Assembly: GCA_947460235.1 (NCBI GenBank) | Contig: CANHGK010000011.1 | Coordinates: forward strand, 1 to 64,000 | Length of the DNA stretch: 64,000 nt | Reading direction: 5' to 3' | DNA from: Paenibacillaceae bacterium | Lineage (GTDB): Bacteria > Bacillota > Bacilli > Paenibacillales > CANHGK01 | Shown here: positions 1 through 64,000 of the stretch, in pieces | How the letters are laid out: every line of letters starts with the position of its first letter | How positions within the stretch are numbered: position 1 is the stretch's first letter | The notes under the pieces: model-generated | What the model was told of the DNA's origin: nothing | What the model saw: only the letters and a program-made list of their open reading frames with translations | The model's database searches: none | Position numbers and translations under genes: made by a program

Positions 1-336
1 GGAAACCGTGACGGGGCACCGCGTCCTCCTCGTGAAGGCGGCGGATACCAAGGAAACCGTGACGGGGCACCGCGTCCTCCTCGTGAAGGCGGCGGATACC
101 AAGGAAACCAAGGCGGCGCACCGCGTCCACCTCGTGAAGGCGGCGGATACCAAGGAAACCGTGATGGTGCACCGCGTCCTCCTCGTGAAGGCGGCGGCGG
201 ATACCAAGGCGGAGCACCACGTCCAGGTGGATACCAAGGCGGCGGAGCACCTCGTCCAGGCGGATACCAAGGCGGCGGAGCACCTCGCCCAGGCGGATAC
301 CAAGGCGGCGGAGCACCTCGTACAGGCGGCGGTGGT
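1..336 (+). repeat. In-frame tandem repeats in the IF-2 N-terminal linker
   Basis: Four 51-54 bp units lie at 1-51, 52-102, 103-153 and 154-207. Each encodes a 17-18 residue peptide of the form [17 protein letters not shown]; units 1 and 2 are identical at every base. Four shorter 30-33 bp units follow (208-237, 238-270, 271-303, 304-336), encoding [11 protein letters not shown] and decaying into Gly/Asn/Phe-rich sequence. More units may lie upstream of the window. The DNA is much more GC-rich than its surroundings. It is coding sequence, not a CRISPR array, because period and reading frame are preserved and no unique spacers exist. Confidence 0.95.
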
Positions 337-2475
337 GGTTATAATAAAGATGGCGGCGGTTTTAACAAGGACAGCGGCGGTTTTAACAAGGATCGTGGAC
401 CATCACAAGGTGGATTCAACCGTGATAAAAAACCAGTTGTTGAGCGTAAGGCTCCACCAGCAGTCGTTGCAGCAGCTCGCGAGGCTGTAAAACCAAAGGC
501 GAACCAACCAACGAAGTATGATCGCAAAGATTTCTTAGACGATTCACCAGCAAAATTCGTTGAAGGCGCTGCAGCAAGTGCAAAAAAGAAAAACAAAGCA
601 AATCAAAAGCGTTTCGATGACAATAAATCTACTGTTTCCAAGCCAGGTGTTTCACATAAAGCACAAAAATTGCAACAACGCGGACGTCACGTTGAAGTGA
701 AAGAAAAAGTGGACACGTCACCTAAAAAGATCGTTGTTCGCGGTACTTTAACGGTCTCCGAATTGGCAAGTGCAATGCACAAAACAGCTTCCGAGCTCGT
801 CAAAAAATTGTTTGTAGCATTGAATATCATGGCAACAGTAAACCAAGAACTTGACTTAGATACGATTCAGTTGCTTGCAACAGAATATGGCGTCGAAGTT
901 GAGTTGAAAATTGCTGTCGAAGATGATCAATTCGAGAACGAAGTTGAAAGTGACGAAGAACATCATTTGCAAGTTCGTCCGCCAGTTGTAACCATTATGG
1001 GACACGTTGACCATGGTAAAACGACATTGCTTGACGCAATTCGTTCAACAAATGTAACTGCAGGGGAAGCCGGCGGAATTACGCAACATATTGGTGCGTA
1101 CCAAGTTGAAGTTCATTCTCGCAAAATTACATTCCTTGATACACCTGGTCACGAAGCATTTACAATGATGCGTGCGCGCGGTTCCAAAGTAACAGATATT
1201 ACCATTCTTGTTGTTGCAGCTGATGATGGCGTAATGCCACAAACCGTAGAAGCGGTTCATCATGCGAAGGCTGCGGGTTGTCCAATCATTGTTGCTGTTA
1301 ACAAAATTGACAAACCGGGTGCAAATCCTGATAAAGTAATGCAGGAATTGACTGAACATGGTTTGGTTGCCGAGAAATGGGGCGGAGATACAATTTTCGT
1401 GGAAGTTTCTGCGAAAAAACGTCTCGGTCTTGAAGAATTACTTGAAATGATTCTTCTCGTTTCTGACGTCCAAGACTGGAAAGCAAACCCAGACAAACGT
1501 GCTCGTGGTACTGTTCTAGAGGCTGAATTGGATAAAGGACGTGGTCCGGTTGCGCGTGTCTTAATTCAAAACGGAACATTAAAAGTCGGCGATGCGTTTG
1601 TAGCAGGAGTATGTTTCGGACGTGTTCGTGCGATGGTCAACGATAAAGGCCGTAGAATTAAAGAGGCGGGTCCATCTACGCCAGTTGAAATAACTGGATT
1701 GACTGAAGTTCCTCGTGCAGGCGATCCATTAATGGGTTATGAAGATGAGCGTAAAGCGCGTACCGTTGCTGAGACGCGTTCAAATAAATTGCGTGCATCC
1801 GAAATGACAGCAAATACGCGAGTAACATTGGATGACTTGCATAAATTTATCAAACAAGGGGAAGTTAAAGACCTAAACGTCATTATTAAAGGTGATGTTC
1901 AAGGATCTGTTGAAGCACTTCGCGGTTCCCTTGCAAAAATTGAAATTGAAGGCGTACGAATTCGCATTATCCATTATGGTGCAGGTGCTATCAGTGAATC
2001 TGATGTAATTTTGGCTGCTGCATCGAATGCGATTGTATTCGGTTTCAATGTTCGTCCAGATGTGTCTGCGCGTTCCATCGCGGAACAAGAAAAAGTCGAT
2101 ATTCGATTACATCGTGTCATCTATGACATCATTAACGAAATCGAAGCAGCAATGAAGGGCATGCTTGAACCTGTGAAAAAGGAAGTCGTTCTTGGTCAAG
2201 CGGAAATTCGCAATTTATTCAAAGTTACCAAAGTGGGTACAATTGCCGGTTGTATGGTTACAAGCGGGAAAATTACGCGTCACTCCGAGTTGCGACTAAT
2301 TCGCGGTGGTATCGTTGTTCATGAAGGCAAAATTGACTCGTTGAAACGTTTTAAAGATGATGTTAAAGATGTCGCTCAAGGTTACGAGTGCGGGATTTCT
2401 TTTGAGAAATATAATGATTTGCAAGAAGGCGACGTTATCGAAGCATTTATTATCGAAACTGTTGCTCGAACGTAA
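1..2475 (+). CDS. infB: Translation initiation factor IF-2 (5' end outside window)
   Basis: IF-2 is the GTPase that brings initiator tRNA to the 30S subunit and promotes 70S joining. The frame is open from base 1 to the TAA at 2473, giving 824 residues, so the true start lies upstream. The first ~110 codons are Gly/Arg/Pro-rich tandem repeats, followed by a basic linker. An IF2_N-like segment (around 750-880) precedes the GTPase domain: G1 GHVDHGKT near 1000, DTPGHEAF near 1137, NKID near 1300. The beta-barrel and C-terminal initiator-tRNA-binding domains follow. A TTG at 670 is internal and not the start. rbfA follows at once; no ylxP (DUF503) gene lies between them, unlike in B. subtilis. 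Confidence 0.97.
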
Positions 2476-2517
2476 TAAAAAAAAGAGCGATTTTTTGAAA
2501 TCACAAAGGAGGATCCG

Positions 2518-2916
2518 ATGGGAAAAGTCCGCGTTAATCGGGTCGGTGAAGAAATCAAAAAAGAGCTTAGTATATTGATTCAACGTGAAATGAAAGACCC
2601 CCGCATCGGTTTTTGTACCGTTACGGGGGTTGAAATGTCCAATGATCTTTCCGTTGCTAAAGTATATCTAAGCGTGATGGGGTCAAACGACCAAGGAAAT
2701 GAAGCGTTAAAAGCAATAACAAAAGCACAAGGATTTTTGCGATCAGAATTAGGGAAAAAAATCCGTTTCCGCATCGTCCCCGAATTAGTTTTTAAATTGG
2801 ATGGTTCTATTGCATATGGAAGCAAAATAGAATCGATCATCCAAAAGATCCGAAAAGAAGATCCTCAGGTTCAAACGGAGGTGGCAACTACTGATGGAAC
2901 AGAAACAGAAAAATAA
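2518..2916 (+). CDS. rbfA: Ribosome-binding factor A
   Basis: RbfA binds the 30S subunit and helps 16S rRNA 5'-end maturation and cold adaptation. The protein has 132 residues, close to the usual 115-130, and a KH-like fold signature: RVGEEIKKELS at the N terminus, the MKDPRIGFCTVT segment, and LGKKIRFRIVPEL followed by FKLDGSIAYGSKI. The ATG sits behind a full Shine-Dalgarno (AAAGGAGG, spacing 6). The last ~15 residues are a polar tail whose coding sequence overlaps the start of nrnA by 23 bases, implying coupled translation. Confidence 0.95.
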   Translation: MGKVRVNRVGEEIKKELSILIQREMKDPRIGFCTVTGVEMSNDLSVAKVYLSVMGSNDQGNEALKAITKAQGFLRSELGKKIRFRIVPELVFKLDGSIAYGSKIESIIQKIRKEDPQVQTEVATTDGTETEK

Positions 2917-3949
2917 TGAATTGTTATGGCCGGCATGGCAAGCAATGTTCGGATATGAAGAGATGTATATGCAAGCACTCGCATGGCTAAATGAATGTGA
3001 TGAGGTACTGCTTGTTTCACATATGCATCCTGACGGAGACGCGGCAAGTGCTACGACATCAATGAGCTGGATTTTGGATCAACTCGAAATTCCGCACACC
3101 GCGATAAACATTGATCCATTGCCCAAAAAGTTTCAAAAACAATATAACTTCTCTAACGTGTTGCAGGCATCAATAACTGCAGCACCTTTAGAAAAGTTTA
3201 AATACGTAATATTTGTTGATTGTGCAGATCGTGAGCGTACCGGTGATTTGACTGCATGGATCGATGACAATGCCAATATTTTAAATGTTGACCATCATGC
3301 CACCAACAAAAAATTTGGAACTGTAAATGTCGTTGATCCGATTGCGGCATCTGCAACGGAAGTTATTTTTGGATTATTTTGTTATTTGGAATTATCTTTA
3401 GAACAAGAGTTTGCATACAGCATCTATACTGGAATGCTTACAGATACCGAAGGGTTCCGCTATTCAAATACAACGCCGCGTGTTCTTCGGACAGCAGCAA
3501 CGTGTTTAGAAACTGGAATTCCAGGTCATGTAATCGCCGAAGAATCACTCGGTCAAACGACGAAAGCGCATGTTGAACTGCTCAAACGTGCATTACAACG
3601 TCTGCAATTTTCAGATGACGGACGAATTGCATTTGTTTCCGTTACCGTTCAAGACATGGATGAAACGAATGGAACCTTTGCTGATTTGGAAGGTATCGTT
3701 AATATTCCTCGAAATGCAGAGGACGTTGAAGTTGGCGTGCTTTTTAAAGAGATGAAAGCCGGTACGGTGAAAGTTAGTTTGCGTTCAGGAGATTCAATGA
3801 ACGTATCTGATATTGCCGGGTTATTTGGTGGCGGCGGACATAAAAAGGCTGCAGGTTGCACTGTAAACGGGTCGATTGAAGATGCAATTAATATCATCAT
3901 CCCAGAAATTACTAAAGTATTAACCAAGGTGCCGGTAAATGGCGGTTGA
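2894..3949 (+). CDS. nrnA: Bifunctional oligoribonuclease / pAp phosphatase (DHH family)
   Basis: NrnA (YtqI) degrades short oligoribonucleotides (nanoRNA) and dephosphorylates 3'-phosphoadenosine 5'-phosphate, a cytoplasmic clean-up role. DHH-family motifs are present: VSHMHPDGDAAS near residue 43, the VDCAD segment near 110, VDHHATN near 133, and the C-terminal DHHA1 signature GGGGHKKAAG near 315. At 351 residues it is longer than the usual ~313 because of ~25 extra N-terminal residues. The upstream ATG is kept because GGAGGTGG lies 8 bases before it; an ATG at 2963 is the alternative. Its 3' end overlaps truB by 11 bases. Confidence 0.93.
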   Translation: MEQKQKNNELLWPAWQAMFGYEEMYMQALAWLNECDEVLLVSHMHPDGDAASATTSMSWILDQLEIPHTAINIDPLPKKFQKQYNFSNVLQASITAAPLEKFKYVIFVDCADRERTGDLTAWIDDNANILNVDHHATNKKFGTVNVVDPIAASATEVIFGLFCYLELSLEQEFAYSIYTGMLTDTEGFRYSNTTPRVLRTAATCLETGIPGHVIAEESLGQTTKAHVELLKRALQRLQFSDDGRIAFVSVTVQDMDETNGTFADLEGIVNIPRNAEDVEVGVLFKEMKAGTVKVSLRSGDSMNVSDIAGLFGGGGHKKAAGCTVNGSIEDAINIIIPEITKVLTKVPVNGG

Positions 3950-4913
3950 TGGAATTGTTTCTGTTTGGAAAGATGCAGGAATGACGTCACACGATGTCGT
4001 TTCGAAAATGCGTAAACTTTTTGGACAAAAAAGGATAGGACATGCGGGTACGTTGGACCCTCAAGTGACAGGTGTGTTATTAGTTTGTCTAGGACAAGCC
4101 ACTCGATTGGTTGAACGTCTGCAAAGTCAATCCAAAATCTATAGTGCTGATGTAATGTTTGGCAAATCAACGGATACAGAAGATTTGCAAGGGGAAGTAA
4201 TTCAGCAAATCGATAGTGTTTCAGTTCATCAATCTGTTAATGAATCATCGTGGAAACAATCTCTCCAAACGTTTTTAGGTGAACAGCAGCAGGTACCACC
4301 CATGGTGTCAGCTGTCCGTGTAAATGGCAAACGATTGTATGAATATGCCCGTGAAGGCCAAATCATTGAACGTAAATCTCGTCAAATCAAGATCTATCGA
4401 ATTGAAGCAAATGCTTGGCATATCAGTGAAATTGGATTTCCGATTGGTTCATTTGAAGTGGAATGTTCAAAAGGCACTTATGTACGAACGATTTGTACGG
4501 ATATGGGTGCGCGTTTTGGAATTCCGGCGGTCATGTCGCATTTGGTTCGCACTGGGTATGGACGATTTTCTAAATCAGATAGTTTTTCACTCGAACAATT
4601 AAACGACTTGAAACTTGAAGGAAGGCTTGAAGAATCAGTAGTGTCAATTACGAAAGCACTTCAAGGTTGGCGATTTGCAAAAGTGAATGATCCTGCCCGC
4701 ATGAAATGGGTTCGTAACGGTGGGAGCTTGTTATCTGATGAATGGTCGGAAGTCATTCCGGAGTCGTTACCGAATGAAGGAGAATTCGCATTGCTTGATT
4801 CATTCAACCAAGTCGTTGGCATTTATCAGTGGAATGAATCAAAACAAGCATGGAAACCTGATGTGATTTTTCAAACGGAGTTGAATGAAAGCTTAGAGGT
4901 TGTGGAAACATGA
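3939..4913 (+). CDS. truB: tRNA pseudouridine(55) synthase
   Basis: TruB converts U55 of the tRNA T-loop to pseudouridine. The start MAVDGIVSVWKDAGMTSHDVV is typical of the family. The catalytic aspartate lies in RIGHAGTLDPQVTGVL (around residues 33-48). The ribose/base-contact motifs YSADVMFGKSTDTEDLQGEV and the KGTYVRTICTDMG segment are intact. A C-terminal domain (~250-324) follows, giving 324 residues, normal for Bacilli. It overlaps nrnA upstream by 11 bases and ribF downstream by 4 bases (ATGA), so the run infB to ribF is probably one transcription unit. Confidence 0.96.
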   Translation: MAVDGIVSVWKDAGMTSHDVVSKMRKLFGQKRIGHAGTLDPQVTGVLLVCLGQATRLVERLQSQSKIYSADVMFGKSTDTEDLQGEVIQQIDSVSVHQSVNESSWKQSLQTFLGEQQQVPPMVSAVRVNGKRLYEYAREGQIIERKSRQIKIYRIEANAWHISEIGFPIGSFEVECSKGTYVRTICTDMGARFGIPAVMSHLVRTGYGRFSKSDSFSLEQLNDLKLEGRLEESVVSITKALQGWRFAKVNDPARMKWVRNGGSLLSDEWSEVIPESLPNEGEFALLDSFNQVVGIYQWNESKQAWKPDVIFQTELNESLEVVET

Positions 4914-5869
4914 GAACAATTGAATTACATGCCAAACAACTTTTCGAAGGTATCGATGGCATATTGCCGACAACGTTAGCGATTGGAGATTTTGATGGCG
5001 TACACTTAGGTCATCAGGAAGTTCTTCGCACAGCAAAAAGGATTGCGGACGAAAATAGTGAACATGCAGCGGTAATGATTTTTCATCCTCACCCACGCGT
5101 CATTTTGGGCATGGATGGCTATGATTACTTACTTACGCCAATTCACCATCGATTGAATTTATTTGCAAAAGCAGGGATGCAGACTACGTATATCGTAGTA
5201 TTTGATCGCGAGTTTTCGGAATGGTCTGCTGAACAATTTGTTTCGGTTGCATTAAAAACATTACAGGTTAAAAATGTCGTTGTTGGTTTTGATTTTCGGT
5301 ATGGCTTTCGCGGTTTAGGAACCGTTGAATCGTTGAAAGAACATACGAATGGTGAAACGAATGTACACATTGTACCTCCTTTTGAACTTGACGGAGAAAA
5401 AGTTAGCAGTAGACGCATTCGCGCATTATTGCAATTTGGAAATGTCAGCGATGCCATGAATTGTCTGGGTAGACCTTTTGCCGTTAGAGGAACTGTTGTA
5501 GCAGGAGATGCACGTGGTAGAACGATTGGTTTTCCGACAGCCAATGTGCTTCCAGTTGAAATGTATGTCGTACCTAAACTTGGCGTTTATGCTGCAACAT
5601 TCAAATTATTGAATCGTGATGGTACCTCCGGCGAATCAATGCAAGCGGTCATGAATGTGGGGATTCGTCCAACATTTGAAGGGACGAATGATGTACGTAT
5701 CGAAGTACACATTATGGATCGACAACTTGATTTGTATGGTTGCCGCGTAGAAGTCGAATGGATTGAATGCATTCGCGAAGAGCAAAAGTTTGACACATTA
5801 GATGATTTAATTATGCAAATTCGGGCAGATGTGCAAAAAGCGAAACAAATTTTTAGTCAAAGATCCTAA
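4910..5869 (+). CDS. ribF: Bifunctional riboflavin kinase / FAD synthetase
   Basis: RibF phosphorylates riboflavin to FMN and adenylates FMN to FAD. The N-terminal nucleotidyltransferase half shows GDFDGVHLGHQEVL (residues ~25-38), FHPHPRVIL and VVGFDFRYGFRGLGT. A KVSSRRIRALL motif marks the end of that domain. The C-terminal riboflavin kinase half has VVAGDARGRTIGFPTAN (Mg-ATP and flavin binding) and MNVGIRPTFEG. Length 319 is standard. Its start overlaps the truB stop as ATGA. The product uses riboflavin made by the rib genes at 35.5-39 kb. Confidence 0.96.
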   Translation: MRTIELHAKQLFEGIDGILPTTLAIGDFDGVHLGHQEVLRTAKRIADENSEHAAVMIFHPHPRVILGMDGYDYLLTPIHHRLNLFAKAGMQTTYIVVFDREFSEWSAEQFVSVALKTLQVKNVVVGFDFRYGFRGLGTVESLKEHTNGETNVHIVPPFELDGEKVSSRRIRALLQFGNVSDAMNCLGRPFAVRGTVVAGDARGRTIGFPTANVLPVEMYVVPKLGVYAATFKLLNRDGTSGESMQAVMNVGIRPTFEGTNDVRIEVHIMDRQLDLYGCRVEVEWIECIREEQKFDTLDDLIMQIRADVQKAKQIFSQRS

Positions 5870-5875
5870 AATCAA

Positions 5876-5905
5876 TTGCATCAGCAATTCGATTTATGAT
5901 AGTAT
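5876..5905 (+). promoter_or_regulatory. Possible sigma-A promoter of rpsO
   Basis: TTGCAT (5876-5881) and TAGTAT (5900-5905) are separated by 18 bases and would start a ~95-base leader in front of rpsO. The leader could hold the S15 autoregulatory site, but I could not fold a convincing copy of it. A short AATTGC/GCAATT hairpin overlaps the -35 element. Confidence 0.4.
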
Positions 5906-6006
5906 TTGAATGTTGAACCGATGCATGGACAATTGCCTTCACCAGCATTGCCTGGGCATTTGGGGATTTCAGCTAATTTGCACATACAGAACAGGAGGTG
6001 AACAAG

Positions 6007-6276
6007 ATGGCAATCACACAAGAACGTAAGAACGCTTTGATCGAGGAGTACCGTGTTCACGAAACGGATACAGGATCTCCAGAAGTTCAAATCGCCATCT
6101 TGACGGAGAACATCAATAACTTGAATGTACATCTTCGTCAACACAAGAAGGATCATCATTCACGCCGTGGTTTGTTGACGATGGTTGGTCAACGCCGCAG
6201 CATGCTGAGTTACCTTAAAAACAAAGATATTACGCGTTACCGCGAAATCATCCAACGTTTGGGTATCCGCCGCTAA
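6007..6276 (+). CDS. rpsO: 30S ribosomal protein S15
   Basis: S15 binds 16S rRNA helices 20-22 and organises the central domain of the small subunit. The sequence [19 protein letters not shown], with [18 protein letters not shown] and the [12 protein letters not shown] segment, is canonical and gives the family length of 89 residues. The ATG at 6007 is chosen because AGGAGGTG (5993-6000) lies 6 bases upstream; a GTG at 5998 sits inside that Shine-Dalgarno. An intrinsic terminator follows, so rpsO may be made both as a short mRNA and, by read-through, with pnp. Confidence 0.98.
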
Positions 6277-6309
6277 TGCATGAATGCCTTATGGTATGAA
6301 ACACAAAAA

Positions 6310-6337
6310 AGCAACCTGGATCAGGTTGCTTTTTTTA
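6310..6337 (+). terminator. Intrinsic terminator after rpsO
   Basis: A perfect 9-bp stem, AGCAACCTG (6310-6318) with CAGGTTGCT (6322-6330), has a 3-base loop and runs into seven T residues. It is strong in shape and directed on the plus strand. Confidence 0.9.
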
Positions 6338-6381
6338 CAATAATAAACACAATACAAATTACAACTTAGGAGTGACTCTGC

Positions 6382-8613
6382 TTGGAAAAGATATATCAAA
6401 TGGATCTTGCAGGACGTCCGCTCGTTCTGAAAACAGGAAAATTAGCGAAACAGGCAAGCGGGTCTGTAATGGTTCAATATGGGGAAACTTCAGTACTTTG
6501 TACGGTAGTTACTTCAAAGGAACCGAAACCGCTTGATTTCTTCCCTTTAACTGTAAATTATGAAGAACGATTATATGCTGCCGGAAAAATTCCTGGCGGT
6601 TTTATTAAACGTGAAGGTCGTCCGAGCGAAAAAGCGATCTTAGCGAGTCGTTTAATTGACCGACCGATTCGACCATTGTTCCCAGAAGGTTTCCGAAATG
6701 ACGTACAAGTAGTAGCAATCGTTATGTCCGTTGATCAAGATGCACCACCGGAAATTGCTGCGATGATTGGTGTTTCAGCAGCACTTAGCATTTCCAATAT
6801 TCCATTTATGGGACCAGTTGCAGGCGTAAACGTTGGTCGCGTGGATGGTCAATTTGTGATCAATCCGACACCTGCTCAAGAATCTAATTCCGACTTATCC
6901 ATCGTCGTTGCAGGTACCAAAGATGCAATTATGATGGTTGAAGCTGGCGCTTTGGAAGTTTCGGAAGAAGATATGCTTGAAGCGATCATGTATGGTCATG
7001 ATGAAATTAAGAAAATTGTCGCTTTCCAAGAAGAGATGGTTGCTGAAGTTGGCACACCAAAAGTGGAAGTGAAATTACATGAAGTTAACGCTGAAGTAAA
7101 TAAAGTTGTCCGTGAATATGCAGAAGTTCGTTTGAAAGCTGCAATTCGCATCGAAGAGAAATTAGAGCGTTACGGTGCGATCGAAGATATCGAGAATGAA
7201 ACCGTTGCTCATTTTGAAATACTATGGACTGAAGCTGGTGAAACGAAAGTTTCCGATAAAGTGAAAGATGCAAAAGAAGTTCTTCACGAAATCGTGAAAG
7301 AAGAAGTTCGCCGTTTGATCACTGAAGAAAAAATTCGACCAGATGGCCGTGCCATCAATGAAATTCGTCCTATTGCATGTGAAGCGCCAATTTTGCCGCG
7401 TACACATGGATCAGGTTTGTTTACACGCGGGCAAACACAAGCGCTCAGCATTTGTACGCTTGGTGCAATGGGTGATGTTCAAGTTCTGGATGGTTTGGAT
7501 CTTGAAGATTCCAAACGTTTTATGCATCACTACAACTTTCCACCGTTTTCGGTTGGAGAGGCTCGTCCGCTTCGTCCTCCAGGTCGTCGTGAAATTGGTC
7601 ATGGTGCGCTTGGTGAACGTGCGCTTTTGGCGGTTATTCCTCCAGTTGAGACGTTCCCATACACGATTCGCCTTGTATCTGAAGTGTTAGAATCCAATGG
7701 TTCTAGCTCACAAGCATCCATTTGCGCGAGCACAATGGCATTAATGGACGCTGGTGTACCGATTATTGCTCCAGTTGCAGGTATCGCAATGGGCTTGATT
7801 AAAACTGGTGAGCATTTCTCCGTTCTATCTGATATTCAAGGTATGGAAGATCACCTTGGTGATATGGACTTTAAAGTGGCTGGTACTGCAAAAGGTGTTA
7901 CAGCCCTCCAAATGGATATTAAAATCACAGGTATTGATCGTGCAATTATGGAACAAGCTTTGTCTCAAGCAAAAGAAGGACGGATGTTTATTCTTGGCAA
8001 AATGCTTGAAGCGATCAGTGAACCACGTGCTGAACTTTCACCTTATGCTCCGAAAATCACTACGATGTATATTAATCCGGATAAAATCCGAGATGTTATC
8101 GGTTCTGGTGGTAAAGTCATCAATAAAATTATTGAAGAAACTGGCGTAAAAATCGACATCGAACAAGACGGTCGTGTTTTCATTTACTCACCTGATTCAA
8201 AGAGTAATGATAAAGCCAAAGCAATTATTGAAGGTATTGTTCGTGATGTTGCGATTGGAGAATTGTATGAAGGCACAGTGAAACGCATCGAGAAATTTGG
8301 TGCATTCGTTGAGATCTTGCCGGGTAAAGAAGGATTAGTTCACGTGTCTCACTTGGCATATGAGCGTGTTGGAAAAGTTGAAGATGTTGTATCCATTGGC
8401 GATCGTATTTCGGTAAAAGTTACTGAGATCGATGCTCAAGGGCGCATCAACCTTTCTCGCAAAGCAACATTGCCAAAACCAGAAGGTTACGTTGAAGAAA
8501 CCGTACCTGCTGGACGTCCGGAGCGCTCTGAACGCGGTGGTGACCGTCCATTCAATCGTGGCGGTGGCGATCGTCCATTTAATCGCGATCGTGGTAGTTC
8601 AAATCGTTCGTAA
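6382..8613 (+). CDS. pnp: Polyribonucleotide nucleotidyltransferase (PNPase)
   Basis: PNPase degrades mRNA from the 3' end by phosphorolysis. The order is RNase PH domain 1 (~1-145), helical linker, RNase PH domain 2 (~315-460, with [15 protein letters not shown] and SNGSSSQAS), KH domain (~555-615, around [12 protein letters not shown]) and S1 domain (~620-690, from [20 protein letters not shown]). The last ~40 residues are Arg/Gly-rich, with two copies of GGDRPFNR-type sequence. Translation starts at TTG, supported by TTAGGAGTGA upstream. Total 743 residues, slightly above the usual ~700 because of the tail. Confidence 0.97.
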
Positions 8614-8627
8614 TATGGCTTACCTAC

Positions 8628-8652
8628 AAAACCATCCTTCGGGGTGGTTTTT
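8628..8652 (+). terminator. Intrinsic terminator after pnp
   Basis: AAACCATCC pairs with GGGTGGTTT across a TTCG tetraloop, with one G-U pair, and leads into a T run. It separates pnp from the next gene. Confidence 0.85.
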
Positions 8653-8678
8653 TATATGGTTTTAAACATATTGCATTG

Positions 8679-8707
8679 TTGCATTACGTAATAATTGATA
8701 TTATGAA
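8679..8707 (+). promoter_or_regulatory. Possible sigma-A promoter for the M16 protease operon
   Basis: TTGCAT (8679-8684) is followed after 17 bases by TATGAA (8702-8707). The -10 match is mediocre; the site is supported mainly by its place right after a terminator. Confidence 0.35.
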
Positions 8708-8752
8708 ATATGTTAACCTAAAAAATCATAACGTTGAAAGCGAGCGATCATA

Positions 8753-10006
8753 TTGAATGTACACAGATTGAGCAATGGAATACGGGTTGTCACGGAACCA
8801 TTGCCGATGTTTCGATCCGTCGCATTGGGAATTTGGGTCAAAACAGGATCCCGGAACGAGACGCTTGAATCCAATGGAATTTCACACATGATTGAACATA
8901 TGCTTTTTAAAGGGACGGAACGTTTTTCGGCTAAGGATATTGCAGATCGTTTTGATGGGATCGGCGGACATGTGAACGCGTTCACTGCAAAAGAATATAC
9001 ATGTTATTACGCTAAGGTACTTGATCAACATACCGAAACTGCAATTGATTTGCTTTCGGATATGTTTTTTCGTTCGTTATTTGCGGTTGAGGAACTTGAG
9101 AAAGAACGGAATGTTATTTTGGAAGAGATCTCTATGTATGAAGACACACCGGATGATGCGGTTCATGATTTGATCTTCCAAGCTGGTTTTGGAAATCACT
9201 CATTAGGGTATCCCATTATCGGAAGTCGGGAAAATGTTCAGCGTTTCCAGTCCGAAGATTTGAAAAAATATATGAATAAATGGTACCGAGCAGATGATTT
9301 AGTAATTTCAATTGCTGGAAAAATTGATAATAAATTATTAGATCTAATCGAAGATTATTTTGGAAAAGTACCATTAAGTGGTACGCCTGATGTAATCAAA
9401 CAGGCTGAAATATCACCGAATCATCTGGTCATCGATAAAAAGACAGAACAGCATCATTTTTGTTTTTCATTACCAGGCATTAAACATAATGATCCGCAAA
9501 TGTTTTCAATGGCGGTATTAACGAATTTACTTGGTGGGGGAATGAGTTCACGTTTATTCCAAGAAGTTCGAGAGAAACGCGGACTAGCGTATTCGGTATA
9601 TTCGTATCATTCTGCGATGATCGATAGTGGTATGTTTACAGTTTATGCAGGAACTGCACCAAAACAATCCGATCAAGTAGCAAAAATAATTATGGATACA
9701 TTAAAAGATGTAGTAATCAATGGCGTAAATGAAACAGAAGTTCATCGTTGCCGGGAGCAAATGAAAGGTAGTTTTATTCTCGGTTTGGAGAGTTCACATA
9801 GCCGCATGAATCGAATTGCAAAAAATGAATTACTCGGTTTGCAACATTTGCAAGTTGACGATGTGCTTGCCAAAATTGATGCAGTTTCCGTACAAACAGT
9901 AAATGACTTAGTACAATCAAAATTTCGGGCACCACTTTCGAGTGCTTGGGTAGGTCATTTTTCGAAACGAAAAGAAGATTGGAAGCGAGGGAATTGGTAT
10001 GAGTAA
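8753..10006 (+). CDS. mlpA: M16 family zinc peptidase (processing-peptidase-like)
   Basis: This is a pitrilysin/insulinase-type zinc endopeptidase like B. subtilis YmxG (MlpA). The inverted zinc motif HMIEH is at residues 45-49, and the third ligand is expected in the glutamates of EKERNVILEEISMYED (~115-130). The second half (~200-400) is the M16C domain with LLGGGMSSRLFQEVREKRGLAYSVYSYH-type sequence. 417 residues is normal for the single-chain bacterial form. It starts at TTG (8753) behind a weak AAAGCGAG site; no better start is visible. The 3' end overlaps dut by 8 bases. The substrate cannot be read from sequence. Confidence 0.92.
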   Translation: MNVHRLSNGIRVVTEPLPMFRSVALGIWVKTGSRNETLESNGISHMIEHMLFKGTERFSAKDIADRFDGIGGHVNAFTAKEYTCYYAKVLDQHTETAIDLLSDMFFRSLFAVEELEKERNVILEEISMYEDTPDDAVHDLIFQAGFGNHSLGYPIIGSRENVQRFQSEDLKKYMNKWYRADDLVISIAGKIDNKLLDLIEDYFGKVPLSGTPDVIKQAEISPNHLVIDKKTEQHHFCFSLPGIKHNDPQMFSMAVLTNLLGGGMSSRLFQEVREKRGLAYSVYSYHSAMIDSGMFTVYAGTAPKQSDQVAKIIMDTLKDVVINGVNETEVHRCREQMKGSFILGLESSHSRMNRIAKNELLGLQHLQVDDVLAKIDAVSVQTVNDLVQSKFRAPLSSAWVGHFSKRKEDWKRGNWYE

Positions 10007-10484
10007 AGCGGCACAAGTATTAATAAAAAGAATTGATGGTTCAGTGAATGTTCCATTACCAACACGGATGTCAACCGGGGCAAGTGGTTATGATCTTCAC
10101 GCTGCAGTATTAGAACCTATAATTTTGGAACCCGGTCAACGAAAGTTGATTCCAACGGGATTTGCATTAGCGATGCCGGATGGACTTGAGGCGCAAATTA
10201 GACCGCGTAGTGGTCTTGCAGTAAAACATGGAATTACATGCTTGAATACACCTGGGACCATCGACGCTGACTACAGAGGCGAAGTGAAGGTACTGTTAAT
10301 TAACTTAGGGAATGAACCATTTACAGTCAAATGCGGCGAGAGAATTGCTCAAATGGTCTTCCAAGTCGTTCCAAATATTGATTTAATAGAAACAAATTCA
10401 CTCGATGATACAGAAAGGGGCGCCGGAGGTTTTGGACATACTGGTGTTACTTCGATTGCCATAGAACAAGTTGGTCACTCATGA
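9999..10484 (+). CDS. dut: dUTP diphosphatase
   Basis: Trimeric dUTPase hydrolyses dUTP to dUMP and pyrophosphate, keeping uracil out of DNA and feeding dTMP synthesis. All five motifs are present: GASGYDLHA (1), RPRSGLAV (2), GTIDADYRGEVKVLL (3), GERIAQMVF (4) and ERGAGGFGHTG (5). Length 161 is slightly above the ~145-150 norm because of a short tail after motif 5. It overlaps the protease gene upstream by 8 bases and the membrane protein gene downstream by 4 bases. Confidence 0.96.
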   Translation: MSKAAQVLIKRIDGSVNVPLPTRMSTGASGYDLHAAVLEPIILEPGQRKLIPTGFALAMPDGLEAQIRPRSGLAVKHGITCLNTPGTIDADYRGEVKVLLINLGNEPFTVKCGERIAQMVFQVVPNIDLIETNSLDDTERGAGGFGHTGVTSIAIEQVGHS

Positions 10485-11200
10485 ATGAACGAGAACCGAA
10501 CATAAATTTGCGTTCTAATCGGATTTGGGAAATTGATTTACTGAGAGGAATCGCTATTGTTCTCATGGTGTTGTTTCATATCATGTTTGATTTACACGAA
10601 TTCAGTGGATATTTAATTTCATATCATGATGGATGGATTTATTGGGTAGGTAAAATTGCAGTAATATTGTTTATGCTCGTCTCAGGAATTAGTCATTGTT
10701 TTACACGCAGTGATTTGAAGCGCGGATTTGTTTTGCTTAGTTATGCGTTATTGGTAACCGTTTGTTCTTTTTTGTTTGATGTTAACATGCTAATTGTATT
10801 TGGCATCTTACATTTTTTTGCGTTCTGTATTTTGACAACTCCGCTTTGGAGACGCATTTCAACAATGAGCTTATCAATTTTAATTTTAATCGCATGGTCA
10901 AGTATGTATTGGATACATCTAATCCCTGTTTCAACGAATTGGTTTGCATGGGCTGGCTTTTATACTGATTCATTTACTTCTGGTGATTATTACCCAGTAC
11001 TACCTTGGATCGGTTGGTATTGGTTGGGTATGGTGATAGGTAGACATTTTTATCGCAAAAAACAAAGTTTAATTCCAATGAAACTTATTTTTCTTAGTCG
11101 TGAGAACGTATTACAGTGGATTGGAAAACATTCGATTTGGATCTATTTAATTCATCAACCCATAATAGTCGGTGTTTTAACACTCTTGAATTCAAAATAA
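10481..11200 (+). CDS. DUF1624 / HGSNAT-like membrane protein
   Basis: The protein has 239 residues and about seven hydrophobic segments. The N-terminal signature RIWEIDLLRGIAIVLMVLFH matches the DUF1624 family, related to the catalytic domain of heparan-alpha-glucosaminide N-acetyltransferase. The conserved Asp (EIDLLRG), His (LFHIMFDLH) and the HQP motif near the C terminus (YLIHQPIIV) are visible. Such proteins are thought to be acyltransferases acting at the membrane; substrate and role here are unknown. It starts inside the dut stop (ATGA), so it is translated with dut. Confidence 0.75.
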   Translation: MNEREPNINLRSNRIWEIDLLRGIAIVLMVLFHIMFDLHEFSGYLISYHDGWIYWVGKIAVILFMLVSGISHCFTRSDLKRGFVLLSYALLVTVCSFLFDVNMLIVFGILHFFAFCILTTPLWRRISTMSLSILILIAWSSMYWIHLIPVSTNWFAWAGFYTDSFTSGDYYPVLPWIGWYWLGMVIGRHFYRKKQSLIPMKLIFLSRENVLQWIGKHSIWIYLIHQPIIVGVLTLLNSK

Positions 11201-11225
11201 ACTAAATCATTGGATTTTACGCTAT

Positions 11226-11263
11226 AAAAACTAACAAAATTAGTTATTTTGTTAGTTTTTTAT
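11226..11263 (+). terminator. Intrinsic terminator closing the mlpA-dut operon
   Basis: A 15-bp perfect stem, AAAAACTAACAAAAT (11226-11240) with ATTTTGTTAGTTTTT (11246-11260), has loop TAGTT and ends in T residues. Confidence 0.9.
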
Positions 11264-11337
11264 ATTTTAAATTGTTAAAAATAAACGCTATATGTCTTGT
11301 GCAATTATTCCGATAATTCTTAAAGGTGGTGATTTAC

Positions 11338-13266
11338 ATGGAAATTATTCGTGAAGGTTCAAATGCGCAAGAAGTGTTACAGATGGTGCTTTTAGAACAA
11401 GGTTGGTCGAAAGATCAAGTCGAAGTTACCATAATTCAAGAAGAAAAAGGCTCTTGGTTTCGTAAATCAAAACTTAAATTGAAAATTGTATATATTAAAA
11501 AGGATGACTCAACGAGACAACAGGTAGATCCAGAATGGTCGAATTCGGAGTGTAAAGATTGGATTTTCTTTATGAATCATCGATTGTATGTACTTCCAAC
11601 GTTCGATGTAAATTCTATTATCATTCACCCTACATCTTCAAGTCGATTGATGGTTGGTAATCGACCGGTGATCATCCCTGAATTATGGATCGAAGATCGA
11701 ACGGTATTTCGGTGGGAAAAACCAGCTTTGGAAGATCAACTCGATATCATTATTTCTCCGGATCAAATGATTGCAAAAATTCAATTTAAACAAGGAATGG
11801 GATTTGAATTATTTCCATATGCAAAATTCATTAAAAATGAGTTGCATGTTTTTTTTGAAGAGCGTTTTTTGTTTGATGAATCTTGGACTGTTGAAGAATT
11901 CAAAAGAATTTTAATAAAAAATGGGATCAAAAGCATTGTTGAAGAAACAAAAATCAAACAATTTATTGAGAATTCTACAGATTGGAATACCAACTGCGTG
12001 GTTGCGCTTGGAAGCCCAATGATACCTGGGATTTCAACGTCATTTGAATTAATTTCAAAACCAGAAATAATACCTAAAGTTTCAAATACAGAATCAACAC
12101 AAACAATCAATTATTACGGATTCTCTTCGATTCATACGGTGAAAGTTGGACAACCATTGTTGAAATTGATAACGAGAACATTAGGTGTTAGCGGTATTGA
12201 TGTATTTGGGCAAGAAATTCCAGCAACGGACGGCATTGAATATGAAGTTATTTTAGGTGAAAGTGTAAAATTATTGGACGACAAAGAGACTGTTGTATCG
12301 TGTCTCGATGGAATATTGAATGTTTCATTTCCGAATGTCTCTGTTTCGCCGATGTATGTAGTGAATGGCGATGTCGATCTTAAATCTGGCAGTATTCAGT
12401 TTAAGGGTAGTGTGATGGTGAACGGGAATGTCCGTGAAAATATGAAGATAGAAGCGACCGATCATGTAATCATCACAGGTACAGTTTCTGAAGCAACAAT
12501 AATTGCTGGATTGAATATTGAATTGCGCGGGAATGTTGTGATGAGTAAAGTGATTGCCGGGTATCCACATTACGGTAGATTATTTCATTTGTATTGGGCA
12601 AGACAAATGATCGAGCAATTAATTCAATTGATTTCCGAACGTGGAATTCATCACAATAAAACCGTAATTGAACATAGACATCTATTTGTGAAGCGTTGGT
12701 CTTTGGAAATTCAATCGGATGACTTCAAATCATTTAAGTCTCCTTGGATTGAACGAACGTTGCGGTGGATGAACGTTGCTCAGCAAGCGTGTTTAGGACA
12801 AATAAGTGGGAATACGACGGAAGAGTGGTTAATTGATGAAGGTATAGCCATTGAAGATTTGTTAGTATCGGAAAAAGATATGTTAACAAATATTAACGTA
12901 TATAATTCTCATTTGTCTTCATTATATTCTTCTGGTTCTGTTGAATTTAAAGGAAAAGGTGCATATTTATCGACGATCGTTGCCGGACACGAAATTATTA
13001 ACACAGAAGGTGATGGATTTATACGCGGTGGTAATTTGATTGCTGGTCAAGGTATTAAAGCGAAAGTTGTTGGAAGTCCAGCGGGTGTACATACAAATTG
13101 TATTGTATTGTCGAAATATGGAACATTGGATTTTGAACAAATTAATCCCGGTTTAAATACAACGCTAGGCACACATCGCAAATCTTTTACAGATAAATTA
13201 ATGTTTTGTCGAATCGCATATCAAGTCTCTTCGAATCAAATTGAATTAAAACCGTTAAAAAAATAA
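11338..13266 (+). CDS. FapA-like DUF342 protein with Jag_N-type head, copy 1
   Basis: The protein has 642 residues. The first ~50 (IIREGSNAQEVLQMVLLEQG, then EEKGSWFRKSKLKLKI) resemble the Jag_N domain of the RNA-binding protein KhpB/Jag. A ~170-residue middle region follows. The DUF342/FapA part starts near residue 221 (ALGSPMIPG), runs through the beta-helical core NGDVDLKSGSIQFKGSV (from ~343), and after a helical insert returns at ~520 with NVYNSHLSSLYSSGSVEFKG. FapA proteins have been linked to flagellar assembly and surface polymers, with no proven activity. ATG 11338 is chosen over the in-frame GTGs at 11326 and 11329 because AAAGGTGGTG is the ribosome site. The next gene is a paralogue. 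Confidence 0.8.
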   Translation: MEIIREGSNAQEVLQMVLLEQGWSKDQVEVTIIQEEKGSWFRKSKLKLKIVYIKKDDSTRQQVDPEWSNSECKDWIFFMNHRLYVLPTFDVNSIIIHPTSSSRLMVGNRPVIIPELWIEDRTVFRWEKPALEDQLDIIISPDQMIAKIQFKQGMGFELFPYAKFIKNELHVFFEERFLFDESWTVEEFKRILIKNGIKSIVEETKIKQFIENSTDWNTNCVVALGSPMIPGISTSFELISKPEIIPKVSNTESTQTINYYGFSSIHTVKVGQPLLKLITRTLGVSGIDVFGQEIPATDGIEYEVILGESVKLLDDKETVVSCLDGILNVSFPNVSVSPMYVVNGDVDLKSGSIQFKGSVMVNGNVRENMKIEATDHVIITGTVSEATIIAGLNIELRGNVVMSKVIAGYPHYGRLFHLYWARQMIEQLIQLISERGIHHNKTVIEHRHLFVKRWSLEIQSDDFKSFKSPWIERTLRWMNVAQQACLGQISGNTTEEWLIDEGIAIEDLLVSEKDMLTNINVYNSHLSSLYSSGSVEFKGKGAYLSTIVAGHEIINTEGDGFIRGGNLIAGQGIKAKVVGSPAGVHTNCIVLSKYGTLDFEQINPGLNTTLGTHRKSFTDKLMFCRIAYQVSSNQIELKPLKK

Positions 13267-13274
13267 TTTTCGAC

Positions 13275-13319
13275 AAAATCCCCCAACTTATTACAATAAA
13301 AGTGGTGGGGGTTTTATTG
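13275..13319 (+). terminator. Intrinsic terminator between the two FapA-like genes
   Basis: AAAATCCCCC (13275-13284) can pair with GGGGGTTTT after a loop of about 20 bases, followed by T-rich sequence. The stem is imperfect near the loop, but GC content and T tail are good. Confidence 0.7.
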
Positions 13320-13346
13320 TTTTGTATTCCTTTTGAATTATACGAA

Positions 13347-13355
13347 TGCTATAAT
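13347..13355 (+). promoter_or_regulatory. Extended -10 promoter of FapA-like copy 2
   Basis: TGCTATAAT is a perfect -10 hexamer with the extended TGn element. No good -35 is seen at 16-18 bases (TTCCTT is the best), which extended -10 promoters tolerate. It starts a leader of about 50 bases. Confidence 0.5.
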
Positions 13356-13410
13356 AAATGTATAAATTTTCTGAATTGTACATGCCTTAACATTTCTGGA
13401 GGTGAGTCCG

Positions 13411-15330
13411 ATGGATCTGATACGTGAAGGAAACACAATGGAAGAAGTTGTACAACTTGTGCTATTAGAAAACGGTTGGACCACGGACGATGTAGATATT
13501 GTGACCATTTCAGAAGAAAAAGGTTCATGGTTTAAAAAGGCAAAGGTCGTAGTTAAATTTATTGAAAAGAAAAAAGAAGAAGAATCGAGTTCAAAAACAG
13601 TTTGGTCATGTGAAGAATGTTCGGAATGGATTTTTTTTATGAATCATAAACTTACGGTTTTGGCAGATTTTCCATATCAATCGATTCTGGTTCATCCGTC
13701 ACCGACCCGAAAAGTTTGGATTGGTAATCGTCCCATTCTAATGCCTGAAATGATGTTAAATGATGGAGCTACAATTCATGAAAAATTGCTAGATTTAGAA
13801 GAATTACTAGATATTCATATCAGTTCTGATTTATTACAAGCGACAGTTTGCTTCCGAAATGATACTGGATATCGCCCCAAACCATACGCTAAATTAATGC
13901 ACAATGTGTTGCATATTTATTTTGAAGAAATACGTATCCCAGTAGATACATGGGATGTCGATCGAATCTTAGGTTTGCTTTTACAAAAAAATATTTTAAT
14001 TGGACATCGACCTGATATGATCAAAAAATGGTTAAAAGATCCGTCTAAGTGGTCTGAAGGTGTTGTTGCTGCAGAAGGCCGCCCTATGTTTCCAGGTAGA
14101 AATACGGAGTTCAAAATGGTTGTAGATTCTTCTAAAAATCAACGAATCGCCTCAACTGGAAGTAAAGAAACGGTTAAACATCATGGTTTTATTGATTTAA
14201 GAACGGTTCATGCAGGTCAAATGATCATGGAAGTATTACCAAGAACATTCGGGGTCGCAGGGACGAATTTAAAAGGTGAAAATATTCCCGCAGTTGATGG
14301 AATCGATGAAAAATTGGCACTTGGTAAAAATATTATTGCACCAGGAGATCAGCGCTATATTTTGGCTACGTGTGATGGTTTAGTTGAATATGTACATCCT
14401 GCAATTTCAGTTACACCATTGTATGTAATTAATGGGGATGTTGATCTCAAAACAGGAAGTATTAAATTTAATGGGTCGGTAATCGTCAAAGGTAACGTTC
14501 GCGAAGGGATGACGGTTGAGGCTGCTGAACACATCCAAGTGATGGGTATCGTTACCGAATCGACATTAATTGCTGGAAAATCGATCGAGGTTCGCGGTAA
14601 TGTTGTGATGAGTACGCTCACATCGGGAATTTCCCAGCAACCTGCAGTGAGAAGATGGTTGTGGATTCGACAAATGAATGATCAAATTATTCAAATCATT
14701 AACGATCGAACGAATCACACGAGTAAAGCGTCGATGGAACAACGCCAACATTTTTTGCTGAAATGGAAAGACGAAGGAAACGCAGAATGGTTTTTAAATC
14801 ATCCGTTTACTTGGGATGATCGGATTAATCGATGGGCACAATTTTGCTATAAAATGTGTAATGGTTATAGTGCTGGTGTTGCGAATGATGAGCAATTAAT
14901 TGAAGAAGGTTTGCAATTGGAATCTTTAATGTATGACCAAATTTATGAAAATTACAACATTAACGTTTACAATTCCCATATGTCCAATCTTTATTCATCT
15001 GGGAATGTCGCATTTGTAGGGAAGGGTTGTTATCTTTCTTTTGTGTGTGCACCACTCGAATTTATTGCAACAGAAGGAGAAGGATATATTCGCGGTGGAC
15101 ATATTTTTGCTGGTATTGGTATAAAGGCAAAAACAATTGGTTCTCCTGCGGGTGCCGCAACACATTGTGTGGTCAGTAATCGTACGGGGAATATTGATAT
15201 TGAACATTTGCATCCAGGTTTGCATGCATCGATTGGCCGGTCACGCAAAATATTTAATGATCAATTTTTACATTGTCGCGTTCATTTTCAATCGCATACA
15301 AAGCAGTTAGAACTTGTATCATCCGAGTGA
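13411..15330 (+). CDS. FapA-like DUF342 protein with Jag_N-type head, copy 2
   Basis: At 639 residues it is collinear with copy 1 along its whole length: head LIREGNTMEEVVQLVLLENG with EEKGSWFKKAKVVVKF; the shared ECSEWIFFMNHKL and GNRPI segments; FapA part from EGRPMFPGRNTEFKM; core NGDVDLKTGSIKFNGSV; and late segment NVYNSHMSNLYSSGNV. This points to tandem duplication followed by clear divergence. ATG 13411 is chosen because GGAGGTG overlaps the earlier GTG at 13402. Function is unknown. Its own terminator-promoter pair upstream suggests separate control from copy 1. Confidence 0.8.
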   Translation: MDLIREGNTMEEVVQLVLLENGWTTDDVDIVTISEEKGSWFKKAKVVVKFIEKKKEEESSSKTVWSCEECSEWIFFMNHKLTVLADFPYQSILVHPSPTRKVWIGNRPILMPEMMLNDGATIHEKLLDLEELLDIHISSDLLQATVCFRNDTGYRPKPYAKLMHNVLHIYFEEIRIPVDTWDVDRILGLLLQKNILIGHRPDMIKKWLKDPSKWSEGVVAAEGRPMFPGRNTEFKMVVDSSKNQRIASTGSKETVKHHGFIDLRTVHAGQMIMEVLPRTFGVAGTNLKGENIPAVDGIDEKLALGKNIIAPGDQRYILATCDGLVEYVHPAISVTPLYVINGDVDLKTGSIKFNGSVIVKGNVREGMTVEAAEHIQVMGIVTESTLIAGKSIEVRGNVVMSTLTSGISQQPAVRRWLWIRQMNDQIIQIINDRTNHTSKASMEQRQHFLLKWKDEGNAEWFLNHPFTWDDRINRWAQFCYKMCNGYSAGVANDEQLIEEGLQLESLMYDQIYENYNINVYNSHMSNLYSSGNVAFVGKGCYLSFVCAPLEFIATEGEGYIRGGHIFAGIGIKAKTIGSPAGAATHCVVSNRTGNIDIEHLHPGLHASIGRSRKIFNDQFLHCRVHFQSHTKQLELVSSE

Positions 15331-15341
15331 TATGGTATACT
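15314..15341 (+). promoter_or_regulatory. Sigma-A promoter for the VIT1-like gene
   Basis: TTGTAT (15314-15319), a 16-base spacer and TATACT (15336-15341), with TG of the extended -10 at 15333. It overlaps the last codons of the FapA-like gene. Confidence 0.6.
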
Positions 15342-15375
15342 CACTTCATAAAAAAGCACTCTTATGGAGGGAATT

Positions 15376-16083
15376 ATGTCGAATAACTTGAAACATGATC
15401 ATATTGAAGAACATTTTGAGGCGCCCGATTTTATCCGTGATGTCGTAATTGGCATGGCAGATGGATTGACGGTGCCTTTTGCATTGGCAGCGGGGTTGTC
15501 TGGGGCAGTTAGTGCGGTTGATACGATTGTGGTTGCTGGGATTGCTGAAATTGCAGCTGGGTCCATCGCAATGGGATTAGGTGGATATCTCGCTGCAAAA
15601 ACAGACAATGAACACTATGATTCTGAATTAAAACGAGAGTACAGAGAAATTGTTGAATTACCTCATTTTGAACGAAAAGAAGTTGAAGATGTACTTAAAC
15701 AATGGGGATTCGAAGAACAATCTTTGCAGCAAGCGGTTGATCATATTTGTTCTGATCCAGATCGCTGGGTTGATTTTATGATGAAATATGAGTTAGGTCT
15801 TGATAAGCCACATCCTTCAAGAGCACGTAATAGTTCATTAACAATTGGAATTTCATACATTGTAGGTGGGTTCATCCCATTACTTCCATATATGTTTATC
15901 GATCAAATTCACTCCGCACTACTTACTTCTGTCGGGGTAACGTTAGTTGCATTATTCGTTTTTGGTTGGGTTAAAGGGAAATTCACTGGTTCATCCTCGT
16001 TCAAAAGCGCTTGGCAAACCTTACTTGTCGGCGGATTGGCAGCTGGAATCGCCTTTGGAATTGCATCAATGATTAGTGGTTAA
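15376..16083 (+). CDS. VIT1/CCC1 family divalent metal transporter
   Basis: This 235-residue membrane protein starts with a polar stretch and then FIRDVVIGMADGLTVPFALAAGLSG, the signature of the CCC1/VIT1 family, whose members export or store Fe2+ and Mn2+. A second conserved transmembrane helix (IAEIAAGSIAMGLGGYLAAKTD) is followed by a cytoplasmic acidic helical domain (~75-150) and three C-terminal helices. ATG 15376 is used because GGAGGG lies 5 bases upstream; an in-frame ATG at 15364 precedes that site. It has its own promoter and terminator. Metal preference cannot be decided from sequence. Confidence 0.85.
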   Translation: MSNNLKHDHIEEHFEAPDFIRDVVIGMADGLTVPFALAAGLSGAVSAVDTIVVAGIAEIAAGSIAMGLGGYLAAKTDNEHYDSELKREYREIVELPHFERKEVEDVLKQWGFEEQSLQQAVDHICSDPDRWVDFMMKYELGLDKPHPSRARNSSLTIGISYIVGGFIPLLPYMFIDQIHSALLTSVGVTLVALFVFGWVKGKFTGSSSFKSAWQTLLVGGLAAGIAFGIASMISG

Positions 16084-16092
16084 AATAGGATT

Positions 16093-16131
16093 AAAAACTG
16101 TTCTGAAATTATTCCGGGAACAGTTTTTTTA
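16093..16131 (+). terminator. Intrinsic terminator after the VIT1-like gene
   Basis: AAAAACTGTTC (16093-16103) pairs with GAACAGTTTTT (16118-16128), with a 14-base loop and a continuing T run. Confidence 0.85.
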
Positions 16132-16142
16132 TTTTGTTTCAC

Positions 16143-16172
16143 TTGCATTGAATCCTAATTATTCGATATAAT
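16143..16172 (+). promoter_or_regulatory. Sigma-A promoter of the pheB-hom-thrCB-pheA-ilvE operon
   Basis: TTGCAT (16143-16148), 18-base spacer, TATAAT (16167-16172). Transcription would begin near 16179, which excludes the upstream ATG at 16171 as a pheB start. The leader is only ~40 bases, with no attenuator or riboswitch visible. Confidence 0.7.
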
Positions 16173-16218
16173 GTCCATTATAGATAGACAACTGCCCATT
16201 CGGGGAGGACGGTTGACA

Positions 16219-16665
16219 ATGGAACAATCCAAAATGGCTTACTATTGGGTACGTGAAGATATTTTACCGGAAGCATTGCAAAAAACGATGCAAGCAAAAC
16301 TAATGTTGCAAACTGGTCAAGTAAAAACGGTGCATGAGGCAGTTGAACTTGTCGGGCTAAGTAGAAGTGCATTTTATAAATATAAAGATGGTGTGTTGTT
16401 ACCTTCAGAATGGCGAAGGGAATGGATGGTGACGATTTCAATGTTACTCATTGATCAAGCAGGGATGTTATCTAAAGTTCTTTCTCTTGTAGCCGAAATC
16501 GGTGGGAATGTATTGACGATCAATCAAACGATTCCGCTCCAAGGGGTAGCAACTGTTTTGTTAACGGTGGACATGTCCAAGCAACAGCAAGCAATTGAAC
16601 AATTAAAACAACGACTTCAACAAGAAGATGGAATTCGTGACGTGCAGTTATTAGGACAAGGTTGA
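16219..16665 (+). CDS. pheB: PheB-like ACT domain regulatory protein
   Basis: Residues ~1-65 contain a helix-turn-helix-like stretch (TVHEAVELVGLSRSAFYKYKDGV), and residues ~75-148 form an ACT domain (SMLLIDQAGMLSKVLSLVAEIGGNVLTINQ). ACT domains bind amino acids. B. subtilis PheB has the same layout and length (~147) and is encoded next to pheA. Here it instead heads an operon in which hom comes next, 15 bases downstream. It likely senses an amino acid and tunes the pathway; whether it binds DNA or an enzyme is not shown. ATG 16219 gives 148 residues; TTG 16213 is an alternative. Confidence 0.85.
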   Translation: MEQSKMAYYWVREDILPEALQKTMQAKLMLQTGQVKTVHEAVELVGLSRSAFYKYKDGVLLPSEWRREWMVTISMLLIDQAGMLSKVLSLVAEIGGNVLTINQTIPLQGVATVLLTVDMSKQQQAIEQLKQRLQQEDGIRDVQLLGQG

Positions 16666-16680
16666 TTCATAGGAGGTTAT

Positions 16681-17970
16681 ATGGTGAAAGCGATTCAGAT
16701 TGGGTTGTTAGGGTTTGGAACAGTAGGTACGGGAGTCGTTAGAATAATTCAAGGTCATCAAGACCATTTGCACCGTCAATCAGGTTCTTCAATTGCTATT
16801 AAATCTATTCTCGTAAAAAATTTAGAAAAGTCACGTGCGGTTGATGTTGGTAATGCTCAATTGACGTTGGACCCATGGTCAATTATTAATGACCCTGAAA
16901 TCAACGTCATTGTTGAAGTGACTGGTGGAGTGAACCCTACAAAAGAATGGATACTTGCTGCAATAAAGAACGGAAAACATGTCGTTACAGCAAATAAGGA
17001 TTTAATGGCAATGCACGGGAATGAATTGCTAGCTGAAGCGGCTCGGAATAAATGTGATATTTACTATGAAGCGAGTGTTGGTGGTGGTATTCCAATTATT
17101 CGTGCATTGATGGATAGTTTCACAAGTGATAAAATAACCAAAATTATGGGTATTGTTAATGGTACAACGAATTATATGCTCACCAAAATGGCTCAAGAAG
17201 GTGCTAGTTATAAAGATGTATTGGCCGAAGCTCAAGCACTTGGGTATGCAGAATCAGATCCAACCGCAGATGTGGACGGTTTGGATGCGGCTCGTAAAAT
17301 GACGATTCTCGCTCGCCTTGGTTTTTTGACAGATGTGGCGCTTGAAGATGTCCGTTCGAAAGGCATTCGTGATGTAACTCAAGAAGAAATGAAGTATGCT
17401 TCCAAATTAGGCTATACGATCAAGTTGGTCGGTATCGCGGAACGTCAAGGCGATAAAATCAATGTCAGCGTTCAACCGACGATGATGAAAAACAGCCATC
17501 CCCTATCTAGTGTAAATGGTGTATTTAATGCAGTTTACGTGTACGGGGAAGCGGTCGGCGAAACGATGTTCTATGGTCCAGGTGCAGGAGAATTACCAAC
17601 GGCGACATCTGTTGTTTCTGACCTTGTTCAAGTTGTTAAAAACTTAAAACTTGGCGTAAATGGACTAACAAGCGATTCACATTATAAAGAAAAAAAGGTA
17701 TTATCGGAAGCGGAGCAATTTAGCAAAACGTTTATCGTATTGCGTGTACATGACCGTGCTGGTGTTCTTGCCCAAATCACGAATTTACTTGCCGGGCATG
17801 AAGTGAGTTTAGAATCAATCATTCAATCTCCGTTGCAAGGCGAACAAGGATCAGAACTTTGTATGATTACACATCGTTCTAGCAAAGCGTCATTGGACGG
17901 GGTATTATCTAAATTAAACGAGATGGAAGTTGTTCGTTCAATTGACAGTGTATACCGAGTCGAAGGATAA
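16681..17970 (+). CDS. hom: Homoserine dehydrogenase
   Basis: It reduces aspartate semialdehyde to homoserine, the branch point for threonine and methionine. The NAD(P)-binding motif GLLGFGTVGTGVV is at residues 8-20. The catalytic domain carries NGKHVVTANKDL, IMGIVNGTTNYML and YAESDPTADVDGLDAARK. The C-terminal ~75 residues are an ACT domain (LRVHDRAGVLAQITNLLAGHE), the usual site of threonine feedback. Total 429 residues is standard for Bacilli. ATG 16681 follows AGGAGGT closely. Confidence 0.97.
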   Translation: MVKAIQIGLLGFGTVGTGVVRIIQGHQDHLHRQSGSSIAIKSILVKNLEKSRAVDVGNAQLTLDPWSIINDPEINVIVEVTGGVNPTKEWILAAIKNGKHVVTANKDLMAMHGNELLAEAARNKCDIYYEASVGGGIPIIRALMDSFTSDKITKIMGIVNGTTNYMLTKMAQEGASYKDVLAEAQALGYAESDPTADVDGLDAARKMTILARLGFLTDVALEDVRSKGIRDVTQEEMKYASKLGYTIKLVGIAERQGDKINVSVQPTMMKNSHPLSSVNGVFNAVYVYGEAVGETMFYGPGAGELPTATSVVSDLVQVVKNLKLGVNGLTSDSHYKEKKVLSEAEQFSKTFIVLRVHDRAGVLAQITNLLAGHEVSLESIIQSPLQGEQGSELCMITHRSSKASLDGVLSKLNEMEVVRSIDSVYRVEG

Positions 17971-18010
17971 TCAATTATAACTATTTAATTACAGAGGGGT
18001 TACTGCGATC

Positions 18011-19090
18011 ATGCGTTATATGGGTTTATTAGAGAAATATAAATCATTTTTGCCAATTAACGAGAACACACCAATGATTACGTTACACGAAGGAAATACA
18101 CCGCTAATTCGTGCAGAGAAATTATCTGAATGCCTTGGTTTGGATATTTATTTAAAGTATGAAGGCTTGAATCCAACGGGTTCATTCAAAGATCGCGGTA
18201 TGGTTATGGCTGTAGCAAAAGCGAAAGAAGATGGAAGCAACACGATTATGTGTGCCTCTACAGGGAATACGTCTGCGGCTGCTGCAGCTTATGCAGCTCG
18301 CGCGGGGTTACATTGTATCGTAATTATTCCAAATAACAATATTGCTTTAGGTAAATTGGCTCAAGCGATTATTTATGGTGCAGATGTCATTGCAATCGAA
18401 GGTAATTTTGACCGGGCATTAGAGATCGTTCGTGAAATTACTGCAAATCAGCCCATTACGCTTGTGAATTCTGTAAATCCATATCGAATTGAAGGACAAA
18501 AAACAGCTTCTTTTGAAGTTATTGAGCAACTTGGTGATGCACCGGACTTCTTAGCAATTCCCGTTGGTAATGCTGGAAACATTACTGCATACTGGAAAGG
18601 TTTTAATGAAGCGTATGCGGCAGGACTTTCTACGCACAAGCCGAAAATGATCGGTTTTGAAGCAGAAGGTGCAATGGCGATTGTAAAAGGTGAACCAATT
18701 GCAAACCCTGAGACAATTGCTACTGCGATTCGCATTGGTAACCCTGCAAGCTGGAAATCTGCAGTAGAAGCACAAGAGCAATCGGGTGGTCAAATTAACT
18801 ACGTTACGGACGATCAAATTTTGGATGCATATCGTCTCCTCGCAGGTACAGAAGGTGTGTTCTGTGAACCGGCATCTGCTGCATCTGTTGCTGGTGTTAT
18901 CAAATTGCATGCAGAAGGATATTTCAAGGGCGGCGAGAAAATCGTATGTGTGTTGACTGGTAACGGCTTAAAAGATCCTACAACAGCAATGAAATCTCTT
19001 AATGTTGAGCCAATGGTTGTTAAGGATACGGAACAAGCGGTGATGGATGCAATTCAGCTATTGAAAGCGAAACGGGAATCAGGTGAATAA
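18011..19090 (+). CDS. thrC: Threonine synthase
   Basis: This PLP enzyme converts O-phosphohomoserine to threonine. The PLP lysine lies in [16 protein letters not shown] (residues ~52-67), followed by the [19 protein letters not shown] segment and a glycine-rich phosphate loop PVGNAGN (~182). Length 359 matches the short Gram-positive form (~350). The start [15 protein letters not shown] is typical. It sits 40 bases after hom and overlaps the thrB ribosome site. Confidence 0.96.
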
Positions 19091-19091
19091 C

Positions 19092-20111
19092 ATGAAGACT
19101 CCGATGGTACGGGTGCGTGTTCCAGCGAGCACTGCAAATTTGGGTCCGGGTTTTGACGCACTCGGGATGGCCCTTTCATTATATGCATGGATCGAAATGG
19201 AAGAGTTACCTGCCGGAGAAAAAACGCATGTCGAATTAATCGGAAGTGAACTTCAGGGTTTACCGGTTGACGAATCAAATTTAATTGTTAAAGTTGCATA
19301 TCAAGTATACGACGCAGCTAATATGCCGCGCGTTCCACTTTGTGTACGTATTTATTCGGAAATTCCGTTAACCCGTGGATTAGGAAGTAGCGCATCTGCG
19401 ATTGTTGGTGGAATGGTAGCTGCAAATGCATTACTTGGTGAACCACTTAGTTTTGATGAAATTTTCAAAATGTCTACTGAGCGGGAAGATCATCCAGACA
19501 ATGTTGGCGCTGCATTATACGGCGGTTTTGTCGTCAATAGTTGGGACGGCGAAGGCCATCAACCGAACTATTTACGATTATCACCAAATGCAAATTTGGC
19601 AGTTATGGTAGCGATTCCACACTTCGAGTTATCGACCGAAAAAGCTAGAGCAGCATTGCCTGCCATGTATTCAAGAAAAGATGCGATTTTTAATTTGAGT
19701 CGTACTGCAATGATTGTAGCGGCGTTGACTCAAGGTCGATTAGAATATTTAGCAGATGCAATGCGAGACCGAATTCATCAACCCTATCGAGCAGCTCTAG
19801 TTCCAGGATTGCAAATGATATTAGATGGTGCTTGTAATCATGGGTCAATCGGTGCTGCACTTAGTGGTGCTGGTCCTACAATTCTATGTTTTGTAGATGA
19901 CCGATCAGGCAAACACGATGAGATTGAAGAATTCGTAGCAACAACATTGCACAATGAAAATATCGAGGCAACAATCATGTGGCTCGAACCGTCATCATTT
20001 GGTGTGGAAGTAGAAATATTTATGGAACCATATATGCCTAGACAGAATACTTTACTTGAATTCGCGCAAGAGCGAAGCGGTTTAGCAGTTGGAGAGGTGC
20101 AACAACAGTGA
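19092..20111 (+). CDS. thrB: Homoserine kinase
   Basis: This GHMP kinase phosphorylates homoserine for ThrC. Motif 1 is VPASTANLGPGFDALGMAL near the N terminus, the ATP loop is LTRGLGSSASAIVGG (~95-110), and motif 3 is GAALSGAGPTILCF (~250). Length 339 is slightly above the usual 300-320, from a C-terminal extension (FMEPYMPRQNTLLEFAQERSG). ATG 19092 is preferred because AGGTGA lies 5 bases before it; an in-frame GTG at 19083 overlaps that site. Its end overlaps pheA by 4 bases. Confidence 0.95.
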   Translation: MKTPMVRVRVPASTANLGPGFDALGMALSLYAWIEMEELPAGEKTHVELIGSELQGLPVDESNLIVKVAYQVYDAANMPRVPLCVRIYSEIPLTRGLGSSASAIVGGMVAANALLGEPLSFDEIFKMSTEREDHPDNVGAALYGGFVVNSWDGEGHQPNYLRLSPNANLAVMVAIPHFELSTEKARAALPAMYSRKDAIFNLSRTAMIVAALTQGRLEYLADAMRDRIHQPYRAALVPGLQMILDGACNHGSIGAALSGAGPTILCFVDDRSGKHDEIEEFVATTLHNENIEATIMWLEPSSFGVEVEIFMEPYMPRQNTLLEFAQERSGLAVGEVQQQ

Positions 20112-20998
20112 CGATGCGAATTTCCTTTTTAGGACCCAAAGGTACGGTTTCCGAAGAATCTGCTCGACATTTCCTTGGAAATCATGGCTTGTCCTTCGTA
20201 CCCTATAAACATTTTCCTGAAGTGTTTGTTGCCGTTGACAAAGGTCAAACGCAATATGGTGTCATTCCGATTGAGAATACAATTGAAGGTTCCGTTAGCA
20301 TGCATTTGGATTGGCTATTGAATGAAACGGAGATGCCGATTCAAGCCGAGTGGGTTTATCCTTCCGTACAAAATTTAATTGGACATGCTGATGATTTTCG
20401 TGATGAACATGGTGCAATTGATTTTTCGAGCATCAAACGGATTTTGTCTCATCCGGTTGCAATTGCTCAGTGTAGACAATTTATGCGTAGCAGTTTCCCA
20501 AATGTTGAATTTGAGCCAGTTTCTAGTACTGCAGAAGGTGTTCGGCTCGTCAAACAGCAACCTGGCGAAGGACTTGTTGCCATTGGTACGAAGTTGGCTG
20601 CACAAACGTATGGACTTGAAATATTGTCTCCGATGATTCATGATCATGAAAATAATTTCACACGATTTATTTTGATTGGCCAAGACTCATTTGTTAGTAC
20701 TCGAACCGATGGAATAGACAAAACGAGTATGATGATTACGTTGCCAGAAGATTTTCCAGGCGCATTACATCAAGTGCTTAGTGCATTTGCGTGGCGCAGA
20801 ATTAATTTGACACGGATCGAATCTCGTCCAACAAAGAAGAAATTGGGTTCGTATTATTTTTATTTAGATGTATTATTATCCATGGATTCGGTTCTATTAC
20901 CGGCAGCGATTCAAGAAATTGAATCACTTGGCGGTACAGTTAGAGTTCTAGGAAGTTATAAGAGTTATCCATATCTGGAAGGGATGAGTGAATCATGA
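20108..20998 (+). CDS. pheA: Prephenate dehydratase
   Basis: It converts prephenate to phenylpyruvate in phenylalanine synthesis. The N-terminal catalytic domain begins MRISFLGPKGTVSEESARHF and contains the NFTRFILIG segment carrying the conserved Thr-Arg-Phe. The C-terminal ACT domain (~205-285) has the phenylalanine-binding signature TRIESRPTKKKLGSYYF. Total 296 residues. GTG 20108 is chosen because GGAGAGGTG lies 8 bases upstream; ATG 20114 is possible. It overlaps thrB upstream and ilvE downstream as four-base stop-start pairs. Confidence 0.95.
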   Translation: MTMRISFLGPKGTVSEESARHFLGNHGLSFVPYKHFPEVFVAVDKGQTQYGVIPIENTIEGSVSMHLDWLLNETEMPIQAEWVYPSVQNLIGHADDFRDEHGAIDFSSIKRILSHPVAIAQCRQFMRSSFPNVEFEPVSSTAEGVRLVKQQPGEGLVAIGTKLAAQTYGLEILSPMIHDHENNFTRFILIGQDSFVSTRTDGIDKTSMMITLPEDFPGALHQVLSAFAWRRINLTRIESRPTKKKLGSYYFYLDVLLSMDSVLLPAAIQEIESLGGTVRVLGSYKSYPYLEGMSES

Positions 20999-21897
20999 GT
21001 AATCAACAATGGATTTATTTGAATGGTCAATACGTACGCAAAGAAGATGCAAAAATTTCTGTATTTGATCATGGGTTTTTGTATGGCGATGGAATTTTTG
21101 AAGGAATTCGTATTTATGGTGGAAATATTTTTAAATGCAAAGAACACTTGTTGCGCTTATACGATTCCGCAAAATCAATCATGCTTGACATTCCACTTAC
21201 ATATACTGAAATGGAAGCGGCTTTAGTGGAATCTGTTGCAAAAAATGGTTTGCGTGATGGGTACATTCGTCTAGTTGTTTCGCGTGGAGATGGAAATTTA
21301 GGTCTTGATCCTCGCCGATGCCCAAAAGCAAACATCATTATTATCGTTGAGCAATTGTCGATTTATTCTGAAGATCAATATAAAACAGGATTAAAAATCG
21401 TTTCCGTTTCTACGCGTCGCAATATTCCCGATGCATTGAATCCAAAAATTAAATCTTTGAACTACTTAAATAATATATTGGTTAAAATTCAAGCAAACCT
21501 TGCGGGCGTTGGTGAAGCATTGATGTTGAATGCACAAGGATACGTTGCAGAAGGTTCAGGTGATAATATTTTCATCATCAAAAACGGCATTCTTTTCACG
21601 CCTCCTGCGTATGTTGGCGCACTAGAAGGTATTACTCGTAATGCCATTATTGAGCTTTGCGAGCGTTTTGGTTATCCATGCAAAGAACAACCGTTTTCGT
21701 TGCACGATGTATATGTGGCGGACGAAGTATTCTTAACTGGTACTGCTGCAGAAGTCATTGCAGCACGTGAAGTCGATGGTCGAATCATCGGGTCTGGCGA
21801 AGCAGGTCCAATTACAACACATTTGCTTCAAGAATTCCGCAAAATGGTTACAATTGATGGGGTAAAAATTAAGTACGATGAAGTTACTTCACAATAA
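20995..21897 (+). CDS. ilvE: Branched-chain amino acid aminotransferase (class IV)
   Basis: This fold-type IV PLP enzyme interconverts branched-chain amino acids and 2-oxo acids. The N-terminal signature ISVFDHGFLYGDGIFEGIRIYGG, the PLP lysine in NPKIKSLNYLNNIL (~158) and the phosphate-binding ADEVFLTGTAAEV segment (~241) are all present. The 300-residue size fits the archaeal-type IlvE. Its position after pheA allows a side role in aromatic amino acid transamination, which is inference; a D-amino acid aminotransferase is less likely. The operon ends at the terminator just downstream. Confidence 0.88.
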   Translation: MSNQQWIYLNGQYVRKEDAKISVFDHGFLYGDGIFEGIRIYGGNIFKCKEHLLRLYDSAKSIMLDIPLTYTEMEAALVESVAKNGLRDGYIRLVVSRGDGNLGLDPRRCPKANIIIIVEQLSIYSEDQYKTGLKIVSVSTRRNIPDALNPKIKSLNYLNNILVKIQANLAGVGEALMLNAQGYVAEGSGDNIFIIKNGILFTPPAYVGALEGITRNAIIELCERFGYPCKEQPFSLHDVYVADEVFLTGTAAEVIAAREVDGRIIGSGEAGPITTHLLQEFRKMVTIDGVKIKYDEVTSQ

Positions 21898-21913
21898 TGT
21901 ATTACTAAATGGA

Positions 21914-21955
21914 GCCCTGCAATGCGTGTTTTCCGCATTTGCGGGGTTTATTTAT
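21914..21955 (+). terminator. Intrinsic terminator after ilvE
   Basis: CCCTGCAATGCG (21915-21926) pairs with CGCATTTGCGGGG (21934-21946), allowing one bulge and a G-U pair, then TTTATTTAT. It closes the pheB-ilvE operon. Confidence 0.8.
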
Positions 21956-21985
21956 AGGTACTTACATAGAATGTGAGGTGTTCAA

Positions 21986-22423
21986 ATGATTTATAAATTA
22001 ATGATTGTATTTTTGACCTCGATGCTAGAAATGACCTTGGCAATACCACTTGGTGTTGGGATTGGTTTAACCTTCATTGAAAATGTGATTGCCAGTGTGA
22101 GTGGTACACTGGTTGCATCATTTCTTGTTCTCTTTGCCGGAGAGCGTTTACGAACTTTTCTAATTCGTAAATTCAAAATTGAAAAATCAACCGTTGACCA
22201 AGACAAACGTGAAAAGTGGATCGTTCGAGCTTGGCGTTTGTACGGAGCGTTCGGACTTGGAATTATTTCTCCTTTATTAGTTGGTGCACAAGTTGGCGTT
22301 GCGATCGGAATTGCATTTGGAGCAAATATAAGAAAATTAATGTTTTGGACAATTGTTGGAGTGTTTTTTTGGGGAATTATCTTTTCTGTAGCCATTGATC
22401 AAGGTTGGCGTTTTTTTGAATAA
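21986..22423 (+). CDS. Small multidrug export-like membrane protein
   Basis: A 145-residue integral membrane protein with about four hydrophobic helices: ~3-20, ~28-48, ~80-105 and ~113-135. A basic cytoplasmic loop (RKFKIEKSTVDQDKREKW) separates helices 2 and 3. The pattern MLEMTLAIPLGVGIGLTF with LYGAFGLGIISPLLVGAQVG fits the Sm_multidrug_ex family (PF06695). The family name rests on thin evidence, and transport substrates are unknown. A GAGGTG ribosome site precedes the ATG. It is monocistronic in appearance, between a terminator and the sigma-E-like promoter of the next gene. Confidence 0.65.
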   Translation: MIYKLMIVFLTSMLEMTLAIPLGVGIGLTFIENVIASVSGTLVASFLVLFAGERLRTFLIRKFKIEKSTVDQDKREKWIVRAWRLYGAFGLGIISPLLVGAQVGVAIGIAFGANIRKLMFWTIVGVFFWGIIFSVAIDQGWRFFE

Positions 22424-22431
22424 TTATTTCG

Positions 22432-22460
22432 TAATCTTTTTGATGGTCGATGCATAAAAT
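22432..22460 (+). promoter_or_regulatory. Sigma-E-like sporulation promoter
   Basis: TAATCTT (22432-22438) resembles the sigma-E -35 consensus KMATATT with one mismatch in the core. A 14-base spacer leads to CATAAAAT (22453-22460), one mismatch from CATACAAT. No comparable sigma-A promoter is seen in the 68-base gap. Confidence 0.5.
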
Positions 22461-22473
22461 AAGTTAACTTATT
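22458..22473. promoter_or_regulatory. 16-bp perfect palindrome at a transcription start
   Basis: AATAAGTTAACTTATT is a perfect palindrome. It begins inside the -10 element of the sigma-E-like promoter and covers the predicted start point, the position expected for a repressor operator. The regulator is unknown. Confidence 0.45.
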
Positions 22474-22491
22474 GATGCGGGGGTACGATCC

Positions 22492-22938
22492 ATGCGGATG
22501 ATATTTAAAAATGGTTCATTTATTCGAGAACAGGAATCAGAAAAAAGCGTTACCGAAGAAGTTGTTATAAATTCTGTTCCAAGTATGAAACTTCCTGAGT
22601 TTGTCATGAACTACGGTCCGATCATCTCGTTTTATGACGAAGCTTATGCGACGCGCCAAATGATGCATCATGCTCCGATTACGATTAGTTCAGATGATAT
22701 CAAAAATTCGGGTGAACCATTTGGTGCAACGGAACTAGAAGAAGCAGTTGGAGTTGGAGTTGAAATAAATGTTGGTGATGAAGAAGTGTTTTTACCTGAA
22801 TTTCATGAAATTAAAGATGTTCCATCAATTAAAAAACCAAAAGCAGTTATAAAAGAACAATTTCAGACGAATGCACCAGGTGTTTGGATTAATCATTTAC
22901 CCAAGTGGTCTAGTGATCAGGATCAACAGATGATTTGA
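22492..22938 (+). CDS. Hypothetical acidic protein, putative sporulation gene
   Basis: I do not recognise a family in this 148-residue protein. It has no signal peptide or membrane segment. The N-terminal part is short and polar; the middle contains EEAVGVGVEINVGDEEVFLPEF, rich in Glu and Val; the C-terminal part is more basic and ends in a tryptophan-containing segment (GVWINHLPKWSSDQ). ATG 22492 follows a G-rich ribosome site (GCGGGGG). A sigma-E-like promoter and palindrome precede it, and a terminator overlaps its stop codon, so it is a single-gene unit. Mother-cell expression during sporulation is inferred only from the promoter. Confidence 0.7.
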   Translation: MRMIFKNGSFIREQESEKSVTEEVVINSVPSMKLPEFVMNYGPIISFYDEAYATRQMMHHAPITISSDDIKNSGEPFGATELEEAVGVGVEINVGDEEVFLPEFHEIKDVPSIKKPKAVIKEQFQTNAPGVWINHLPKWSSDQDQQMI

Positions 22939-22974
22939 TAGGCGAAGTTTGCCTGTTATATCATCTGTTTTTTT
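22926..22974 (+). terminator. Intrinsic terminator overlapping the hypothetical gene's stop
   Basis: ACAGATGAT (22926-22934) pairs with ATCATCTGT (22960-22968), with an inner GGCGAAGTTTGCC stem-loop, then seven T residues. Confidence 0.85.
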
Positions 22975-23000
22975 GTTTTGAACTTGTGATATACTATAAA
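22973..23000 (+). promoter_or_regulatory. Possible promoter of the ruvCAB operon
   Basis: TTGTTT (22973-22978), 16-base spacer, TATAAA (22995-23000). A nearby GATATACT offers an alternative -10. I saw no convincing LexA/DinR site. Confidence 0.35.
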
Positions 23001-23045
23001 AATGACACATATGTTCGTATTTGATGGACGAGGGGAATGAATTAT

Positions 23046-23546
23046 TTGCGTATCATGGGAATAGACCCGGGGGTAGCCCGAGTAGGATTCGCCTTTTTGG
23101 ATCGGAACGGACATCAAATGAAAGCTGTTCAATATGGAGTCATTGAGACACCGGCGCATACGGATATGAATGATCGATTATTACAAATATATGAAACGAC
23201 GCGAGCACTTATTGAAAAATACGAACCGAAAGCGATGTCGATTGAAAAGCTATTTTTTAATCGCAATGTAACGACCGCGATTTCCGTGGGACAAGCGCGC
23301 GGCGTATTATTGCTCGCCGGCAGACAACATCACTTATCCATTGCTGAATATACGCCGCTTCAAGTTAAATTGGCAATTACCGGTTATGGTCAAGCGGACA
23401 AACAACAAGTGCAAGAAATGATCCGCCGTTTGCTCAAACTTGATCAAATACCGAAACCAGATGATGCAGCCGATGCGCTAGCAATCGCATTATGTCATGC
23501 ACATGCAGTTCAATGGCCCAGTGCATTAGAGAAAGGATCGGTGTGA
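23046..23546 (+). CDS. ruvC: Crossover junction endodeoxyribonuclease RuvC
   Basis: RuvC resolves Holliday junctions by paired cuts during recombination. The RNase H-like fold shows the acidic residues in IMGIDPGVARVGFAF (first Asp), SIEKLFFNRNVTTAISVGQARG (Glu) and PDDAADALAIALCHAH (C-terminal Asp pair). TTG 23046 is preferred because AGGGG at 23031-23035 is 10 bases upstream and gives the usual MRIMGIDPG beginning; ATG 23037 lies only 1 base after that site. The result is 166 residues, standard. ruvA follows after 4 bases. B. subtilis has RecU instead, so having RuvC is informative for lineage. Confidence 0.93.
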   Translation: MRIMGIDPGVARVGFAFLDRNGHQMKAVQYGVIETPAHTDMNDRLLQIYETTRALIEKYEPKAMSIEKLFFNRNVTTAISVGQARGVLLLAGRQHHLSIAEYTPLQVKLAITGYGQADKQQVQEMIRRLLKLDQIPKPDDAADALAIALCHAHAVQWPSALEKGSV

Positions 23547-23550
23547 TGTT

Positions 23551-24216
23551 GTGATTGATTATATTCGTGGTACGATTGTGGAACGGGAAGTAGATGCAAT
23601 TATTTTGGAGTCAAATGAAATCGGATATCGCGTTTATTGTGCGAATCCTTTTGCCTTTGAAAATGAAACACTTGTTTACATATTTGATCATTGGCGTGAA
23701 GACGGACGTACTATGTATGGATTTCTAAATCGTATGGAGCAAAAATTGTTCCGCAGGTTGTTGGACGTAAACGGGATCGGACCGAAGTCAGCAATTACGA
23801 TTTTGGCATCGACATCCACTCGTTCCCTTGTTTTAGCGATAATAAAAGAAGATATTAATGCATTGTCCAAATTGCCGGGAATCGGTCGTAAAACCGCACA
23901 GCGGATGATTTTGGATATTAAAGATGGATTAGCAGAGCGGATTTCTGGTCAGCAAGGATTGCCTTCCGATTGGAATTTTGAATTTACAGATTCAAATAGC
24001 AGCAAAAGTTCAACGATAGCTGCTGCAGTTGCGACAGCTACCAATGGGATGCCATTACCTTGGATTGAGGCAAAAGAGGCACTAATTGGACTTGGCTATA
24101 CGGAAGCAGAACTTTCGAAACTATGGACAACACTCAAAACAAAATTTACAGACATCGATGCTGTAAAGACGGAACAATGGATTAAGGCTGCCTTGCAACA
24201 ATTCGCAATCCGATAA
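23551..24216 (+). CDS. ruvA: Holliday junction branch migration protein RuvA
   Basis: RuvA tetramers bind four-way junctions and load RuvB. Domain I (OB fold) begins MIDYIRGTIVEREVDAIILE. Domain II has helix-hairpin-helix motifs at LLDVNGIGPKSAITIL and LSKLPGIGRKTAQRMILDI (~70-125). A Ser/Ala-rich linker (~145-165) leads to domain III (~168-221), which contacts RuvB (WIEAKEALIGLGYTEAEL). 221 residues is a little over the usual ~200, due to the linker. GTG is the start. Confidence 0.95.
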   Translation: MIDYIRGTIVEREVDAIILESNEIGYRVYCANPFAFENETLVYIFDHWREDGRTMYGFLNRMEQKLFRRLLDVNGIGPKSAITILASTSTRSLVLAIIKEDINALSKLPGIGRKTAQRMILDIKDGLAERISGQQGLPSDWNFEFTDSNSSKSSTIAAAVATATNGMPLPWIEAKEALIGLGYTEAELSKLWTTLKTKFTDIDAVKTEQWIKAALQQFAIR

Positions 24217-24231
24217 GGGAGAGAGCGTTAC

Positions 24232-25275
24232 ATGATGGATGATCGGCTAATCTCTGCTCAAATGATGATGGAAGATCAGCAAATTGAATCGAGTTTGCGT
24301 CCCAGAACGCTTGCTGAATATATTGGTCAATCTGCTGTCAAAGAAAATTTGAAAGTGTATATTGAAGCTGCAAAATTACGTAAGGAATCACTTGATCACG
24401 TTTTATTATATGGACCTCCTGGTCTTGGAAAAACGACATTATCGGCGATTATTGCAAATGAACTTGGCGTACATTTGCGGATTACATCTGGACCAGCCAT
24501 AGAGCGACCAGGAGATTTGGCGGCACTACTTACGAATCTGCAATCAGGTGATGTATTATTTATTGACGAAATCCATCGATTACATCGAACCGTAGAAGAA
24601 GTGCTTTATCCGGCAATGGAAGATTCTGTATTAGATATTATGATCGGTAAAGGACCGACAGCAAGATCTGTTCGTTTGGATTTGCCTCCTTTTACACTGA
24701 TTGGTGCAACGACTAGAGCAGGATTGTTATCTGCGCCGCTTCGCGACCGATTTGGCATTGTAAATCGTTTGGAATATTATACGCTTGAAGAATTAAAGAT
24801 AATCGTCATACGCGCAGCAGAAGTATTCCATGTGGAAATTCATCCAGAAGCGGCAGAAGAAATCGCAAGGAGATCACGCGGGACACCGCGGATTGCCAAC
24901 CGTTTATTGAAACGAGTACGTGATTTTGCGCAGGTAAAAGGTGACGGACGGTTAACACTTACGATTACACAAACTGCACTTTTAGCCATTGATGTTGATC
25001 CGCTTGGATTAGACCCGATTGACCACAAAATGCTACGTGCGATTATTCAACATTTTCGCGGCGGTCCAGTAGGTTTGGATACGATTGCGGCAACTATTGG
25101 GGAAGAAAGTCAAACGATCGAAGATGTGTACGAACCTTACCTGTTACAATTAGGATTTTTACAGCGCACGTCCCGTGGTCGGATGGTGACGGATTCTGCC
25201 TATCGTCATCTTGGATTGCCAATACCAGGACCAGGACCAGGGCCAGGACGTTCATCTGAACCAGAAGAAAACTAG
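24232..25275 (+). CDS. ruvB: Holliday junction helicase RuvB
   Basis: RuvB is the AAA+ motor of branch migration. Walker A is GPPGLGKT (residues 61-68), Walker B is LFIDEIHRL (~105-113), sensor 1 is GATTRAGLL (~163), and the arginine finger region PLRDRFG follows. The C-terminal winged helix (~260-330) is intact. After the last conserved segment ([10 protein letters not shown]) comes a short Pro-Gly repeat tail (PGPGPGPG) and an acidic end, giving 347 residues. The ATG follows GGGAGAG. It ends 17 bases before the SpoIID-like gene. Confidence 0.97.
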
Positions 25276-25292
25276 GAAGGGGTAACGAAATT

Positions 25293-27479
25293 ATGGGTTT
25301 ACATCGACCTAACGTATATCGGATCATTTCATTTTTGCTGGCGTTAGTGCTGTTAAATATTTCGTTACCATATGTAATTTTTGCGTTTCCAGATGCATCA
25401 AGGATTCGTGTTGGTTTGATGTTTGATAATTTAAAAACGATTCGGGATACAGCGCCTGTGATTACGATTAGCGGTACTGGAGGAGCAGATATCGGTGTTA
25501 TCGATACTCGGCAGCCTGATCATGGCGGAATTTTGAAATTGCATCATTTCGATCAATCGTTTTTAACCCATTTTAGTTTGATGCAATGGTCTTTTGTCAT
25601 CACTGAAACAAAGTCTGCAGATGAGGCCTCCGTGCAACTTAAGAAAATTCGTGATAACGGGGAACCGGGCAGAATTATTATCCGTAACCGTTCGGATGGC
25701 TTGGAACCTCCGATACCTGTGATGGCTTTCCAATTGGTCGCAGGTCCCTATGTTTCTGAAGTTGAAGCAATTAAAGCACTCTCAAAAATCAAAACAGTGT
25801 TTAAATCACTACCACCAGCGAAGGATCAATACCAAGTGATTGGACAACAATGGGCCATAGTTGGTACGTATGATAATATAACAGCTTGTGATGACGCTCA
25901 AATGAAGTTGGAAATGTTCGGTTGGAATCCAATTCGTCTTCGTTCATTAACTGCAGATGGTGTCACAAGTCAGTTTCAATTGGCAATCGGTGGTGTTAGC
26001 ACCGTAGATCAATTGGTTCAATTACAAACTACATATTTAACAGCACAGCTAGGTTCCGATTGGATGCCATTAAACTGGAGTGATATTCCATTATTGATTG
26101 AACAAAAAGAGTGGATTCCTGATTCCTCAGAAGCCGGAGGAACGATCATTTCACATTGGCAAGTACCAACATTTGCAGGTTGGCGCGCTTGGATTCAAGG
26201 AACTAATGACCGTCTTAGCGTGGCGGAACATAATAAATATAGTTACCGCGGACGATTAGAATTTTTAAGTTCAAATGACAAAATGGCTCTTGTAAACGAT
26301 TTACCAATGGATCAATATTTGGCGAGTTTACTTGGTGTTGAAATGAGCGGAACATGGCCGATTGAAGCGTTAAAAGCCCAGGCAGTTACTGCACGAACTT
26401 ATGCTATGAAACAAGGTAACAAATATGGATTCGCTCAAGTTAGTGATACGACATATGATCAAGTATATCGGGGAATAGGCTCAGAATCCGAGCGGACGAT
26501 TCAGGCAGCCACGGAAACGAGTGGTGAATTTTTAATTGATGGTTCAGGATTAATTGGAGCATATTTTTCATCGAATGCTGGTGGCAAAACAGCTGCTGGT
26601 AATGAGGTATGGGGCGGAAGTTGTGCGGTATGTCAAAGTGTAGATTCATTCGATGAGATTGCTCAGGCAAACAAACCGCTGTGGGGAAGAGTAATCACTT
26701 CTAATGGTACGAATGGTTATATCCCGTTATCCGCAATTTCACCTTCTGGAAGAATTTCCGAATCTGGACTACCATTTTACAATGTAAACACAGCAACTGC
26801 ATCGGTAAGAGGTGCTCCGTATGTCGATACCAATAATCCTGTACTTGTAACGATACGAACGGGAGATATCGTAGCGTTATTAGATACGACTTTCGAAGTG
26901 AACGCCTATAGTTGGGTAACGAATACGTCAACTGGTGTTGAATTACAAAAGACGATGAATGCAAAATTAACCGGTTCAAGTCAGATCAAAGATGTAATTT
27001 CAAAACTTGAAGCAACAAAAAAAGGAGTTTCGGGTCGGGTTACCGAACTAACAGCCAATGGACAAATTGTTAAAACTTCAGTTGCAGATAATTTCAGAGG
27101 AATTCTTGGTGGATTAAGGAGTACGTTATTTACGATCGATGAAATGGGTCGATTTACAATACTCTCTAAAAACGGTAACCAAATTCAAGCAGAAGCAAGT
27201 ACTACAGGATCTTGGTTTGTAGTTAATGCAAATGGAAAATCGTTACCAATCCCAGCAAGTGGAATTGATCGCTTGGTGATGAATGCAAACCAACAAAATA
27301 GAATCATCTCAATGCGTCCGAAATTTCGTTTTATTGGCAATGGTTTTGGACATGGCGTTGGTTTATCACAATGGGGGGCTAAACAACTCGCCAATCAAGG
27401 ATGGACTTATGATAAAATTGTATTGCATTATTTCCAAGGTGCAACCTTGAGAAAGGAAGGCGTTACAAGTGCGCGTTGA
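25293..27479 (+). CDS. SpoIID/LytB domain protein with SPOR-like region
   Basis: This is a 728-residue exported protein. Residues 1-31 form a signal peptide or anchor. A SPOR-like peptidoglycan-binding stretch is seen around 145-220 (FQLVAGPYVSEVEAIKALSKI and a second weaker copy). The SpoIID domain begins near 316 (RGRLEFL), includes LPMDQYLASLLGVEMSGTWPIEALKAQAV-type sequence, and closes near 687 with GHGVGLSQWGAKQLANQGW. SpoIID family members are lytic transglycosylases that cut denuded glycan strands in sporulation. This one is longer than true SpoIID (~340) and lies between ruvB and queA, so I call it family level only. Its end overlaps queA by 11 bases. Confidence 0.85.
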   Translation: MGLHRPNVYRIISFLLALVLLNISLPYVIFAFPDASRIRVGLMFDNLKTIRDTAPVITISGTGGADIGVIDTRQPDHGGILKLHHFDQSFLTHFSLMQWSFVITETKSADEASVQLKKIRDNGEPGRIIIRNRSDGLEPPIPVMAFQLVAGPYVSEVEAIKALSKIKTVFKSLPPAKDQYQVIGQQWAIVGTYDNITACDDAQMKLEMFGWNPIRLRSLTADGVTSQFQLAIGGVSTVDQLVQLQTTYLTAQLGSDWMPLNWSDIPLLIEQKEWIPDSSEAGGTIISHWQVPTFAGWRAWIQGTNDRLSVAEHNKYSYRGRLEFLSSNDKMALVNDLPMDQYLASLLGVEMSGTWPIEALKAQAVTARTYAMKQGNKYGFAQVSDTTYDQVYRGIGSESERTIQAATETSGEFLIDGSGLIGAYFSSNAGGKTAAGNEVWGGSCAVCQSVDSFDEIAQANKPLWGRVITSNGTNGYIPLSAISPSGRISESGLPFYNVNTATASVRGAPYVDTNNPVLVTIRTGDIVALLDTTFEVNAYSWVTNTSTGVELQKTMNAKLTGSSQIKDVISKLEATKKGVSGRVTELTANGQIVKTSVADNFRGILGGLRSTLFTIDEMGRFTILSKNGNQIQAEASTTGSWFVVNANGKSLPIPASGIDRLVMNANQQNRIISMRPKFRFIGNGFGHGVGLSQWGAKQLANQGWTYDKIVLHYFQGATLRKEGVTSAR

Positions 27480-28521
27480 TGATTTTGATTTTGATTTACC
27501 TTCAGACCGAATTGCCCAAACACCATTAGCAAACAGGATTGACTCAAAATTATTGGTTATGGATCGGATTAATGGTCAATGTACGCATACTCAATTTAAT
27601 TCATTCCATCAATTTCTGCAGCCTGGGGATTTATTAGTTCGGAATAATACGCGTGTAATTCCGGCTCGTTTGTATGCGCGAAAAACCGAAACGGGTGCCA
27701 AAGTCGAAATGCTTTTGCTAACCGAACTTGAGCCGAACGTTTGGGAAGTACTTGCTAAGCCTGCGCGTCGATTAAAAGAAGGCATGTTACTCGACTTTGA
27801 AGTTGGTGAGTTTTTCACAGCAGAAGTGCTTGAAGAACGACCCGACGGTCGCAGAGTAATTAAATTTCAATACGTCGGAATTTGGCTTGAGTGGATAGAG
27901 AAACTAGGTGAAATGCCACTTCCACCATATATCACACAAAAGTTGGATGATCGGGAACGGTACCAAACGGTATTTGCTAAAGAAAACGGCGCCGTTGCAG
28001 CACCAACCGCCGGTTTGCATTTTACGGATGAATATATAGATTCCTTATGTGAAATGGGTATTGAATTCGCTGATGTAACGTTGCATGTCGGATTAGGAAC
28101 ATTCCGCCCAGTGACTGCTGAAACGATCGATGCTCACGAAATGCACTCAGAATGGTACAAGCTTGAACAAGATGCGGCTGATGCAATTAATCGTGCTCGG
28201 CGTGAAGGTCGAAGAATTATCCCAATTGGAACAACTGCATGCCGTGTACTTGAAACGGTTGGAAAACAACTTACAGTGAACGATGAGATAACGGCGTGTA
28301 GTGGTTGGACGGATATTTTTATTTATCCAGGTTACGACTTTACGCTAATTGATGCATTGTTTACAAATTTTCATTTGCCAAAATCGACATTGTTAATGTT
28401 AATTAGTGCGTTATCTAGTAAAGAAAATATCATGCATGCCTATCAGGAAGCGATTGAACAGAACTATCGCTTTTTCAGTTTTGGAGATGCAATGTTTATT
28501 GCTGGACACACAAAAAAATAA
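27469..28521 (+). CDS. queA: tRNA preQ1(34) S-adenosylmethionine ribosyltransferase-isomerase
   Basis: QueA moves the ribosyl part of SAM onto preQ1 at tRNA position 34, giving epoxyqueuosine. Family segments include FDFDLPSDRIAQTPLANR, GDLLVRNNTRVIPARLYARK, the PPYI and YQTVFAKENGAVAAPTAGLHFT motifs (~175) and TNFHLPKSTLLMLISAL near the end. 350 residues is typical. Start is GTG with AAAGGAAGG 8 bases before. tgt follows after a terminator and its own promoter, so the two queuosine genes sit together but can be expressed separately. Confidence 0.97.
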   Translation: MRVDDFDFDLPSDRIAQTPLANRIDSKLLVMDRINGQCTHTQFNSFHQFLQPGDLLVRNNTRVIPARLYARKTETGAKVEMLLLTELEPNVWEVLAKPARRLKEGMLLDFEVGEFFTAEVLEERPDGRRVIKFQYVGIWLEWIEKLGEMPLPPYITQKLDDRERYQTVFAKENGAVAAPTAGLHFTDEYIDSLCEMGIEFADVTLHVGLGTFRPVTAETIDAHEMHSEWYKLEQDAADAINRARREGRRIIPIGTTACRVLETVGKQLTVNDEITACSGWTDIFIYPGYDFTLIDALFTNFHLPKSTLLMLISALSSKENIMHAYQEAIEQNYRFFSFGDAMFIAGHTKK

Positions 28522-28528
28522 AATGTAG

Positions 28529-28580
28529 ACGTCACGATCATGCGGGTTAATTCTACGCATTGGCGTGACGTTTATTTTTT
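28529..28580 (+). terminator. Intrinsic terminator after queA
   Basis: ACGTCACG (28529-28536) pairs with CGTGACGT (28564-28571). An inner ATGCG/CGCAT pairing stacks on it, and TTTATTTTTT follows. Confidence 0.8.
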
Positions 28581-28593
28581 GTCGTCTTTTCAT

Positions 28594-28622
28594 TTGGTAT
28601 TTTTGTAGAACGATGATAGAAT
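28594..28622 (+). promoter_or_regulatory. Sigma-A promoter of tgt-yajC
   Basis: TTGGTA (28594-28599), 17-base spacer, TAGAAT (28617-28622) with the extended TG at 28614. Confidence 0.65.
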
Positions 28623-28643
28623 GGGCAATGGTTAATGTTGTGA

Positions 28644-30193
<1,550 letters not shown>

Positions 30194-30207
30194 TCGTTAA
30201 CTATTGA

Positions 30208-30310
30208 ATTGGACTTAATCTCTTTAGGTAAACATTGATTAATCGTCTATCGTAATTGATATACGGTTTTTTACTGCCAACCAGTAGAGGTTAAGTCCAA
30301 TTTGTTTTTT
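30208..30310. terminator. Long inverted repeat / terminator between convergent genes
   Basis: A 16-bp inverted repeat, ATTGGACTTAATCTCT (30208-30223) with AGAGGTTAAGTCCAAT (30286-30301, one G-U pair), encloses 62 bases and is followed on the plus strand by TTTGTTTTTT. It fits termination of tgt-yajC transcripts. The minus-strand side has no T run. The loop is unusually long and has only weak internal pairing. Confidence 0.6.
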
Positions 30311-30328
30311 ATGGTATTTATTAAAAAT

Positions 30329-30691
30329 TTACGCTTTCCTTCCCATAATTCCACCAATCGTTGCTGCCACGATTACGATTCCGCTCATTAATCCGAACAT
30401 GCCGATTCCACTGTCAAAATTATCGATTAATCCACGTAATGCAATTAGCCAAATTAAATAGCCAATACCACACCATAAACCGTGTAACCAACCAAGAGAT
30501 TGTGATTTTTTCGCAGATAATATGCCGCATATCCAAGCGATTAACGTATGCATAATAATCCCAGTCCATCCATTTGGGTTGATCGGTGACTGCCATGTGT
30601 TCCACATACTTAGTGTGAGTGCAAATGTAATAAATAACAACACGGAAAGCAAAATTCCATATAGTGCAGGAAAACGATGAGCGATTGTCAT
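30329..30691 (-). CDS. TIGR04086 family membrane protein
   Basis: This 120-residue protein has four predicted membrane helices: ~7-27, ~40-58, ~65-90 and ~95-118. It contains the WTGIIMHTLIAWICGILSAKKSQSLGWLHGLWCGIGY stretch typical of the TIGR04086 (YrzE-like) family found between yajC and spoVB in Bacilli. Function is unknown. The start is the ATG that overlaps the stop of the upstream flippase gene (ATGA), with AAGAGG before it; 16 further in-frame codons upstream (beginning at 30739) lie within the flippase gene. It runs opposite to yajC. Confidence 0.85.
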   Translation of the reverse strand: MTIAHRFPALYGILLSVLLFITFALTLSMWNTWQSPINPNGWTGIIMHTLIAWICGILSAKKSQSLGWLHGLWCGIGYLIWLIALRGLIDNFDSGIGMFGLMSGIVIVAATIGGIMGRKA

Positions 30692-32202
30692 GTTGATAAC
30701 CTCTTTTCTTTTAGTAATCGTATTTTTTGTTTCAGCCATCCCCGGTAAAAAACAATCATTAAGATCGTATATACCAAGATGATGATCATTGAACGGTTAT
30801 AGACCGTACCGAATGCATCCGTTAGCGTCCACGCGAAAGGTAAAAAAGCATATCCAGAAATTAGTTTTATGAGATCAGTTGGATGTATATCTTTCCCGCC
30901 CCACCAACCTCTTGTTTGCCAAAAAGCACATGCCGTCGTCCACGTCATTCCAATACCCATCGATAAAATGATTCCTATCCAAGGATCGTCAAAAAGTTTA
31001 GGTAATACCAACATACACATCATTTTAATGATAGAACCTGTAATCGTATTCCACATCGCAAACGATGCACGGCCATCTGCTTGTAAAATGTTTTGTAGTG
31101 GACTTTGCAGACTGACATTAAATCCAAACATCAATAGCATAATCATCCACTGAACATACGATTGATTTCCGTAAATGGCAGCGCAAATTGGCGCTGTGAA
31201 CAAAAGCATCACTGTGTGAAATGGGATACTGGTCCACCAAGAGATGGCCAGCGATTGCCTTACCATTCGCACGACTTCAATTTTTGACTCATCTTCCTTT
31301 GCTTGAGCGATTGCAGAAAACAATCCAGTCGCAACAGACAACGAAATTGATCCGGGAAACATAATCAGTGGGAGTAATGTTGCTTGAATGACGCCATAAC
31401 CACTTAGAATAGCAACGTGAGAAACACCAAAACTGGCTAAACAATACAAAATCCAAATCGATTCTGCCCAAAAGGCGAGCGCGCCAGCGACTTTTTGCGC
31501 AGTAAATGGTAAAGATTCCTTAAAAAGTTTTTTCATTGATAATTGTGCAGAAGAACCGTTGATCTTTTCATTTTGATTATGTTGTTGCTTAAACTTAAAT
31601 TTCCAAATCAAAAATGAGGCGGCTTCTCCAACAAATACACTTCCCATTAATGCACATGCCGTCCATTCAATCGGATATTGTTTCCCGAATTCATAACCAA
31701 TCCACAAGCTAATACATACACGTAATAATGCTTCGGCTGTTTGTGCAAGTGCACCAGTTGTTAATTGACCTTTTCCGAGTGCCAAGCCACGCCACGCTGA
31801 AGATGCCATGACCAAATAAACAATCCACGGCACGATGAGCATAGGCCAAATGAGACGATGATCATGATATAAGTTGGTTACAATCCAAGGTACAGAAATA
31901 AAAAATGTAATGATGCAACCAAGTCCAATTCGACTCGTCCATTTTGATCCAAGTTTAACGGCATCTTGCGTGGAAATCATTTGTTGTCCGGTCCACCGTG
32001 CGAGCACCATTGGAAATCCGCCGCACAACAGCGTTAAGAGTAATAATAAGAGCGGATAACTCATTTGGTATAATCCGATCGCTTCAAGACCAATTAATCG
32101 TGGCAAATAAAACCGCGGAACCATTCCGATGAATCTACAAAACACCGACGCTAAACCAAGACCAATTGTACCTTTCCAAATTGTTTGTGCTCGAAAACTC
32201 AA
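30688..32202 (-). CDS. spoVB: SpoVB/MurJ-like polysaccharide flippase
   Basis: The protein is 504 residues with ~14 predicted transmembrane helices and belongs to the MVF/MOP superfamily of lipid-linked precursor flippases. The N-terminal TIWKGTIGLGLASVFCRFIGMVPRFYLPRLIG and LLCGGFPMVLARWTG segments are typical of SpoVB-type proteins, which take part in spore cortex synthesis. TTG 32202 is chosen because GGGAG lies 9 bases upstream; a TTG at 32211 abuts that site. The yrzE-spoVB-comN neighbourhood supports the SpoVB name, although other MOP paralogues exist in this group. Confidence 0.8.
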   Translation of the reverse strand: MSFRAQTIWKGTIGLGLASVFCRFIGMVPRFYLPRLIGLEAIGLYQMSYPLLLLLLTLLCGGFPMVLARWTGQQMISTQDAVKLGSKWTSRIGLGCIITFFISVPWIVTNLYHDHRLIWPMLIVPWIVYLVMASSAWRGLALGKGQLTTGALAQTAEALLRVCISLWIGYEFGKQYPIEWTACALMGSVFVGEAASFLIWKFKFKQQHNQNEKINGSSAQLSMKKLFKESLPFTAQKVAGALAFWAESIWILYCLASFGVSHVAILSGYGVIQATLLPLIMFPGSISLSVATGLFSAIAQAKEDESKIEVVRMVRQSLAISWWTSIPFHTVMLLFTAPICAAIYGNQSYVQWMIMLLMFGFNVSLQSPLQNILQADGRASFAMWNTITGSIIKMMCMLVLPKLFDDPWIGIILSMGIGMTWTTACAFWQTRGWWGGKDIHPTDLIKLISGYAFLPFAWTLTDAFGTVYNRSMIIILVYTILMIVFYRGWLKQKIRLLKEKRLST

Positions 32203-32265
32203 AATGACCAACTCCCGATTTAACTCTATGCGGAAGAACTGAAAACTTTCCCAAAACTCAAGAAT

Positions 32266-32275
32266 TGGTTATAAT
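32266..32275 (+). promoter_or_regulatory. Possible -10 element of the comN promoter
   Basis: TGGTTATAAT contains a perfect TATAAT hexamer (32270-32275). The -35 region (CTTTCC) is weak. Confidence 0.35.
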
Positions 32276-32329
32276 AAAATAACATTGTCAAATTGCATGT
32301 TGGTAAGGACGAGAGGAGTTCGTGCACCT

Positions 32330-32650
32330 GTGAAAAAGTGGGAAATGGATACCCGATTTTGCTTGGAGCTAGGAATGACGGAACACGAACTTCGGGAAAT
32401 CGTAAAACGATTATGCCAAATTAAGGCGGAAGAGTTTCGGTTTCTTGGTTATAGACAGACGTCTTCACATGATATTTGGTTATGTGTGTGCGGTAAATGG
32501 AAGAAAAATCAGCAGGTTACATTGCATGGGTTGACTGAAGCAATTTTGACGCTGCGAGCGAATATTTGGATGAACTGGTTAACAATGAGTGCCTGGAAAG
32601 GTACATTGGATGAACATATTGGAATACCTGATCTTCCGAACGAATACTAA
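32330..32650 (+). CDS. comN: ComN-like post-transcriptional regulator
   Basis: The 106-residue protein matches the PF13797 post-transcriptional regulator family. The core is HDIWLCVCGKWKKNQQVTLHGLTEAILTL followed by NIWMNWLTMSAWK. B. subtilis ComN (YrzD) controls comE mRNA localisation and translation. GTG 32330 is used because GAGGAG lies 11 bases before it. The gene is divergent from the SpoVB-like gene, the same association as in B. subtilis, and is closed by its own terminator. Confidence 0.85.
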   Translation: MKKWEMDTRFCLELGMTEHELREIVKRLCQIKAEEFRFLGYRQTSSHDIWLCVCGKWKKNQQVTLHGLTEAILTLRANIWMNWLTMSAWKGTLDEHIGIPDLPNEY

Positions 32651-32666
32651 TTAATTTAACGTTTTT

Positions 32667-32707
32667 ATGCGGTTGGGCAAGCATGCGTGTTGCCACCGCA
32701 TTTTTTT
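32667..32707 (+). terminator. Intrinsic terminator after comN
   Basis: ATGCGGT (32667-32673) with ACCGCAT (32695-32701), extended inside by GGGCAA/TTGCC, then seven T residues. Confidence 0.88.
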
Positions 32708-32744
32708 ATGAAAAGTACGTTTTAATTGAAATGGAGGTTTTGTC

Positions 32745-33245
32745 GTGCATCCAGAATCGGTACGAACCATATCTAAAGTATCGGATCAGTTGTTACGTGA
32801 ACGTCTTGAAGTGATACGTGTTTTAATCGAGGAACAAGACCATTATGAAGCTGTATTGCGCGATCAAATTACAAATGAACATTTTTATCATCGGGCAGAT
32901 CGACATCTCAATATTACTGAAGGTGGCGCGGAAGAAATGTATCATGCATTTTTGCCACTAGAAACGGATGATGTGATTTCGATCTTGGTTGGTAACGAAC
33001 GAAAAGTATATCCCGATGATTGGAAGCGCGAGTATTTGCGCAATGGACCTGACGGATTTTTTGTTTGGTTTGATCCAGCAATGGAGAATGATTCGGAAGC
33101 AGATGAACAATTTGGTAAGTATTTAATTGAAAAAATGAAAGAATTTAAGCAACAAGGAATTTTTGATCCAGAGTCAATACAAGCACTTTTTAAAGATATT
33201 GAACAATTGCGCGGAGATACAGAGAAAAATTCGGGAACGGAGTGA
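32745..33245 (+). CDS. Hypothetical protein, first gene of the M42 peptidase operon
   Basis: I do not recognise a family in this 166-residue soluble protein. It is acidic and helical: the first ~60 residues look like amphipathic or coiled-coil helices (DQLLRERLEVIRVLIEEQDHYEAVLRDQI), then a mixed segment (FLPLETDDVISILVGNERKVYPDDWKREYL), then a long charged C-terminal helix. GTG start with ATGGAGG 8 bases before. Its stop overlaps the next start as GTGA, placing it in one unit with the second unknown gene, the M42 peptidase and the thioredoxin. Confidence 0.75.
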   Translation: MHPESVRTISKVSDQLLRERLEVIRVLIEEQDHYEAVLRDQITNEHFYHRADRHLNITEGGAEEMYHAFLPLETDDVISILVGNERKVYPDDWKREYLRNGPDGFFVWFDPAMENDSEADEQFGKYLIEKMKEFKQQGIFDPESIQALFKDIEQLRGDTEKNSGTE

Positions 33246-33577
33246 CACCTATCATGATTCGGTATGGAGAGGAAAAAACTTTTCCAATGCGTGTACAGCG
33301 TCTAATCGTTGTTGGCGAGCAAGTTCGCCAATGGTGGAATGCGACGATTACATTCGAATGGGGACCAGATATGGAGTTTCCGGAAGGGTTAGTGAATCCT
33401 TCAGTCGTGATGATGGTAACACCTTCCGGTGAATTAATTGACAGCGTCATTTTATCGGATGGCACAGACAGTGAATTTGTTCTAGAAGAAGCTGAAAAAA
33501 TAATTTTGCTTGCACATGTAAAATTTCATTTGAATGAATGGATTGGGCTTCGTGCGAGTGGGGGCGACCACACCTAA
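33242..33577 (+). CDS. Hypothetical protein, second gene of the M42 peptidase operon
   Basis: This 111-residue protein is predicted to be mostly beta strand, with no membrane segment or signal peptide. Recognisable text is KTFPMRVQRLIVVGEQVRQWWNATITFEWGPDMEFPEG, but I know no family for it. GTG 33242 overlaps the preceding stop; ATG 33254 is a possible later start without a good ribosome site. Its stop overlaps the peptidase ATG by one base (TAATG). Translation coupling on both sides suggests the four products are needed together. Confidence 0.7.
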   Translation: MTPIMIRYGEEKTFPMRVQRLIVVGEQVRQWWNATITFEWGPDMEFPEGLVNPSVVMMVTPSGELIDSVILSDGTDSEFVLEEAEKIILLAHVKFHLNEWIGLRASGGDHT

Positions 33578-34683
33578 TGACCGAACATTTTGAAGCAACG
33601 AAACAATGGTTAGCTAAACTTGTGAATTTACCGGGCGTGTCCGGATTTGAAGATCAAGTTCGCGTTGCAGTAAAAGAAAAATTAAGTGGTTTGCCGCTAT
33701 TTTGGTATAAAGATCAACTTGGCGGTATTTTTGCGACTCCGGAACATTCAGTAGATCAAGACTTGCCGTGTGTTCTCATTTGCGGACATCTCGATGAAGT
33801 TGGATTTATGTTGACTGGTATGACAGAACAAGGTATGTTGCGATTTCAAGCAATTGGCGGATGGTCGTCCACCGTTTTGCCTGCACAACGTGTAGAAGTC
33901 ATTACACCTAAGGGGCCCGTTCTAGGCGTCATTACTAGTACACCGCCACATCTGCTTGACGATGCGAAGAAAAACATGACACCATCGATCGAACAGATGT
34001 TGATCGACGTCGGCGCTTCATCAATTCATGAGTTGAAATCAATGATGATACGACCTGGCCTTTCCGTAGTTCCATATGGTCCATTTACAGAATTAAATGA
34101 CGGTAAACGCTGGCTCGCTAAAGCTTGGGATAATCGATACGGTGTAGGTTTGGCAGTGGAAACGCTGGAAATGTTTCATAACGAAAATTTGCCTTACCGG
34201 ATCGTATGCGGAGCTACCGTACAAGAAGAAGTTGGATTGCGCGGAGCAAATGCGGCAAGCATGTTAATACGACCTGATATTGCATTTGTTTTGGATGCAA
34301 GTCCAGCGAATGATGCATTTCAATCTGGCCCGCAAACGAACGGAAAGCTCGGGAATGGTGTATTGATTCGATTAATGGATCGTACAATGGTAACCTCACC
34401 ACGTATGGTTGAATGGATCGTTGAAGTTGCTGAATCCGAACATATTTCGTATCAGTTTTATACATCCGCTGGTGGTACAGATGCTGGTCAAATTCATCAG
34501 AGCGGAATTGGCGTGCCTACTGCTGTAATCGGGATTTGTTCGCGGTATATTCATTCGGCAAATTCGATGATCGATCCGAACGATTATTTTTCTGCGAAAA
34601 AATTACTGAGTGAATTACTTCGCAGGTTAACGCCGGAACGTATTGCTTGGCTTCAAGGCGGCCAACTTCCTGAGGAAGTATGA
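33577..34683 (+). CDS. M42 family metallo-aminopeptidase
   Basis: M42 peptidases are dinuclear-metal, large tetrahedral aminopeptidases or glutamyl/leucyl aminopeptidases. Visible ligands and motifs are GHLDEVGFML (His and Asp, ~65-74), AWDNRYGVGLAVE (bridging Asp, ~185), QEEVGLRGANAAS (catalytic Glu pair, ~215), VLDASPANDAF (Asp, ~237) and the late SAGGTDAG...SRYIHS region (His, ~325). 368 residues, slightly above the norm. ATG 33577 follows directly on the previous stop. Substrate specificity cannot be read from sequence. Confidence 0.92.
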   Translation: MTEHFEATKQWLAKLVNLPGVSGFEDQVRVAVKEKLSGLPLFWYKDQLGGIFATPEHSVDQDLPCVLICGHLDEVGFMLTGMTEQGMLRFQAIGGWSSTVLPAQRVEVITPKGPVLGVITSTPPHLLDDAKKNMTPSIEQMLIDVGASSIHELKSMMIRPGLSVVPYGPFTELNDGKRWLAKAWDNRYGVGLAVETLEMFHNENLPYRIVCGATVQEEVGLRGANAASMLIRPDIAFVLDASPANDAFQSGPQTNGKLGNGVLIRLMDRTMVTSPRMVEWIVEVAESEHISYQFYTSAGGTDAGQIHQSGIGVPTAVIGICSRYIHSANSMIDPNDYFSAKKLLSELLRRLTPERIAWLQGGQLPEEV

Positions 34684-34997
34684 TTAGAGAACTAAATGCT
34701 GTCGTGTGGGAACAAATGCGCAATGATTCAGTAAAACGAGCGGTACTGCTTACTACACCATTTTGCGGTACTTGCCAACTTGCTTTGACAATGCTAGAAA
34801 TCATTGCTACAACGAAACCAGATTGGCAAATTGCACAACTATCAGTGATGGAAATTCCAGAAGACGTGCAAAGATGGCAAATTCGCAGTGTTCCTTGTAT
34901 AATTATTGTCCAAGACCATGTTTTGCTTGACCATTGGTACAGAATCGGCTCGGTTACTGAATTGTGGGAAAGACTTGGTCAATTTTTCAAACTATAA
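34680..34997 (+). CDS. Thioredoxin-like protein
   Basis: This 105-residue thioredoxin-fold protein has the active site CGTC at residues 29-32, in TTPFCGTCQ, instead of the thioredoxin WCGPC. The cis-proline segment is RSVPCIIIV (~70-77), with an extra cysteine beside it. No signal peptide, so it is cytoplasmic. It resembles the YtpP-like small thioredoxins of Bacilli. Start overlaps the M42 peptidase stop by 4 bases. A role in reducing a partner thiol is likely, but the partner is unknown. Confidence 0.8.
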   Translation: MIRELNAVVWEQMRNDSVKRAVLLTTPFCGTCQLALTMLEIIATTKPDWQIAQLSVMEIPEDVQRWQIRSVPCIIIVQDHVLLDHWYRIGSVTELWERLGQFFKL

Positions 34998-35021
34998 AAC
35001 ATATTTTAGGAGAGATTACTC

Positions 35022-35453
35022 ATGAAAAAAGTAACAATGACGTTAGACGGCGGTAATGTAGTAGAAATTAAATTATTTGATGCAGACGCACCAAATACGG
35101 TTGCTAACTTCGAAAAATTAGCAACCGATGGTTATTATAACGGCTTAACATTCCACCGTGTGATCCCAGGTTTTGTTGCACAAGGTGGTTGCCCGAACGG
35201 AATCGGAAATGGCGGTCCTGGTTACAACATTAATTGTGAAATCAACCCGAATAAACATGTTCGCGGTTCGCTTGCGATGGCACATGCTGGAAAAAACACT
35301 GGCGGTAGCCAGTTCTATATTTGTTATGATGCATTTCCACATTTGGATGGCATTCACACGGTGTTTGGTCAAGTTACTTCAGGTATGGAATTTGTTGATC
35401 AAGTTCGTCAAGGTACTAAGATGGAGTCCGTTGTCGTTTCTGAAGAGGTGTAA
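35022..35453 (+). CDS. ppiB: Peptidyl-prolyl cis-trans isomerase (cyclophilin)
   Basis: This 143-residue cytoplasmic cyclophilin catalyses proline isomerisation. Active-site text is [26 protein letters not shown] (catalytic Arg in FHRV), then [19 protein letters not shown] and the [12 protein letters not shown] segment. The aromatic side-chain pocket is complete apart from conservative changes. AGGAG precedes the ATG. The gene ends only 5 bases before ribD, so the riboflavin genes are probably read from a promoter upstream of or within this block. Confidence 0.94.
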
Positions 35454-35458
35454 TACGT

Positions 35459-36580
35459 ATGAATCCATGGATGGACGTTCCTGAAGATGAACATTATATG
35501 CGCTTGGCTCTGCAAATGGCCGAGGGAGCGTCCGGACAAACGGGCATGAATCCAACGGTAGGTTGTGTCCTAGTTAACGCTGGACGTATTGTTGGCATGG
35601 GAGCACATTTAGAACGCGGATATGCACATGCGGAAATTCATGCACTTCAAATGGCAGGTTCAAATGCGATCGGTGCAACTGCCTATGTGACGTTAGAACC
35701 ATGTTCACATACAGGAAAGACAGGACCTTGTTCAGATGCACTCATTGCTGCAGGGGTGTCACGTGTTGTGATTGCAACACGTGACCCTAATCCACTTGTA
35801 AGCGGCCAAGGAATTTCAAAACTTGAGCAGGCCGGTCTTACTGTAAGCGTGGGAATACTGGGGCTTGAAGCAGAAACTCAACAAGAAGTTTTTAGACACG
35901 TCATGACAAGAGATATCCCTTTTGTTACTTGTAAAGTTGCGTCAACGTTGGACGGGAAAACCGCTACCGTAAGCGGTGAAAGTAAATGGATTACGAATGA
36001 GCATTCCAGATCTTATGTACAAGCGCTTCGTCATGTTCATCAAGGAATTCTAGTTGGTGTCCAGACCGTAATTGCCGATGACCCGCGATTAACTTCACGC
36101 TTGGAAGTACCTTCAATGCAGCCCATTCGAATTATTGCCGACTCCACGCTGCGCATTCCGTTAGATGCATATGTAATAACTGAGCAACCGCAACACACGA
36201 TCATTTTAACAACCTCAGGTGCAGATCAAATTCGTAAAGATGCGATTCGCGCAAGAGGTGTGACCTTGATTGAGTGTGGTTCAAATACGACTGTTGATTT
36301 GACGTTCGGATTGAAATGTTTGTTAAAAGAACACGGCATAGCATCTATTTTGCTTGAAGGCGGCGCGCGATTAAATGGCGCGATGTTGGAACTAGGTTTG
36401 ATCAGTAAGTTTGTTTTATTTTATGCGCCAAAAATTATTGGCGGTATCATGTCTACACCAAATTTTGATATTTCCGGCATAGCTGCAATGAACGAGGCAT
36501 ACACCCTAGAGCGCATTGCGGTGAAACAATTTGGGAATGACGTTTGCATCTCAGGGTATCCGGTTCGCAAGGAGGGATGA
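35459..36580 (+). CDS. ribD: Riboflavin biosynthesis deaminase/reductase
   Basis: RibD deaminates the diaminopyrimidine made from GTP, then reduces its ribosyl side chain. The N-terminal cytidine-deaminase-like domain has the zinc site in GYAHAEIHAL (His-Ala-Glu) and PCSHTGKTGPC (two Cys). The C-terminal reductase half starts near residue 155 with VTCKVASTLDGKTAT and includes LLEGGARLNGAML. 373 residues, normal. GAGGTG lies 8 bases before the ATG. Only 5 bases separate it from ppiB, leaving no room for an FMN riboswitch. Confidence 0.96.
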   Translation: MNPWMDVPEDEHYMRLALQMAEGASGQTGMNPTVGCVLVNAGRIVGMGAHLERGYAHAEIHALQMAGSNAIGATAYVTLEPCSHTGKTGPCSDALIAAGVSRVVIATRDPNPLVSGQGISKLEQAGLTVSVGILGLEAETQQEVFRHVMTRDIPFVTCKVASTLDGKTATVSGESKWITNEHSRSYVQALRHVHQGILVGVQTVIADDPRLTSRLEVPSMQPIRIIADSTLRIPLDAYVITEQPQHTIILTTSGADQIRKDAIRARGVTLIECGSNTTVDLTFGLKCLLKEHGIASILLEGGARLNGAMLELGLISKFVLFYAPKIIGGIMSTPNFDISGIAAMNEAYTLERIAVKQFGNDVCISGYPVRKEG

Positions 36581-36585
36581 GTAAC

Positions 36586-37254
36586 ATGTTTACGGGATTG
36601 ATTGAGGAAATTGGACATTTGGAAATGCGCGTGCAACAAGGCAAATCCATGCGTATTGGCATACGCGCGCAGAAAGTTCTGGACCAACTCAGTTTAGGTG
36701 ATAGTATCGCGGTGAATGGTGTGTGTTTGACAGTTACTGATTATGATCGATCGCGATTTTATGCCGATGTCATGCCGCAGACATATGCTCATTCCAATTT
36801 GCGACTGCAAACATTAGGTGCGCCGGTTAATTTGGAACGTGCAATGTTGGCGAATGGACGGTTTGGGGGGCATCTCGTTTCTGGACATGTCGACTTAATC
36901 GGTAAAATTCGTTCACGTACCCGGTCAGAAAATGCAATTATCTTTGAAATTGAACCTGATGATCGCGATTATTTGCGTTATATTGTACCGCGCGGCTCAA
37001 TCGCGGTTGACGGGATTAGTTTAACGGTGATGGATGTTTCGGACGAGCACTTCAGTATTTGGATTATTCCTCATACGCTTGGCGAGACGATTTTGTATTA
37101 CCGAGAACCCGGTGACCACGTGAATTTAGAGATTGATGTCATTGCAAAATATACCGAGAAGTTATTAGCACACCGCACCACGGCACCGACAGGACGTTCA
37201 TCACGCCATAAACTTGATGAAGCGTTTTTGGCCGAACACGGGTTTATGGGGTGA
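36586..37254 (+). CDS. ribE: Riboflavin synthase alpha chain
   Basis: It disproportionates two 6,7-dimethyl-8-ribityllumazine molecules to riboflavin and the pyrimidine substrate. Two lumazine-binding repeats are clear: [15 protein letters not shown] with VNGVCLTVT, and [16 protein letters not shown] with [10 protein letters not shown]. 222 residues. GGAGGG is 9 bases before the ATG, inside the end of ribD. Its stop overlaps the region of the ribBA start. Confidence 0.96.
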
Positions 37255-37259
37255 AATAC

Positions 37260-38510
37260 ATGGGAAATGGTTTAGATTTTCGTTTTGATACGATTGAGGA
37301 AGCCATCTATGAGTTAATGCTTGGCCGCGTCATTATCGTCGTTGATGATGAAGATCGTGAAAATGAAGGCGATTTTATTGCATTATCAGATAAAGCGACT
37401 CCGGAAGTCATTAATTTTATGATTACGGAAGGTCGTGGTTTAGTATGCGTACCAATTACGGAAGAACGTGCAAATTCACTCGATTTACCTCCGATGGTTC
37501 AGCAAAATACCGATTACCATGGAACTGCGTTTACCGTAAGTGTCGATGCTGTTGATACGACAACGGGGATTTCGGCACATGAGCGTTCAAGAACCATTAA
37601 AGCATTGATTGACCCTTCAACGCGACCACATCATTTACGTCGTCCCGGGCATATTTTTCCACTGATCGCAAAAAAAGGCGGGGTACTACGTCGTGCAGGT
37701 CATACGGAGGCAGCGGTGGATTTAGCGAAAATGTGCGGTTCTTATCCTTCTGCAGTCATTTGTGAAGTCATAAAACCAGATGGTTCCATGGCGCGAGTTC
37801 CAGACTTGATTGAGATCGCTGAAAAGTTCAACTTAAAAATGATTACGATTCGTGATTTGATTCAATATCGGAACTACAAGGAAAAACTTGTAAAACGTGA
37901 AGTGGAAGTACGGATGCCGACCGAGTTTGGATTATTTCATGCAATAGCATATACGAACGAAGTTGATCATAAAGAACATGTAGCGCTCGTTAAAGGTAGA
38001 ATTGATCCAGATCAACCTACACTTGTACGCGTACATTCAGAATGTTTGACTGGGGATGTATTCCATTCTCAGCGTTGTGATTGCGGTAAACAATTTGCAG
38101 CAGCCATGCGTCAAATTGATGAAGCTGGTTCAGGTGTATTGCTATATATGCGTCAAGAAGGTCGTGGCATCGGGTTATTAAATAAATTACGGGCCTATCA
38201 ATTACAAGAAAAAGGGTTGGATACCGTAGAAGCGAACTTGCAACTCGGATTCAAGCCGGACTTACGTGAGTACGGGATTGGTGCTCAAATTTTGAAAGAC
38301 ATCGGTGTTCGCAAAATTAGGTTATTAACGAATAATCCACGTAAAATCAAAGGATTGGACGGTTACGGACTTCAAGTCGTGGAGCGCGTGGCTATTCAAG
38401 CGGATACAAACGAAGAAACGTCGGATTACATGTATACAAAAAAGGTGAAATTAGGTCATTTGTTGAATATCGAGGAACGAATATCTGATTCGAAAGAGGA
38501 GGAAGCATAA
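37260..38510 (+). CDS. ribBA: DHBP synthase / GTP cyclohydrolase II fusion
   Basis: This bifunctional enzyme supplies both riboflavin precursors. The N-terminal half makes 3,4-dihydroxy-2-butanone 4-phosphate from ribulose 5-phosphate ([16 protein letters not shown], ~25-40; [24 protein letters not shown]). The C-terminal half opens GTP, with the zinc cysteines in [15 protein letters not shown] and the [16 protein letters not shown] motif. 416 residues from ATG 37260; the GTG at 37251 overlaps the ribE stop as GTGA and is also possible. Confidence 0.96.
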
Positions 38511-38512
38511 AC

Positions 38513-38980
38513 ATGGGTACAACTTTTGAAGGGCATCTCGTATCGTCTCAGCTAAAATACGGGATTGTCGTTGGACGTTTTAATGAATTTATTACAGGAA
38601 AATTATATTCAGGTGCGCTCGATGCGTTGAAACGTCACGGGGTTGACGATTCCGAAATTGAAACAGCATGGGTTCCTGGAGCATTTGAAATTCCGTTAGT
38701 CGCACAGCGAATGGCGGAAAGTAAAAAATATGATGCAGTAATTACGCTTGGTGCGGTTATCCGTGGATCAACGCCACATTTTGATTTTGTATGTAATGAG
38801 TGTGCGAAAGGCGTAGCTGCAGCATCCATGAAATCGGGTATTCCAGTGATATTTGGTGTGCTCACGACTGATTCGATCGAACAAGCCGTCGAACGAGCAG
38901 GTACAAAGGCAGGTAATAAAGGTTGGGAAGCGGCTTGTACAGCGATTGAGATGGCAAACTTGCTTCGTCAGTTACCATAA
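38513..38980 (+). CDS. ribH: 6,7-dimethyl-8-ribityllumazine synthase
   Basis: RibH condenses the RibD-pathway pyrimidine with dihydroxybutanone phosphate. Motifs: [15 protein letters not shown] (substrate loop), [32 protein letters not shown] with the catalytic His, and [21 protein letters not shown] for phosphate binding. 155 residues, the standard length for the icosahedral enzyme. GAGGAGG precedes the ATG. The stop overlaps scpA by one base, tying the rib operon to scpAB transcription. Confidence 0.97.
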
Positions 38981-39744
38981 TGGCAGCAGTTCAATTTAAA
39001 TTAGATGCATTTGAAGGTCCGTTGGATCTTCTTTTGCATTTAATTGATGATGCAAAAGTCGATATTTTCGACATACCGATTCAAGAAATTACGCGTCAAT
39101 ATCTTGTGTTTTTGGAAAATGCACAAGAACTCGAACTTGAAGTTGCAAGTGAGTTTTTGGTGATGGCGGCAACTCTTTTATTTATTAAAAGCCAAATGAT
39201 TTTACCGAAACCGCCTGTCCTAGAAACTGATGACGAATTTGGATTTGATTACGAGGATCCGCGGGCGAAGCTCGTGCAAAAATTAATTGAATATCGCCAA
39301 TTCCGCGCCATTGCGGATTATTTGCGCGCGCGCGAATCGTTTTGGCAATTTCATTTAACGAAAGAACCTGAAGATTTGTCACCATATCGAATGATCACCG
39401 AGTTGCCATTGGAAATTCCGCGAATGCATGCGGGGGAATTGCAACGTGCTTACATACGATTGACGCGGAAAACAAAAGTGCGCCAGGTCGTTCACACGAT
39501 CCAACGTGATGAAGTGACGGTTCGAGATCGAATGGATGATATTGAACGAGAATTAGGGCATTTTGAAGGGAAAATTCTTTTATCCCAATTGTTGACCGTG
39601 TGGCGGGATCGAATTTATGTAATTACTACGTTTTTGGCCATTTTAGAGCTTATGAAAATGCGCAAAGTAAAAGTTCATCAACACACACCATATGGTGATT
39701 TGATTGTAACCAAACGGGAGGAGGCAGAACAGTCGAATGCATGA
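38980..39744 (+). CDS. scpA: Segregation and condensation protein A
   Basis: ScpA is the kleisin that bridges SMC heads in the chromosome condensation complex. The N-terminal kleisin motif FKLDAFEGPLDLLLHLIDDAKVDIFDIPI is clear, followed by an acidic central linker and the C-terminal winged helix (~170-254) ending in FLAILELMKMRKVKVHQ. 254 residues, normal. It overlaps scpB by 8 bases, as usual for this pair. Confidence 0.96.
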   Translation: MAAVQFKLDAFEGPLDLLLHLIDDAKVDIFDIPIQEITRQYLVFLENAQELELEVASEFLVMAATLLFIKSQMILPKPPVLETDDEFGFDYEDPRAKLVQKLIEYRQFRAIADYLRARESFWQFHLTKEPEDLSPYRMITELPLEIPRMHAGELQRAYIRLTRKTKVRQVVHTIQRDEVTVRDRMDDIERELGHFEGKILLSQLLTVWRDRIYVITTFLAILELMKMRKVKVHQHTPYGDLIVTKREEAEQSNA

Positions 39745-40318
39745 ATACTTACGTATTTGTGAGGGATTATTGTTTTTGGCGGGAAGTGAAGGAGTAAGTT
39801 CTTCGCAACTGTCAGCTGTACTCGAAAAAACAATCACTGAAACCGAACAAATCATGATTGAATTACAACAAGAATTAGAAGATACGAAACGTGGGTTGCG
39901 TATCATTCGTGTTTCGGGAAATTTTCAACTTACGACATGCGCGGAACATATTCCGTATTTCGAAAAATTTGCGTACGTACCGGAAACCCATGCCTTATCC
40001 AAAGCTGCGCTAGAAACGCTCTCCATTGTTGCCTATCGTCAGCCTATTACTCGTGTTGAAATTGAAGAAATTCGCGGCGTAAAGTGCGACAGATCACTCC
40101 AGACATTACAAACTCGGCAATTGATCGAAGACATTGGCCGCGCGGAAGCCATAGGTCGACCAATTTTATATGCGACAACTGCAAATTTTTTAACGTACTT
40201 CGGAATTAACGCGTTGACTGATTTACCGCCACTTCCAGAATTTAATGAAGAGGAAGAATTGCAATTGACGCAATCTTTGTTCGATCGAGTGGAAGATCAT
40301 TTTGCAACTGGTGAATAA
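39737..40318 (+). CDS. scpB: Segregation and condensation protein B
   Basis: ScpB dimers bind ScpA and regulate SMC. Two winged-helix domains are seen. The second carries SKAALETLSIVAYRQPITRVEIEEIRGVKCDRSLQTL, the best-conserved part of the family. 193 residues is the typical size. The ATG is embedded in the end of scpA. Confidence 0.96.
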   Translation: MHEYLRICEGLLFLAGSEGVSSSQLSAVLEKTITETEQIMIELQQELEDTKRGLRIIRVSGNFQLTTCAEHIPYFEKFAYVPETHALSKAALETLSIVAYRQPITRVEIEEIRGVKCDRSLQTLQTRQLIEDIGRAEAIGRPILYATTANFLTYFGINALTDLPPLPEFNEEEELQLTQSLFDRVEDHFATGE

Positions 40319-40383
40319 TAAATGAAGGATGACCCATACTATCTCTTGGATGATTTCCGAGAGTGGAGAGAGGGGCAATCCCG

Positions 40384-40977
40384 ATGTACATAATCTTTGG
40401 AGCAGCCATTGGGCTGCTCTTCATTATTTTTATCGTTTTTTATGTTGCTAATTTGCATATTCGTTGGTTTATGAATCCTGGTGGCGTGTCAATCCGTGTG
40501 GAATATCGATTGTTCAAGTTTTGTTTGTATCGAAAACAATGGGCGTATTCATGGGAGGATTTACTTCGACTGTTTATTCGTTTTATTGGACAAAGTGAAC
40601 AATTGCAAGCAAGATGGGATATCGTGCAAATCTTGCAATGGATGAGCGGAATTCGGTTTCGAAGTGTAAATGTATGGATCGGCGTTGGTATTCGAGATGT
40701 GGTGTATAAGTCAATCAGTATCGGTGTATTTCATGCTGTGCATGGATGTTTGCAACATGTGTTGAACGAACATAACAGTAAAATTAAATATATCCCACTC
40801 GATATAGGATTTCAATTGCATTTTGAATGTATTATTCGTCCGCAAATCGGCCATACTATTCGCGGAATCATCCTGTTGCGATCGGAAGCTAAGGGTGTAC
40901 AAGAAAGGAGAATGAGTACAAATGCAAATGGAACATCCAATTCAAGGATTAATGAAAACCGCTATGGAAAACATTAA
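40384..40977 (+). CDS. DUF2953-like membrane-anchored protein
   Basis: This 197-residue protein has one strong N-terminal hydrophobic helix (~4-24) and a mostly beta/alpha remainder rich in basic residues. It resembles the DUF2953 family commonly encoded directly before gerW/ytfJ in Bacilli, a context that supports the call. No catalytic motif is visible. ATG 40384 follows AGAGAGGGG; the earlier in-frame GTG (40363) precedes that site. Its 3' end overlaps gerW by 56 bases, an unusually long overlap. Confidence 0.7.
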   Translation: MYIIFGAAIGLLFIIFIVFYVANLHIRWFMNPGGVSIRVEYRLFKFCLYRKQWAYSWEDLLRLFIRFIGQSEQLQARWDIVQILQWMSGIRFRSVNVWIGVGIRDVVYKSISIGVFHAVHGCLQHVLNEHNSKIKYIPLDIGFQLHFECIIRPQIGHTIRGIILLRSEAKGVQERRMSTNANGTSNSRINENRYGKH

Positions 40978-41350
40978 AGAGATGGTCGACGTAAATACGA
41001 TCGTTGGAGACGCGGTTGAAACAACGGATGGACAAATCATTATTCCGATTTCGAAAGTTGGATTCGGTTTTGCATCAGGGGGTTCGGATTGGCGAACGCA
41101 ACCATCACAAGATGCAACGATGTTTAAGAACGCTGAATCCAAAGAATCAACAATGCCGTTCGGCGGTGGTGCAGGCGGTGGTATTTCGATTACTCCAATT
41201 GCGTTTTTGATCGTTGGTAATGGCGGGGTACAGTTGATGCCACTTGATCGTTCATCGCATTTATGGGACCGATTAATGGAAGAGGCGCCAAAATGGATCG
41301 ATAAAGTTTCTGCAATGCTTCCAGCGAGAACGCAGTCAATGCCGCAATAA
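40922..41350 (+). CDS. gerW: GerW family sporulation protein (YtfJ)
   Basis: GerW (YtfJ) is a forespore protein needed for normal L-alanine germination in B. subtilis. The 142-residue sequence has the family pattern HPIQGLMKTAMENIKEMVDVNTIVGDAVETTDG, IPISKVGFGFASGGSDW and a Gly-rich stretch GGGAGGGISITPIAFLIV. AGGAG lies upstream of ATG 40922, within the DUF2953 gene. I saw no clear sigma-F or sigma-G promoter near it, so it may rely on transcription through the operon. Confidence 0.92.
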   Translation: MQMEHPIQGLMKTAMENIKEMVDVNTIVGDAVETTDGQIIIPISKVGFGFASGGSDWRTQPSQDATMFKNAESKESTMPFGGGAGGGISITPIAFLIVGNGGVQLMPLDRSSHLWDRLMEEAPKWIDKVSAMLPARTQSMPQ

Positions 41351-41400
41351 TTTTCTTTTTGATCACGATACGTACGTAGAATATGAGCTGACTACAATGG

Positions 41401-41462
41401 CTGTACATGATTTTGTACAGTCCAATCGTTGGGAAACAGCGCATACAAACGTGCGTTTTTTT
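41401..41462 (+). terminator. Probable terminator region after gerW
   Basis: CTGTACA/TGTACAG (41401-41420) forms one hairpin. A second short CGCA/TGCG stem (41440-41455) is followed by seven T residues. The second stem is weak alone, so this is moderate evidence. Confidence 0.5.
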
Positions 41463-41487
41463 ATTGTTTTCATTTTTATTAACGTCA

Positions 41488-41496
41488 TGATAAAAT
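41488..41496 (+). promoter_or_regulatory. Possible extended -10 promoter of the DsbA-like gene
   Basis: TGATAAAAT has the extended TG plus a 5-of-6 -10 hexamer, with a T-rich but poor -35 region (TTTTCA). Confidence 0.35.
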
Positions 41497-41528
41497 TATG
41501 AATAAAAAATCGAGAGCGAGGAATACAT

Positions 41529-42221
41529 ATGGCAATCGGATCAAGTAAGAAAAACAACTCTTCTGCAAGACAATGGATGTTAATCGGTGGATTAGTTATT
41601 GTACTGTTTTTCTTGTTTTTCGGAATATTAAAAGGCAATCAGCCTCCAGTACGAAATGATAGTGAACGTGTAGCTGCATTTGCACTGGACAAGCAACCGA
41701 TGTTAGGGAATGCGGATGCACCTGTTACATTGATTGAATTTGCTGATTTTAAATGTCCAGCATGTAAAAATTTTGCGGGAACTGTAATTCCAAAGATAAA
41801 ATCTGAATTAATTGACACGGGAAAAGCGAAACTTTATTTTGTTAATTTTCCTTTTATTGGTGTTGATTCCACGACGGCAGCGTGGGTGGCAGAATCGATC
41901 TATGTTCATCAACCAGATGTGTTTTGGAAATACTACGAGTTGGTTTACGCCAACCAAGGGGACGAGAAACAAGAATGGGCAACAGTTGAGCGATTGTCTG
42001 AACTCGCGAAACAAGCAGGTGCAAATGTTGATACGTTACGTGCTATCAATTCAGAAATAGCATCCAAAACATACGATGCAACGGTGAAAAAAGATATCGA
42101 AATTGGAACAAATGCTAAGGTTTCAAGTACGCCGACTTTATTTATCAATGATTCTAAAGTTGGAGATCCATTTAATTTTGACATGATTGCTGAGAATGTG
42201 AAACAGGCGGGAACGAAATAA
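41529..42221 (+). CDS. bdbD: DsbA family thiol-disulfide oxidoreductase
   Basis: This is a 230-residue membrane-anchored thioredoxin-fold protein. A hydrophobic helix at ~16-36 anchors it, leaving the catalytic domain outside the membrane. The active site is CPAC (C76-C79) in EFADFKCPACKNFAG; the cis-Pro segment is KVSSTPTLFIND (~195-206). With the next gene it forms a BdbD/BdbC-type pair that makes disulfides in exported proteins. The two overlap by one base. The CPAC motif differs from the usual CPYC/CPHC. Confidence 0.9.
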   Translation: MAIGSSKKNNSSARQWMLIGGLVIVLFFLFFGILKGNQPPVRNDSERVAAFALDKQPMLGNADAPVTLIEFADFKCPACKNFAGTVIPKIKSELIDTGKAKLYFVNFPFIGVDSTTAAWVAESIYVHQPDVFWKYYELVYANQGDEKQEWATVERLSELAKQAGANVDTLRAINSEIASKTYDATVKKDIEIGTNAKVSSTPTLFINDSKVGDPFNFDMIAENVKQAGTK

Positions 42222-42643
42222 TGGAAACCCGCGTACGGATAGCTGTAATTTTAGCATGGATGACGGCGCTCTCTGCGATGCTTGGTAGCTTGTATTTTAG
42301 TGAAATTCAGGGCTTACAACCGTGTTTATTATGTTGGTATCAGCGAATCGCTATGTATCCGCTCGTATTTATGCTTGGAATGATCATTTGGGATGAGAAC
42401 TGGAATGCACTGAAATATGCATGGCCATTTTGTGTTGGAGGTGCATTAATTGCGGCTTGGCATGTAGCGATTCAATATAGCCCTACACTTGCAGCAGTTA
42501 TTCCCTGTGAAAAAGGTTATTCTTGTGCCGTAATCACATGGTCACTTGGACCATTTACGATCCCCTTGTTATCGCTCATTGCGTTTGTGTTTGTTATTGC
42601 ATGTTTGATCGTTACACAGCGAAATCGTAAGGAATATCATTGA
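42221..42643 (+). CDS. bdbC: DsbB-like disulfide oxidoreductase
   Basis: This 140-residue four-helix membrane protein belongs to the DsbB/BdbC family and passes electrons from the DsbA-like partner to quinone. The first cysteine pair is PCLLCWYQR (C35, C38) and the second is PCEKGYSC (C96, C102), both placed in external loops between helices. Length and topology match BdbC. It is translated directly after the DsbA-like gene (stop and start overlap by one base). Confidence 0.93.
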   Translation: METRVRIAVILAWMTALSAMLGSLYFSEIQGLQPCLLCWYQRIAMYPLVFMLGMIIWDENWNALKYAWPFCVGGALIAAWHVAIQYSPTLAAVIPCEKGYSCAVITWSLGPFTIPLLSLIAFVFVIACLIVTQRNRKEYH

Positions 42644-42701
42644 TTTGACAGATTTTTTTTGCGATTCGAGTCGATTCGACAAATGAAGACAATCTTAGCC
42701 T

Positions 42702-42730
42702 TTGACGCGAATTCATAATCAGTTAATAAT
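42702..42730 (+). promoter_or_regulatory. Sigma-A promoter of a small hypothetical gene
   Basis: TTGACG (42702-42707), 17-base spacer, AATAAT (42725-42730). The -35 matches five of six bases. Confidence 0.55.
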
Positions 42731-42767
42731 TATGCTAACAGTACTCAATCAACGGAGGTCGTTAGCG

Positions 42768-43001
42768 ATGGCAGAAATTCGTAATGCATGTAATTTTAAC
42801 GGTGTAATGGTTAATCTTTCTGAGTCCGAAATGTACGATCTGAATTATATTTTTTGTTCATCAGGACAATTTGGCGGGACGAACTACAAAAATTTAAACC
42901 ATGTTCTCCAAACCGTTTTGGAAATTGGCATGCATTCCATAAAGGAAGAGCTAGAGACACACGAAACCCTTTCATCAATTGCAAACCAAAAGAAAAAATA
43001 A
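42768..43001 (+). CDS. Small hypothetical protein (77 residues)
   Basis: The start is ATG 42768, with CGGAGG 11 bases upstream; longer in-frame sequence upstream overlaps the promoter. The protein begins MAEIRNACNFNG and ends in a lysine-rich tail. It has no membrane helix, signal or repeat, and I do not recognise its family. It looks helical in the second half (LNHVLQTVLEIGMHSIKEEL). A clear promoter in front and a strong terminator behind make it a single-gene unit, which supports a real gene. Confidence 0.65.
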   Translation: MAEIRNACNFNGVMVNLSESEMYDLNYIFCSSGQFGGTNYKNLNHVLQTVLEIGMHSIKEELETHETLSSIANQKKK

Positions 43002-43005
43002 TAAG

Positions 43006-43056
43006 AAGACCATTGTTCAAATGTGCCATCTGGTCATTGAATAATGGTCTTTTTAG
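43006..43056 (+). terminator. Intrinsic terminator after the small hypothetical gene
   Basis: An 18-base arm starting AAGACCATTGTTCAA (43006 on) pairs with CATTGAATAATGGTCTT (43035-43051), with one bulge and one G-U pair, and ends in T residues. Confidence 0.88.
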
Positions 43057-43063
43057 ATTTTAA

Positions 43064-43094
43064 TTGGTCGTATTCTTACGTTCTCTGCTATACT
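43064..43094 (+). promoter_or_regulatory. Promoter of rpoN
   Basis: TGCTATACT (43086-43094) is an extended -10; TTGGTC (43064-43069) is a -35 at a long 19-base spacing. No -24/-12 element is seen here, so rpoN does not look self-activated. Confidence 0.5.
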
Positions 43095-43145
43095 TTAATT
43101 GTCAGAGTATTTCATGTTCTTATCCGATACGGGGAGGCGAGTCGT

Positions 43146-44531
43146 ATGGATTTTGGTATGAATTTATGGCAATTACCTGCAGTTCGTATGAAACTAAATC
43201 ATACCTTGCAACAATCAATTCAAGTGCTTCAATATTCCAGTGATGCATTACACGATTGGTTAGCGCAACAAATTCGGGACAATCCAATGTTGGATTGGAA
43301 TGAAAATGGCACGAAACCAACATGGGATTGGCAAACTCGCGGACATTTCCGCTGTGACTGGATGAACTCTAGAACAGTGGGCGGGGTACGAGAACGCAAT
43401 GATGATCAAGGACTTGCGGACTGGTGGATGCGAATACCTGATCATGAAAAGAAATTGCAAGACGACTTAAGGGAACAACTTCACATGATTGAAGGACTCT
43501 CGAAGTCAGAGCGAATGATTTGTGAACTGATGATTGATGCACTCGACGATGATGGATATTTACGGATTTCATTTGATGATTTATTTCAACATCAACACAT
43601 ACCTGACCGATTTGCTAGGTCGTGTCTTAGTACGCTTCAAACTCTTGAACCCATTGGTGTCGGTGCGCGTTCCATTGAAGAGTGTATTGCACTTCAGTTG
43701 CGTAAATTAAATGCACCCGAATTTGTCATACAAGCTGTTGAAAAGCAAATGAATCAATTATCTCCACCGCACTGGAAAACCTTAATTCGAAAAAAGCAAT
43801 TTACAAAAGCAGAACTCGAAGAGATTTGGCATTGGCTTGGACAAACCGACCCAAGACCCGGAATCAGAATCGGGAGCGAAGAAATTACGTATGTAACGCC
43901 CGATGCATGGGTAATCAAAGAACAAGGTCAGTGGGTCATCCGATGGAATCCACGTGCGATTCCGCAACTTCAAATTTCTTCTCAATGGGCACAATGGATT
44001 AACGGACATAAGCAACCTGAGCCAGCAGAAAAAGAATCACTTGAGTATTTGCAGGAAAAAAGAATACTCAGCAAACGAATTACACATCATTTGCATATGC
44101 GTGCATACACGCTCCAGCGCGTTGTTTTAGCGATATTAACCAGACAAGAAGCTTTTCTTGAACGCGGTATTGATGCGATTCAAGCACTTGAAATGCAAGA
44201 AATTGCAGATGAACTTGAATTACACGAATCCACAGTAAGTAGATCCGTGCAAGGAAAATGGATTGCAACACCTTGGGGCACACAACCACTGCGAATGTTT
44301 TTTCATAGTGGTATTCGTCAGCGTAGCGGCAAACGCATGAGTCCCCAACAAATTCAAGCGCAAATCAAACTTGTTTTAACAAAACAACCTACCAATTCAC
44401 GGATGTCTGATCAAATGGTTGTTGAACAGTTACAACTTGCCGGAATTCATGTGGCAAGGAGAACCGTGAATAAATATCGCCACCAACTAGGGATTCCATG
44501 TTCGTATGACCGTTTTGATGGTGCAGAATAA
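43146..44531 (+). CDS. rpoN: RNA polymerase sigma-54 factor
   Basis: Sigma-54 directs RNA polymerase to -24/-12 promoters and needs an AAA+ activator. The Gln-rich region I (LNHTLQQSIQVLQYSSDALHDWL), the core-binding domain (~90-270) and the DNA-binding part are all present. The latter includes ALEMQEIADELELHESTVSRSVQGKW and the RpoN box ARRTVNKYRHQLGIP near residue 437. 461 residues is usual for Bacilli. ATG 43146 follows GGGGAGG. It is convergent with ablB. Two -24/-12 promoters lie 0.9 kb away, which suggests a direct functional link. Confidence 0.96.
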   Translation: MDFGMNLWQLPAVRMKLNHTLQQSIQVLQYSSDALHDWLAQQIRDNPMLDWNENGTKPTWDWQTRGHFRCDWMNSRTVGGVRERNDDQGLADWWMRIPDHEKKLQDDLREQLHMIEGLSKSERMICELMIDALDDDGYLRISFDDLFQHQHIPDRFARSCLSTLQTLEPIGVGARSIEECIALQLRKLNAPEFVIQAVEKQMNQLSPPHWKTLIRKKQFTKAELEEIWHWLGQTDPRPGIRIGSEEITYVTPDAWVIKEQGQWVIRWNPRAIPQLQISSQWAQWINGHKQPEPAEKESLEYLQEKRILSKRITHHLHMRAYTLQRVVLAILTRQEAFLERGIDAIQALEMQEIADELELHESTVSRSVQGKWIATPWGTQPLRMFFHSGIRQRSGKRMSPQQIQAQIKLVLTKQPTNSRMSDQMVVEQLQLAGIHVARRTVNKYRHQLGIPCSYDRFDGAE

Positions 44532-44540
44532 ACAATTTGT

Positions 44541-45404
44541 TTATAACCATTTGAGCCATAAATTCATGTTTTCAAAACCGTTTTCCATACGGCAATTGTT
44601 CGCAAATCGTCCGCGATATTGGTAATTCAAATCAAACATCGTCGCATTCATTGCGCCGATACCGGCTCGGCAAAGCGCATAGGTTGTAATCCAACCGAAT
44701 TGACGACCGTGTGTTTCAAGGTTTAAAATCAGCTCGCGCGTCCATCCCATCCCGCGATAGGCAGGATCTGTCGCACAGTCTGTAATTTCAGCATTTTTTA
44801 ATTCATGATCAGGTTCTGCGGCAGCAGCACTTACCAATTTTCCTGCATCATTAAATACGGCAAAAAAAAATGTACCTGTTTGCATTCGCTCAGAAAGATA
44901 CTCGGGATCTGAAACAGGAGTTGGATACACCGGAAATACACTTGCATACAATTCTGCTAGCATTGACGCATCAGAGACATCGCAAAGTCTCGTGTGAAAA
45001 GGCGGCTGAATCGTTTGCAAGTTTTTTTTGTTTCTGCTTAAGATTCCGCGGAGTATTACATCTTCTTCCGCCCACGATACATGATTGCGCCGGCCACTCT
45101 CTATATATCTACAGACCCCCCAAGCAAGTTCACCAGCAAAATATCCATCCCATATGCCTTCAATAACATAACCATTCGTTAGCCAAATTGCCGCATCCGA
45201 GGGTCGGATTTTGGCAATGCATTTTTGCGCTGAGATCGATACCGCCGCTTCCTCGAGTAAATACAATAATGTAGTTGCATCGCCATGACCATTATCTAAA
45301 CGTACACGTTGATTGTAGTAATCCAGGCAAATGGATGCGGATGCTTGTTCGGTGCACACGTGAATTGTCTCATAATATGATTTGCTCCATTTCATGTTGG
45401 TCAT
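44541..45404 (-). CDS. ablB: Putative beta-lysine N6-acetyltransferase
   Basis: This 287-residue GNAT protein resembles AblB/YodP, which acetylates the 6-amino group of beta-lysine made by lysine 2,3-aminomutase. The N-terminal half (~1-135) is the family-specific domain; the C-terminal half holds the acetyl-CoA fold, with ITDCATDPAYRGMGWTRELI as the pyrophosphate-binding loop. GGGAG lies 9 bases before ATG 45404. The gene is divergent from the yodT-like operon and preceded by a sigma-54-type promoter. Lysine 2,3-aminomutase, its usual neighbour, is not in this window. Confidence 0.85.
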   Translation of the reverse strand: MTNMKWSKSYYETIHVCTEQASASICLDYYNQRVRLDNGHGDATTLLYLLEEAAVSISAQKCIAKIRPSDAAIWLTNGYVIEGIWDGYFAGELAWGVCRYIESGRRNHVSWAEEDVILRGILSRNKKNLQTIQPPFHTRLCDVSDASMLAELYASVFPVYPTPVSDPEYLSERMQTGTFFFAVFNDAGKLVSAAAAEPDHELKNAEITDCATDPAYRGMGWTRELILNLETHGRQFGWITTYALCRAGIGAMNATMFDLNYQYRGRFANNCRMENGFENMNLWLKWL

Positions 45405-45446
45405 CTCAGATCACTCCCTGATGTTTGTGCATATACATATCATTTT

Positions 45447-45463
45447 AGCAACTCAGATGCCAA
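45447..45463 (-). promoter_or_regulatory. Sigma-54 (-24/-12) promoter of ablB
   Basis: On the minus strand the site reads TTGGCATCTGAGTTGCT, against the consensus YTGGCAC-N5-TTGCW. The GG and GC dinucleotides have the exact 10-base spacing; only the last base of TGGCAC differs (T for C). The start point would be near 45436, giving a leader of ~33 bases to ablB. Confidence 0.65.
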
Positions 45464-45480
45464 ACTTAATTGTGTTTTTC

Positions 45481-45497
45481 TTGGCACTCGATTTGCT
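45481..45497 (+). promoter_or_regulatory. Sigma-54 (-24/-12) promoter of the yodT-to-ALDH operon
   Basis: TTGGCACTCGATTTGCT is a full match to the -24 (TGGCAC) and -12 (TTGCT) elements at the obligatory spacing. The start point would be near 45508, about 28 bases before the first ATG. The -24 elements of this promoter and the divergent one are ~20 bases apart, back to back. No sigma-A promoter of similar quality is present in the gap. Confidence 0.78.
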
Positions 45498-45535
45498 TTA
45501 TGTAGCATAAGTCGATCCAAATGGAGGCGATGGCA

Positions 45536-46858
45536 ATGTCACATTTGATTAAACCACTGCTAGGAAGTAAGTTGCCAGAAATCGCATATGGTAAAGGGAT
45601 GTATTTGTATGATTCAAATGGAAAAAAATACATTGATGGTTGTTCCGGGGCGGTTACGGCGAATATTGGTCACGGCGTTCCTGAAGTCATTGAAGCGATT
45701 CATCAACAAATGCAGCACATTAGTTTTGTATATCGATCGCAATTTACGAACCGTTGTGCTGAGCAATTGGCTGAAAAACTACATCAGAAGGCAAGTTCGC
45801 TTGGTGAGTACGAAGTGTTTTTTGTGAATAGTGGATCCGAAGCTACTGAAACCGCGTTAAAAATGGTATGGCAAGCAGCTCAGGAACGCGGGGAATACGA
45901 GCGGGATATTATTATTTCTAGGCAAACAAGTTATCACGGCATTACACTCGGAGCGCTGGCGCTATCGATGCATGAACAAAGACGGAAACGATTTACAAAA
46001 CAGATGATTAATGTTCCTTCGTTTCCTGTTCCGCATTGCAGTCAGTGTCCCTTAGGAAAACAGTTTCCCGCGTGTGCGCATGCTTGTTTAGATCCACTTG
46101 AACAATTGATCAAGGAACTTGGACCGCACCGAATTGCCGCAGTAATTACTGAACCAATAGTTGGTGCAGCCGGAGGTGCCATTGTGCCTCCAGATGGATA
46201 CGAAGCGCGATTGAGAGCGATTTGTACCAAGTATCAAATTTGCTGGATTGATGATGAAGTAATGACTGGGATGGGACGTACGGGAAAAACATTTGCAGTT
46301 GAATATAGTGACGCTGCGCCAGATATTATTTTGCTAGGTAAAGGCTTAGCTGCTGGATATGCACCGCTCGCTGCAGTGCTCGTTCGTTCATCGTTGATAG
46401 ATTCCATTCGCAAAGGTTCGAAAGTGATTATGGCCGGTCATACACACTGTGCAAATCCAATAAGTGCTGCAGCAGGGCTTGCCGTTCTAGAATATATTGA
46501 TACGCATCAATTGATTCAAAATGCGTTCGTTCAAGGTGATCGTATCAAAACGGAATTAACAAAATTAATGCATACATCACCGCTTATCAAGGAAGTGCGA
46601 GGGCGCGGACTCTTGATTGGTGTGGAATGGAATCCTGAGTACATTGGCATTCATGGAAAACGATTCACGCCGAATGATTTAATTTCCAGTGCCTTTGAAA
46701 TGGGCATGTTACTATATCCGGCCGGAGGAGCAAACGACGCTGCGCTTCCAAGTGTTATCGTGGCACCAGCGCTAACAATTACAGACCAAGATGCAATTGA
46801 AATCATCGATTGGTGGAAAACGTGGATTACTTATCTAGAACTGTTTTTGGAGGGATGA
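45536..46858 (+). CDS. yodT: YodT-like class III aminotransferase
   Basis: This fold-type I PLP aminotransferase has 440 residues, close to B. subtilis YodT. The PLP lysine is K269 in LLGKGLAAGYAPLAAV; IDDEVMTGMGRTGK (~238-251) holds the pyridine-binding Asp; FFVNSGSEATETALKM is the phosphate-binding segment. An extra Cys-rich loop, CSQCPLGKQFPACAHAC (~165-181), is a family feature. Inferred substrate: N6-acetyl-beta-lysine, giving 3-oxo-6-acetamidohexanoate. ATG 45536 is 8 bases after GGAGG; the earlier ATGs at 45521 and 45530 are too close. It is the first gene behind the sigma-54 promoter. Confidence 0.85.
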   Translation: MSHLIKPLLGSKLPEIAYGKGMYLYDSNGKKYIDGCSGAVTANIGHGVPEVIEAIHQQMQHISFVYRSQFTNRCAEQLAEKLHQKASSLGEYEVFFVNSGSEATETALKMVWQAAQERGEYERDIIISRQTSYHGITLGALALSMHEQRRKRFTKQMINVPSFPVPHCSQCPLGKQFPACAHACLDPLEQLIKELGPHRIAAVITEPIVGAAGGAIVPPDGYEARLRAICTKYQICWIDDEVMTGMGRTGKTFAVEYSDAAPDIILLGKGLAAGYAPLAAVLVRSSLIDSIRKGSKVIMAGHTHCANPISAAAGLAVLEYIDTHQLIQNAFVQGDRIKTELTKLMHTSPLIKEVRGRGLLIGVEWNPEYIGIHGKRFTPNDLISSAFEMGMLLYPAGGANDAALPSVIVAPALTITDQDAIEIIDWWKTWITYLELFLEG

Positions 46859-46861
46859 GTG

Positions 46862-47506
46862 ATGCATAAGGATAAATGGACGACGGCGATGGGAGCAATT
46901 CGTTCGATTCATTCTGGCCAAACCGTGATGATCGGTGGATTTGGTGGAACTGGTACTGCCCATAATTTGATTGATGCACTACTTCAAACGGATATTCATG
47001 ATTTGACAGTAATATGCAATGATGGTGGGTTTCCGACTAAAGGAATTGGCAAGTGGATTGCTGATCGCAGAGTTCGAACATTAATTGCAACACATGTTGG
47101 GAATAATCCGCTCGTGACTGATCAAGTTAATGAAGGTTTTTTAACGTTGCAATTGCACCCGCAAGGTATTTTTGCTGAAAAAATCCGTGCTGGTGGCGCT
47201 GGGTTGCTTGGGATTCTCGTTGAAGAACGTTGGGCAACACCGGGAGCGACATTTGTCCATGAACTTGGAGGATATTTTGAACACTCACTTACAGCAGATG
47301 TCGCACTCATTGGAGCACAAACGGCTGATAATGCCGGAAACCTCGTGTACTTACAAACGGAGCGCAATCATAATCCAATGATGGCTATGGCAGCACATAC
47401 GTCGATCGCAGAAGTGCGCGTGCATGAATCGAATATGTTAGATCCAGAGCAAATCATTACACCTGGTTGTTGGATTCAGCAGCTGGTGTTGCGAGGTGAT
47501 CACTAG
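46862..47506 (+). CDS. 3-oxoacid CoA-transferase, subunit A
   Basis: This 214-residue alpha subunit belongs to the CoA-transferase family I (AtoD/ScoA type; YodR/YodS in B. subtilis). The CoA-binding glycine loop is VMIGGFGGTGTAHNLIDALL (~22-41), with the later GGAGLLGILVEERWATPG segment. GGAGGG precedes ATG 46862 by 7 bases. It overlaps subunit B by one base. Likely role: activate 3-oxo-6-acetamidohexanoate to its CoA ester, taking CoA from the 4-acetamidobutyryl-CoA formed by thiolysis or from another donor. The substrate is inferred from context. Confidence 0.87.
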   Translation: MHKDKWTTAMGAIRSIHSGQTVMIGGFGGTGTAHNLIDALLQTDIHDLTVICNDGGFPTKGIGKWIADRRVRTLIATHVGNNPLVTDQVNEGFLTLQLHPQGIFAEKIRAGGAGLLGILVEERWATPGATFVHELGGYFEHSLTADVALIGAQTADNAGNLVYLQTERNHNPMMAMAAHTSIAEVRVHESNMLDPEQIITPGCWIQQLVLRGDH

Positions 47507-48093
47507 TGGATCTTCAACTGGAACAACGAATGTTAACAACTGCAGCTTCAATCGTGAAACCTGGGATGATAATCAATCTAGGATTTGGGTTGCCAACGAA
47601 ACTGATGGCTTTTGTCATGAACATTCCAGATGTGTTTGTTCATGCTGAAAATGGAATCCTAGGACTTGGACCTCCTCCTGCCGCTGGTCAAGAGCAAAGC
47701 GGGCTGATTAATCCTGCGGGTGAAGCTGCAAGTGCAATGGACGGATGCAGTTATTTTGATAGCAGTCATTCTTTTTCAATGATACGCCGGGGATGTATTG
47801 ATATTGCTTTTCTTGGCGCATTGCAAGTCGGTTCAAACGGTGATTTGGCAAGTTGGAAAGTTCCTGGTGCGCGCATTAGTGGGATGGGCGGTGCACGTGA
47901 ATTAGCCTATGGAGCAAAATCCGTCGTCGTGCTCATGAATCATACGGATCGACATGGTCATCTAAAAATGATGCATCGTTGTACGTATCCTTTGACCGCA
48001 TCAGGTGTTGTCCATTATGTAATCACTGAAAAGGGATTTTTTCATATTCAAAACGATGATTTTCAACTGGTTGATTCGTTTGAGATGCCGTAA
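47506..48093 (+). CDS. 3-oxoacid CoA-transferase, subunit B
   Basis: This beta subunit carries the catalytic glutamate E48 in HAENGILGLGP, which forms the covalent CoA thioester. It also has the IDIAFLGALQVGSNGDLASWKVPG segment and SGMGGARELAYGAKSVVVLM. At 195 residues it is shorter than the usual ~215-220, lacking some of the C-terminal end. The GTG start overlaps the subunit A stop, indicating coupled synthesis of the two chains. Confidence 0.87.
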   Translation: MDLQLEQRMLTTAASIVKPGMIINLGFGLPTKLMAFVMNIPDVFVHAENGILGLGPPPAAGQEQSGLINPAGEAASAMDGCSYFDSSHSFSMIRRGCIDIAFLGALQVGSNGDLASWKVPGARISGMGGARELAYGAKSVVVLMNHTDRHGHLKMMHRCTYPLTASGVVHYVITEKGFFHIQNDDFQLVDSFEMP

Positions 48094-48111
48094 AAAATGG
48101 AGGCGAGGACA

Positions 48112-49293
48112 ATGACAAATGGTACACGTCAAGCGGTTCTTGTCGATGGCATCCGAACGGTTGTTGGAAAAGCTGGAAAATCATTAAGAAAACGTTCTGC
48201 AGTTCAATTGCTCGAACACGTCATTGTCTCGATCTGTAAAAAAACAAATATTTCTACCCAGGAAGTTGAACAATTTATAATTGGTCACGGCTATGTGCAT
48301 GGAAACGGATTAAATAGTGCTCGTCAAGCATCACTTCGAGCAGGCGCTCGGCAAGAAAGTTCTGGGCAAGTAGTTATCCAAGCATGCGGTTCCAGTTTAC
48401 AAGCGATTTGGCAAGCAGTACTAGCAGTCAACCATGAACCAGAACTGATCACAATTGCCGGCGGTGTGGAATCAATGAGTACGATACCTCATTTGTTGAA
48501 TATGAGGACTTCTGATCTTTATGGCCATCAACAGTTACGGGATGCCTTGATCGCAGATGGACTGGAATGTTCAGTAAGTCATTATTTGATGGGACAACTC
48601 GCGGAAAAAATAGCTTCAAAATATGAAATTAACCGCACTGATCAAGATGAATACGCATTACATTCGCATCAAAAAGCATCACGAGCTGAACAATTAGGTC
48701 ATTTCAATGCTGAACGAATGATTTTCCCGGAATTAAGTGCCGATGAATCCATTCGACACGATGCATCGCTCGAAAAATTAATGAAACTGCCAACGATTTT
48801 TGAAGAGTACGGAACGGTTACCCCTGGAAATGCTTGTCCGATGAATGATGCTGCTTGTGTGTTACTTGTCATGGATGAACAGATTGCATTGGATCACGGG
48901 TATCAAGATTATTTTCGCATCATAGGCCAGGCGGTTTGCGGTGTTGATCCGATCTGGATGGGACTTGGCCCCGTTCCGGCAACGAATAAAGCATTATTCC
49001 GTGCAGGCTTAACGCTACAAGACATCGATTGGATTGAATTAAATGAAGCATTTGCCGCGCAGGTGCTTGGTGTTATCTGTGAGTGGGAACAATTCGTTCC
49101 AGACGTCGAATCAAAAATTAATCCACTCGGTGGAGCAATTGCGCTAGGGCATCCCGTAGGAGCAACTGGTGCGATTTTAGTGAATCGTGCGATGCAAGGA
49201 TTACGTAGAACACAAAAACAATATGGATTAATTACATTATGTATGGCTGGAGGCATGGGCTGGTCGATGATCATTGAGCGAATCACGCGCTGA
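48112..49293 (+). CDS. Thiolase (acetyl-CoA acyltransferase)
   Basis: This 393-residue thiolase has all catalytic residues: nucleophile C92 in QACGSSLQAIW, NEAFAAQ, H347 in GHPVGATGA and C377 in LCMAGGMG. The loop after the nucleophile (CGSS) departs from the common CGSG/CASG. In this operon it would cleave 3-oxo-6-acetamidohexanoyl-CoA with CoA to acetyl-CoA and 4-acetamidobutyryl-CoA, which is inference. From memory, the B. subtilis yodPQRST-kamA cluster does not have this gene. ATG 48112 is used because GGAGGCGAGG lies before it and covers the ATG at 48097. Confidence 0.9.
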   Translation: MTNGTRQAVLVDGIRTVVGKAGKSLRKRSAVQLLEHVIVSICKKTNISTQEVEQFIIGHGYVHGNGLNSARQASLRAGARQESSGQVVIQACGSSLQAIWQAVLAVNHEPELITIAGGVESMSTIPHLLNMRTSDLYGHQQLRDALIADGLECSVSHYLMGQLAEKIASKYEINRTDQDEYALHSHQKASRAEQLGHFNAERMIFPELSADESIRHDASLEKLMKLPTIFEEYGTVTPGNACPMNDAACVLLVMDEQIALDHGYQDYFRIIGQAVCGVDPIWMGLGPVPATNKALFRAGLTLQDIDWIELNEAFAAQVLGVICEWEQFVPDVESKINPLGGAIALGHPVGATGAILVNRAMQGLRRTQKQYGLITLCMAGGMGWSMIIERITR

Positions 49294-49309
49294 TTGGAGG
49301 TGACACCTG

Positions 49310-50593
49310 ATGGAGCAACTAAGAATGAACATTCATCAATGGTTAATTGAGCATCAATGTTCGATCATCGATCATTTACAACGATTAATTAAAGCCGCCG
49401 GACATCCCGATCAACCAGAAAACCACGTTCAAGATGTTTTTATCAATCATTGGAACCAGAATAATTATGACGTCCGAGTACATCCCTTAAATGAAGTAGA
49501 TTGGACGAAGATTCCAATATTATATTTAGCCAAACCAGTGGAACAACTCAATCAATTATCAAATGTATCCGCGCTCATCCGCGGAAGCGGTGGTGGTCGT
49601 TCACTACTACTAAACGGTCATGTGGATGTCGTGCCAGTAGGTAAAAGAGAACAATGGTACGTTGATCCGTTTGGCGGAGAACTGATTGATGGAAAGGTTT
49701 ATGGACGAGGAGCAACAGATATGCTCGGGGGCATTGTATCGATGGAATATGCACTCGAGTCGATTCGAAAATGTGGAATTAAGTTAAAAGGTGATGTGAC
49801 CATATGTGCGGTTGTCGAAGAGGAAAGCGGAGGCGCAGGAAGTGCTGCTTCTGTTTTACAAGGGATAACTGCAGATGCTGCAATAATTGCTGAACCAACG
49901 GCTTGCCAATTGTATCCGATCCAACAAGGCTCACAATGGTTTCGAATCCATATCCGCGGAAAAGGAGCCCATGGTGGGACTAGGGATCTAGGCGTTAGTG
50001 CCATTGAAATCGGGATGAATGTGATTAAAGCAATTCATCGTTTGGAAGCAAACAGGCATGAACGAGGATTTCAAGCACATTTACACCGCGCAAATGGAAT
50101 TGCATATCCAATAAACATTGGAACATTTCATGCAGGGAATTGGCCATCGAGTGTGGCGGATGAAGCAATTTTGGAAGGACGATATGGATTAATGCCGGGT
50201 CAAAGCATGCAGGCGGCATTTGCTGAAATGGAAGATGTTATATTGAAATTGAATGCGCAGGATAAATGGTTAGAAGAACATCCAATTACATTGGAATGGT
50301 ATGGTGCGAGATGGTTACCGAATGCATTGGAAGCTGAGCATCCATGGTATGACGTGTGGAAGCAACTTCCGATTCGATTGGGACGGGATATTAAAGCAGC
50401 ACCATGGGGTACGGATGCAGGTTGGTTAGCTCATATCGGAAATATTCCGGTGATGGTGTACGGTCCCGGAACTCCTGAACAAGCACATCAACCGAACGAA
50501 TCCATTTTAATTTCAGATGTAATCCTTGCAGCAGAAGAAATCGCAATTGCAATGATGCTTTGGTGCGGTTATGACATTGACCAACAGGAGTGA
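49310..50593 (+). CDS. yodQ: YodQ-like M20 deacetylase
   Basis: This 427-residue M20 (ArgE/DapE/ACY1) metallohydrolase has metal ligands H104 and D106 in NGHVDVVPVG, Asp in GRGATDMLGG, Glu in VVEEESGGAG (catalytic plus ligand) and His in PEQAHQPNE near the C terminus. The dimerisation domain (~205-320) is intact (GKGAHGG). It matches YodQ, assigned to N-acetylated intermediates of the beta-lysine pathway. Here it should remove acetate from 4-acetamidobutyrate to give GABA. GGAGGTGA precedes the ATG. Confidence 0.87.
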   Translation: MEQLRMNIHQWLIEHQCSIIDHLQRLIKAAGHPDQPENHVQDVFINHWNQNNYDVRVHPLNEVDWTKIPILYLAKPVEQLNQLSNVSALIRGSGGGRSLLLNGHVDVVPVGKREQWYVDPFGGELIDGKVYGRGATDMLGGIVSMEYALESIRKCGIKLKGDVTICAVVEEESGGAGSAASVLQGITADAAIIAEPTACQLYPIQQGSQWFRIHIRGKGAHGGTRDLGVSAIEIGMNVIKAIHRLEANRHERGFQAHLHRANGIAYPINIGTFHAGNWPSSVADEAILEGRYGLMPGQSMQAAFAEMEDVILKLNAQDKWLEEHPITLEWYGARWLPNALEAEHPWYDVWKQLPIRLGRDIKAAPWGTDAGWLAHIGNIPVMVYGPGTPEQAHQPNESILISDVILAAEEIAIAMMLWCGYDIDQQE

Positions 50594-50598
50594 TGAAC

Positions 50599-51927
50599 AT
50601 GCGAAAATTCATCAACATGCGAACAGAACTACCAGGCCCGATTGCAAAGTCGATGTTAGACCGTCGAATTGCTGCGGTTGCTCGCGCCCCTTACCATACG
50701 TTGCTTAGTTTTATTCATCACGCACATGGAGCAATCTTGACTGATGTAGATGGGAATACGTTTATTGATTTTGCGGGTGCGATCGGAACACTAAATGTAG
50801 GGCATTCACCAAAACAAGTTACGGATGCCATTCATGCTCAAATTGATCAATACATTCACACCTGTTTTCATGTTGTGATGTACGAACCGTATATTGAACT
50901 TGCTGAAACATTGAATAAACTTACGCCAGGAGATGTTGAGAAAAAAACGATGTTCTTTAATAGTGGTGCAGAAGCCATTGAGAACGCGATCAAAGTAGCT
51001 AAACGCTTTACAAAACGGCGTGGTGTCATTTCATTTGAACGTGGTTTTCATGGTCGCACATATATGGCACTCTCTTTAACAAGTAAAAATAAGCCGTACA
51101 AAACAGGTTTAGGTCCATTTTTAACGGACACATATAAATGTCCATATCCAGATTATTATCACATGGGAAGTTTGAGCGAGGATGCGCTCGATGATCATTT
51201 GTTGCAACGAATTGAACAAATGTTTTTGACCGAAATTCCGGTGTATGATATCGCGTGTGTTGTCATGGAACCAGAACAAGGCGAAGGCGGATTTATCGTG
51301 CCTTCTCAAAAATTTGTCAAAGGAATCAAAGCACTGTGTGAACGATATGGAATGCTATTTATAAGTGATGAAATTCAAAGTGGATTTGGCAGAACCGGAA
51401 AATTCTTTGCAATTGAACACCATGATGTCGTACCAGATCTGATCACGATGTCCAAATCGATTGCTGCAGGTATGCCACTAAGTGCGTTAACTGGTCGTGC
51501 AGATGTGATGGATGCTGCAGATATTGGTGAAATCGGAGGGACGTATGGTGGGAGCCCAGTATCCTGTGCTGCTGCACTTGAAGTAATTAAATTGATTCAT
51601 TCCGAAAACTTACTTGAACGCGCGGTTGAACTCGGTAACCAAGTTCGTCTTCGATTGACTGGTTTGCAAAATACACATGATTTTATTGGAGATATACGAG
51701 GACTAGGTTCGATGCTCGCAATTGAAATTGTAAAAGATCCAACAACTAAAATGCCTGATTCAGAGCGAACGAATCGAATCATTAAATATGCACTTGATCA
51801 TGGATTAATAATTTTAACTGCAGGAATTTATGGTAATGTCATTCGTTTATTGTATCCTTTAGTCATTAGCGATGAACAATTGCAGGAAGGTTTGGATGTG
51901 CTCGCGGAAGCAATTGAGCATTCCTAA
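50599..51927 (+). CDS. gabT: GabT-like 4-aminobutyrate aminotransferase
   Basis: This is a second class III PLP aminotransferase in the operon, 442 residues. The PLP lysine is K286 in TMSKSIAAGMPLSALTG; FNSGAEAIENAIKVAK and FISDEIQSGFGRTGKF are the cofactor motifs; EPEQGEGGFIVP and GGTYGGSPVSCAAALEV are typical of GABA transaminases. Expected reaction: GABA plus 2-oxoglutarate to succinate semialdehyde and glutamate. ATG 50599 is 8 bases after CAGGAG. Position after the deacetylase and before an aldehyde dehydrogenase supports the GABA assignment. Confidence 0.87.
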   Translation: MRKFINMRTELPGPIAKSMLDRRIAAVARAPYHTLLSFIHHAHGAILTDVDGNTFIDFAGAIGTLNVGHSPKQVTDAIHAQIDQYIHTCFHVVMYEPYIELAETLNKLTPGDVEKKTMFFNSGAEAIENAIKVAKRFTKRRGVISFERGFHGRTYMALSLTSKNKPYKTGLGPFLTDTYKCPYPDYYHMGSLSEDALDDHLLQRIEQMFLTEIPVYDIACVVMEPEQGEGGFIVPSQKFVKGIKALCERYGMLFISDEIQSGFGRTGKFFAIEHHDVVPDLITMSKSIAAGMPLSALTGRADVMDAADIGEIGGTYGGSPVSCAAALEVIKLIHSENLLERAVELGNQVRLRLTGLQNTHDFIGDIRGLGSMLAIEIVKDPTTKMPDSERTNRIIKYALDHGLIILTAGIYGNVIRLLYPLVISDEQLQEGLDVLAEAIEHS

Positions 51928-51957
51928 ACAATTCTCCTGTGACAAAGGAGGTTGGTC

Positions 51958-53394
51958 ATGAAAAACGAACAAGGGATCATTGGACTTTTTATTGACGGAA
52001 ATTACTTTTTTACGGAGCAAACGGTAGAGCATCGAAATGTTTATCATCAAACATTGCTTGGTCACTTGTCACAAGCGGACGCAACACATCTTAATCTGGC
52101 AGTGGAAGCGGCGAGCAATGCCCAAAAGCAATGGGCGATGTTACCAGCCTACCGTAGATCGGAATTACTTTTTGCGCTAGCTGAGGAACTGCAACGGAAT
52201 ACAGAGGAAGCGGCGATGTTGATCGTTGCGGAAACAGCGAAGCCGATTACGCTTGCACGCGCAGAAATTATGCGTGCAGTGACGACGTATCGTTTATCTG
52301 CGGAAGAAGCAACGCGATTGCAAGGGGAAACGCTTGTCATGGATGCCGTGCGCGGTGGTGAAGGAAAGTCGGCATTTACCGTATTAGAACCCGTTGGCGT
52401 CATCGCAGCGATCACACCATTTAATTTTCCGTTTAATTTGGTTGCACACAAAATTGGACCAGCTTTGGCTGCAGGAAATGCAGTGATCATCAAGCCTTCA
52501 AGTCAAACACCATGTTGCGCACTTTGGATTGCTGAAGCGGCAAAACGCGTTGGAATTCAAGATGGTGTAATTAATGTAATCATAGGATCAGGTGGGATCA
52601 TCGGGGATGCGTTGGTTACACACAAAGGTATTCAAATGATCAGTTTTACTGGAAGTTTCGATGTTGGGCTTCACATACGAAGCATCGCTGGATTGCGTAA
52701 AACGCTGTTAGAGCTCGGTTCAAATAGTGCGGTGATTTTGGACCAAAGTACAGATATCAATCTAATCGCCCCGAAACTTGCATCAGGTGCATGTGCGTTT
52801 TCTGGTCAAGTATGTATTTCCATTCAGCGAATCGCTGTCCACGAATCGCAACATGATCAATTGTGTTCACTTCTTAAAACCATATTTTCAGGATGGATAG
52901 TTGGTACTGATCCGGCTGAATCAAATACATCAATGAGTAAAATGATTAATTCTAGTGCGTTAATCAAAGCAAAAAATGCAGTTCAACAAGCAAAAAATGC
53001 AGGTGCCACAGTTATTTGCGGCGATGATTATCACGAAATGTCGATGTGGCCGACGGTATTAACGGATTGTCCATCGCATTTAGATATCGTACAACAAGAG
53101 ATGTTTGCGCCTATCGTTGTTATCCAAAAATATCGCGATATTCAAGAGGCAATCGACTGGGTAAATGATTCGAGGTATGGACTTAATACCGGATTTTATT
53201 CAAATAATTTGAAACATGTATGGCATGCCATTCGTACGATTAAATCTGGTGCATTACTTATTAATGAAATTCCAACGTATCGGGCAGATCATATGCCTTA
53301 TGGCGGAGTGAAAGATAGTGGTACTGGAAAAGAAGGAGTAGCATATGCGGTTCGTGAAATGTGTCATGAAAAATTAATTGTAATTCAACCATAA
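51958..53394 (+). CDS. Aldehyde dehydrogenase, probable succinate-semialdehyde dehydrogenase
   Basis: This 478-residue NAD(P)-dependent aldehyde dehydrogenase has Asn in TPFNFPFNL, general base E252 in LELGSNSAV and nucleophile C286 in SGQVCISIQR; FTGS marks the cofactor loop. The C-terminal PYGGVKDSGTGKEGVAYAVREM is standard. Following gabT, it most likely oxidises succinate semialdehyde to succinate. The overall sequence resembles the broad aldehyde dehydrogenases of Bacilli as much as GabD, so the substrate is inferred. ATG 51958 is 6 bases after AAAGGAGG. It is the last gene of the operon. Confidence 0.85.
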   Translation: MKNEQGIIGLFIDGNYFFTEQTVEHRNVYHQTLLGHLSQADATHLNLAVEAASNAQKQWAMLPAYRRSELLFALAEELQRNTEEAAMLIVAETAKPITLARAEIMRAVTTYRLSAEEATRLQGETLVMDAVRGGEGKSAFTVLEPVGVIAAITPFNFPFNLVAHKIGPALAAGNAVIIKPSSQTPCCALWIAEAAKRVGIQDGVINVIIGSGGIIGDALVTHKGIQMISFTGSFDVGLHIRSIAGLRKTLLELGSNSAVILDQSTDINLIAPKLASGACAFSGQVCISIQRIAVHESQHDQLCSLLKTIFSGWIVGTDPAESNTSMSKMINSSALIKAKNAVQQAKNAGATVICGDDYHEMSMWPTVLTDCPSHLDIVQQEMFAPIVVIQKYRDIQEAIDWVNDSRYGLNTGFYSNNLKHVWHAIRTIKSGALLINEIPTYRADHMPYGGVKDSGTGKEGVAYAVREMCHEKLIVIQP

Positions 53395-53406
53395 ATAGAA
53401 TAAATA

Positions 53407-53455
53407 AAAGCTTTCCATGAACAGTTGAACTGTCCTTAGGAAAGCTTTATTTTTA
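53407..53455. terminator. Terminator between convergent transcription units
   Basis: AAAGCTTTCC (53407-53416) pairs with GGAAAGCTTT (53439-53448). An inner ACAGT-TGA-ACTGT hairpin and T-rich sequence follow on the plus strand; the minus-strand flank TTTATTTA is also T-rich. It probably serves both directions. Confidence 0.8.
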
Positions 53456-55051
53456 TTGAATATTGACCGTCAATTGGAATTCTGGATGTTGTTTAAACGA
53501 AAAATTATATGAACCGACCGTGGGAAATAATTGTTCATACATTCCTGCGTTGTTATCGACGGATTGGTCCGGTAATAATTTATTGGTTTCAACAAGTGTT
53601 AATTTACCTTCGGATACATTAATAAATTGAACCGTAGATCCAACAATTAAATTTACGACGGTATCAGCAAACCCTGAATCCATGATCATAACACTTCTTA
53701 CTTCAGGTTTAGGTTGGGATTGAGAGGCCGCGTAACCACCGCCGTAGCCACCACCACCGCCGTAGCCACCACCTCCGCCGTAGCCACCACCTCCGCCGTA
53801 GCCACCACCTCCGCCATAGCCACCACCTCCGCCATAGCCACCGGAGGATCCAGAGTTTGCACTGTTCCCTTGGTTGGATGCGGTCATCCATGCCGGTACT
53901 GATTCAGTAGCAACCGGTGTTGGCGCTGGGGTTTCAGTTGCTATTGGAGTTGGAGAAGGAGTTTCTGTTGGTTTAGGTGTAATTACAGGTTTTGGTGTGT
54001 TTACAGGTTTTGGTGTTTCAACACCGGTATTGGATGAATCTGTATTTAATGCATTTGTTTGTTGTGGTATGGTCGGTATTTGAGTTGCGGTTGTGACAAT
54101 TGTTGCGGTTGGAGCTTGAGTTGGTGAAGTTGTATTCGTTGATAATGGGTTCGGTGTCACAACGATAAGTACAGGTGTATTTGTTGGTTTTGGTGTAGAT
54201 GTCGGTGTTAATGTTGGTTTTGGTGTTGAAGTAGGCATTGGTGTAGGTGTTGCCGATGGTGAATAATCAAAGTGAATAGAAGTGCTTACCAATGGCCATA
54301 AGGTAATATGATCGTTTTTTACAACGGTAATTTTTAAATCATAATTTCCAGCGGATAAACCAGGCCATGAAATTGATTTCGTATACGTATATTTTTTTTC
54401 AGTCAATCCTGTATTATTATTTCGGAGTTCTAAAAGAAAATGACCTTCACCAGGAACAGAATTACGAAATAAATGGTAGTCGCGTAAATGAAGGTTATCG
54501 ACTATAATAGAAAAGTTCAAGGGATTGTTTGTCATTATTTTTGACGGATTGATCCCATATAAATGAAGTTTAACATCTGTAGATTTGGATTGTACGTTTA
54601 TCGAATCACTCAATTCATCAGTACTCCAAACGACACCTAGTACATTTGCAATCCAACCAAAGTCAATTGCAATATTCGGCGCATCATAGTAGACAGAAAT
54701 TTGATTTAATTTTGTATGGCCATTCATTTTTGCAATTTTATTTTGTGCATCGATCATTACAAATACATTTCCCTTTTGTAATTTAATCAAATAAGGATAT
54801 TTTTTATTTACATCAATTGAAACTCCAATTGCTTTTAAATTGGTCACTGGTATAAAGAAATGATTTCCTTGTTTCCAGCCTTGCCACATTTGGTCCTGAG
54901 AATCGATATTCATATGTACAACCTGACCTTGCATAGCTACGTTTAATTTTGTCCAAGCTGTATTTGCTGCAATACCAATACTCGATAACCATGAACCGGC
55001 AATTAACGCTGTAGCAAGAATGGGAATGATCGATTTTAGTAATTTTTGCAT
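53453..55051 (-). CDS. Secreted stalk-domain protein with Gly-Tyr repeats and cupredoxin-like end
   Basis: This 532-residue exported protein begins with a signal peptide (1-29). Residues ~40-155 resemble the copper amine oxidase N-like (stalk) domain: FFIPVTNLKAIGVSIDV and FGWIANVLGVVWSTDELSDSINV. Residues ~160-262 form a beta domain. A Thr/Pro linker (265-385) repeats TPTPxPT and TPKP units. Residues 404-441 are (GGGGYG)-type hexapeptides. The last 80 residues read as a cupredoxin fold, with VNLIVGSTVQFINVSEG and GSYNFSFKQHPEFQLTVNI. Only one of the usual His/Cys/His/Met copper ligands is recognisable. It looks cell-wall associated. AAAGGAGG precedes the ATG. Function unknown. Confidence 0.75.
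   Translation of the reverse strand: MQKLLKSIIPILATALIAGSWLSSIGIAANTAWTKLNVAMQGQVVHMNIDSQDQMWQGWKQGNHFFIPVTNLKAIGVSIDVNKKYPYLIKLQKGNVFVMIDAQNKIAKMNGHTKLNQISVYYDAPNIAIDFGWIANVLGVVWSTDELSDSINVQSKSTDVKLHLYGINPSKIMTNNPLNFSIIVDNLHLRDYHLFRNSVPGEGHFLLELRNNNTGLTEKKYTYTKSISWPGLSAGNYDLKITVVKNDHITLWPLVSTSIHFDYSPSATPTPMPTSTPKPTLTPTSTPKPTNTPVLIVVTPNPLSTNTTSPTQAPTATIVTTATQIPTIPQQTNALNTDSSNTGVETPKPVNTPKPVITPKPTETPSPTPIATETPAPTPVATESVPAWMTASNQGNSANSGSSGGYGGGGGYGGGGGYGGGGGYGGGGGYGGGGGYGGGYAASQSQPKPEVRSVMIMDSGFADTVVNLIVGSTVQFINVSEGKLTLVETNKLLPDQSVDNNAGMYEQLFPTVGSYNFSFKQHPEFQLTVNIQ
53731..53846 (-). repeat. 18-bp tandem repeats encoding GGGGYG
   Basis: About six 18-bp periods encode Gly-Gly-Gly-Gly-Tyr-Gly on the minus strand; the units differ from each other at only a few positions. 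Such repeats can change copy number by slippage without breaking frame. Confidence 0.92.
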
Positions 55052-55077
55052 GCCGATTCCTCCTTTTTTTCAATGTC

Positions 55078-55105
55078 TCATAAAATAACATTTATTACAT
55101 ACATA
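55078..55105 (+). promoter_or_regulatory. Sigma-E-like promoter of dacB-spmA-spmB
   Basis: TCATAAA (55078-55084) as -35, a 13-base spacer and CATACATA (55098-55105) as -10 closely match sigma-E (KMATATT, then CATACA-T). In B. subtilis the dacB-spmA-spmB operon is sigma-E dependent, which supports the call. Confidence 0.65.
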
Positions 55106-55146
55106 TTAATACATCAGCGAATTTCACATAAAAGGAATGATTCTCT

Positions 55147-56307
55147 TTGGCTCGACAAGGTGTTTTTAAACTTATTGCTTTCTTTATTCTTCTTTCAATG
55201 CTCGGAATCCTGCTTACAAACGTACCTCCGGCAGCGACAACCGTTATTGCAGAAAAAACCGTGCAAGATATTCAAATTCAGAAACGTTTATTATCATTTG
55301 ATCCAGGTTCGAGTGCGCAATTCGCATTTCACCATGGGGCAAAAGCCGCAGCGCTTATTGATGTTCATAGTGGACGTATATTATGGCATGACCACGGTGC
55401 TACAGAGATGAAGGTGGCAAGTTTGACCAAAATTATGACAGCTGTCGTCGCCATTGAACATGGTCATTTATCGGATAAAGTTACGGTCTCCAAAAATGCA
55501 CAAGGTGTCGAGGGATCTTCAATTTTCTTACGAGAAGGTGATGAACTCGGACTTGAACAGTTGCTATATGGATTAATGCTTCGATCCGGTAATGATGCTG
55601 CTGTTGCGATTGCTGAGCATGTTGGTGGTTCAGTTGATGGATTTGTTCAGTTAATGAATGAGAAAGCCAAATTGATCGGTTTGGAACATACGCAATTCAA
55701 GAATCCTAACGGTCTAGATGTTAGCGGACATTATTCGACGGCAGATGATTTTGCTAGATTGTCTGCTTATGCGTTAAGAATTCCAGAATTTGCTCAAATC
55801 GTAAAAACGAAAGTATTTGAGTCATCGGAACCTGGTGGTAGTGGTACGGTTAAATGGGCAAATAAAAATAAAATGCTTTCAATGTATGATGGAGCAGATG
55901 GCGTTAAAACTGGATTTACATTGATGGCACGTCGTTGCTTAGTTTCATCGGCAACTCGAAACGGTCAGCAATTAGCGGTTGTCACATTAAATGATGGTGC
56001 TGATTGGGTTGATCATCAACGGTTATTAGATTACGGATTTGCGAACTTTCCAAACATCGTCGTTGCTGAAGCTGGAAAAGCTTTGCCTGAAAAACCGGGA
56101 TCCGGTAATTTGTTAAAAACAATTTATCCGGATTGGAAGCTAAAATCATCGATTTCATATCCACTCCGAAAAAGTGAATCTGATTCAATCAAATGGAAAT
56201 TAGATATCATACCGGATAATTCATCAGCTTACCAACAAGGGCTTCGCGCAGTTGTGTATTTAGTCGTAAATGGGGAATTTGTTGAATCTGGAGAACTCAT
56301 TCAATGA
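55147..56307 (+). CDS. dacB: D-alanyl-D-alanine carboxypeptidase, sporulation type
   Basis: This low-molecular-weight penicillin-binding protein trims the terminal D-Ala of peptidoglycan stems. It has 386 residues with an N-terminal export signal (~1-31). Active-site motifs are SLTK (S92-K95), SGN (147-149) and KTG (254-256), followed by a C-terminal beta domain and membrane-associating end. TTG start with AAAGGAA upstream. It is named dacB rather than dacA or dacF because spmA and spmB follow, as in B. subtilis, where the set controls cortex cross-linking and spore core dehydration. Confidence 0.9.
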   Translation: MARQGVFKLIAFFILLSMLGILLTNVPPAATTVIAEKTVQDIQIQKRLLSFDPGSSAQFAFHHGAKAAALIDVHSGRILWHDHGATEMKVASLTKIMTAVVAIEHGHLSDKVTVSKNAQGVEGSSIFLREGDELGLEQLLYGLMLRSGNDAAVAIAEHVGGSVDGFVQLMNEKAKLIGLEHTQFKNPNGLDVSGHYSTADDFARLSAYALRIPEFAQIVKTKVFESSEPGGSGTVKWANKNKMLSMYDGADGVKTGFTLMARRCLVSSATRNGQQLAVVTLNDGADWVDHQRLLDYGFANFPNIVVAEAGKALPEKPGSGNLLKTIYPDWKLKSSISYPLRKSESDSIKWKLDIIPDNSSAYQQGLRAVVYLVVNGEFVESGELIQ

Positions 56308-56885
56308 TTCACTGGATTTGGGTTGGAATGATCGTTGCTGGGTCGCTTCGTTTAATGCTTGGTGGTCAACCCGAACAAGTGAATTTGGTGATGCTCGAAG
56401 GTGCCAAACAAGCCGTGGCAATCACGATTGGATTATGTGGCACGATGGCATTTTGGATGGGAATATTAAAAATTGCCGAAAAATCAGGTTGTATTGAACT
56501 ATTTACAAAGTGGTTCTCACCTTTATTACGAATCATTTTTCCAAAATTAGCGAAGGACCATAAAGCATTCGGTTGGATTGCCTCCAATGCAGCTGCTAAT
56601 TTACTTGGTATGGGGAATGCAGCGACACCACTTGGCATTCGTGCAATGCAAGCAATGCAAGAAACGAACACATCACCTGAGGTTGCGACAACCGAAATGC
56701 GGACGTTCGTGATTATGAATACTGCTGGTGTAACACTAATACCAGTTACGGTTATTGCGTTACGTCACTTTTTGGGAGCAACGGTTCCAGATGCGATCAT
56801 TTTGCCATCAATTATTACAACGTTTTGTGCATTAGCGATCGCTCTTGTTATGGATCGACTATTTCAAAGGAGAAATCGTGCATGA
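56304..56885 (+). CDS. spmA: Spore maturation protein A
   Basis: SpmA is a 193-residue membrane protein needed, with SpmB, for spore core dehydration. It has a nucleoside-recognition (Gate) domain with ITIGLCGTMAFWMGILKIAEKSG and the conserved FGWIASNAAANLLGMGNAATPLGIRAM segment. About five hydrophobic helices are predicted. Its ATG overlaps the dacB stop (ATGA), and its own stop overlaps spmB in the same way, so the three are tightly coupled. Confidence 0.95.
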   Translation: MIHWIWVGMIVAGSLRLMLGGQPEQVNLVMLEGAKQAVAITIGLCGTMAFWMGILKIAEKSGCIELFTKWFSPLLRIIFPKLAKDHKAFGWIASNAAANLLGMGNAATPLGIRAMQAMQETNTSPEVATTEMRTFVIMNTAGVTLIPVTVIALRHFLGATVPDAIILPSIITTFCALAIALVMDRLFQRRNRA

Positions 56886-57400
56886 CGATAACTTCTTGGT
56901 TTGTTCCAGTAATTATTTTAATTATTTTATTGTATGCGATGGCCAAAAAAGTACCAGTTTATGATGTATTCATTGAAGGTGCAAGTGATGGCGTGAAATT
57001 AACGATGACGCTATTGCCCCACTTTCTTGCAATGCTTGCAGGTGTGTATTTAATGAAAGAGAGCGGATTATTACAATCTTTTGCCGCTTTATTTTCGTGG
57101 ATAACTAAACCATTTGGCATTTCTTCTGATGTATTACCATTATTACCGCTCCGTTCATTAACAGGATCTGGGGCATTAGCATATGCAACTGAATTAATGC
57201 GAACGCATGGAGTAGATTCGATTGCTGGCCGTATTGCCGCAGTTGTCCAAGGCAGTTCGGAGACTACGCTTTATGTCATAAGTATTTACTTAGGTGCGAT
57301 TGGAATTAAAAAGTCAGGCTATGCTTTTGGTGTTGGATTATTTGCGGATTTCATCGGTTTTTTAGCAGCATGTGCAGTATGTTTAATGTGGCAATTTTAA
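56882..57400 (+). CDS. spmB: Spore maturation protein B
   Basis: SpmB is a 172-residue membrane protein with the Gate-domain pattern YDVFIEGASDGVKLTMTLLPHFLAMLAGVY and PLRSLTGSGALAYATELM, then VVQGSSETTLYVISIYLG. It pairs with SpmA. ATG 56882 is used for its ATGA overlap with spmA; in-frame sequence upstream of it lies within spmA and lacks family similarity. The operon ends at the hairpin ~20 bases downstream. Confidence 0.95.
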   Translation: MTITSWFVPVIILIILLYAMAKKVPVYDVFIEGASDGVKLTMTLLPHFLAMLAGVYLMKESGLLQSFAALFSWITKPFGISSDVLPLLPLRSLTGSGALAYATELMRTHGVDSIAGRIAAVVQGSSETTLYVISIYLGAIGIKKSGYAFGVGLFADFIGFLAACAVCLMWQF

Positions 57401-57419
57401 TGTTAACGAAATCGACATA

Positions 57420-57468
57420 AAAGCGAACGATTGCTTCACAAAATGAGGCGATTTGTTGGCTTTTTTTT
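57420..57468 (+). terminator. Intrinsic terminator after spmB
   Basis: AAAAGC...TTGCTTCA pairs imperfectly with TGAGGCGA...GGCTTTT, followed by eight T residues. Several mismatches interrupt the stem, but the T run is strong. Confidence 0.65.
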
Positions 57469-57506
57469 GACTGCATCGGTATCATATTTGTGAGGTGTAT
57501 AAAACA

Positions 57507-58511
57507 ATGGAACGATTACAGAAAGTATTAGCGAAAGCAGGATTTGCTTCGCGCCGCGGAAGTGAACAATTAATTTTAGATGGAAAAGTAACGATAAATG
57601 GGACGGTTGTGCGTGAACTTGGCACGAAAGTCGATCCGACGAAAGATGAAATTATTGTTGAGGGTAAGCATATTCGGACAGAAAAGCCGTTGTATCTTCT
57701 TTTCAACAAACCGAAGGGCGTCATTACTAGTATCAGTGATCCTGGCGGTCGTAAAGTCATTGGCGATTATATTAAAGATGTGAAAGAACGTGTGTTTCCA
57801 GTCGGAAGGTTAGATTACGATACCGAAGGGTTATTATTGCTGACGAATGATGGAGATTTTGCATTCCAAATGACGCATCCAAGTCATCAAGTGTCCAAAA
57901 CGTATCATGTTACCGTCGAAGGTGTCGTTCACAATGAAATCTTAGACAAACTAGCCAAAGGTGTAAAATTAGAAGATGGCATCACCAAACCGGCTGAAGT
58001 TGAATATGTTGATGTTGATCCGGAGCGGAAACGCACCATATTTTCGATTACAATTAAAGAAGGTCGTAATCGTCAAATTCGCCGGATGTGTGAAAAAGTA
58101 CATTTGCATATTATTTTGCTTCGTCGCGTTAAGTTCGGATTTTTGACGCTAGAAGGCATTGCTCGTGGTACGTATCGCAAAATGTCAGAAGCAGAAATAC
58201 GAGATATGCGAAAAATTGCAGGTCCGATTCCTGGCAAGGAAGAAACGTCTGCTGATTTCGTTGAACCGCAACAAGAGATTGATCGTTCAAAAAAGACACC
58301 ATTTAAAAAGCCATATCAAAAATCAACAACAGGGAAATCTAGTCGTAGCGAATACAAGAAGACAACCTATACCAATGCGAAATCAGATCGATCTAAACCT
58401 GAGAATACAAAGGACGAGCATGCGAAACCGAGTAATGATCGGAAACCACGCAAAGACCACAAACCCAAGATGGCAGATACGAATAAAAAATATAAACCAC
58501 GGACGAGATAA
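57507..58511 (+). CDS. rluB: 23S rRNA pseudouridine(2605) synthase, RluB type
   Basis: It has an N-terminal S4 RNA-binding domain (~1-60, MERLQKVLAKAGFASRRGSEQLI) and an RsuA/RluB catalytic domain with the nucleophile Asp in FPVGRLDYDTEGLLLLTNDG (~95-114) and KEGRNRQIRRMCE. The first ~240 residues are the whole known enzyme; the remaining ~95 form a Lys/Ser/Thr-rich low-complexity tail, likely disordered and RNA-binding. GAGGTG lies 9 bases before ATG 57507. It sits directly upstream of resA, as in B. subtilis. Confidence 0.92.
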   Translation: MERLQKVLAKAGFASRRGSEQLILDGKVTINGTVVRELGTKVDPTKDEIIVEGKHIRTEKPLYLLFNKPKGVITSISDPGGRKVIGDYIKDVKERVFPVGRLDYDTEGLLLLTNDGDFAFQMTHPSHQVSKTYHVTVEGVVHNEILDKLAKGVKLEDGITKPAEVEYVDVDPERKRTIFSITIKEGRNRQIRRMCEKVHLHIILLRRVKFGFLTLEGIARGTYRKMSEAEIRDMRKIAGPIPGKEETSADFVEPQQEIDRSKKTPFKKPYQKSTTGKSSRSEYKKTTYTNAKSDRSKPENTKDEHAKPSNDRKPRKDHKPKMADTNKKYKPRTR

Positions 58512-58539
58512 TTATATTGTTGTAAGTGAGGCGTAACCA

Positions 58540-59076
58540 ATGAATCAAAAGCGCTGGTTTCGAATTGTGATCTTGCTTATTTTTTTAGTGATGAGCGGGT
58601 ATACACTTTGGAATCATTTTTATCATGATCAAGTATCCGTTACAGGCATCCCAAAAATCGGCGATCCCGCACCTGATTTTGAGTTATACAATTTAGAAAA
58701 CCAAAAAATTAAATTAAGTGGATATTCCGGTAAGGTTGTTGTACTCAATTTTTGGGGACATTGGTGCGAACCTTGTCAGCAAGAAATGCCAACATTCGAG
58801 AAGGTTTGGAATAAATTCAAAGATAAAGGTCTTGTAATCATCGGTGTACACTTAGGACAAGAAGCGGTCACGGTTAAACATTTTGTCGATCAATATGGGA
58901 TTACGTTTCCAATTGTTTATGATACTTCTGATTTACAAACGGCACATGCTTATGGGATCGATCCAATACCAGATACTTATATCATCAAACCGGATGGAAC
59001 GATAGCAGACTTTCGTATTGGTGGACCGATTGATCCAGACTGGTTAGCATCAACGATACAGAACAATTTACCATAA
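58540..59076 (+). CDS. resA: Thiol-disulfide oxidoreductase ResA
   Basis: ResA reduces the haem-binding cysteines of apocytochrome c outside the membrane. It is 178 residues with one N-terminal anchor helix (~7-24). The active site is CEPC (C76-C79) in NFWGHWCEPCQQEMP, the signature ResA motif, and the cis-Pro region is IDPIPDTYIIKPDG. It starts 28 bases after rluB and leads into resB and resC. ResA, ResB and ResC together make up system II cytochrome c maturation. Confidence 0.96.
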   Translation: MNQKRWFRIVILLIFLVMSGYTLWNHFYHDQVSVTGIPKIGDPAPDFELYNLENQKIKLSGYSGKVVVLNFWGHWCEPCQQEMPTFEKVWNKFKDKGLVIIGVHLGQEAVTVKHFVDQYGITFPIVYDTSDLQTAHAYGIDPIPDTYIIKPDGTIADFRIGGPIDPDWLASTIQNNLP

Positions 59077-59089
59077 AGGAGTTCTTGGA

Positions 59090-60763
59090 ATGATCGATTC
59101 TGTCAAATGCGAATGCGGCCATGCCAATCCAACCGAAACCGTACTTTGCGAATCTTGCGGCAAACCATTAATCGAGTTACCAGAACATGAACTACTCGAA
59201 ATGCGTTACGATGGTATTGCAAGGCGTTCACAGCGAACGAATCCGAGTGTAACTGATCGAATTTGGCGATTTTTTTCTTCGGTGAAAGTTGCAGTAAATC
59301 TAATCATATTTACATTACTACTGTCGAGCGTGGGAACGATTTTTCCGCAAGAAAGCACATTAATTACAATTGATGGGTTTAAGGAAATTTCGCCAGAAGA
59401 ATATTATTCATCGACTTATGGTGCCGCAGGTGAACTTTATTATGCCTTTGGATTTTCGCATACGTATAGTTCCTGGTGGCTTACGTTGTTGTTAATTTTA
59501 ATTGGAACATCCCTTGTAATCTGTAGTTTGGATCGGATTTTGCCATTATATCGTGCACTCTCCAAACAACAAGCAAAAAAACATCCATTTTTCTTACGCA
59601 GGCAACGATTGTCGTTAAACCGTTCGTCGTTTGAGGAAAGTTGGAATGTTCAATTTTTGCTCGCGGCAAAAAAACATGGATACAAAACACACGAAGTAGA
59701 AGATGCAATTTTTCTCGAAAAAAATAGATTTAGCCGATGGGGACCGTATATTAACCACATTGGTTTGATCGTGTTTTTAATCGCACTCGTATTTCGAAGC
59801 ATGGTTCCTGATTGGACGATGGATCAGTATAATGCCTTTACTGAGGGTGAGATTAGACAAGTTCCTAATACACCATTTTATTTAGAAAATAAAAAGTTTA
59901 CGTTAGAGTATTATCCAAACGAATCAATTCCAAAATTGTTTCAAACAGATGCAGTATTATACAAATGTACAAGTAATTGTGACAATCCGAATGTTGACCC
60001 AACTTTGAAAGAATTAATGACTAAACCAATTCGAGTTAACGAACCACTTGAATATGATGGTTATTCTTTTTATCAATATCAATTTTCAATCATTCCTCCG
60101 CAGTTAAATTCAATCCATGTAACATTGCGCTCACTGAATCTTAAAAATCAACAAACATACGGACAATTTACACTTAGTTTAAAAAATCCGAAACCTGAAT
60201 ACACCGTAGGTGAGTATCATTTAACGCTCATCGATTATAAGCCTGATTTTTCGATTTCTGCAGATAAAAAACCGACGAGTAAAACACAAAATGCAAATGC
60301 ACCAGGTTTTGTTTTTCAAGTGAATGGTCCTAACATCCCAGCAGAAGGCAAAAAGTTTATGTATTTTCCGCTTCCTAAAGACAAAGCGTTTTATCGTGAG
60401 GCGGATTTGAATGCAAAAGTTGGTTCGCCGGTCGAACTTGGTGTTAATGGGATGCAAGATTTGAATTTTGCAACAGCAATTTCTTATCTGAATGTGCGTA
60501 CAGATCGAGTATTACCTTGGATTTTTGCTGGAATTATTTTGTTTCTCGTTGGAGTATCGATCGGTTTGTATTGGCAACACCGACGTGTTTGGGTGCGGTT
60601 TGACGGTTCAAATATGATTCTCGGAGCTCACACGAATAAAAACTGGCTAGGCTTTCGGCGTGAATTGTACACGATATTAATAAAAAGTGGTTTGACATTG
60701 GACGAGCGTGATCTTGTGAATTCGATTGAACAAGAAAAGGAGATTTCGAACGATGAATCTTGA
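59090..60763 (+). CDS. resB: Cytochrome c biogenesis protein ResB
   Basis: ResB (557 residues), with ResC, carries haem to the outside and ligates it to apocytochrome c. After an N-terminal extension it has the family pattern WRFFSSVKVAVNLIIFTLLLSSVGTIFPQES (~65-95), further helices near 125-150 and 220-240, a large extracytoplasmic domain and a final helix near 475. The first 25 residues form a zinc-ribbon-like element with cysteines at 7, 9, 20 and 23 (CxCGHxNP...LCESCGKP). Its stop lies inside resC (11-base overlap). Confidence 0.95.
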   Translation: MIDSVKCECGHANPTETVLCESCGKPLIELPEHELLEMRYDGIARRSQRTNPSVTDRIWRFFSSVKVAVNLIIFTLLLSSVGTIFPQESTLITIDGFKEISPEEYYSSTYGAAGELYYAFGFSHTYSSWWLTLLLILIGTSLVICSLDRILPLYRALSKQQAKKHPFFLRRQRLSLNRSSFEESWNVQFLLAAKKHGYKTHEVEDAIFLEKNRFSRWGPYINHIGLIVFLIALVFRSMVPDWTMDQYNAFTEGEIRQVPNTPFYLENKKFTLEYYPNESIPKLFQTDAVLYKCTSNCDNPNVDPTLKELMTKPIRVNEPLEYDGYSFYQYQFSIIPPQLNSIHVTLRSLNLKNQQTYGQFTLSLKNPKPEYTVGEYHLTLIDYKPDFSISADKKPTSKTQNANAPGFVFQVNGPNIPAEGKKFMYFPLPKDKAFYREADLNAKVGSPVELGVNGMQDLNFATAISYLNVRTDRVLPWIFAGIILFLVGVSIGLYWQHRRVWVRFDGSNMILGAHTNKNWLGFRRELYTILIKSGLTLDERDLVNSIEQEKEISNDES

Positions 60764-61991
60764 AGTTTTCAGTAGTAATAGTTTATTGATTTCTTTCTTT
60801 TTATACTTGATTTCATTCTTTGGATTTGTCTGGTCGATTGTTGGAAAAGGAAGTTTGACGAAGGCGGCGAATCATACAGAGAGATGGAATCGCATTGGTT
60901 TTGGATTTGGTCTTGCAGCTTGGCTTGCACACGTTACTTTTTTCCTTACGCGTTGGGCTGCGGCAGGACATATTCCGACGAGTAATATGTTTGAGTTCAT
61001 GACATTCCTTGCGATGATGATTGGATTTACGATGTTGGCGTTTTATTTGTATTCCCGAAATGCGATTTTGGGTGCATTTTCTACGCCATTAGCAGCAATC
61101 ATTATTGCATTTGCTTCTGTTTTTCCGCGAGACGTCGAACCACTGATTCCAGCATTACAAAGTTATTGGTTAAAAATCCACGTTACCACAGCAGCGTTTG
61201 GAGAGTCATTTTTTGCAATTGGTTTTGCGGCAGGATTAATGTATCTACTTCGCACGACTGATTATTCAGCAAAAGATGCTCGTTCAGCTCGTGCAAAACG
61301 TTGGTTAGAAGTTGTATTAAGTGTCGTCATGAGCATCATCGTTTTTTGTGTGCTTGTATTTTCATTCAAAGCGACAGGTGTTACGTACATTTTTCAAAAT
61401 GCAGATGCATCAAAAGAGGCAGTCTATGTTTTGCCACCTTTGGTTGGACCAAATCCTTCGGAGTTAACTTTGTCTGAAGCCTCACCAAATTCTTGGAATG
61501 GTGTTCATGTTCCACTCGTTCAAGCTCCTTCTTTTATGAAAGGAAAGGATGCGGCACGCAAATTCAATACGGTGATCTGGACGACGGTTATCACTGCGTT
61601 GGTTTATGGGCTTTTGCGTTTGACGGTTGCACGCCGTGGATTGGGTGCCGTCCTTAGCAGAATGACGACCGGATTGGATCCAGAAGATTTGGATGAATTG
61701 AGTTATCGTACTATTGCAATTGGTTATCCAATCTTTGCGCTCGGCGGTTTGCTTTTCGCAATGATATGGGCGAAAGAAGCATGGGGTCGTTTTTGGGACA
61801 ATGACCCGAAAGAAGTATGGGCAGCAATTGTGTTTTTGTTTTACACTGCATATTTACATTTACGCTTGTCACGTGGTTGGTTAGGTGCGAAGTCTGCTTG
61901 GCTCACCGTCATTGGATTTCTCATTGTCATGTTCACATTAGTTGGGGTAAACTTAGTCATATCAGGGTTGCATTCTTACGCAGGTGTGTAA
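60753..61991 (+). CDS. resC: Cytochrome c biogenesis protein ResC (CcsA type)
   Basis: ResC is a 412-residue polytopic membrane protein of the haem-handling protein family. The tryptophan-rich haem-binding WWD motif reads AKEAWGRFWDNDPKEVWAAI (~340-360). Conserved histidines near transmembrane segments are visible (AWLAHVTFF, KIHVTTAAF, AYLHLRLS). ATG 60753 lies after AAAAGGAG within the end of resB. It completes the ResABC set. Confidence 0.95.
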   Translation: MNLEVFSSNSLLISFFLYLISFFGFVWSIVGKGSLTKAANHTERWNRIGFGFGLAAWLAHVTFFLTRWAAAGHIPTSNMFEFMTFLAMMIGFTMLAFYLYSRNAILGAFSTPLAAIIIAFASVFPRDVEPLIPALQSYWLKIHVTTAAFGESFFAIGFAAGLMYLLRTTDYSAKDARSARAKRWLEVVLSVVMSIIVFCVLVFSFKATGVTYIFQNADASKEAVYVLPPLVGPNPSELTLSEASPNSWNGVHVPLVQAPSFMKGKDAARKFNTVIWTTVITALVYGLLRLTVARRGLGAVLSRMTTGLDPEDLDELSYRTIAIGYPIFALGGLLFAMIWAKEAWGRFWDNDPKEVWAAIVFLFYTAYLHLRLSRGWLGAKSAWLTVIGFLIVMFTLVGVNLVISGLHSYAGV

Positions 61992-62018
61992 TACATTCTC
62001 TCGAGGAGCGTGTAACAA

Positions 62019-62738
62019 ATGTCGGAGCATCAACAGTTAATCTTAGTCGTCGATGATGAAGAACGGATTCGTAGATTATTACGGATGTATTTGGAGAAAG
62101 AAGGCTATGCCATTCATGAAGCTGAGAATGGTGAAGTTGCTTTATCAATGGCGTTACAAACGAATTATGATTTAGTGGTGCTAGATGTGATGTTGCCAGG
62201 TATTGATGGCATGGAAGTCTGTACTAAATTGCGCGCAGTGAAAGCAACTCCAGTAATCTTGCTCACCGCAAAAGGTGAGGAATCAAACCGAGTTCATGGC
62301 TTTGAAGCAGGGGCAGATGACTATGTTGTCAAACCGTTCAGTCCTCGTGAAGTGATTTTCCGCGTGAAAGCTATTTTACGACGTTCTTCAGAAACTGCGT
62401 TTTTAACGAAGGAAGTACCTGCTGCAAATAAAATCGTTGCGCTCAATTTAATAATTGAACATGACGCTCATCGTGTACTTGTCGATGGGGAAGAAGTTAA
62501 TTTAACACCGAAAGAATACGATTTACTTTATTATCTCGCGTCGAATCCAGACAAGGTGTACTCACGTGAAGATTTGCTTCGAGATGTGTGGAACTATGAT
62601 TTCTTTGGAGATCTGCGCACAGTAGATACTCATGTGAAACGTCTTCGTGAAAAATTAAATAAAGTGTCGGCAGATGCAGCAAATTTAATCACTACGGTAT
62701 GGGGAGTCGGGTATAAACTCGAAGTGCCAAAATCGTGA
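62019..62738 (+). CDS. resD: Response regulator ResD
   Basis: This 239-residue OmpR-type regulator has a receiver domain (1-120) with acidic pair DDEE, phospho-acceptor D56 in LVVLDVMLPG, and Thr and Lys switch residues (LLTAKG, VVKPFSPREV). The winged-helix DNA-binding domain (~140-235) has VNLTPKEYDLLYYLASNPDKVYSREDLL and TVDTHVKRLREKL. ResD activates genes for respiration and anaerobic growth in B. subtilis. GAGGAG precedes the ATG; the stop overlaps resE by one base. Confidence 0.96.
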   Translation: MSEHQQLILVVDDEERIRRLLRMYLEKEGYAIHEAENGEVALSMALQTNYDLVVLDVMLPGIDGMEVCTKLRAVKATPVILLTAKGEESNRVHGFEAGADDYVVKPFSPREVIFRVKAILRRSSETAFLTKEVPAANKIVALNLIIEHDAHRVLVDGEEVNLTPKEYDLLYYLASNPDKVYSREDLLRDVWNYDFFGDLRTVDTHVKRLREKLNKVSADAANLITTVWGVGYKLEVPKS

Positions 62739-64000
62739 TGATTTGGAAAAGTGTCGTCGGCAAACTATGGATGACCATCATCGGCCTTGTTGCGCTGGTG
62801 TTGGTCATTTTGAGTATTTGGTTGGGGCAATTTATCGACACGGATTTCCCGAACACCAAAGATCAACTCGATAATGTTGCATCGATGATGAAACGTATGA
62901 AAGCTGCAAAAGCCTATAATTTAACGAATCCGAATGATTTGCGATCCGTTAACGATATTTTAATTTCAGAAGATGCTAGACTTATTGTCGTCAATCAAAA
63001 TGGTGATGAAGCAATTCATGCAAGACCGCAACCACTCGATCGCGCAAATGATTCATTGATGGCAAAATTCGATGTTAAACTGATTTTCGATAATGATCAA
63101 CTTTCACGTGCACAACAAGGTGAGGTTGTTTATAGTGAGTTCCAATCGCAACAAACACAAAAAACGTATATCGCAGTCGCAATGCCACTGCACGAATCAA
63201 TTGGTGGACGCGACTTAGTGTTGGTCGTTTATCAACAATTTCGTTCGAATAATTATACGAACGCATATATCAAAAAACTATTTGTGTATGTTTCGGTCAT
63301 CGGAATTTTACTCACAACCATTTTTGCATTTTTCTTATCAACGAAAATTACTCAACCGTTATTTCAGCTCAAAAAAGCTGCTGATTTGATTCGGATGGGA
63401 CAATATCGAACGCGGGTAACGATCCGATCGTCTGATGAAATTGGCGAACTTGCGAATACGTTTAATCATATGGCCGGTGAGCTCGAAGAGACGATTAAAG
63501 ATTTAAGCGATCAGCGCGAACATTTGGCAAGTATGCTCAGAAGTATGACCGATGCCGTAATTAGTGTGAATGTGGTTGGTCAAGTGATTTTGGCGAATCC
63601 GCCAGGGGAACGCCTGGTGATGCATTGGAAGGGAACGGAACAACAATCTAGTCAAGACATTATTGAGCAAACGACGGATGATCCGAATACATTTTTACCA
63701 GCTCAAATTCGCGAATTGTTCGATCGAATCATTCTTGAATCCATTTTGAATGGTACGAAACAATTAACGCAAAAAATTAATATTGAACAAGAAACATGGT
63801 CCGTTGTCCTTGCTCCATTGTATTCACGCAAACAAATTCACGGAGCCGTTGCTGTATTACGTGATATTACGGAAGAGTCTAGATTGGAAAAATTACGCAA
63901 AGATTTCGTCGCGAACGTTTCCCACGAACTGCGTACACCACTTTCTATGCTTCAAGGGTATAGTGAAGCGTTATTAGATGATATTGTTGAAACCGTAGAG
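62738..64000 (+). CDS. resE: Sensor histidine kinase ResE (3' end outside window)
   Basis: The frame stays open to the last base, giving 421 residues of a longer protein. A first membrane helix (~8-30), an extracytoplasmic sensor domain (~35-175) and a second helix (~185-205) are followed by a HAMP domain (KITQPLFQLKKAADLIRMGQ), a PAS-like domain (~255-375) and the dimerisation/phosphoacceptor site NVSHELRTPLSMLQGYSEAL with H396. The ATPase domain lies beyond the window. It pairs with ResD just upstream. Confidence 0.95.
   Translation, partial: MIWKSVVGKLWMTIIGLVALVLVILSIWLGQFIDTDFPNTKDQLDNVASMMKRMKAAKAYNLTNPNDLRSVNDILISEDARLIVVNQNGDEAIHARPQPLDRANDSLMAKFDVKLIFDNDQLSRAQQGEVVYSEFQSQQTQKTYIAVAMPLHESIGGRDLVLVVYQQFRSNNYTNAYIKKLFVYVSVIGILLTTIFAFFLSTKITQPLFQLKKAADLIRMGQYRTRVTIRSSDEIGELANTFNHMAGELEETIKDLSDQREHLASMLRSMTDAVISVNVVGQVILANPPGERLVMHWKGTEQQSSQDIIEQTTDDPNTFLPAQIRELFDRIILESILNGTKQLTQKINIEQETWSVVLAPLYSRKQIHGAVAVLRDITEESRLEKLRKDFVANVSHELRTPLSMLQGYSEALLDDIVETVE

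Follow-up and report, generated by a model that had tools for sequence, protein, structure and literature searches.

FapA-type solenoid proteins are common, and the literature we looked at holds little biochemistry on them. In Vibrio vulnificus, HubP brings FapA to the cell pole (PMC12918733). This FapA, like the other flagellar-operon members of the family, consists of a FapA_N domain (PF20250) followed by the FapA beta-solenoid (PF03961). The Jag_N domain is best known from the RNA-binding protein KhpB (EloR, Jag), in which it is joined to KH and R3H domains; RNA binding resides in these two, and the reported partner of the Jag domain is MpgA, a cell-wall enzyme (PMC12542702). Our literature searches, with subscription journals outside their coverage, returned no paper joining FapA with DUF342 or Jag_N with FapA, nor was DUF342 found in the papers best matching partner switching and flagella; a DUF342 gene is named among the genes changed in cold-stressed Campylobacter. 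The remaining system of relevance is the RsbU/RsbV/RsbW-type module of PP2C phosphatase, STAS protein and HATPase kinase.

The window analysed here, a stretch of 64,000 nucleotides from a Paenibacillaceae bacterium, carries two intact open reading frames on the same strand (Table 1), whose products P0001 and P0002 share 41% identity across an alignment of 637 positions that contains 2 gaps, in keeping with the first-pass annotation, which had taken them for tandem paralogues. Gene 1 starts at an ATG preceded by AAAGGTGGTGA. For gene 2, the ATG at 13411 is the likelier start, since the alternative GTG at 13402 sits within a Shine-Dalgarno-like GGAGGTGAG (13398-13406). A third paralogue with the same kind of head, P0003, is encoded elsewhere in the genome (34% identity), which also carries three further FapA-like genes.

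Table 1. Features of the gene pair in window coordinates; residues of P0002 are counted from 13402.
Feature	Position	Strand	Basis
AT-rich hairpin between HGSNAT-type gene and gene 1	11223..11264	+	z -4.83
Gene 1 (P0001), Jag_N-FapA_N-FapA, 642 aa	11338..13266	+	intact ORF
Diverged Jag_N head, gene 1, residues 1-52	11338..11493	+	Pfam, KhpB profile, profile-profile comparison
FapA_N domain, gene 1, residues 136-329	11743..12324	+	Pfam
FapA beta-solenoid, first half, gene 1	12349..12561	+	Pfam
Helical insert, gene 1 (approximate)	12562..12870	+	limits carried over from gene 2 by alignment
Solenoid, second half, gene 1 (approximate)	12892..13254	+	limits by alignment
Intergenic terminator-like hairpin with T-rich tail	13271..13319	+	-14.5 kcal/mol, z -1.42, modest
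TGCTATAAT, extended -10-like motif	13347..13355	+	motif scan
Gene 2 (P0002), Jag_N-FapA_N-FapA, 639 aa from ATG 13411	13411..15330	+	intact ORF
Diverged Jag_N head, gene 2, predicted strand-helix-strand-strand	13411..13566	+	Pfam, KhpB profile, profile-profile comparison, head model
FapA_N domain, gene 2, P0002 residues 137-330	13810..14391	+	Pfam
FapA beta-solenoid, first half, gene 2	14416..14625	+	Pfam, structure model
Helical insert, gene 2, P0002 residues 410-512, predicted helical bundle	14629..14937	+	structure model
Solenoid, second half, gene 2, predicted fold like MinC C-terminal domain	14959..15321	+	structure model

Both proteins belong to the FapA families of Pfam, with 99.9 and 99.7 bits for FapA (cut-off 31) and 95.3 and 82.1 bits for FapA_N (cut-off 27) in genes 1 and 2, respectively. 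They differ from flagellar-operon FapA in an additional Jag_N head and middle region, and in a helical insert that splits the solenoid; this insert, proposed earlier from the sequence, appears in the structure model of the gene 2 product as helices at residues 410-512, although the arrangement of the domains in this model is uncertain because its pTM is 0.63. In the predicted model, 99 residues of the solenoid superimpose on MinC at 2.0 A (Z 10.4), and the fold of its second half resembles short beta-solenoids such as the MinC C-terminal domain. The likeness stops short of MinC membership, as the MinC_C match of either protein (18.4 and 18.2 bits) is under the Pfam cut-off of 33.2 and no MinC N-domain is listed. 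Other fold matches were set aside: LpxD and GlmU reached Z 12-13 but with an rmsd of about 11 A; four-helix bundles, FliS among them, gave a Z near 10, a common value for bundles; and residues 217-342 gave a bL27-like match (Z 7.5-7.8). A sequence search of the PDB with P0001 returned no chain at E below 0.18, whereas a 34-row profile retrieved the Jag structure 3GKU clearly (1.7e-13) and MinC weakly (0.0034), with five others above 0.08.

The heads are diverged enough to fall below the Pfam Jag_N (PF14804) cut-off of 25 bits, scoring 16.6 and 19.1 bits in the window and 20.6 and 23.9 bits in a search of the genome; the head of P0003 exceeds it (29.3 bits, and 33.8 in the genome search). Failure of a Jag_N profile to match had been named as evidence against the first-pass reading of these heads, and taken literally the Pfam cut-off does fail, but more sensitive comparisons overturn this outcome. 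A hidden Markov model built from 18 KhpB heads scores 8.4 and 7.7 bits on the window heads, values reached by none of 300 shuffles of each (maxima 6.2 and 6.7), while no canonical FapA scores above 0.6. Profile-profile comparison matches Jag_N with a probability of 88.7 for the window pair alone and 94.4 for the three heads of this genome, and a profile of 22 heads retrieves 3GKU at E 3e-15. The head modelled on its own is predicted to adopt the strand-helix-strand-strand fold of 3GKU, which ranks first in one structure search (probability 0.99, E 0.42, rmsd 1.5 A over 53 columns) and again in a second (Z 7.3); each of E 0.42 and Z 7.3 is middling taken singly, yet 3GKU came first in both. From sequence profiles and models together, the assignment of the heads as diverged Jag_N domains is well supported.

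The pair shares with KhpB the N-terminal Jag_N fold, but neither protein has a Pfam match to KH or R3H after it, and a solenoid body stands in their place. The head had earlier been taken to suggest a nucleic-acid or cell-envelope link. Because KhpB binds RNA through KH and R3H, while a protein is the reported ligand of its Jag domain, the head does not imply the former, and the envelope half, with the reported MpgA binding behind it, fares better. With no KH or R3H match, an RNA-binding role was rejected; that the pair should act more broadly as RNA- or nucleic-acid-associated regulators after the manner of KhpB, an idea owed chiefly to the familiarity of Jag_N from that protein, is highly improbable.

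The Jag_N-FapA_N-FapA architecture is already known and common in the phylum, where at least 41 of 299 genomes, the source genome included, contain a full-length match; within the order it was found in at least 16 of 149, again counting the source. In this respect the pair is ordinary. Its length of ~640 residues, thought unusual at first, is normal for the Jag_N-headed class (about 640-760 aa). Headed proteins of other Bacillota (e.g. Brevibacillus gelatini, Cohnella pontilimi, Saccharibacillus species) have the full architecture and a similar length, but the window heads are more diverged and have a turn two residues shorter, a feature common to the relatives L118-L120 and also found in L123 and L131.

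For the phylogeny, two fragments were removed before a tree of 76 rows was built, and a second tree was computed on the core domains only for 35 of these. In the core-domain tree the 14 canonical FapA rows split off at 100/99 with the window pair on the other side; the pair is grouped at 99/89, joined by P0003 at 99/97 and by four relatives of the class at 100/98, and the 76-row tree agrees. The clustering with flagellar-operon FapA orthologues that had been named as a refutation was thus seen in neither tree. The gene 1/gene 2 duplication can be placed in relative order, after the split from P0003, in a comparison set with the source genome as the sole member of its genus and family. The neighbourhood of the pair also differs from that of flagellar-operon FapA: as had been noted from the sequence, the pair lies away from flagellar genes, none being present among the 15 neighbouring ORFs scanned with Pfam between 4910 and 23546, one of which had no match. 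Tree and neighbourhood together rule out a canonical flagellar FapA identity and show the pair to be duplicated members of a distinct Jag_N-FapA_N-FapA family.

A flagellar function could nevertheless be served from outside the flagellar operon, with the solenoid at the basal body or pole, as in Vibrio FapA, and the head on a flagellar protein. Besides the shared FapA_N and FapA domains and the HubP-dependent polar placement of the Vibrio protein, the loci of L118 and L119, both among the four nearest relatives in the class, lie near FlgK, flagellin-N (FlgL-type) and FliW genes by Pfam, and that of L132 near FlgK. The strand-helix-strand-strand fold of the predicted head moreover recurs in the FlhF domain that binds FliG (Z 5.4, 2.2 A, 47 residues), a domain described in PMC11236974, and KhpB heads and FlhF N-termini, each scored on the profile of the other, exceed all 200 shuffles in 6 of 10 and 12 of 18 cases. 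However, a Z of 5.4 is middling, with higher values for dodecins; on the FlhF profile most FapA heads stay within the range of their shuffles, and so do both window heads. Neither the pair nor P0003 has a flagellar gene among the neighbours read, and the genome already possesses a canonical FapA (477 aa) behind a sigma-70-type sigD-like gene. We consider such a flagellar assembly or placement factor possible, though rather unlikely.

The gene order around headed relatives points elsewhere. PP2C phosphatase, STAS and/or HATPase kinase genes, their types backed by Pfam, lie near 37 of 57 headed relatives (23/32 and 14/25 loci), and the order pp2c-fapA-stas occurs at 26 of the 57; the loci are not independent, because some are close relatives of up to 96% identity, and the 25 extra ones are biased towards the cassette-bearing group from which their query came. 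These 25 remained after 7 of 32 headed loci in the second set had been removed as repeats of earlier ones. Two loci were left out of the counts: L216, whose frame is broken, and L219, which encodes a headed protein and has PP2C and HATPase genes. The headless loci of the class (L117, L122 and L130) were counted apart, none having cassette genes. Among the controls, a cassette-type gene was found at one of 17 loci (L177, CheA-like by sequence) and at none of 17, the control loci around canonical fapA extending chiefly towards flhF. Cassette genes were absent at 20 of the 57 headed relatives; in the second set, nine of the 11 misses are Anoxybacillus. The cassette has the same three protein kinds as RsbU/RsbV/RsbW-type modules, but it includes a Jag_N-FapA gene and no adjacent SigF/SigD-like gene was found: none was detected in the loci of 68 relatives with a profile that recovered both positive controls and, being built on two sequences, could miss ECF or divergent sigma factors.

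Unlike these relatives, the window pair is duplicated in tandem and has no partner-switch genes nearby; neither the 64 kb window nor the surroundings of P0003 contain a PP2C, STAS or HATPase_c_2 gene of this kind, and the source genome has no such module. Over cut-off, it encodes one HATPase_c_2 protein, with a SigF-like gene behind it, and one PP2C of the SpoIIE type, in an 812-aa frame. Because the only partners over cut-off are of SpoIIAB and SpoIIE type, the pair looks like an orphaned branch. The copies might instead work with SpoIIAB and SpoIIE in sporulation, given that the kinases and phosphatases found with relatives are of homologous types; yet no sporulation gene adjoins the pair among the neighbours scanned up to 23546, and Jag_N-FapA, found in at least 16 of 149 genomes from the order, is patchy for a core sporulation protein. 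This role appears very improbable. Diverged heads and the missing cassette might also mark decaying paralogues with a fading function, and the class relative L117 lacks the head and has no cassette nearby; three full-length open copies in a genome of 2.7 Mb, with many residues invariant in all three over the whole length, make such decay improbable as well.

The identity of the pair is well supported; its function we infer. We tentatively favour, at somewhat under an even chance, cytoplasmic protein-docking scaffolds of a family ancestrally tied to a partner switch. Such a soluble scaffold would use its Jag_N head to dock on a partner protein of the envelope or flagellum. Its solenoid halves, which are MinC_C-like, would form a structural, probably dimerising body, and the helical insert would offer a further binding face. 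Gene order suggests that the family was probably an output or regulator of a phosphorylation partner switch, because PP2C, STAS and/or HATPase genes lie near more than half of the relatives counted and no SigF/SigD-like gene was found. With no dedicated cassette, three headed copies and diverged heads, the proteins of the source lineage may act without the cassette or have taken other partners such as SpoIIAB or SpoIIE. A more specific version, which we regard as unlikely in its entirety, makes Jag_N-FapA the sigma-factor-independent output of a widespread pp2c-fapA-stas plus HATPase cassette: STAS switching would free or capture the MinC-like scaffold, whose head, with the fold and perhaps the origin of the FlhF FliG-binding domain, would dock on the flagellar base or wall machinery, and the window lineage would have cut the scaffold loose and multiplied it. 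If true, partner switching would directly control a scaffold rather than a sigma factor, and the window pair would be a naturally occurring example of the scaffold lacking its switch. For this widespread but little-studied bacterial family, the relatives' gene order provides a testable partner set of phosphatase, STAS protein and kinase, and the head a docking hypothesis.

No Rfam family matched the window at gathering thresholds. A terminator and an extended -10 promoter had been read between the two genes as signs of separate regulation. A terminator-like hairpin and the -10-like sequence are present, but the hairpin is modest, with 18 of 200 shuffles folding as well, and it was not listed by a terminator consensus scan restricted to loops of 3-8; the extended -10-like motif occurs twice in the window against 3.61 expected, which is chance level.

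The proteins of the tandem pair, P0001 and P0002, are 41% identical over their full length, and both exceed the Pfam cut-offs for FapA_N and FapA, with Jag_N under its cut-off in each. The Jag_N-type heads that the first-pass annotation had proposed for them are supported by comparison with KhpB. A hidden Markov model trained on the KhpB heads of relatives (18 distinct sequences) scored the pair heads at 8.4 and 7.7 bits, the head of P0003, a third headed paralogue of the same genome, at 16.0 bits and other headed FapA proteins at 19 to 51 bits, with no canonical (flagellar-operon type) FapA above 0.6 bits; none of 300 shuffles per own head reached the observed score (maxima 6.2 and 6.7 for the pair, 8.5 for P0003). 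Profile-profile comparison with KhpB heads gave a probability of 88.7 when only the pair was used, 94.4 with the head of P0003 added and 99.0 with 22 heads. The 22-head profile retrieved the Jag structure 3GKU (E 3e-15), which is also the structure nearest to a head-only model (pLDDT 88.2), and it further matched several designed repeat proteins via one short helix motif. The head turn is 2 residues shorter in P0001 to P0003 and at loci L118, L119 and L120 than in most other headed FapA proteins; the short form is also present at L123 and L131. The N-terminus of an FlhF protein (FliG-binding domain; L009:16411-17829 (-)) is similar, both by profile comparison and in its fold, to the Jag_N heads of KhpB, and the two domains may be homologous.

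The model of P0002 (34-row alignment, pLDDT 82.7, pTM 0.63) runs from the head through a middle region and FapA_N into two solenoid halves separated by a helical bundle, which corresponds to the helical insert in the beta-helix read earlier from the sequence. The second of these halves aligns structurally with the MinC C-terminal domain (Z 10.4, 2.0 A across 99 residues). Ribosomal protein bL27 superposes on part of FapA_N (P0002 residues 217-342, window ~14050-14427; Z 7.5-7.8, 17-20% identity).

Features of the gene pair, the P0002 model (residues numbered from GTG 13402) and further FapA-like genes of the genome
Feature	Coordinates	Strand	Description
Genes preceding pair			ribF-like, pnp-like, M16 peptidase, dUTPase, HGSNAT-type
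Gene 1	11338-13266	same as gene 2	ORF, 642 aa
Gene 2	13411-15330	same as gene 1	ORF, 639 aa
Genes following pair			VIT1, ACT protein, homoserine dehydrogenase, PALP enzyme, GHMP kinase, prephenate dehydratase, others
First solenoid half	P0002 residues 334-408		structure model
Helical bundle	P0002 residues 410-512		structure model
Second solenoid half	P0002 residues 520-640		structure model
P0003	L008:8824-10803, contig C7	+	659 aa, Jag_N-headed; glmS-type gene before, 2349-aa ORF after
FapA copy			477 aa; behind sigma-70-type gene, chemotaxis/flagellar operon (named from reading of translations)
FapA copy			471 aa; stand-alone
FapA-like copy	L011:6906-8801, contig C2	+	631 aa, another head; directly before release-factor gene

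The genome holds six FapA-like genes. In a tree of the core domains (35 rows, head left out) the 14 canonical sequences lie together on one side (support 100/99), and the pair proteins form a sister pair (99/89) that groups first with P0003 (99/97), then with four class relatives (100/98). A 76-row tree agrees, and the pair thus stands apart from flagellar-operon FapA, as first proposed. The 631-aa protein clusters with L111 from another class genome and has a bactofilin match below cut-off.

In the order, 145 of 149 genomes matched Jag_N at an E-value of 0.1 or below. Among the 27 re-searched (24 with two or more matches and three others), 15 besides our own carry Jag_N over cut-off heading a frame of 683-761 aa with FapA confirmed, so that the order holds at least this number. 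In a sample of 299 genomes of the phylum, the 34-row profile had at least 46 matches over its full length (start at profile position 11 or lower, end at 600 or higher, counted by hand) in at least 41 genomes including our own, with an internal stop in one of the matches listed. The Jag_N-FapA architecture is therefore common, and the pair are members of an already known architecture.

Genes of partner-switch type accompany many of the relatives. A first set, own genome excluded, comprised 15 order and 20 class loci, of which 32 qualified as headed by scoring at least 15 against the KhpB profile. Of these, 23 (order 15/15, class 8/17) have one or more PP2C, STAS or HATPase-type genes no further than 7 kb away on the same strand; the headless loci gave 0/3. 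A second set of named loci held 32 headed proteins, 25 of them new, with such genes at 14 of the 25 (37/57 pooled); Anoxybacillus accounts for nine of the 11 loci that had none. PP2C directly before and STAS directly after fapA (within 350 bp, same strand) occurred at 26/57 loci (15/32 and 11/25), and all three gene types were likewise present at 26/57 (15/32 and 11/25). With the same profiles, canonical fapA/flhF loci gave 1/17, the one match resembling CheA, and loci of other FapA relatives 0/17. In example cassettes, Pfam confirmed STAS, HATPase_c_2 (in one case fused to HD) and SpoIIE-type PP2C, which carried a response-regulator domain in some cases only. No SigF/SigD-like gene was detected in 68 relatives' loci, the window or the P0003 locus, both positive controls being recovered. 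Open-access literature searches that never combined FapA with partner switching did not bring up the association of headed FapA with partner-switch genes. A full cassette (PP2C, HATPase, Jag_N-FapA, STAS) surrounds a close relative of the pair at L119:6165-11248; its HATPase has an N-terminal part with cysteines, and FlgK, flagellin-N and FliW genes lie close by. At L072:10600-11568 (+) a second, truncated FapA-like ORF (322 aa) follows an intact cassette.

Cassette genes were found neither within the 64 kb window nor beside P0003. Genome-wide, one protein exceeds the HATPase_c_2 cut-off, by position SpoIIAB, with a SigF-like gene following it, and one SpoIIE-type PP2C exceeds its own cut-off, in an 812-aa frame. 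Dedicated kinase and phosphatase partners are therefore absent at the Pfam cut-off from this 99.2%-complete assembly, and the pair would represent an orphan branch.

Beyond the domains, predicted folds, gene order and partner absence established here, the head may be a protein-docking module, because MpgA is a reported binding partner of the Jag domain in KhpB (in a passage of PMC12542702) and the FlhF domain of the same fold (Z 5.4 against the head) binds FliG (in passages of PMC11236974). The solenoid would then serve as a scaffold, which the cassette might control through phosphorylation. Recruitment of Vibrio vulnificus FapA to the pole by HubP, as described in part of PMC12918733, would fit a scaffold positioned by a partner.

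The genome totals 2.72 Mb in 42 contigs, of which the window is C11. Ribosome-binding sites favour ATG 11338 and ATG 13411 as starts of the pair; the ORF caller's GTG 13402 falls within the gene 2 site. Separate regulation had been proposed from a terminator and an extended -10 promoter between the genes: a modest hairpin is indeed found there, and the motif is present at a frequency no higher than chance. Together with another hairpin ahead of gene 1, the intergenic one suggests separate transcripts. Elsewhere in the window, 53453-55051 (-) encodes a 532-aa protein that looks secreted, contains Pro-Thr repeats and a tract of GGYGGG repeats, and has no match in Pfam (at 1e-4) or NCBIfam (at 0.01); 30688-32211 (-) encodes a SpoVB-like flippase far under the NCBIfam cut-off (189 vs 372 bits), and 43044-44531 (+) is an RpoN (Sigma-54) gene with 3/3 Pfam domains present.

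Follow-up and report, generated by a model that had tools for sequence, protein, structure and literature searches.

From the late 1970s to 1981, the Barker laboratory is said to have described degradation of N6-acetyl-beta-lysine in a Pseudomonas (EC 2.6.1.65, EC 3.5.1.51), with a deacetylase that reportedly also acts as a thioesterase on the CoA ester. That route shares its reported intermediates, down to GABA and succinate, with the one proposed here. We know of no genes assigned to these activities, and literature searches on acetyl-beta-lysine degradation, both EC numbers and the Pseudomonas studies brought up no relevant paper. Among the Bacilli, the B. subtilis yodPQRST-kamA set shares with our genome its families of acetyltransferase, deacetylase, aminotransferase, CoA-transferase and lysine 2,3-aminomutase (KamA) but, unlike the locus described below, is under sporulation sigma-E control and lacks gabT, aldehyde dehydrogenase (ALDH) and thiolase genes. 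Both yodT and kamA of B. subtilis are listed as SigE-dependent, with physiological role unknown (PMC6522883). In B. thuringiensis, kamA is controlled by sigma-54/KamR and by sigma-K (PMC4428206; Zhang et al. 2014, cited there), and gabT and gabD form a separate cluster with its own activator, GabR (PMC4279683). What is new here is the sigma-54 regulation, control of kam loci by this factor being already known from B. thuringiensis.

The window is a stretch of 64,000 nucleotides (contig C11) from a Paenibacillaceae bacterium. The organism is a spore-former. The features considered, in the window and on a second contig (C26), are as follows.

43044..44531, + strand: rpoN, sigma-54 factor (TIGR02395, 348 bits; Pfam AID, CBD and DBD; RpoN box ARRTVNKYR)
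44541..45404, - strand: ablB/yodP-like, beta-lysine N6-acetyltransferase (GNAT; TIGR03827, 237 bits, cut-off 205)
45447..45462, - strand: sigma-54 -24/-12 promoter of ablB, TGGCATCTGAGTTGCT; equivalent sites precede ablB in relatives
45482..45497, + strand: sigma-54 -24/-12 promoter of the seven-gene operon, TGGCACTCGATTTGCT; perfect consensus match; equivalent sites precede yodT in relatives
45536..46858, + strand: yodT-like class-III aminotransferase, proposed N6-acetyl-beta-lysine transaminase (PRK06917, 536.5, cut-off 535)
46859..47506, + strand: CoA-transferase subunit A, yodR/S-like (TIGR02429, 158, cut-off 128.5; PF01144)
47506..48093, + strand: CoA-transferase subunit B, active-site ENG (TIGR02428, 214 bits, under the cut-off of 243.6; PF01144)
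48097..49293, + strand: thiolase, proposed 3-oxo-6-acetamidohexanoyl-CoA thiolase (TIGR01930, 379 bits, cut-off 241)
49310..50593, + strand: yodQ-like M20 metallo-deacetylase, proposed 4-acetamidobutyrate deacetylase (PRK06915, 447, cut-off 428)
50590..51927, + strand: gabT, 4-aminobutyrate aminotransferase (TIGR00700, 586 bits, cut-off 507)
51952..53394, + strand: ALDH, proposed succinate-semialdehyde dehydrogenase (PF00171, 451 bits)
C26:9890-11305: kamA, lysine 2,3-aminomutase, 471 aa
C26:11329-11344: sigma-54 -24/-12 promoter of kamA, TGGCATGACATTTGCT, 24 bp before kamA
C26:11388-12647: PAS-AAA+ sigma-54 activator, preceding kamA with a gap of 82 bp

A preliminary description had read positions 44541-53394 as one operon of eight genes that encode a complete route from beta-lysine to succinate, with all the catalytic residues that were looked for present. 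The eight ORFs are intact at these coordinates and belong to the families then named, as judged by profile searches (TIGR, PRK and Pfam models) scored against model cut-offs. The residues are also there: PLP lysines in the aminotransferases, CGSS, NEAF, GHP and C in the thiolase, the CoA-transferase motif, SGQVC and LELG in the ALDH, and H104/D106/D137/E171/E172/E195/H393 in the M20 enzyme, whose metal and catalytic residues are invariant in alignment A1. The single operon does not hold. Seven genes (45536-53394) form a tight + strand operon in which no gap between neighbours exceeds 24 bp and some genes overlap, ablB is divergent from it on the - strand, and kamA is on the other contig. YodT probably starts at 45536 and not at 45521, with GGAGG upstream at about 45524-45528, and the true rpoN start is probably downstream of the first possible one.

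In the genome, gabT is the sole match over the TIGR00700 cut-off. The ALDH falls under the cut-off of every specific aldehyde-dehydrogenase model searched, including that for succinate-semialdehyde dehydrogenase (TIGR01780, 289.7 bits, cut-off 646). Because of this, its earlier placement as the step to succinate stands at the level of the ALDH family and not by a curated model; linkage to gabT makes succinate semialdehyde a plausible substrate. The operon might instead degrade other acetylated or amino compounds, such as acetylputrescine-derived 4-acetamidobutyrate, GABA or 3-oxoacids, with a loose link to beta-lysine, given the breadth of the CoA-transferase, thiolase, GabT and ALDH families and the scores of ALDH and CoA-transferase B under specific cut-offs. 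We consider this quite improbable, as sigma-54 control is common to operon, kamA and ablB, and the operon genes are physically linked with kamA in relatives.

Genome-level tests consisted of family and pattern searches. A search for kamA, suggested in the preliminary description, recovered a canonical lysine 2,3-aminomutase (TIGR00238, 452 bits; LAM_C domain), which scores 565 bits against the C. subterminale enzyme 2A5H and carries CSMYCRYC together with the motif of the PLP lysine and the two substrate-aspartate motifs. The route thereby passes the check that the preliminary description had set for it, the presence of this enzyme in the genome. The companion search for lysine uptake genes covered three common families of amino-acid importers, PF13520, PF00324 and PF00497, and found no member in the genome; use of external lysine is therefore unsupported by these families. 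KamA and a CoA-transferase are also common to the clostridial fermentation of lysine through 3,5-diaminohexanoate. That route is strongly disfavoured, to the point that we rejected it: the genome has no member of the 3-keto-5-aminohexanoate cleavage enzyme family (PF05853), and an acetyltransferase and a deacetylase would have no place in it.

Gene context strongly backs catabolism of acetylated beta-lysine, and sigma-54-controlled lysine breakdown by this path is very probably the best explanation of the locus. We infer every substrate and the CoA donor in what follows. KamA would convert lysine to beta-lysine, and AblB would acetylate N6 as a temporary protecting group, which by chemistry should prevent ring closure of the later 6-amino-3-oxo acid. 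The YodT-like enzyme would transaminate N6-acetyl-beta-lysine to 3-oxo-6-acetamidohexanoate. The CoA-transferase would form the CoA ester, most likely with 4-acetamidobutyryl-CoA as donor, and the thiolase would yield acetyl-CoA and 4-acetamidobutyryl-CoA, recovering the acetyl-CoA used by AblB. The M20 enzyme would then strip acetate to leave GABA, and GabT and the ALDH would carry GABA to succinate. In sum, lysine and two 2-oxoglutarate would give succinate, acetate, two glutamate and NAD(P)H. The eight-gene chain as first drawn had the right families and skipped the release of CoA from 4-acetamidobutyryl-CoA, a step probably taken by the CoA-transferase.

We then compared gene neighbourhoods across Bacilli, as had also been suggested, and the same genes occur together in dozens of genomes. 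Most of 80 Bacilli loci with the deacetylase also hold ablB, the aminotransferase and the CoA-transferase. The presence of kamA in the same locus is common and not universal, the gene being absent from several of the 80; it is outside the window locus and joined to the locus in, for instance, the relatives G006 and G112. Among relatives, rpoN-ablB-yodT-CoA-transferase-yodQ-gabT-ALDH-kamA-activator occur within one locus. The thiolase is missing from most related loci. Two species, Lihuaxuella thermophila (L117) and Paenibacillus tyrfis (L141), have the whole set, thiolase included; they share with the window the order yodT-CoA-transferase-thiolase-yodQ-gabT-ALDH and have kamA, ablB and the activator nearby. 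Unlike here, kamA and the activator lie within the same locus in both species, and loci of the P. tyrfis type have an HTH on the activator and no rpoN next to ablB. The earlier contrast with B. subtilis, which presented the set as self-contained, stands as to thiolase, gabT and ALDH in the operon, and the compactness is not unique. Taken together, KamA, the matching sigma-54 promoters and the conserved linkage support the beta-lysine to succinate interpretation at the level of sequence.

N6-Acetyl-beta-lysine is an osmolyte made by KamA and AblB homologues in methanogens. An archaeal osmoregulation paper often mentions kamA and ablB (PMC11337218). By analogy, KamA and AblB could make the compound here as a compatible solute that the operon merely recycles. 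This would place synthesis and breakdown genes under one promoter type and the only activator, creating a futile cycle, and in Bacilli kamA and ablB mostly adjoin the breakdown genes; we give the solute explanation little credence.

As for regulation, a TGGCAY-N5-TTGCW site lies 24-43 bp before the predicted start of all three transcription units (kamA, ablB and the operon). Genome-wide, this pattern matches 16 times versus 3 for a reversed control pattern; most of the remaining sigma-54-like sites are inside genes and were set aside, and one further site belongs to fixABCX. For the operon, transcription would be expected to start near 45508. In relatives, a sigma-54 site precedes 17 of 18 kamA genes. 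The genome has a single rpoN match, convergent with ablB at a distance of 10 bp, and this convergence recurs at 32 of the 42 ablB loci within the order. In a tree, those RpoNs of relatives that are linked to ablB fall into a single clade (support 97/89), with which the window RpoN groups at 94/86; because its branch is very long (2.7), this kinship is not firmly shown.

Only one protein of the genome is a true sigma-54 activator: it scores 198 bits against PF00158, and the next match 32. As in the B. thuringiensis kam locus, kamA sits behind a -24/-12 promoter and adjoins a PAS-type activator in the same direction. Unlike in B. thuringiensis, gabT, ALDH and thiolase are inside the operon, the activator has no HTH, and rpoN is linked to ablB. 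The HTH_8 DNA-binding domain, found in the relatives' activators, was not found in this one. A palindrome, TGCAAAAnnTTTTGCA, is present in several relatives and was not found in the window genome by a mismatch-tolerant scan; as the motif was spotted by eye in the relatives scanned, p-values there are circular, and the scan is informative solely in its contrast with the window. The strict palindrome pattern matches at just two loci. The kamA promoters of relatives are mostly without the motif. The activator's mode of action, like its inducer, we infer: it probably works from solution, and loss of its DNA-binding domain would be tolerable because it is the sole activator in the genome. Chlamydia CtcC is likewise a sigma-54 activator without a C-terminal DNA-binding domain that keeps its AAA+ domain (PMC7482065), although it is of the response-regulator type, whereas the activator here has a PAS sensor and lies beside lysine catabolism.

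The lost HTH, a GAFTGS in place of GAFTGA (which possibly reduces function) and the RpoN branch length could also mean that the lysine route is real and its sigma-54 part degenerate, with activator and fast-evolving RpoN decaying and another factor driving the genes, as sigma-K additionally does for kamA of B. thuringiensis in late sporulation. We think this unlikely: all three promoters are intact, one of them perfect, as are Walker A/B, the arginine-finger region and the RpoN box, and the frames are open. On the sigma-54 explanation that we prefer, kamA, ablB and the operon would be transcribed from their sigma-54 promoters by the ablB-adjacent RpoN together with the PAS-AAA+ activator whose gene precedes kamA.

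Because the only rpoN adjoins ablB, the only activator adjoins kamA, and three sigma-54 promoters serve these genes, the entire sigma-54 apparatus may serve mainly the lysine pathway. We lean slightly towards a broader proposal: that the apparatus as a whole serves mainly this one catabolic pathway here, and likely also in a small number of relatives that have a single rpoN and a single activator, such as G112, G176 and G141; that rpoN belongs to the pathway neighbourhood; that the lone activator of the window lineage does without DNA binding and an upstream site; and that the YodT- and YodQ-like genes encode the N6-acetyl-beta-lysine transaminase and the 4-acetamidobutyrate(-CoA) deacetylase. 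If true, the poorly characterised yodP/Q/R/S/T genes, present in dozens of Bacilli loci, would find their place in a single lysine route, complete and stoichiometrically closed, and there would be candidate genes for activities that, to our knowledge, were described without sequences. It would also mean that the gene of a sigma-54 factor moves together with a catabolic pathway, and that a Gram-positive sigma-54 activator, the last one left, has lost DNA binding, providing a simple natural case for the purpose of the DNA-binding domain.

The eight open reading frames that the preliminary description placed at 44541–53394, and read as a complete route from beta-lysine to succinate, are all present there with intact frames, and catalytic motifs are present in all eight products. 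In profile searches, AblB, the YodT-like aminotransferase, CoA-transferase A, the thiolase, the YodQ-like M20 enzyme and GabT (the sole TIGR00700 match over cut-off in the genome) exceeded curated cut-offs. The score of CoA-transferase B fell short of the cut-off for its family. The aldehyde dehydrogenase (ALDH) is a PF00171 member for which no specific model passed. The seven + strand genes (45536–53394) overlap their neighbours or are separated by ≤24 bp, and hence look like one operon, with a likely YodT start at 45536 preceded by GGAGG. The single operon originally proposed thus holds for these seven genes but not for ablB (44541–45404, − strand), which is divergent; its likely start and that of yodT are ∼130 bp apart.

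The proposal hinged on a lysine 2,3-aminomutase elsewhere in the genome, and one is encoded in the assembly (2.72 Mb, 42 contigs, 99.2% complete). The single strong TIGR00238 match (452 bits) is KamA, on contig C26 (9890–11305), which scores 565 bits against the Clostridium subterminale enzyme 2A5H and keeps the radical-SAM CxxxCxxC motif, GGGGK, QCDLS and VVDAPG. A search for 3-keto-5-aminohexanoate cleavage enzymes, which belong to the clostridial route, found none in the genome.

By family logic, KamA would convert lysine to beta-lysine, and AblB would acetylate this to N6-acetyl-beta-lysine. The YodT-like enzyme would then yield 3-oxo-6-acetamidohexanoate, the CoA-transferase its CoA ester, and the thiolase acetyl-CoA and 4-acetamidobutyryl-CoA. 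After release of 4-acetamidobutyrate from its CoA ester, the M20 enzyme would give GABA and acetate, GabT succinate semialdehyde, and the ALDH succinate. Because free 6-amino-3-oxohexanoate should cyclise to a pyrroline, the acetyl moiety would serve as a protecting group. From AblB onward this enzyme order is that of the preliminary description, which had omitted CoA removal from 4-acetamidobutyryl-CoA. The most parsimonious solution has this thioester serving the CoA-transferase as CoA donor, and no ATP would then be spent. The Barker laboratory reportedly established the same chemistry, as enzyme activities (EC 2.6.1.65 and 3.5.1.51), in a Pseudomonas; the deacetylase there is said to have also split the thioester, and such cleavage may be an alternative here.

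For lysine uptake, also flagged for a genome search, no protein in the whole genome belongs to PF13520, PF00324 or PF00497, the families of the common amino-acid permeases and of binding proteins for polar amino acids, an absence unusual in a spore-former. The lysine may therefore be peptide-derived or supplied by the cell itself. Elsewhere in the window, 53453–55051 (−) encodes a protein predicted to be secreted, which has GYGGGG repeats and a Pro/Thr-rich linker and matches no Pfam or NCBIfam model, and 11326–15330 encodes two tandem ∼645 aa proteins, mutually similar over their length.

Putative sigma-54 promoters precede ablB, the operon and kamA, the first two back to back inside the ablB–yodT gap:

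45482–45497, + strand: putative sigma-54 promoter of the operon, TGGCACTCGATTTGCT, perfect match
45447–45462, − strand: putative sigma-54 promoter of ablB, TGGCATCTGAGTTGCT
24 bp ahead of the kamA start, contig C26: putative sigma-54 promoter of kamA, TGGCATGACATTTGCT

The pattern TGGCAYN5TTGCW occurs 16 times genome-wide versus 3 for a reversed control, and the remaining sites are mostly intragenic; three of three at the expected position is far above chance expectation. A similar site on contig C4 (154318–154333; L011:3019–3034) lies ∼124 bp ahead of an etfB-etfA-fixC-fixX operon (L011:3158–6703). If it is genuine, the sigma-54 regulon would have its main further member in these electron-transfer flavoprotein genes. 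Another, on contig C24 (31944–31959; L020:3045–3060), is doubtful given its distance of 460–490 bp from a gene resembling the serine kinase PrkA.

The only rpoN in the genome (43044–44531) is convergent with ablB across a 10-bp gap. In the RpoN tree, one clade (97/89) unites 15 ablB-linked proteins of relatives, apart from 20 unlinked ones. At 94/86, the window RpoN joins the linked side, a placement that its branch length of 2.7 leaves tentative.

Just one true sigma-54 activator is encoded (PF00158, 198 bits; runner-up 32 bits), directly upstream of kamA; exactly one is also present in some relatives (G006, G112, G141 and G176). The window-genome activator comprises PAS, AAA+ and lid domains and lacks a DNA-binding domain. 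The kamA-linked activators of relatives (481–497 aa) carry a C-terminal Fis-type helix-turn-helix (HTH_8), and the 419-aa window-genome protein terminates ahead of that position; the gap to kamA is only 82 bp, leaving no space for HTH_8 further downstream. In several relatives a palindrome close to TGCAAAAnnTTTTGCA lies ∼60–110 bp from the ablB/yodT promoters, and the best candidates at the window promoters are 5–6 mismatches off; as the motif was first spotted by eye in the same relatives, only the contrast with the window is informative. On the simplest interpretation, an activator that is alone in its genome is relieved of the need to locate a given promoter. Chlamydia CtcC is a precedent for this architecture (PMC7482065). 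Decay of both the activator and RpoN is a live alternative, favoured by GAFTGS in place of GAFTGA in the former and by the very long branch of the latter.

Close homologues of the M20 enzyme (43–45% identity) were found in 4 of 60 relatives, every one in the same cluster. Across an order-wide sample of 250 genomes, 41 had ablB over cut-off (42 loci), and comparison of match positions placed a convergent rpoN within ∼60 bp at no fewer than 32 loci; the other loci belong mostly to a Paenibacillus tyrfis/elgii-type group. Twenty further loci, with the four of the M20 homologues, show a recurrent rpoN-ablB-yodT-CoA-transferase-yodQ-gabT-ALDH arrangement, with kamA and the activator facing. A sigma-54 site precedes 17 of 18 kamA genes of relatives, and ablB or yodT in most of these loci. 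Among 80 Bacilli loci from a scan of named genomes, most combine yodT, CoA-transferase and yodQ with ablB, and many include kamA and the activator. Thiolase, gabT and ALDH occur together in P. tyrfis, P. elgii, P. oleatilyticus, P. tianmuensis and Lihuaxuella thermophila, so the completeness of the window operon is common to others. Six loci (L039, L055, L056, L059, L065 and L066) have a small YokU-like ORF with CxxC pairs between ablB and yodT, absent from the window. A second locus in the low-completeness assembly G228 (L057) has ablB, kamA, rpoN, activator and thiolase in a row, the rpoN and activator frames each broken in two.

B. thuringiensis kamA is described as controlled by sigma-54 and KamR, and later by sigma-K (PMC4428206), and gabT/gabD there are clustered separately and controlled by GabR (PMC4279683). 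In vitro activity is proven for the KamA of B. subtilis, but the physiological roles of KamA and YodT are listed as unknown (PMC6522883). A 2025 regulon survey of Bacilli places lysine 2,3-aminomutase and 4-aminobutyrate aminotransferase among sigma-54-enriched genes (PMC12316311). The window locus brings these pieces together.
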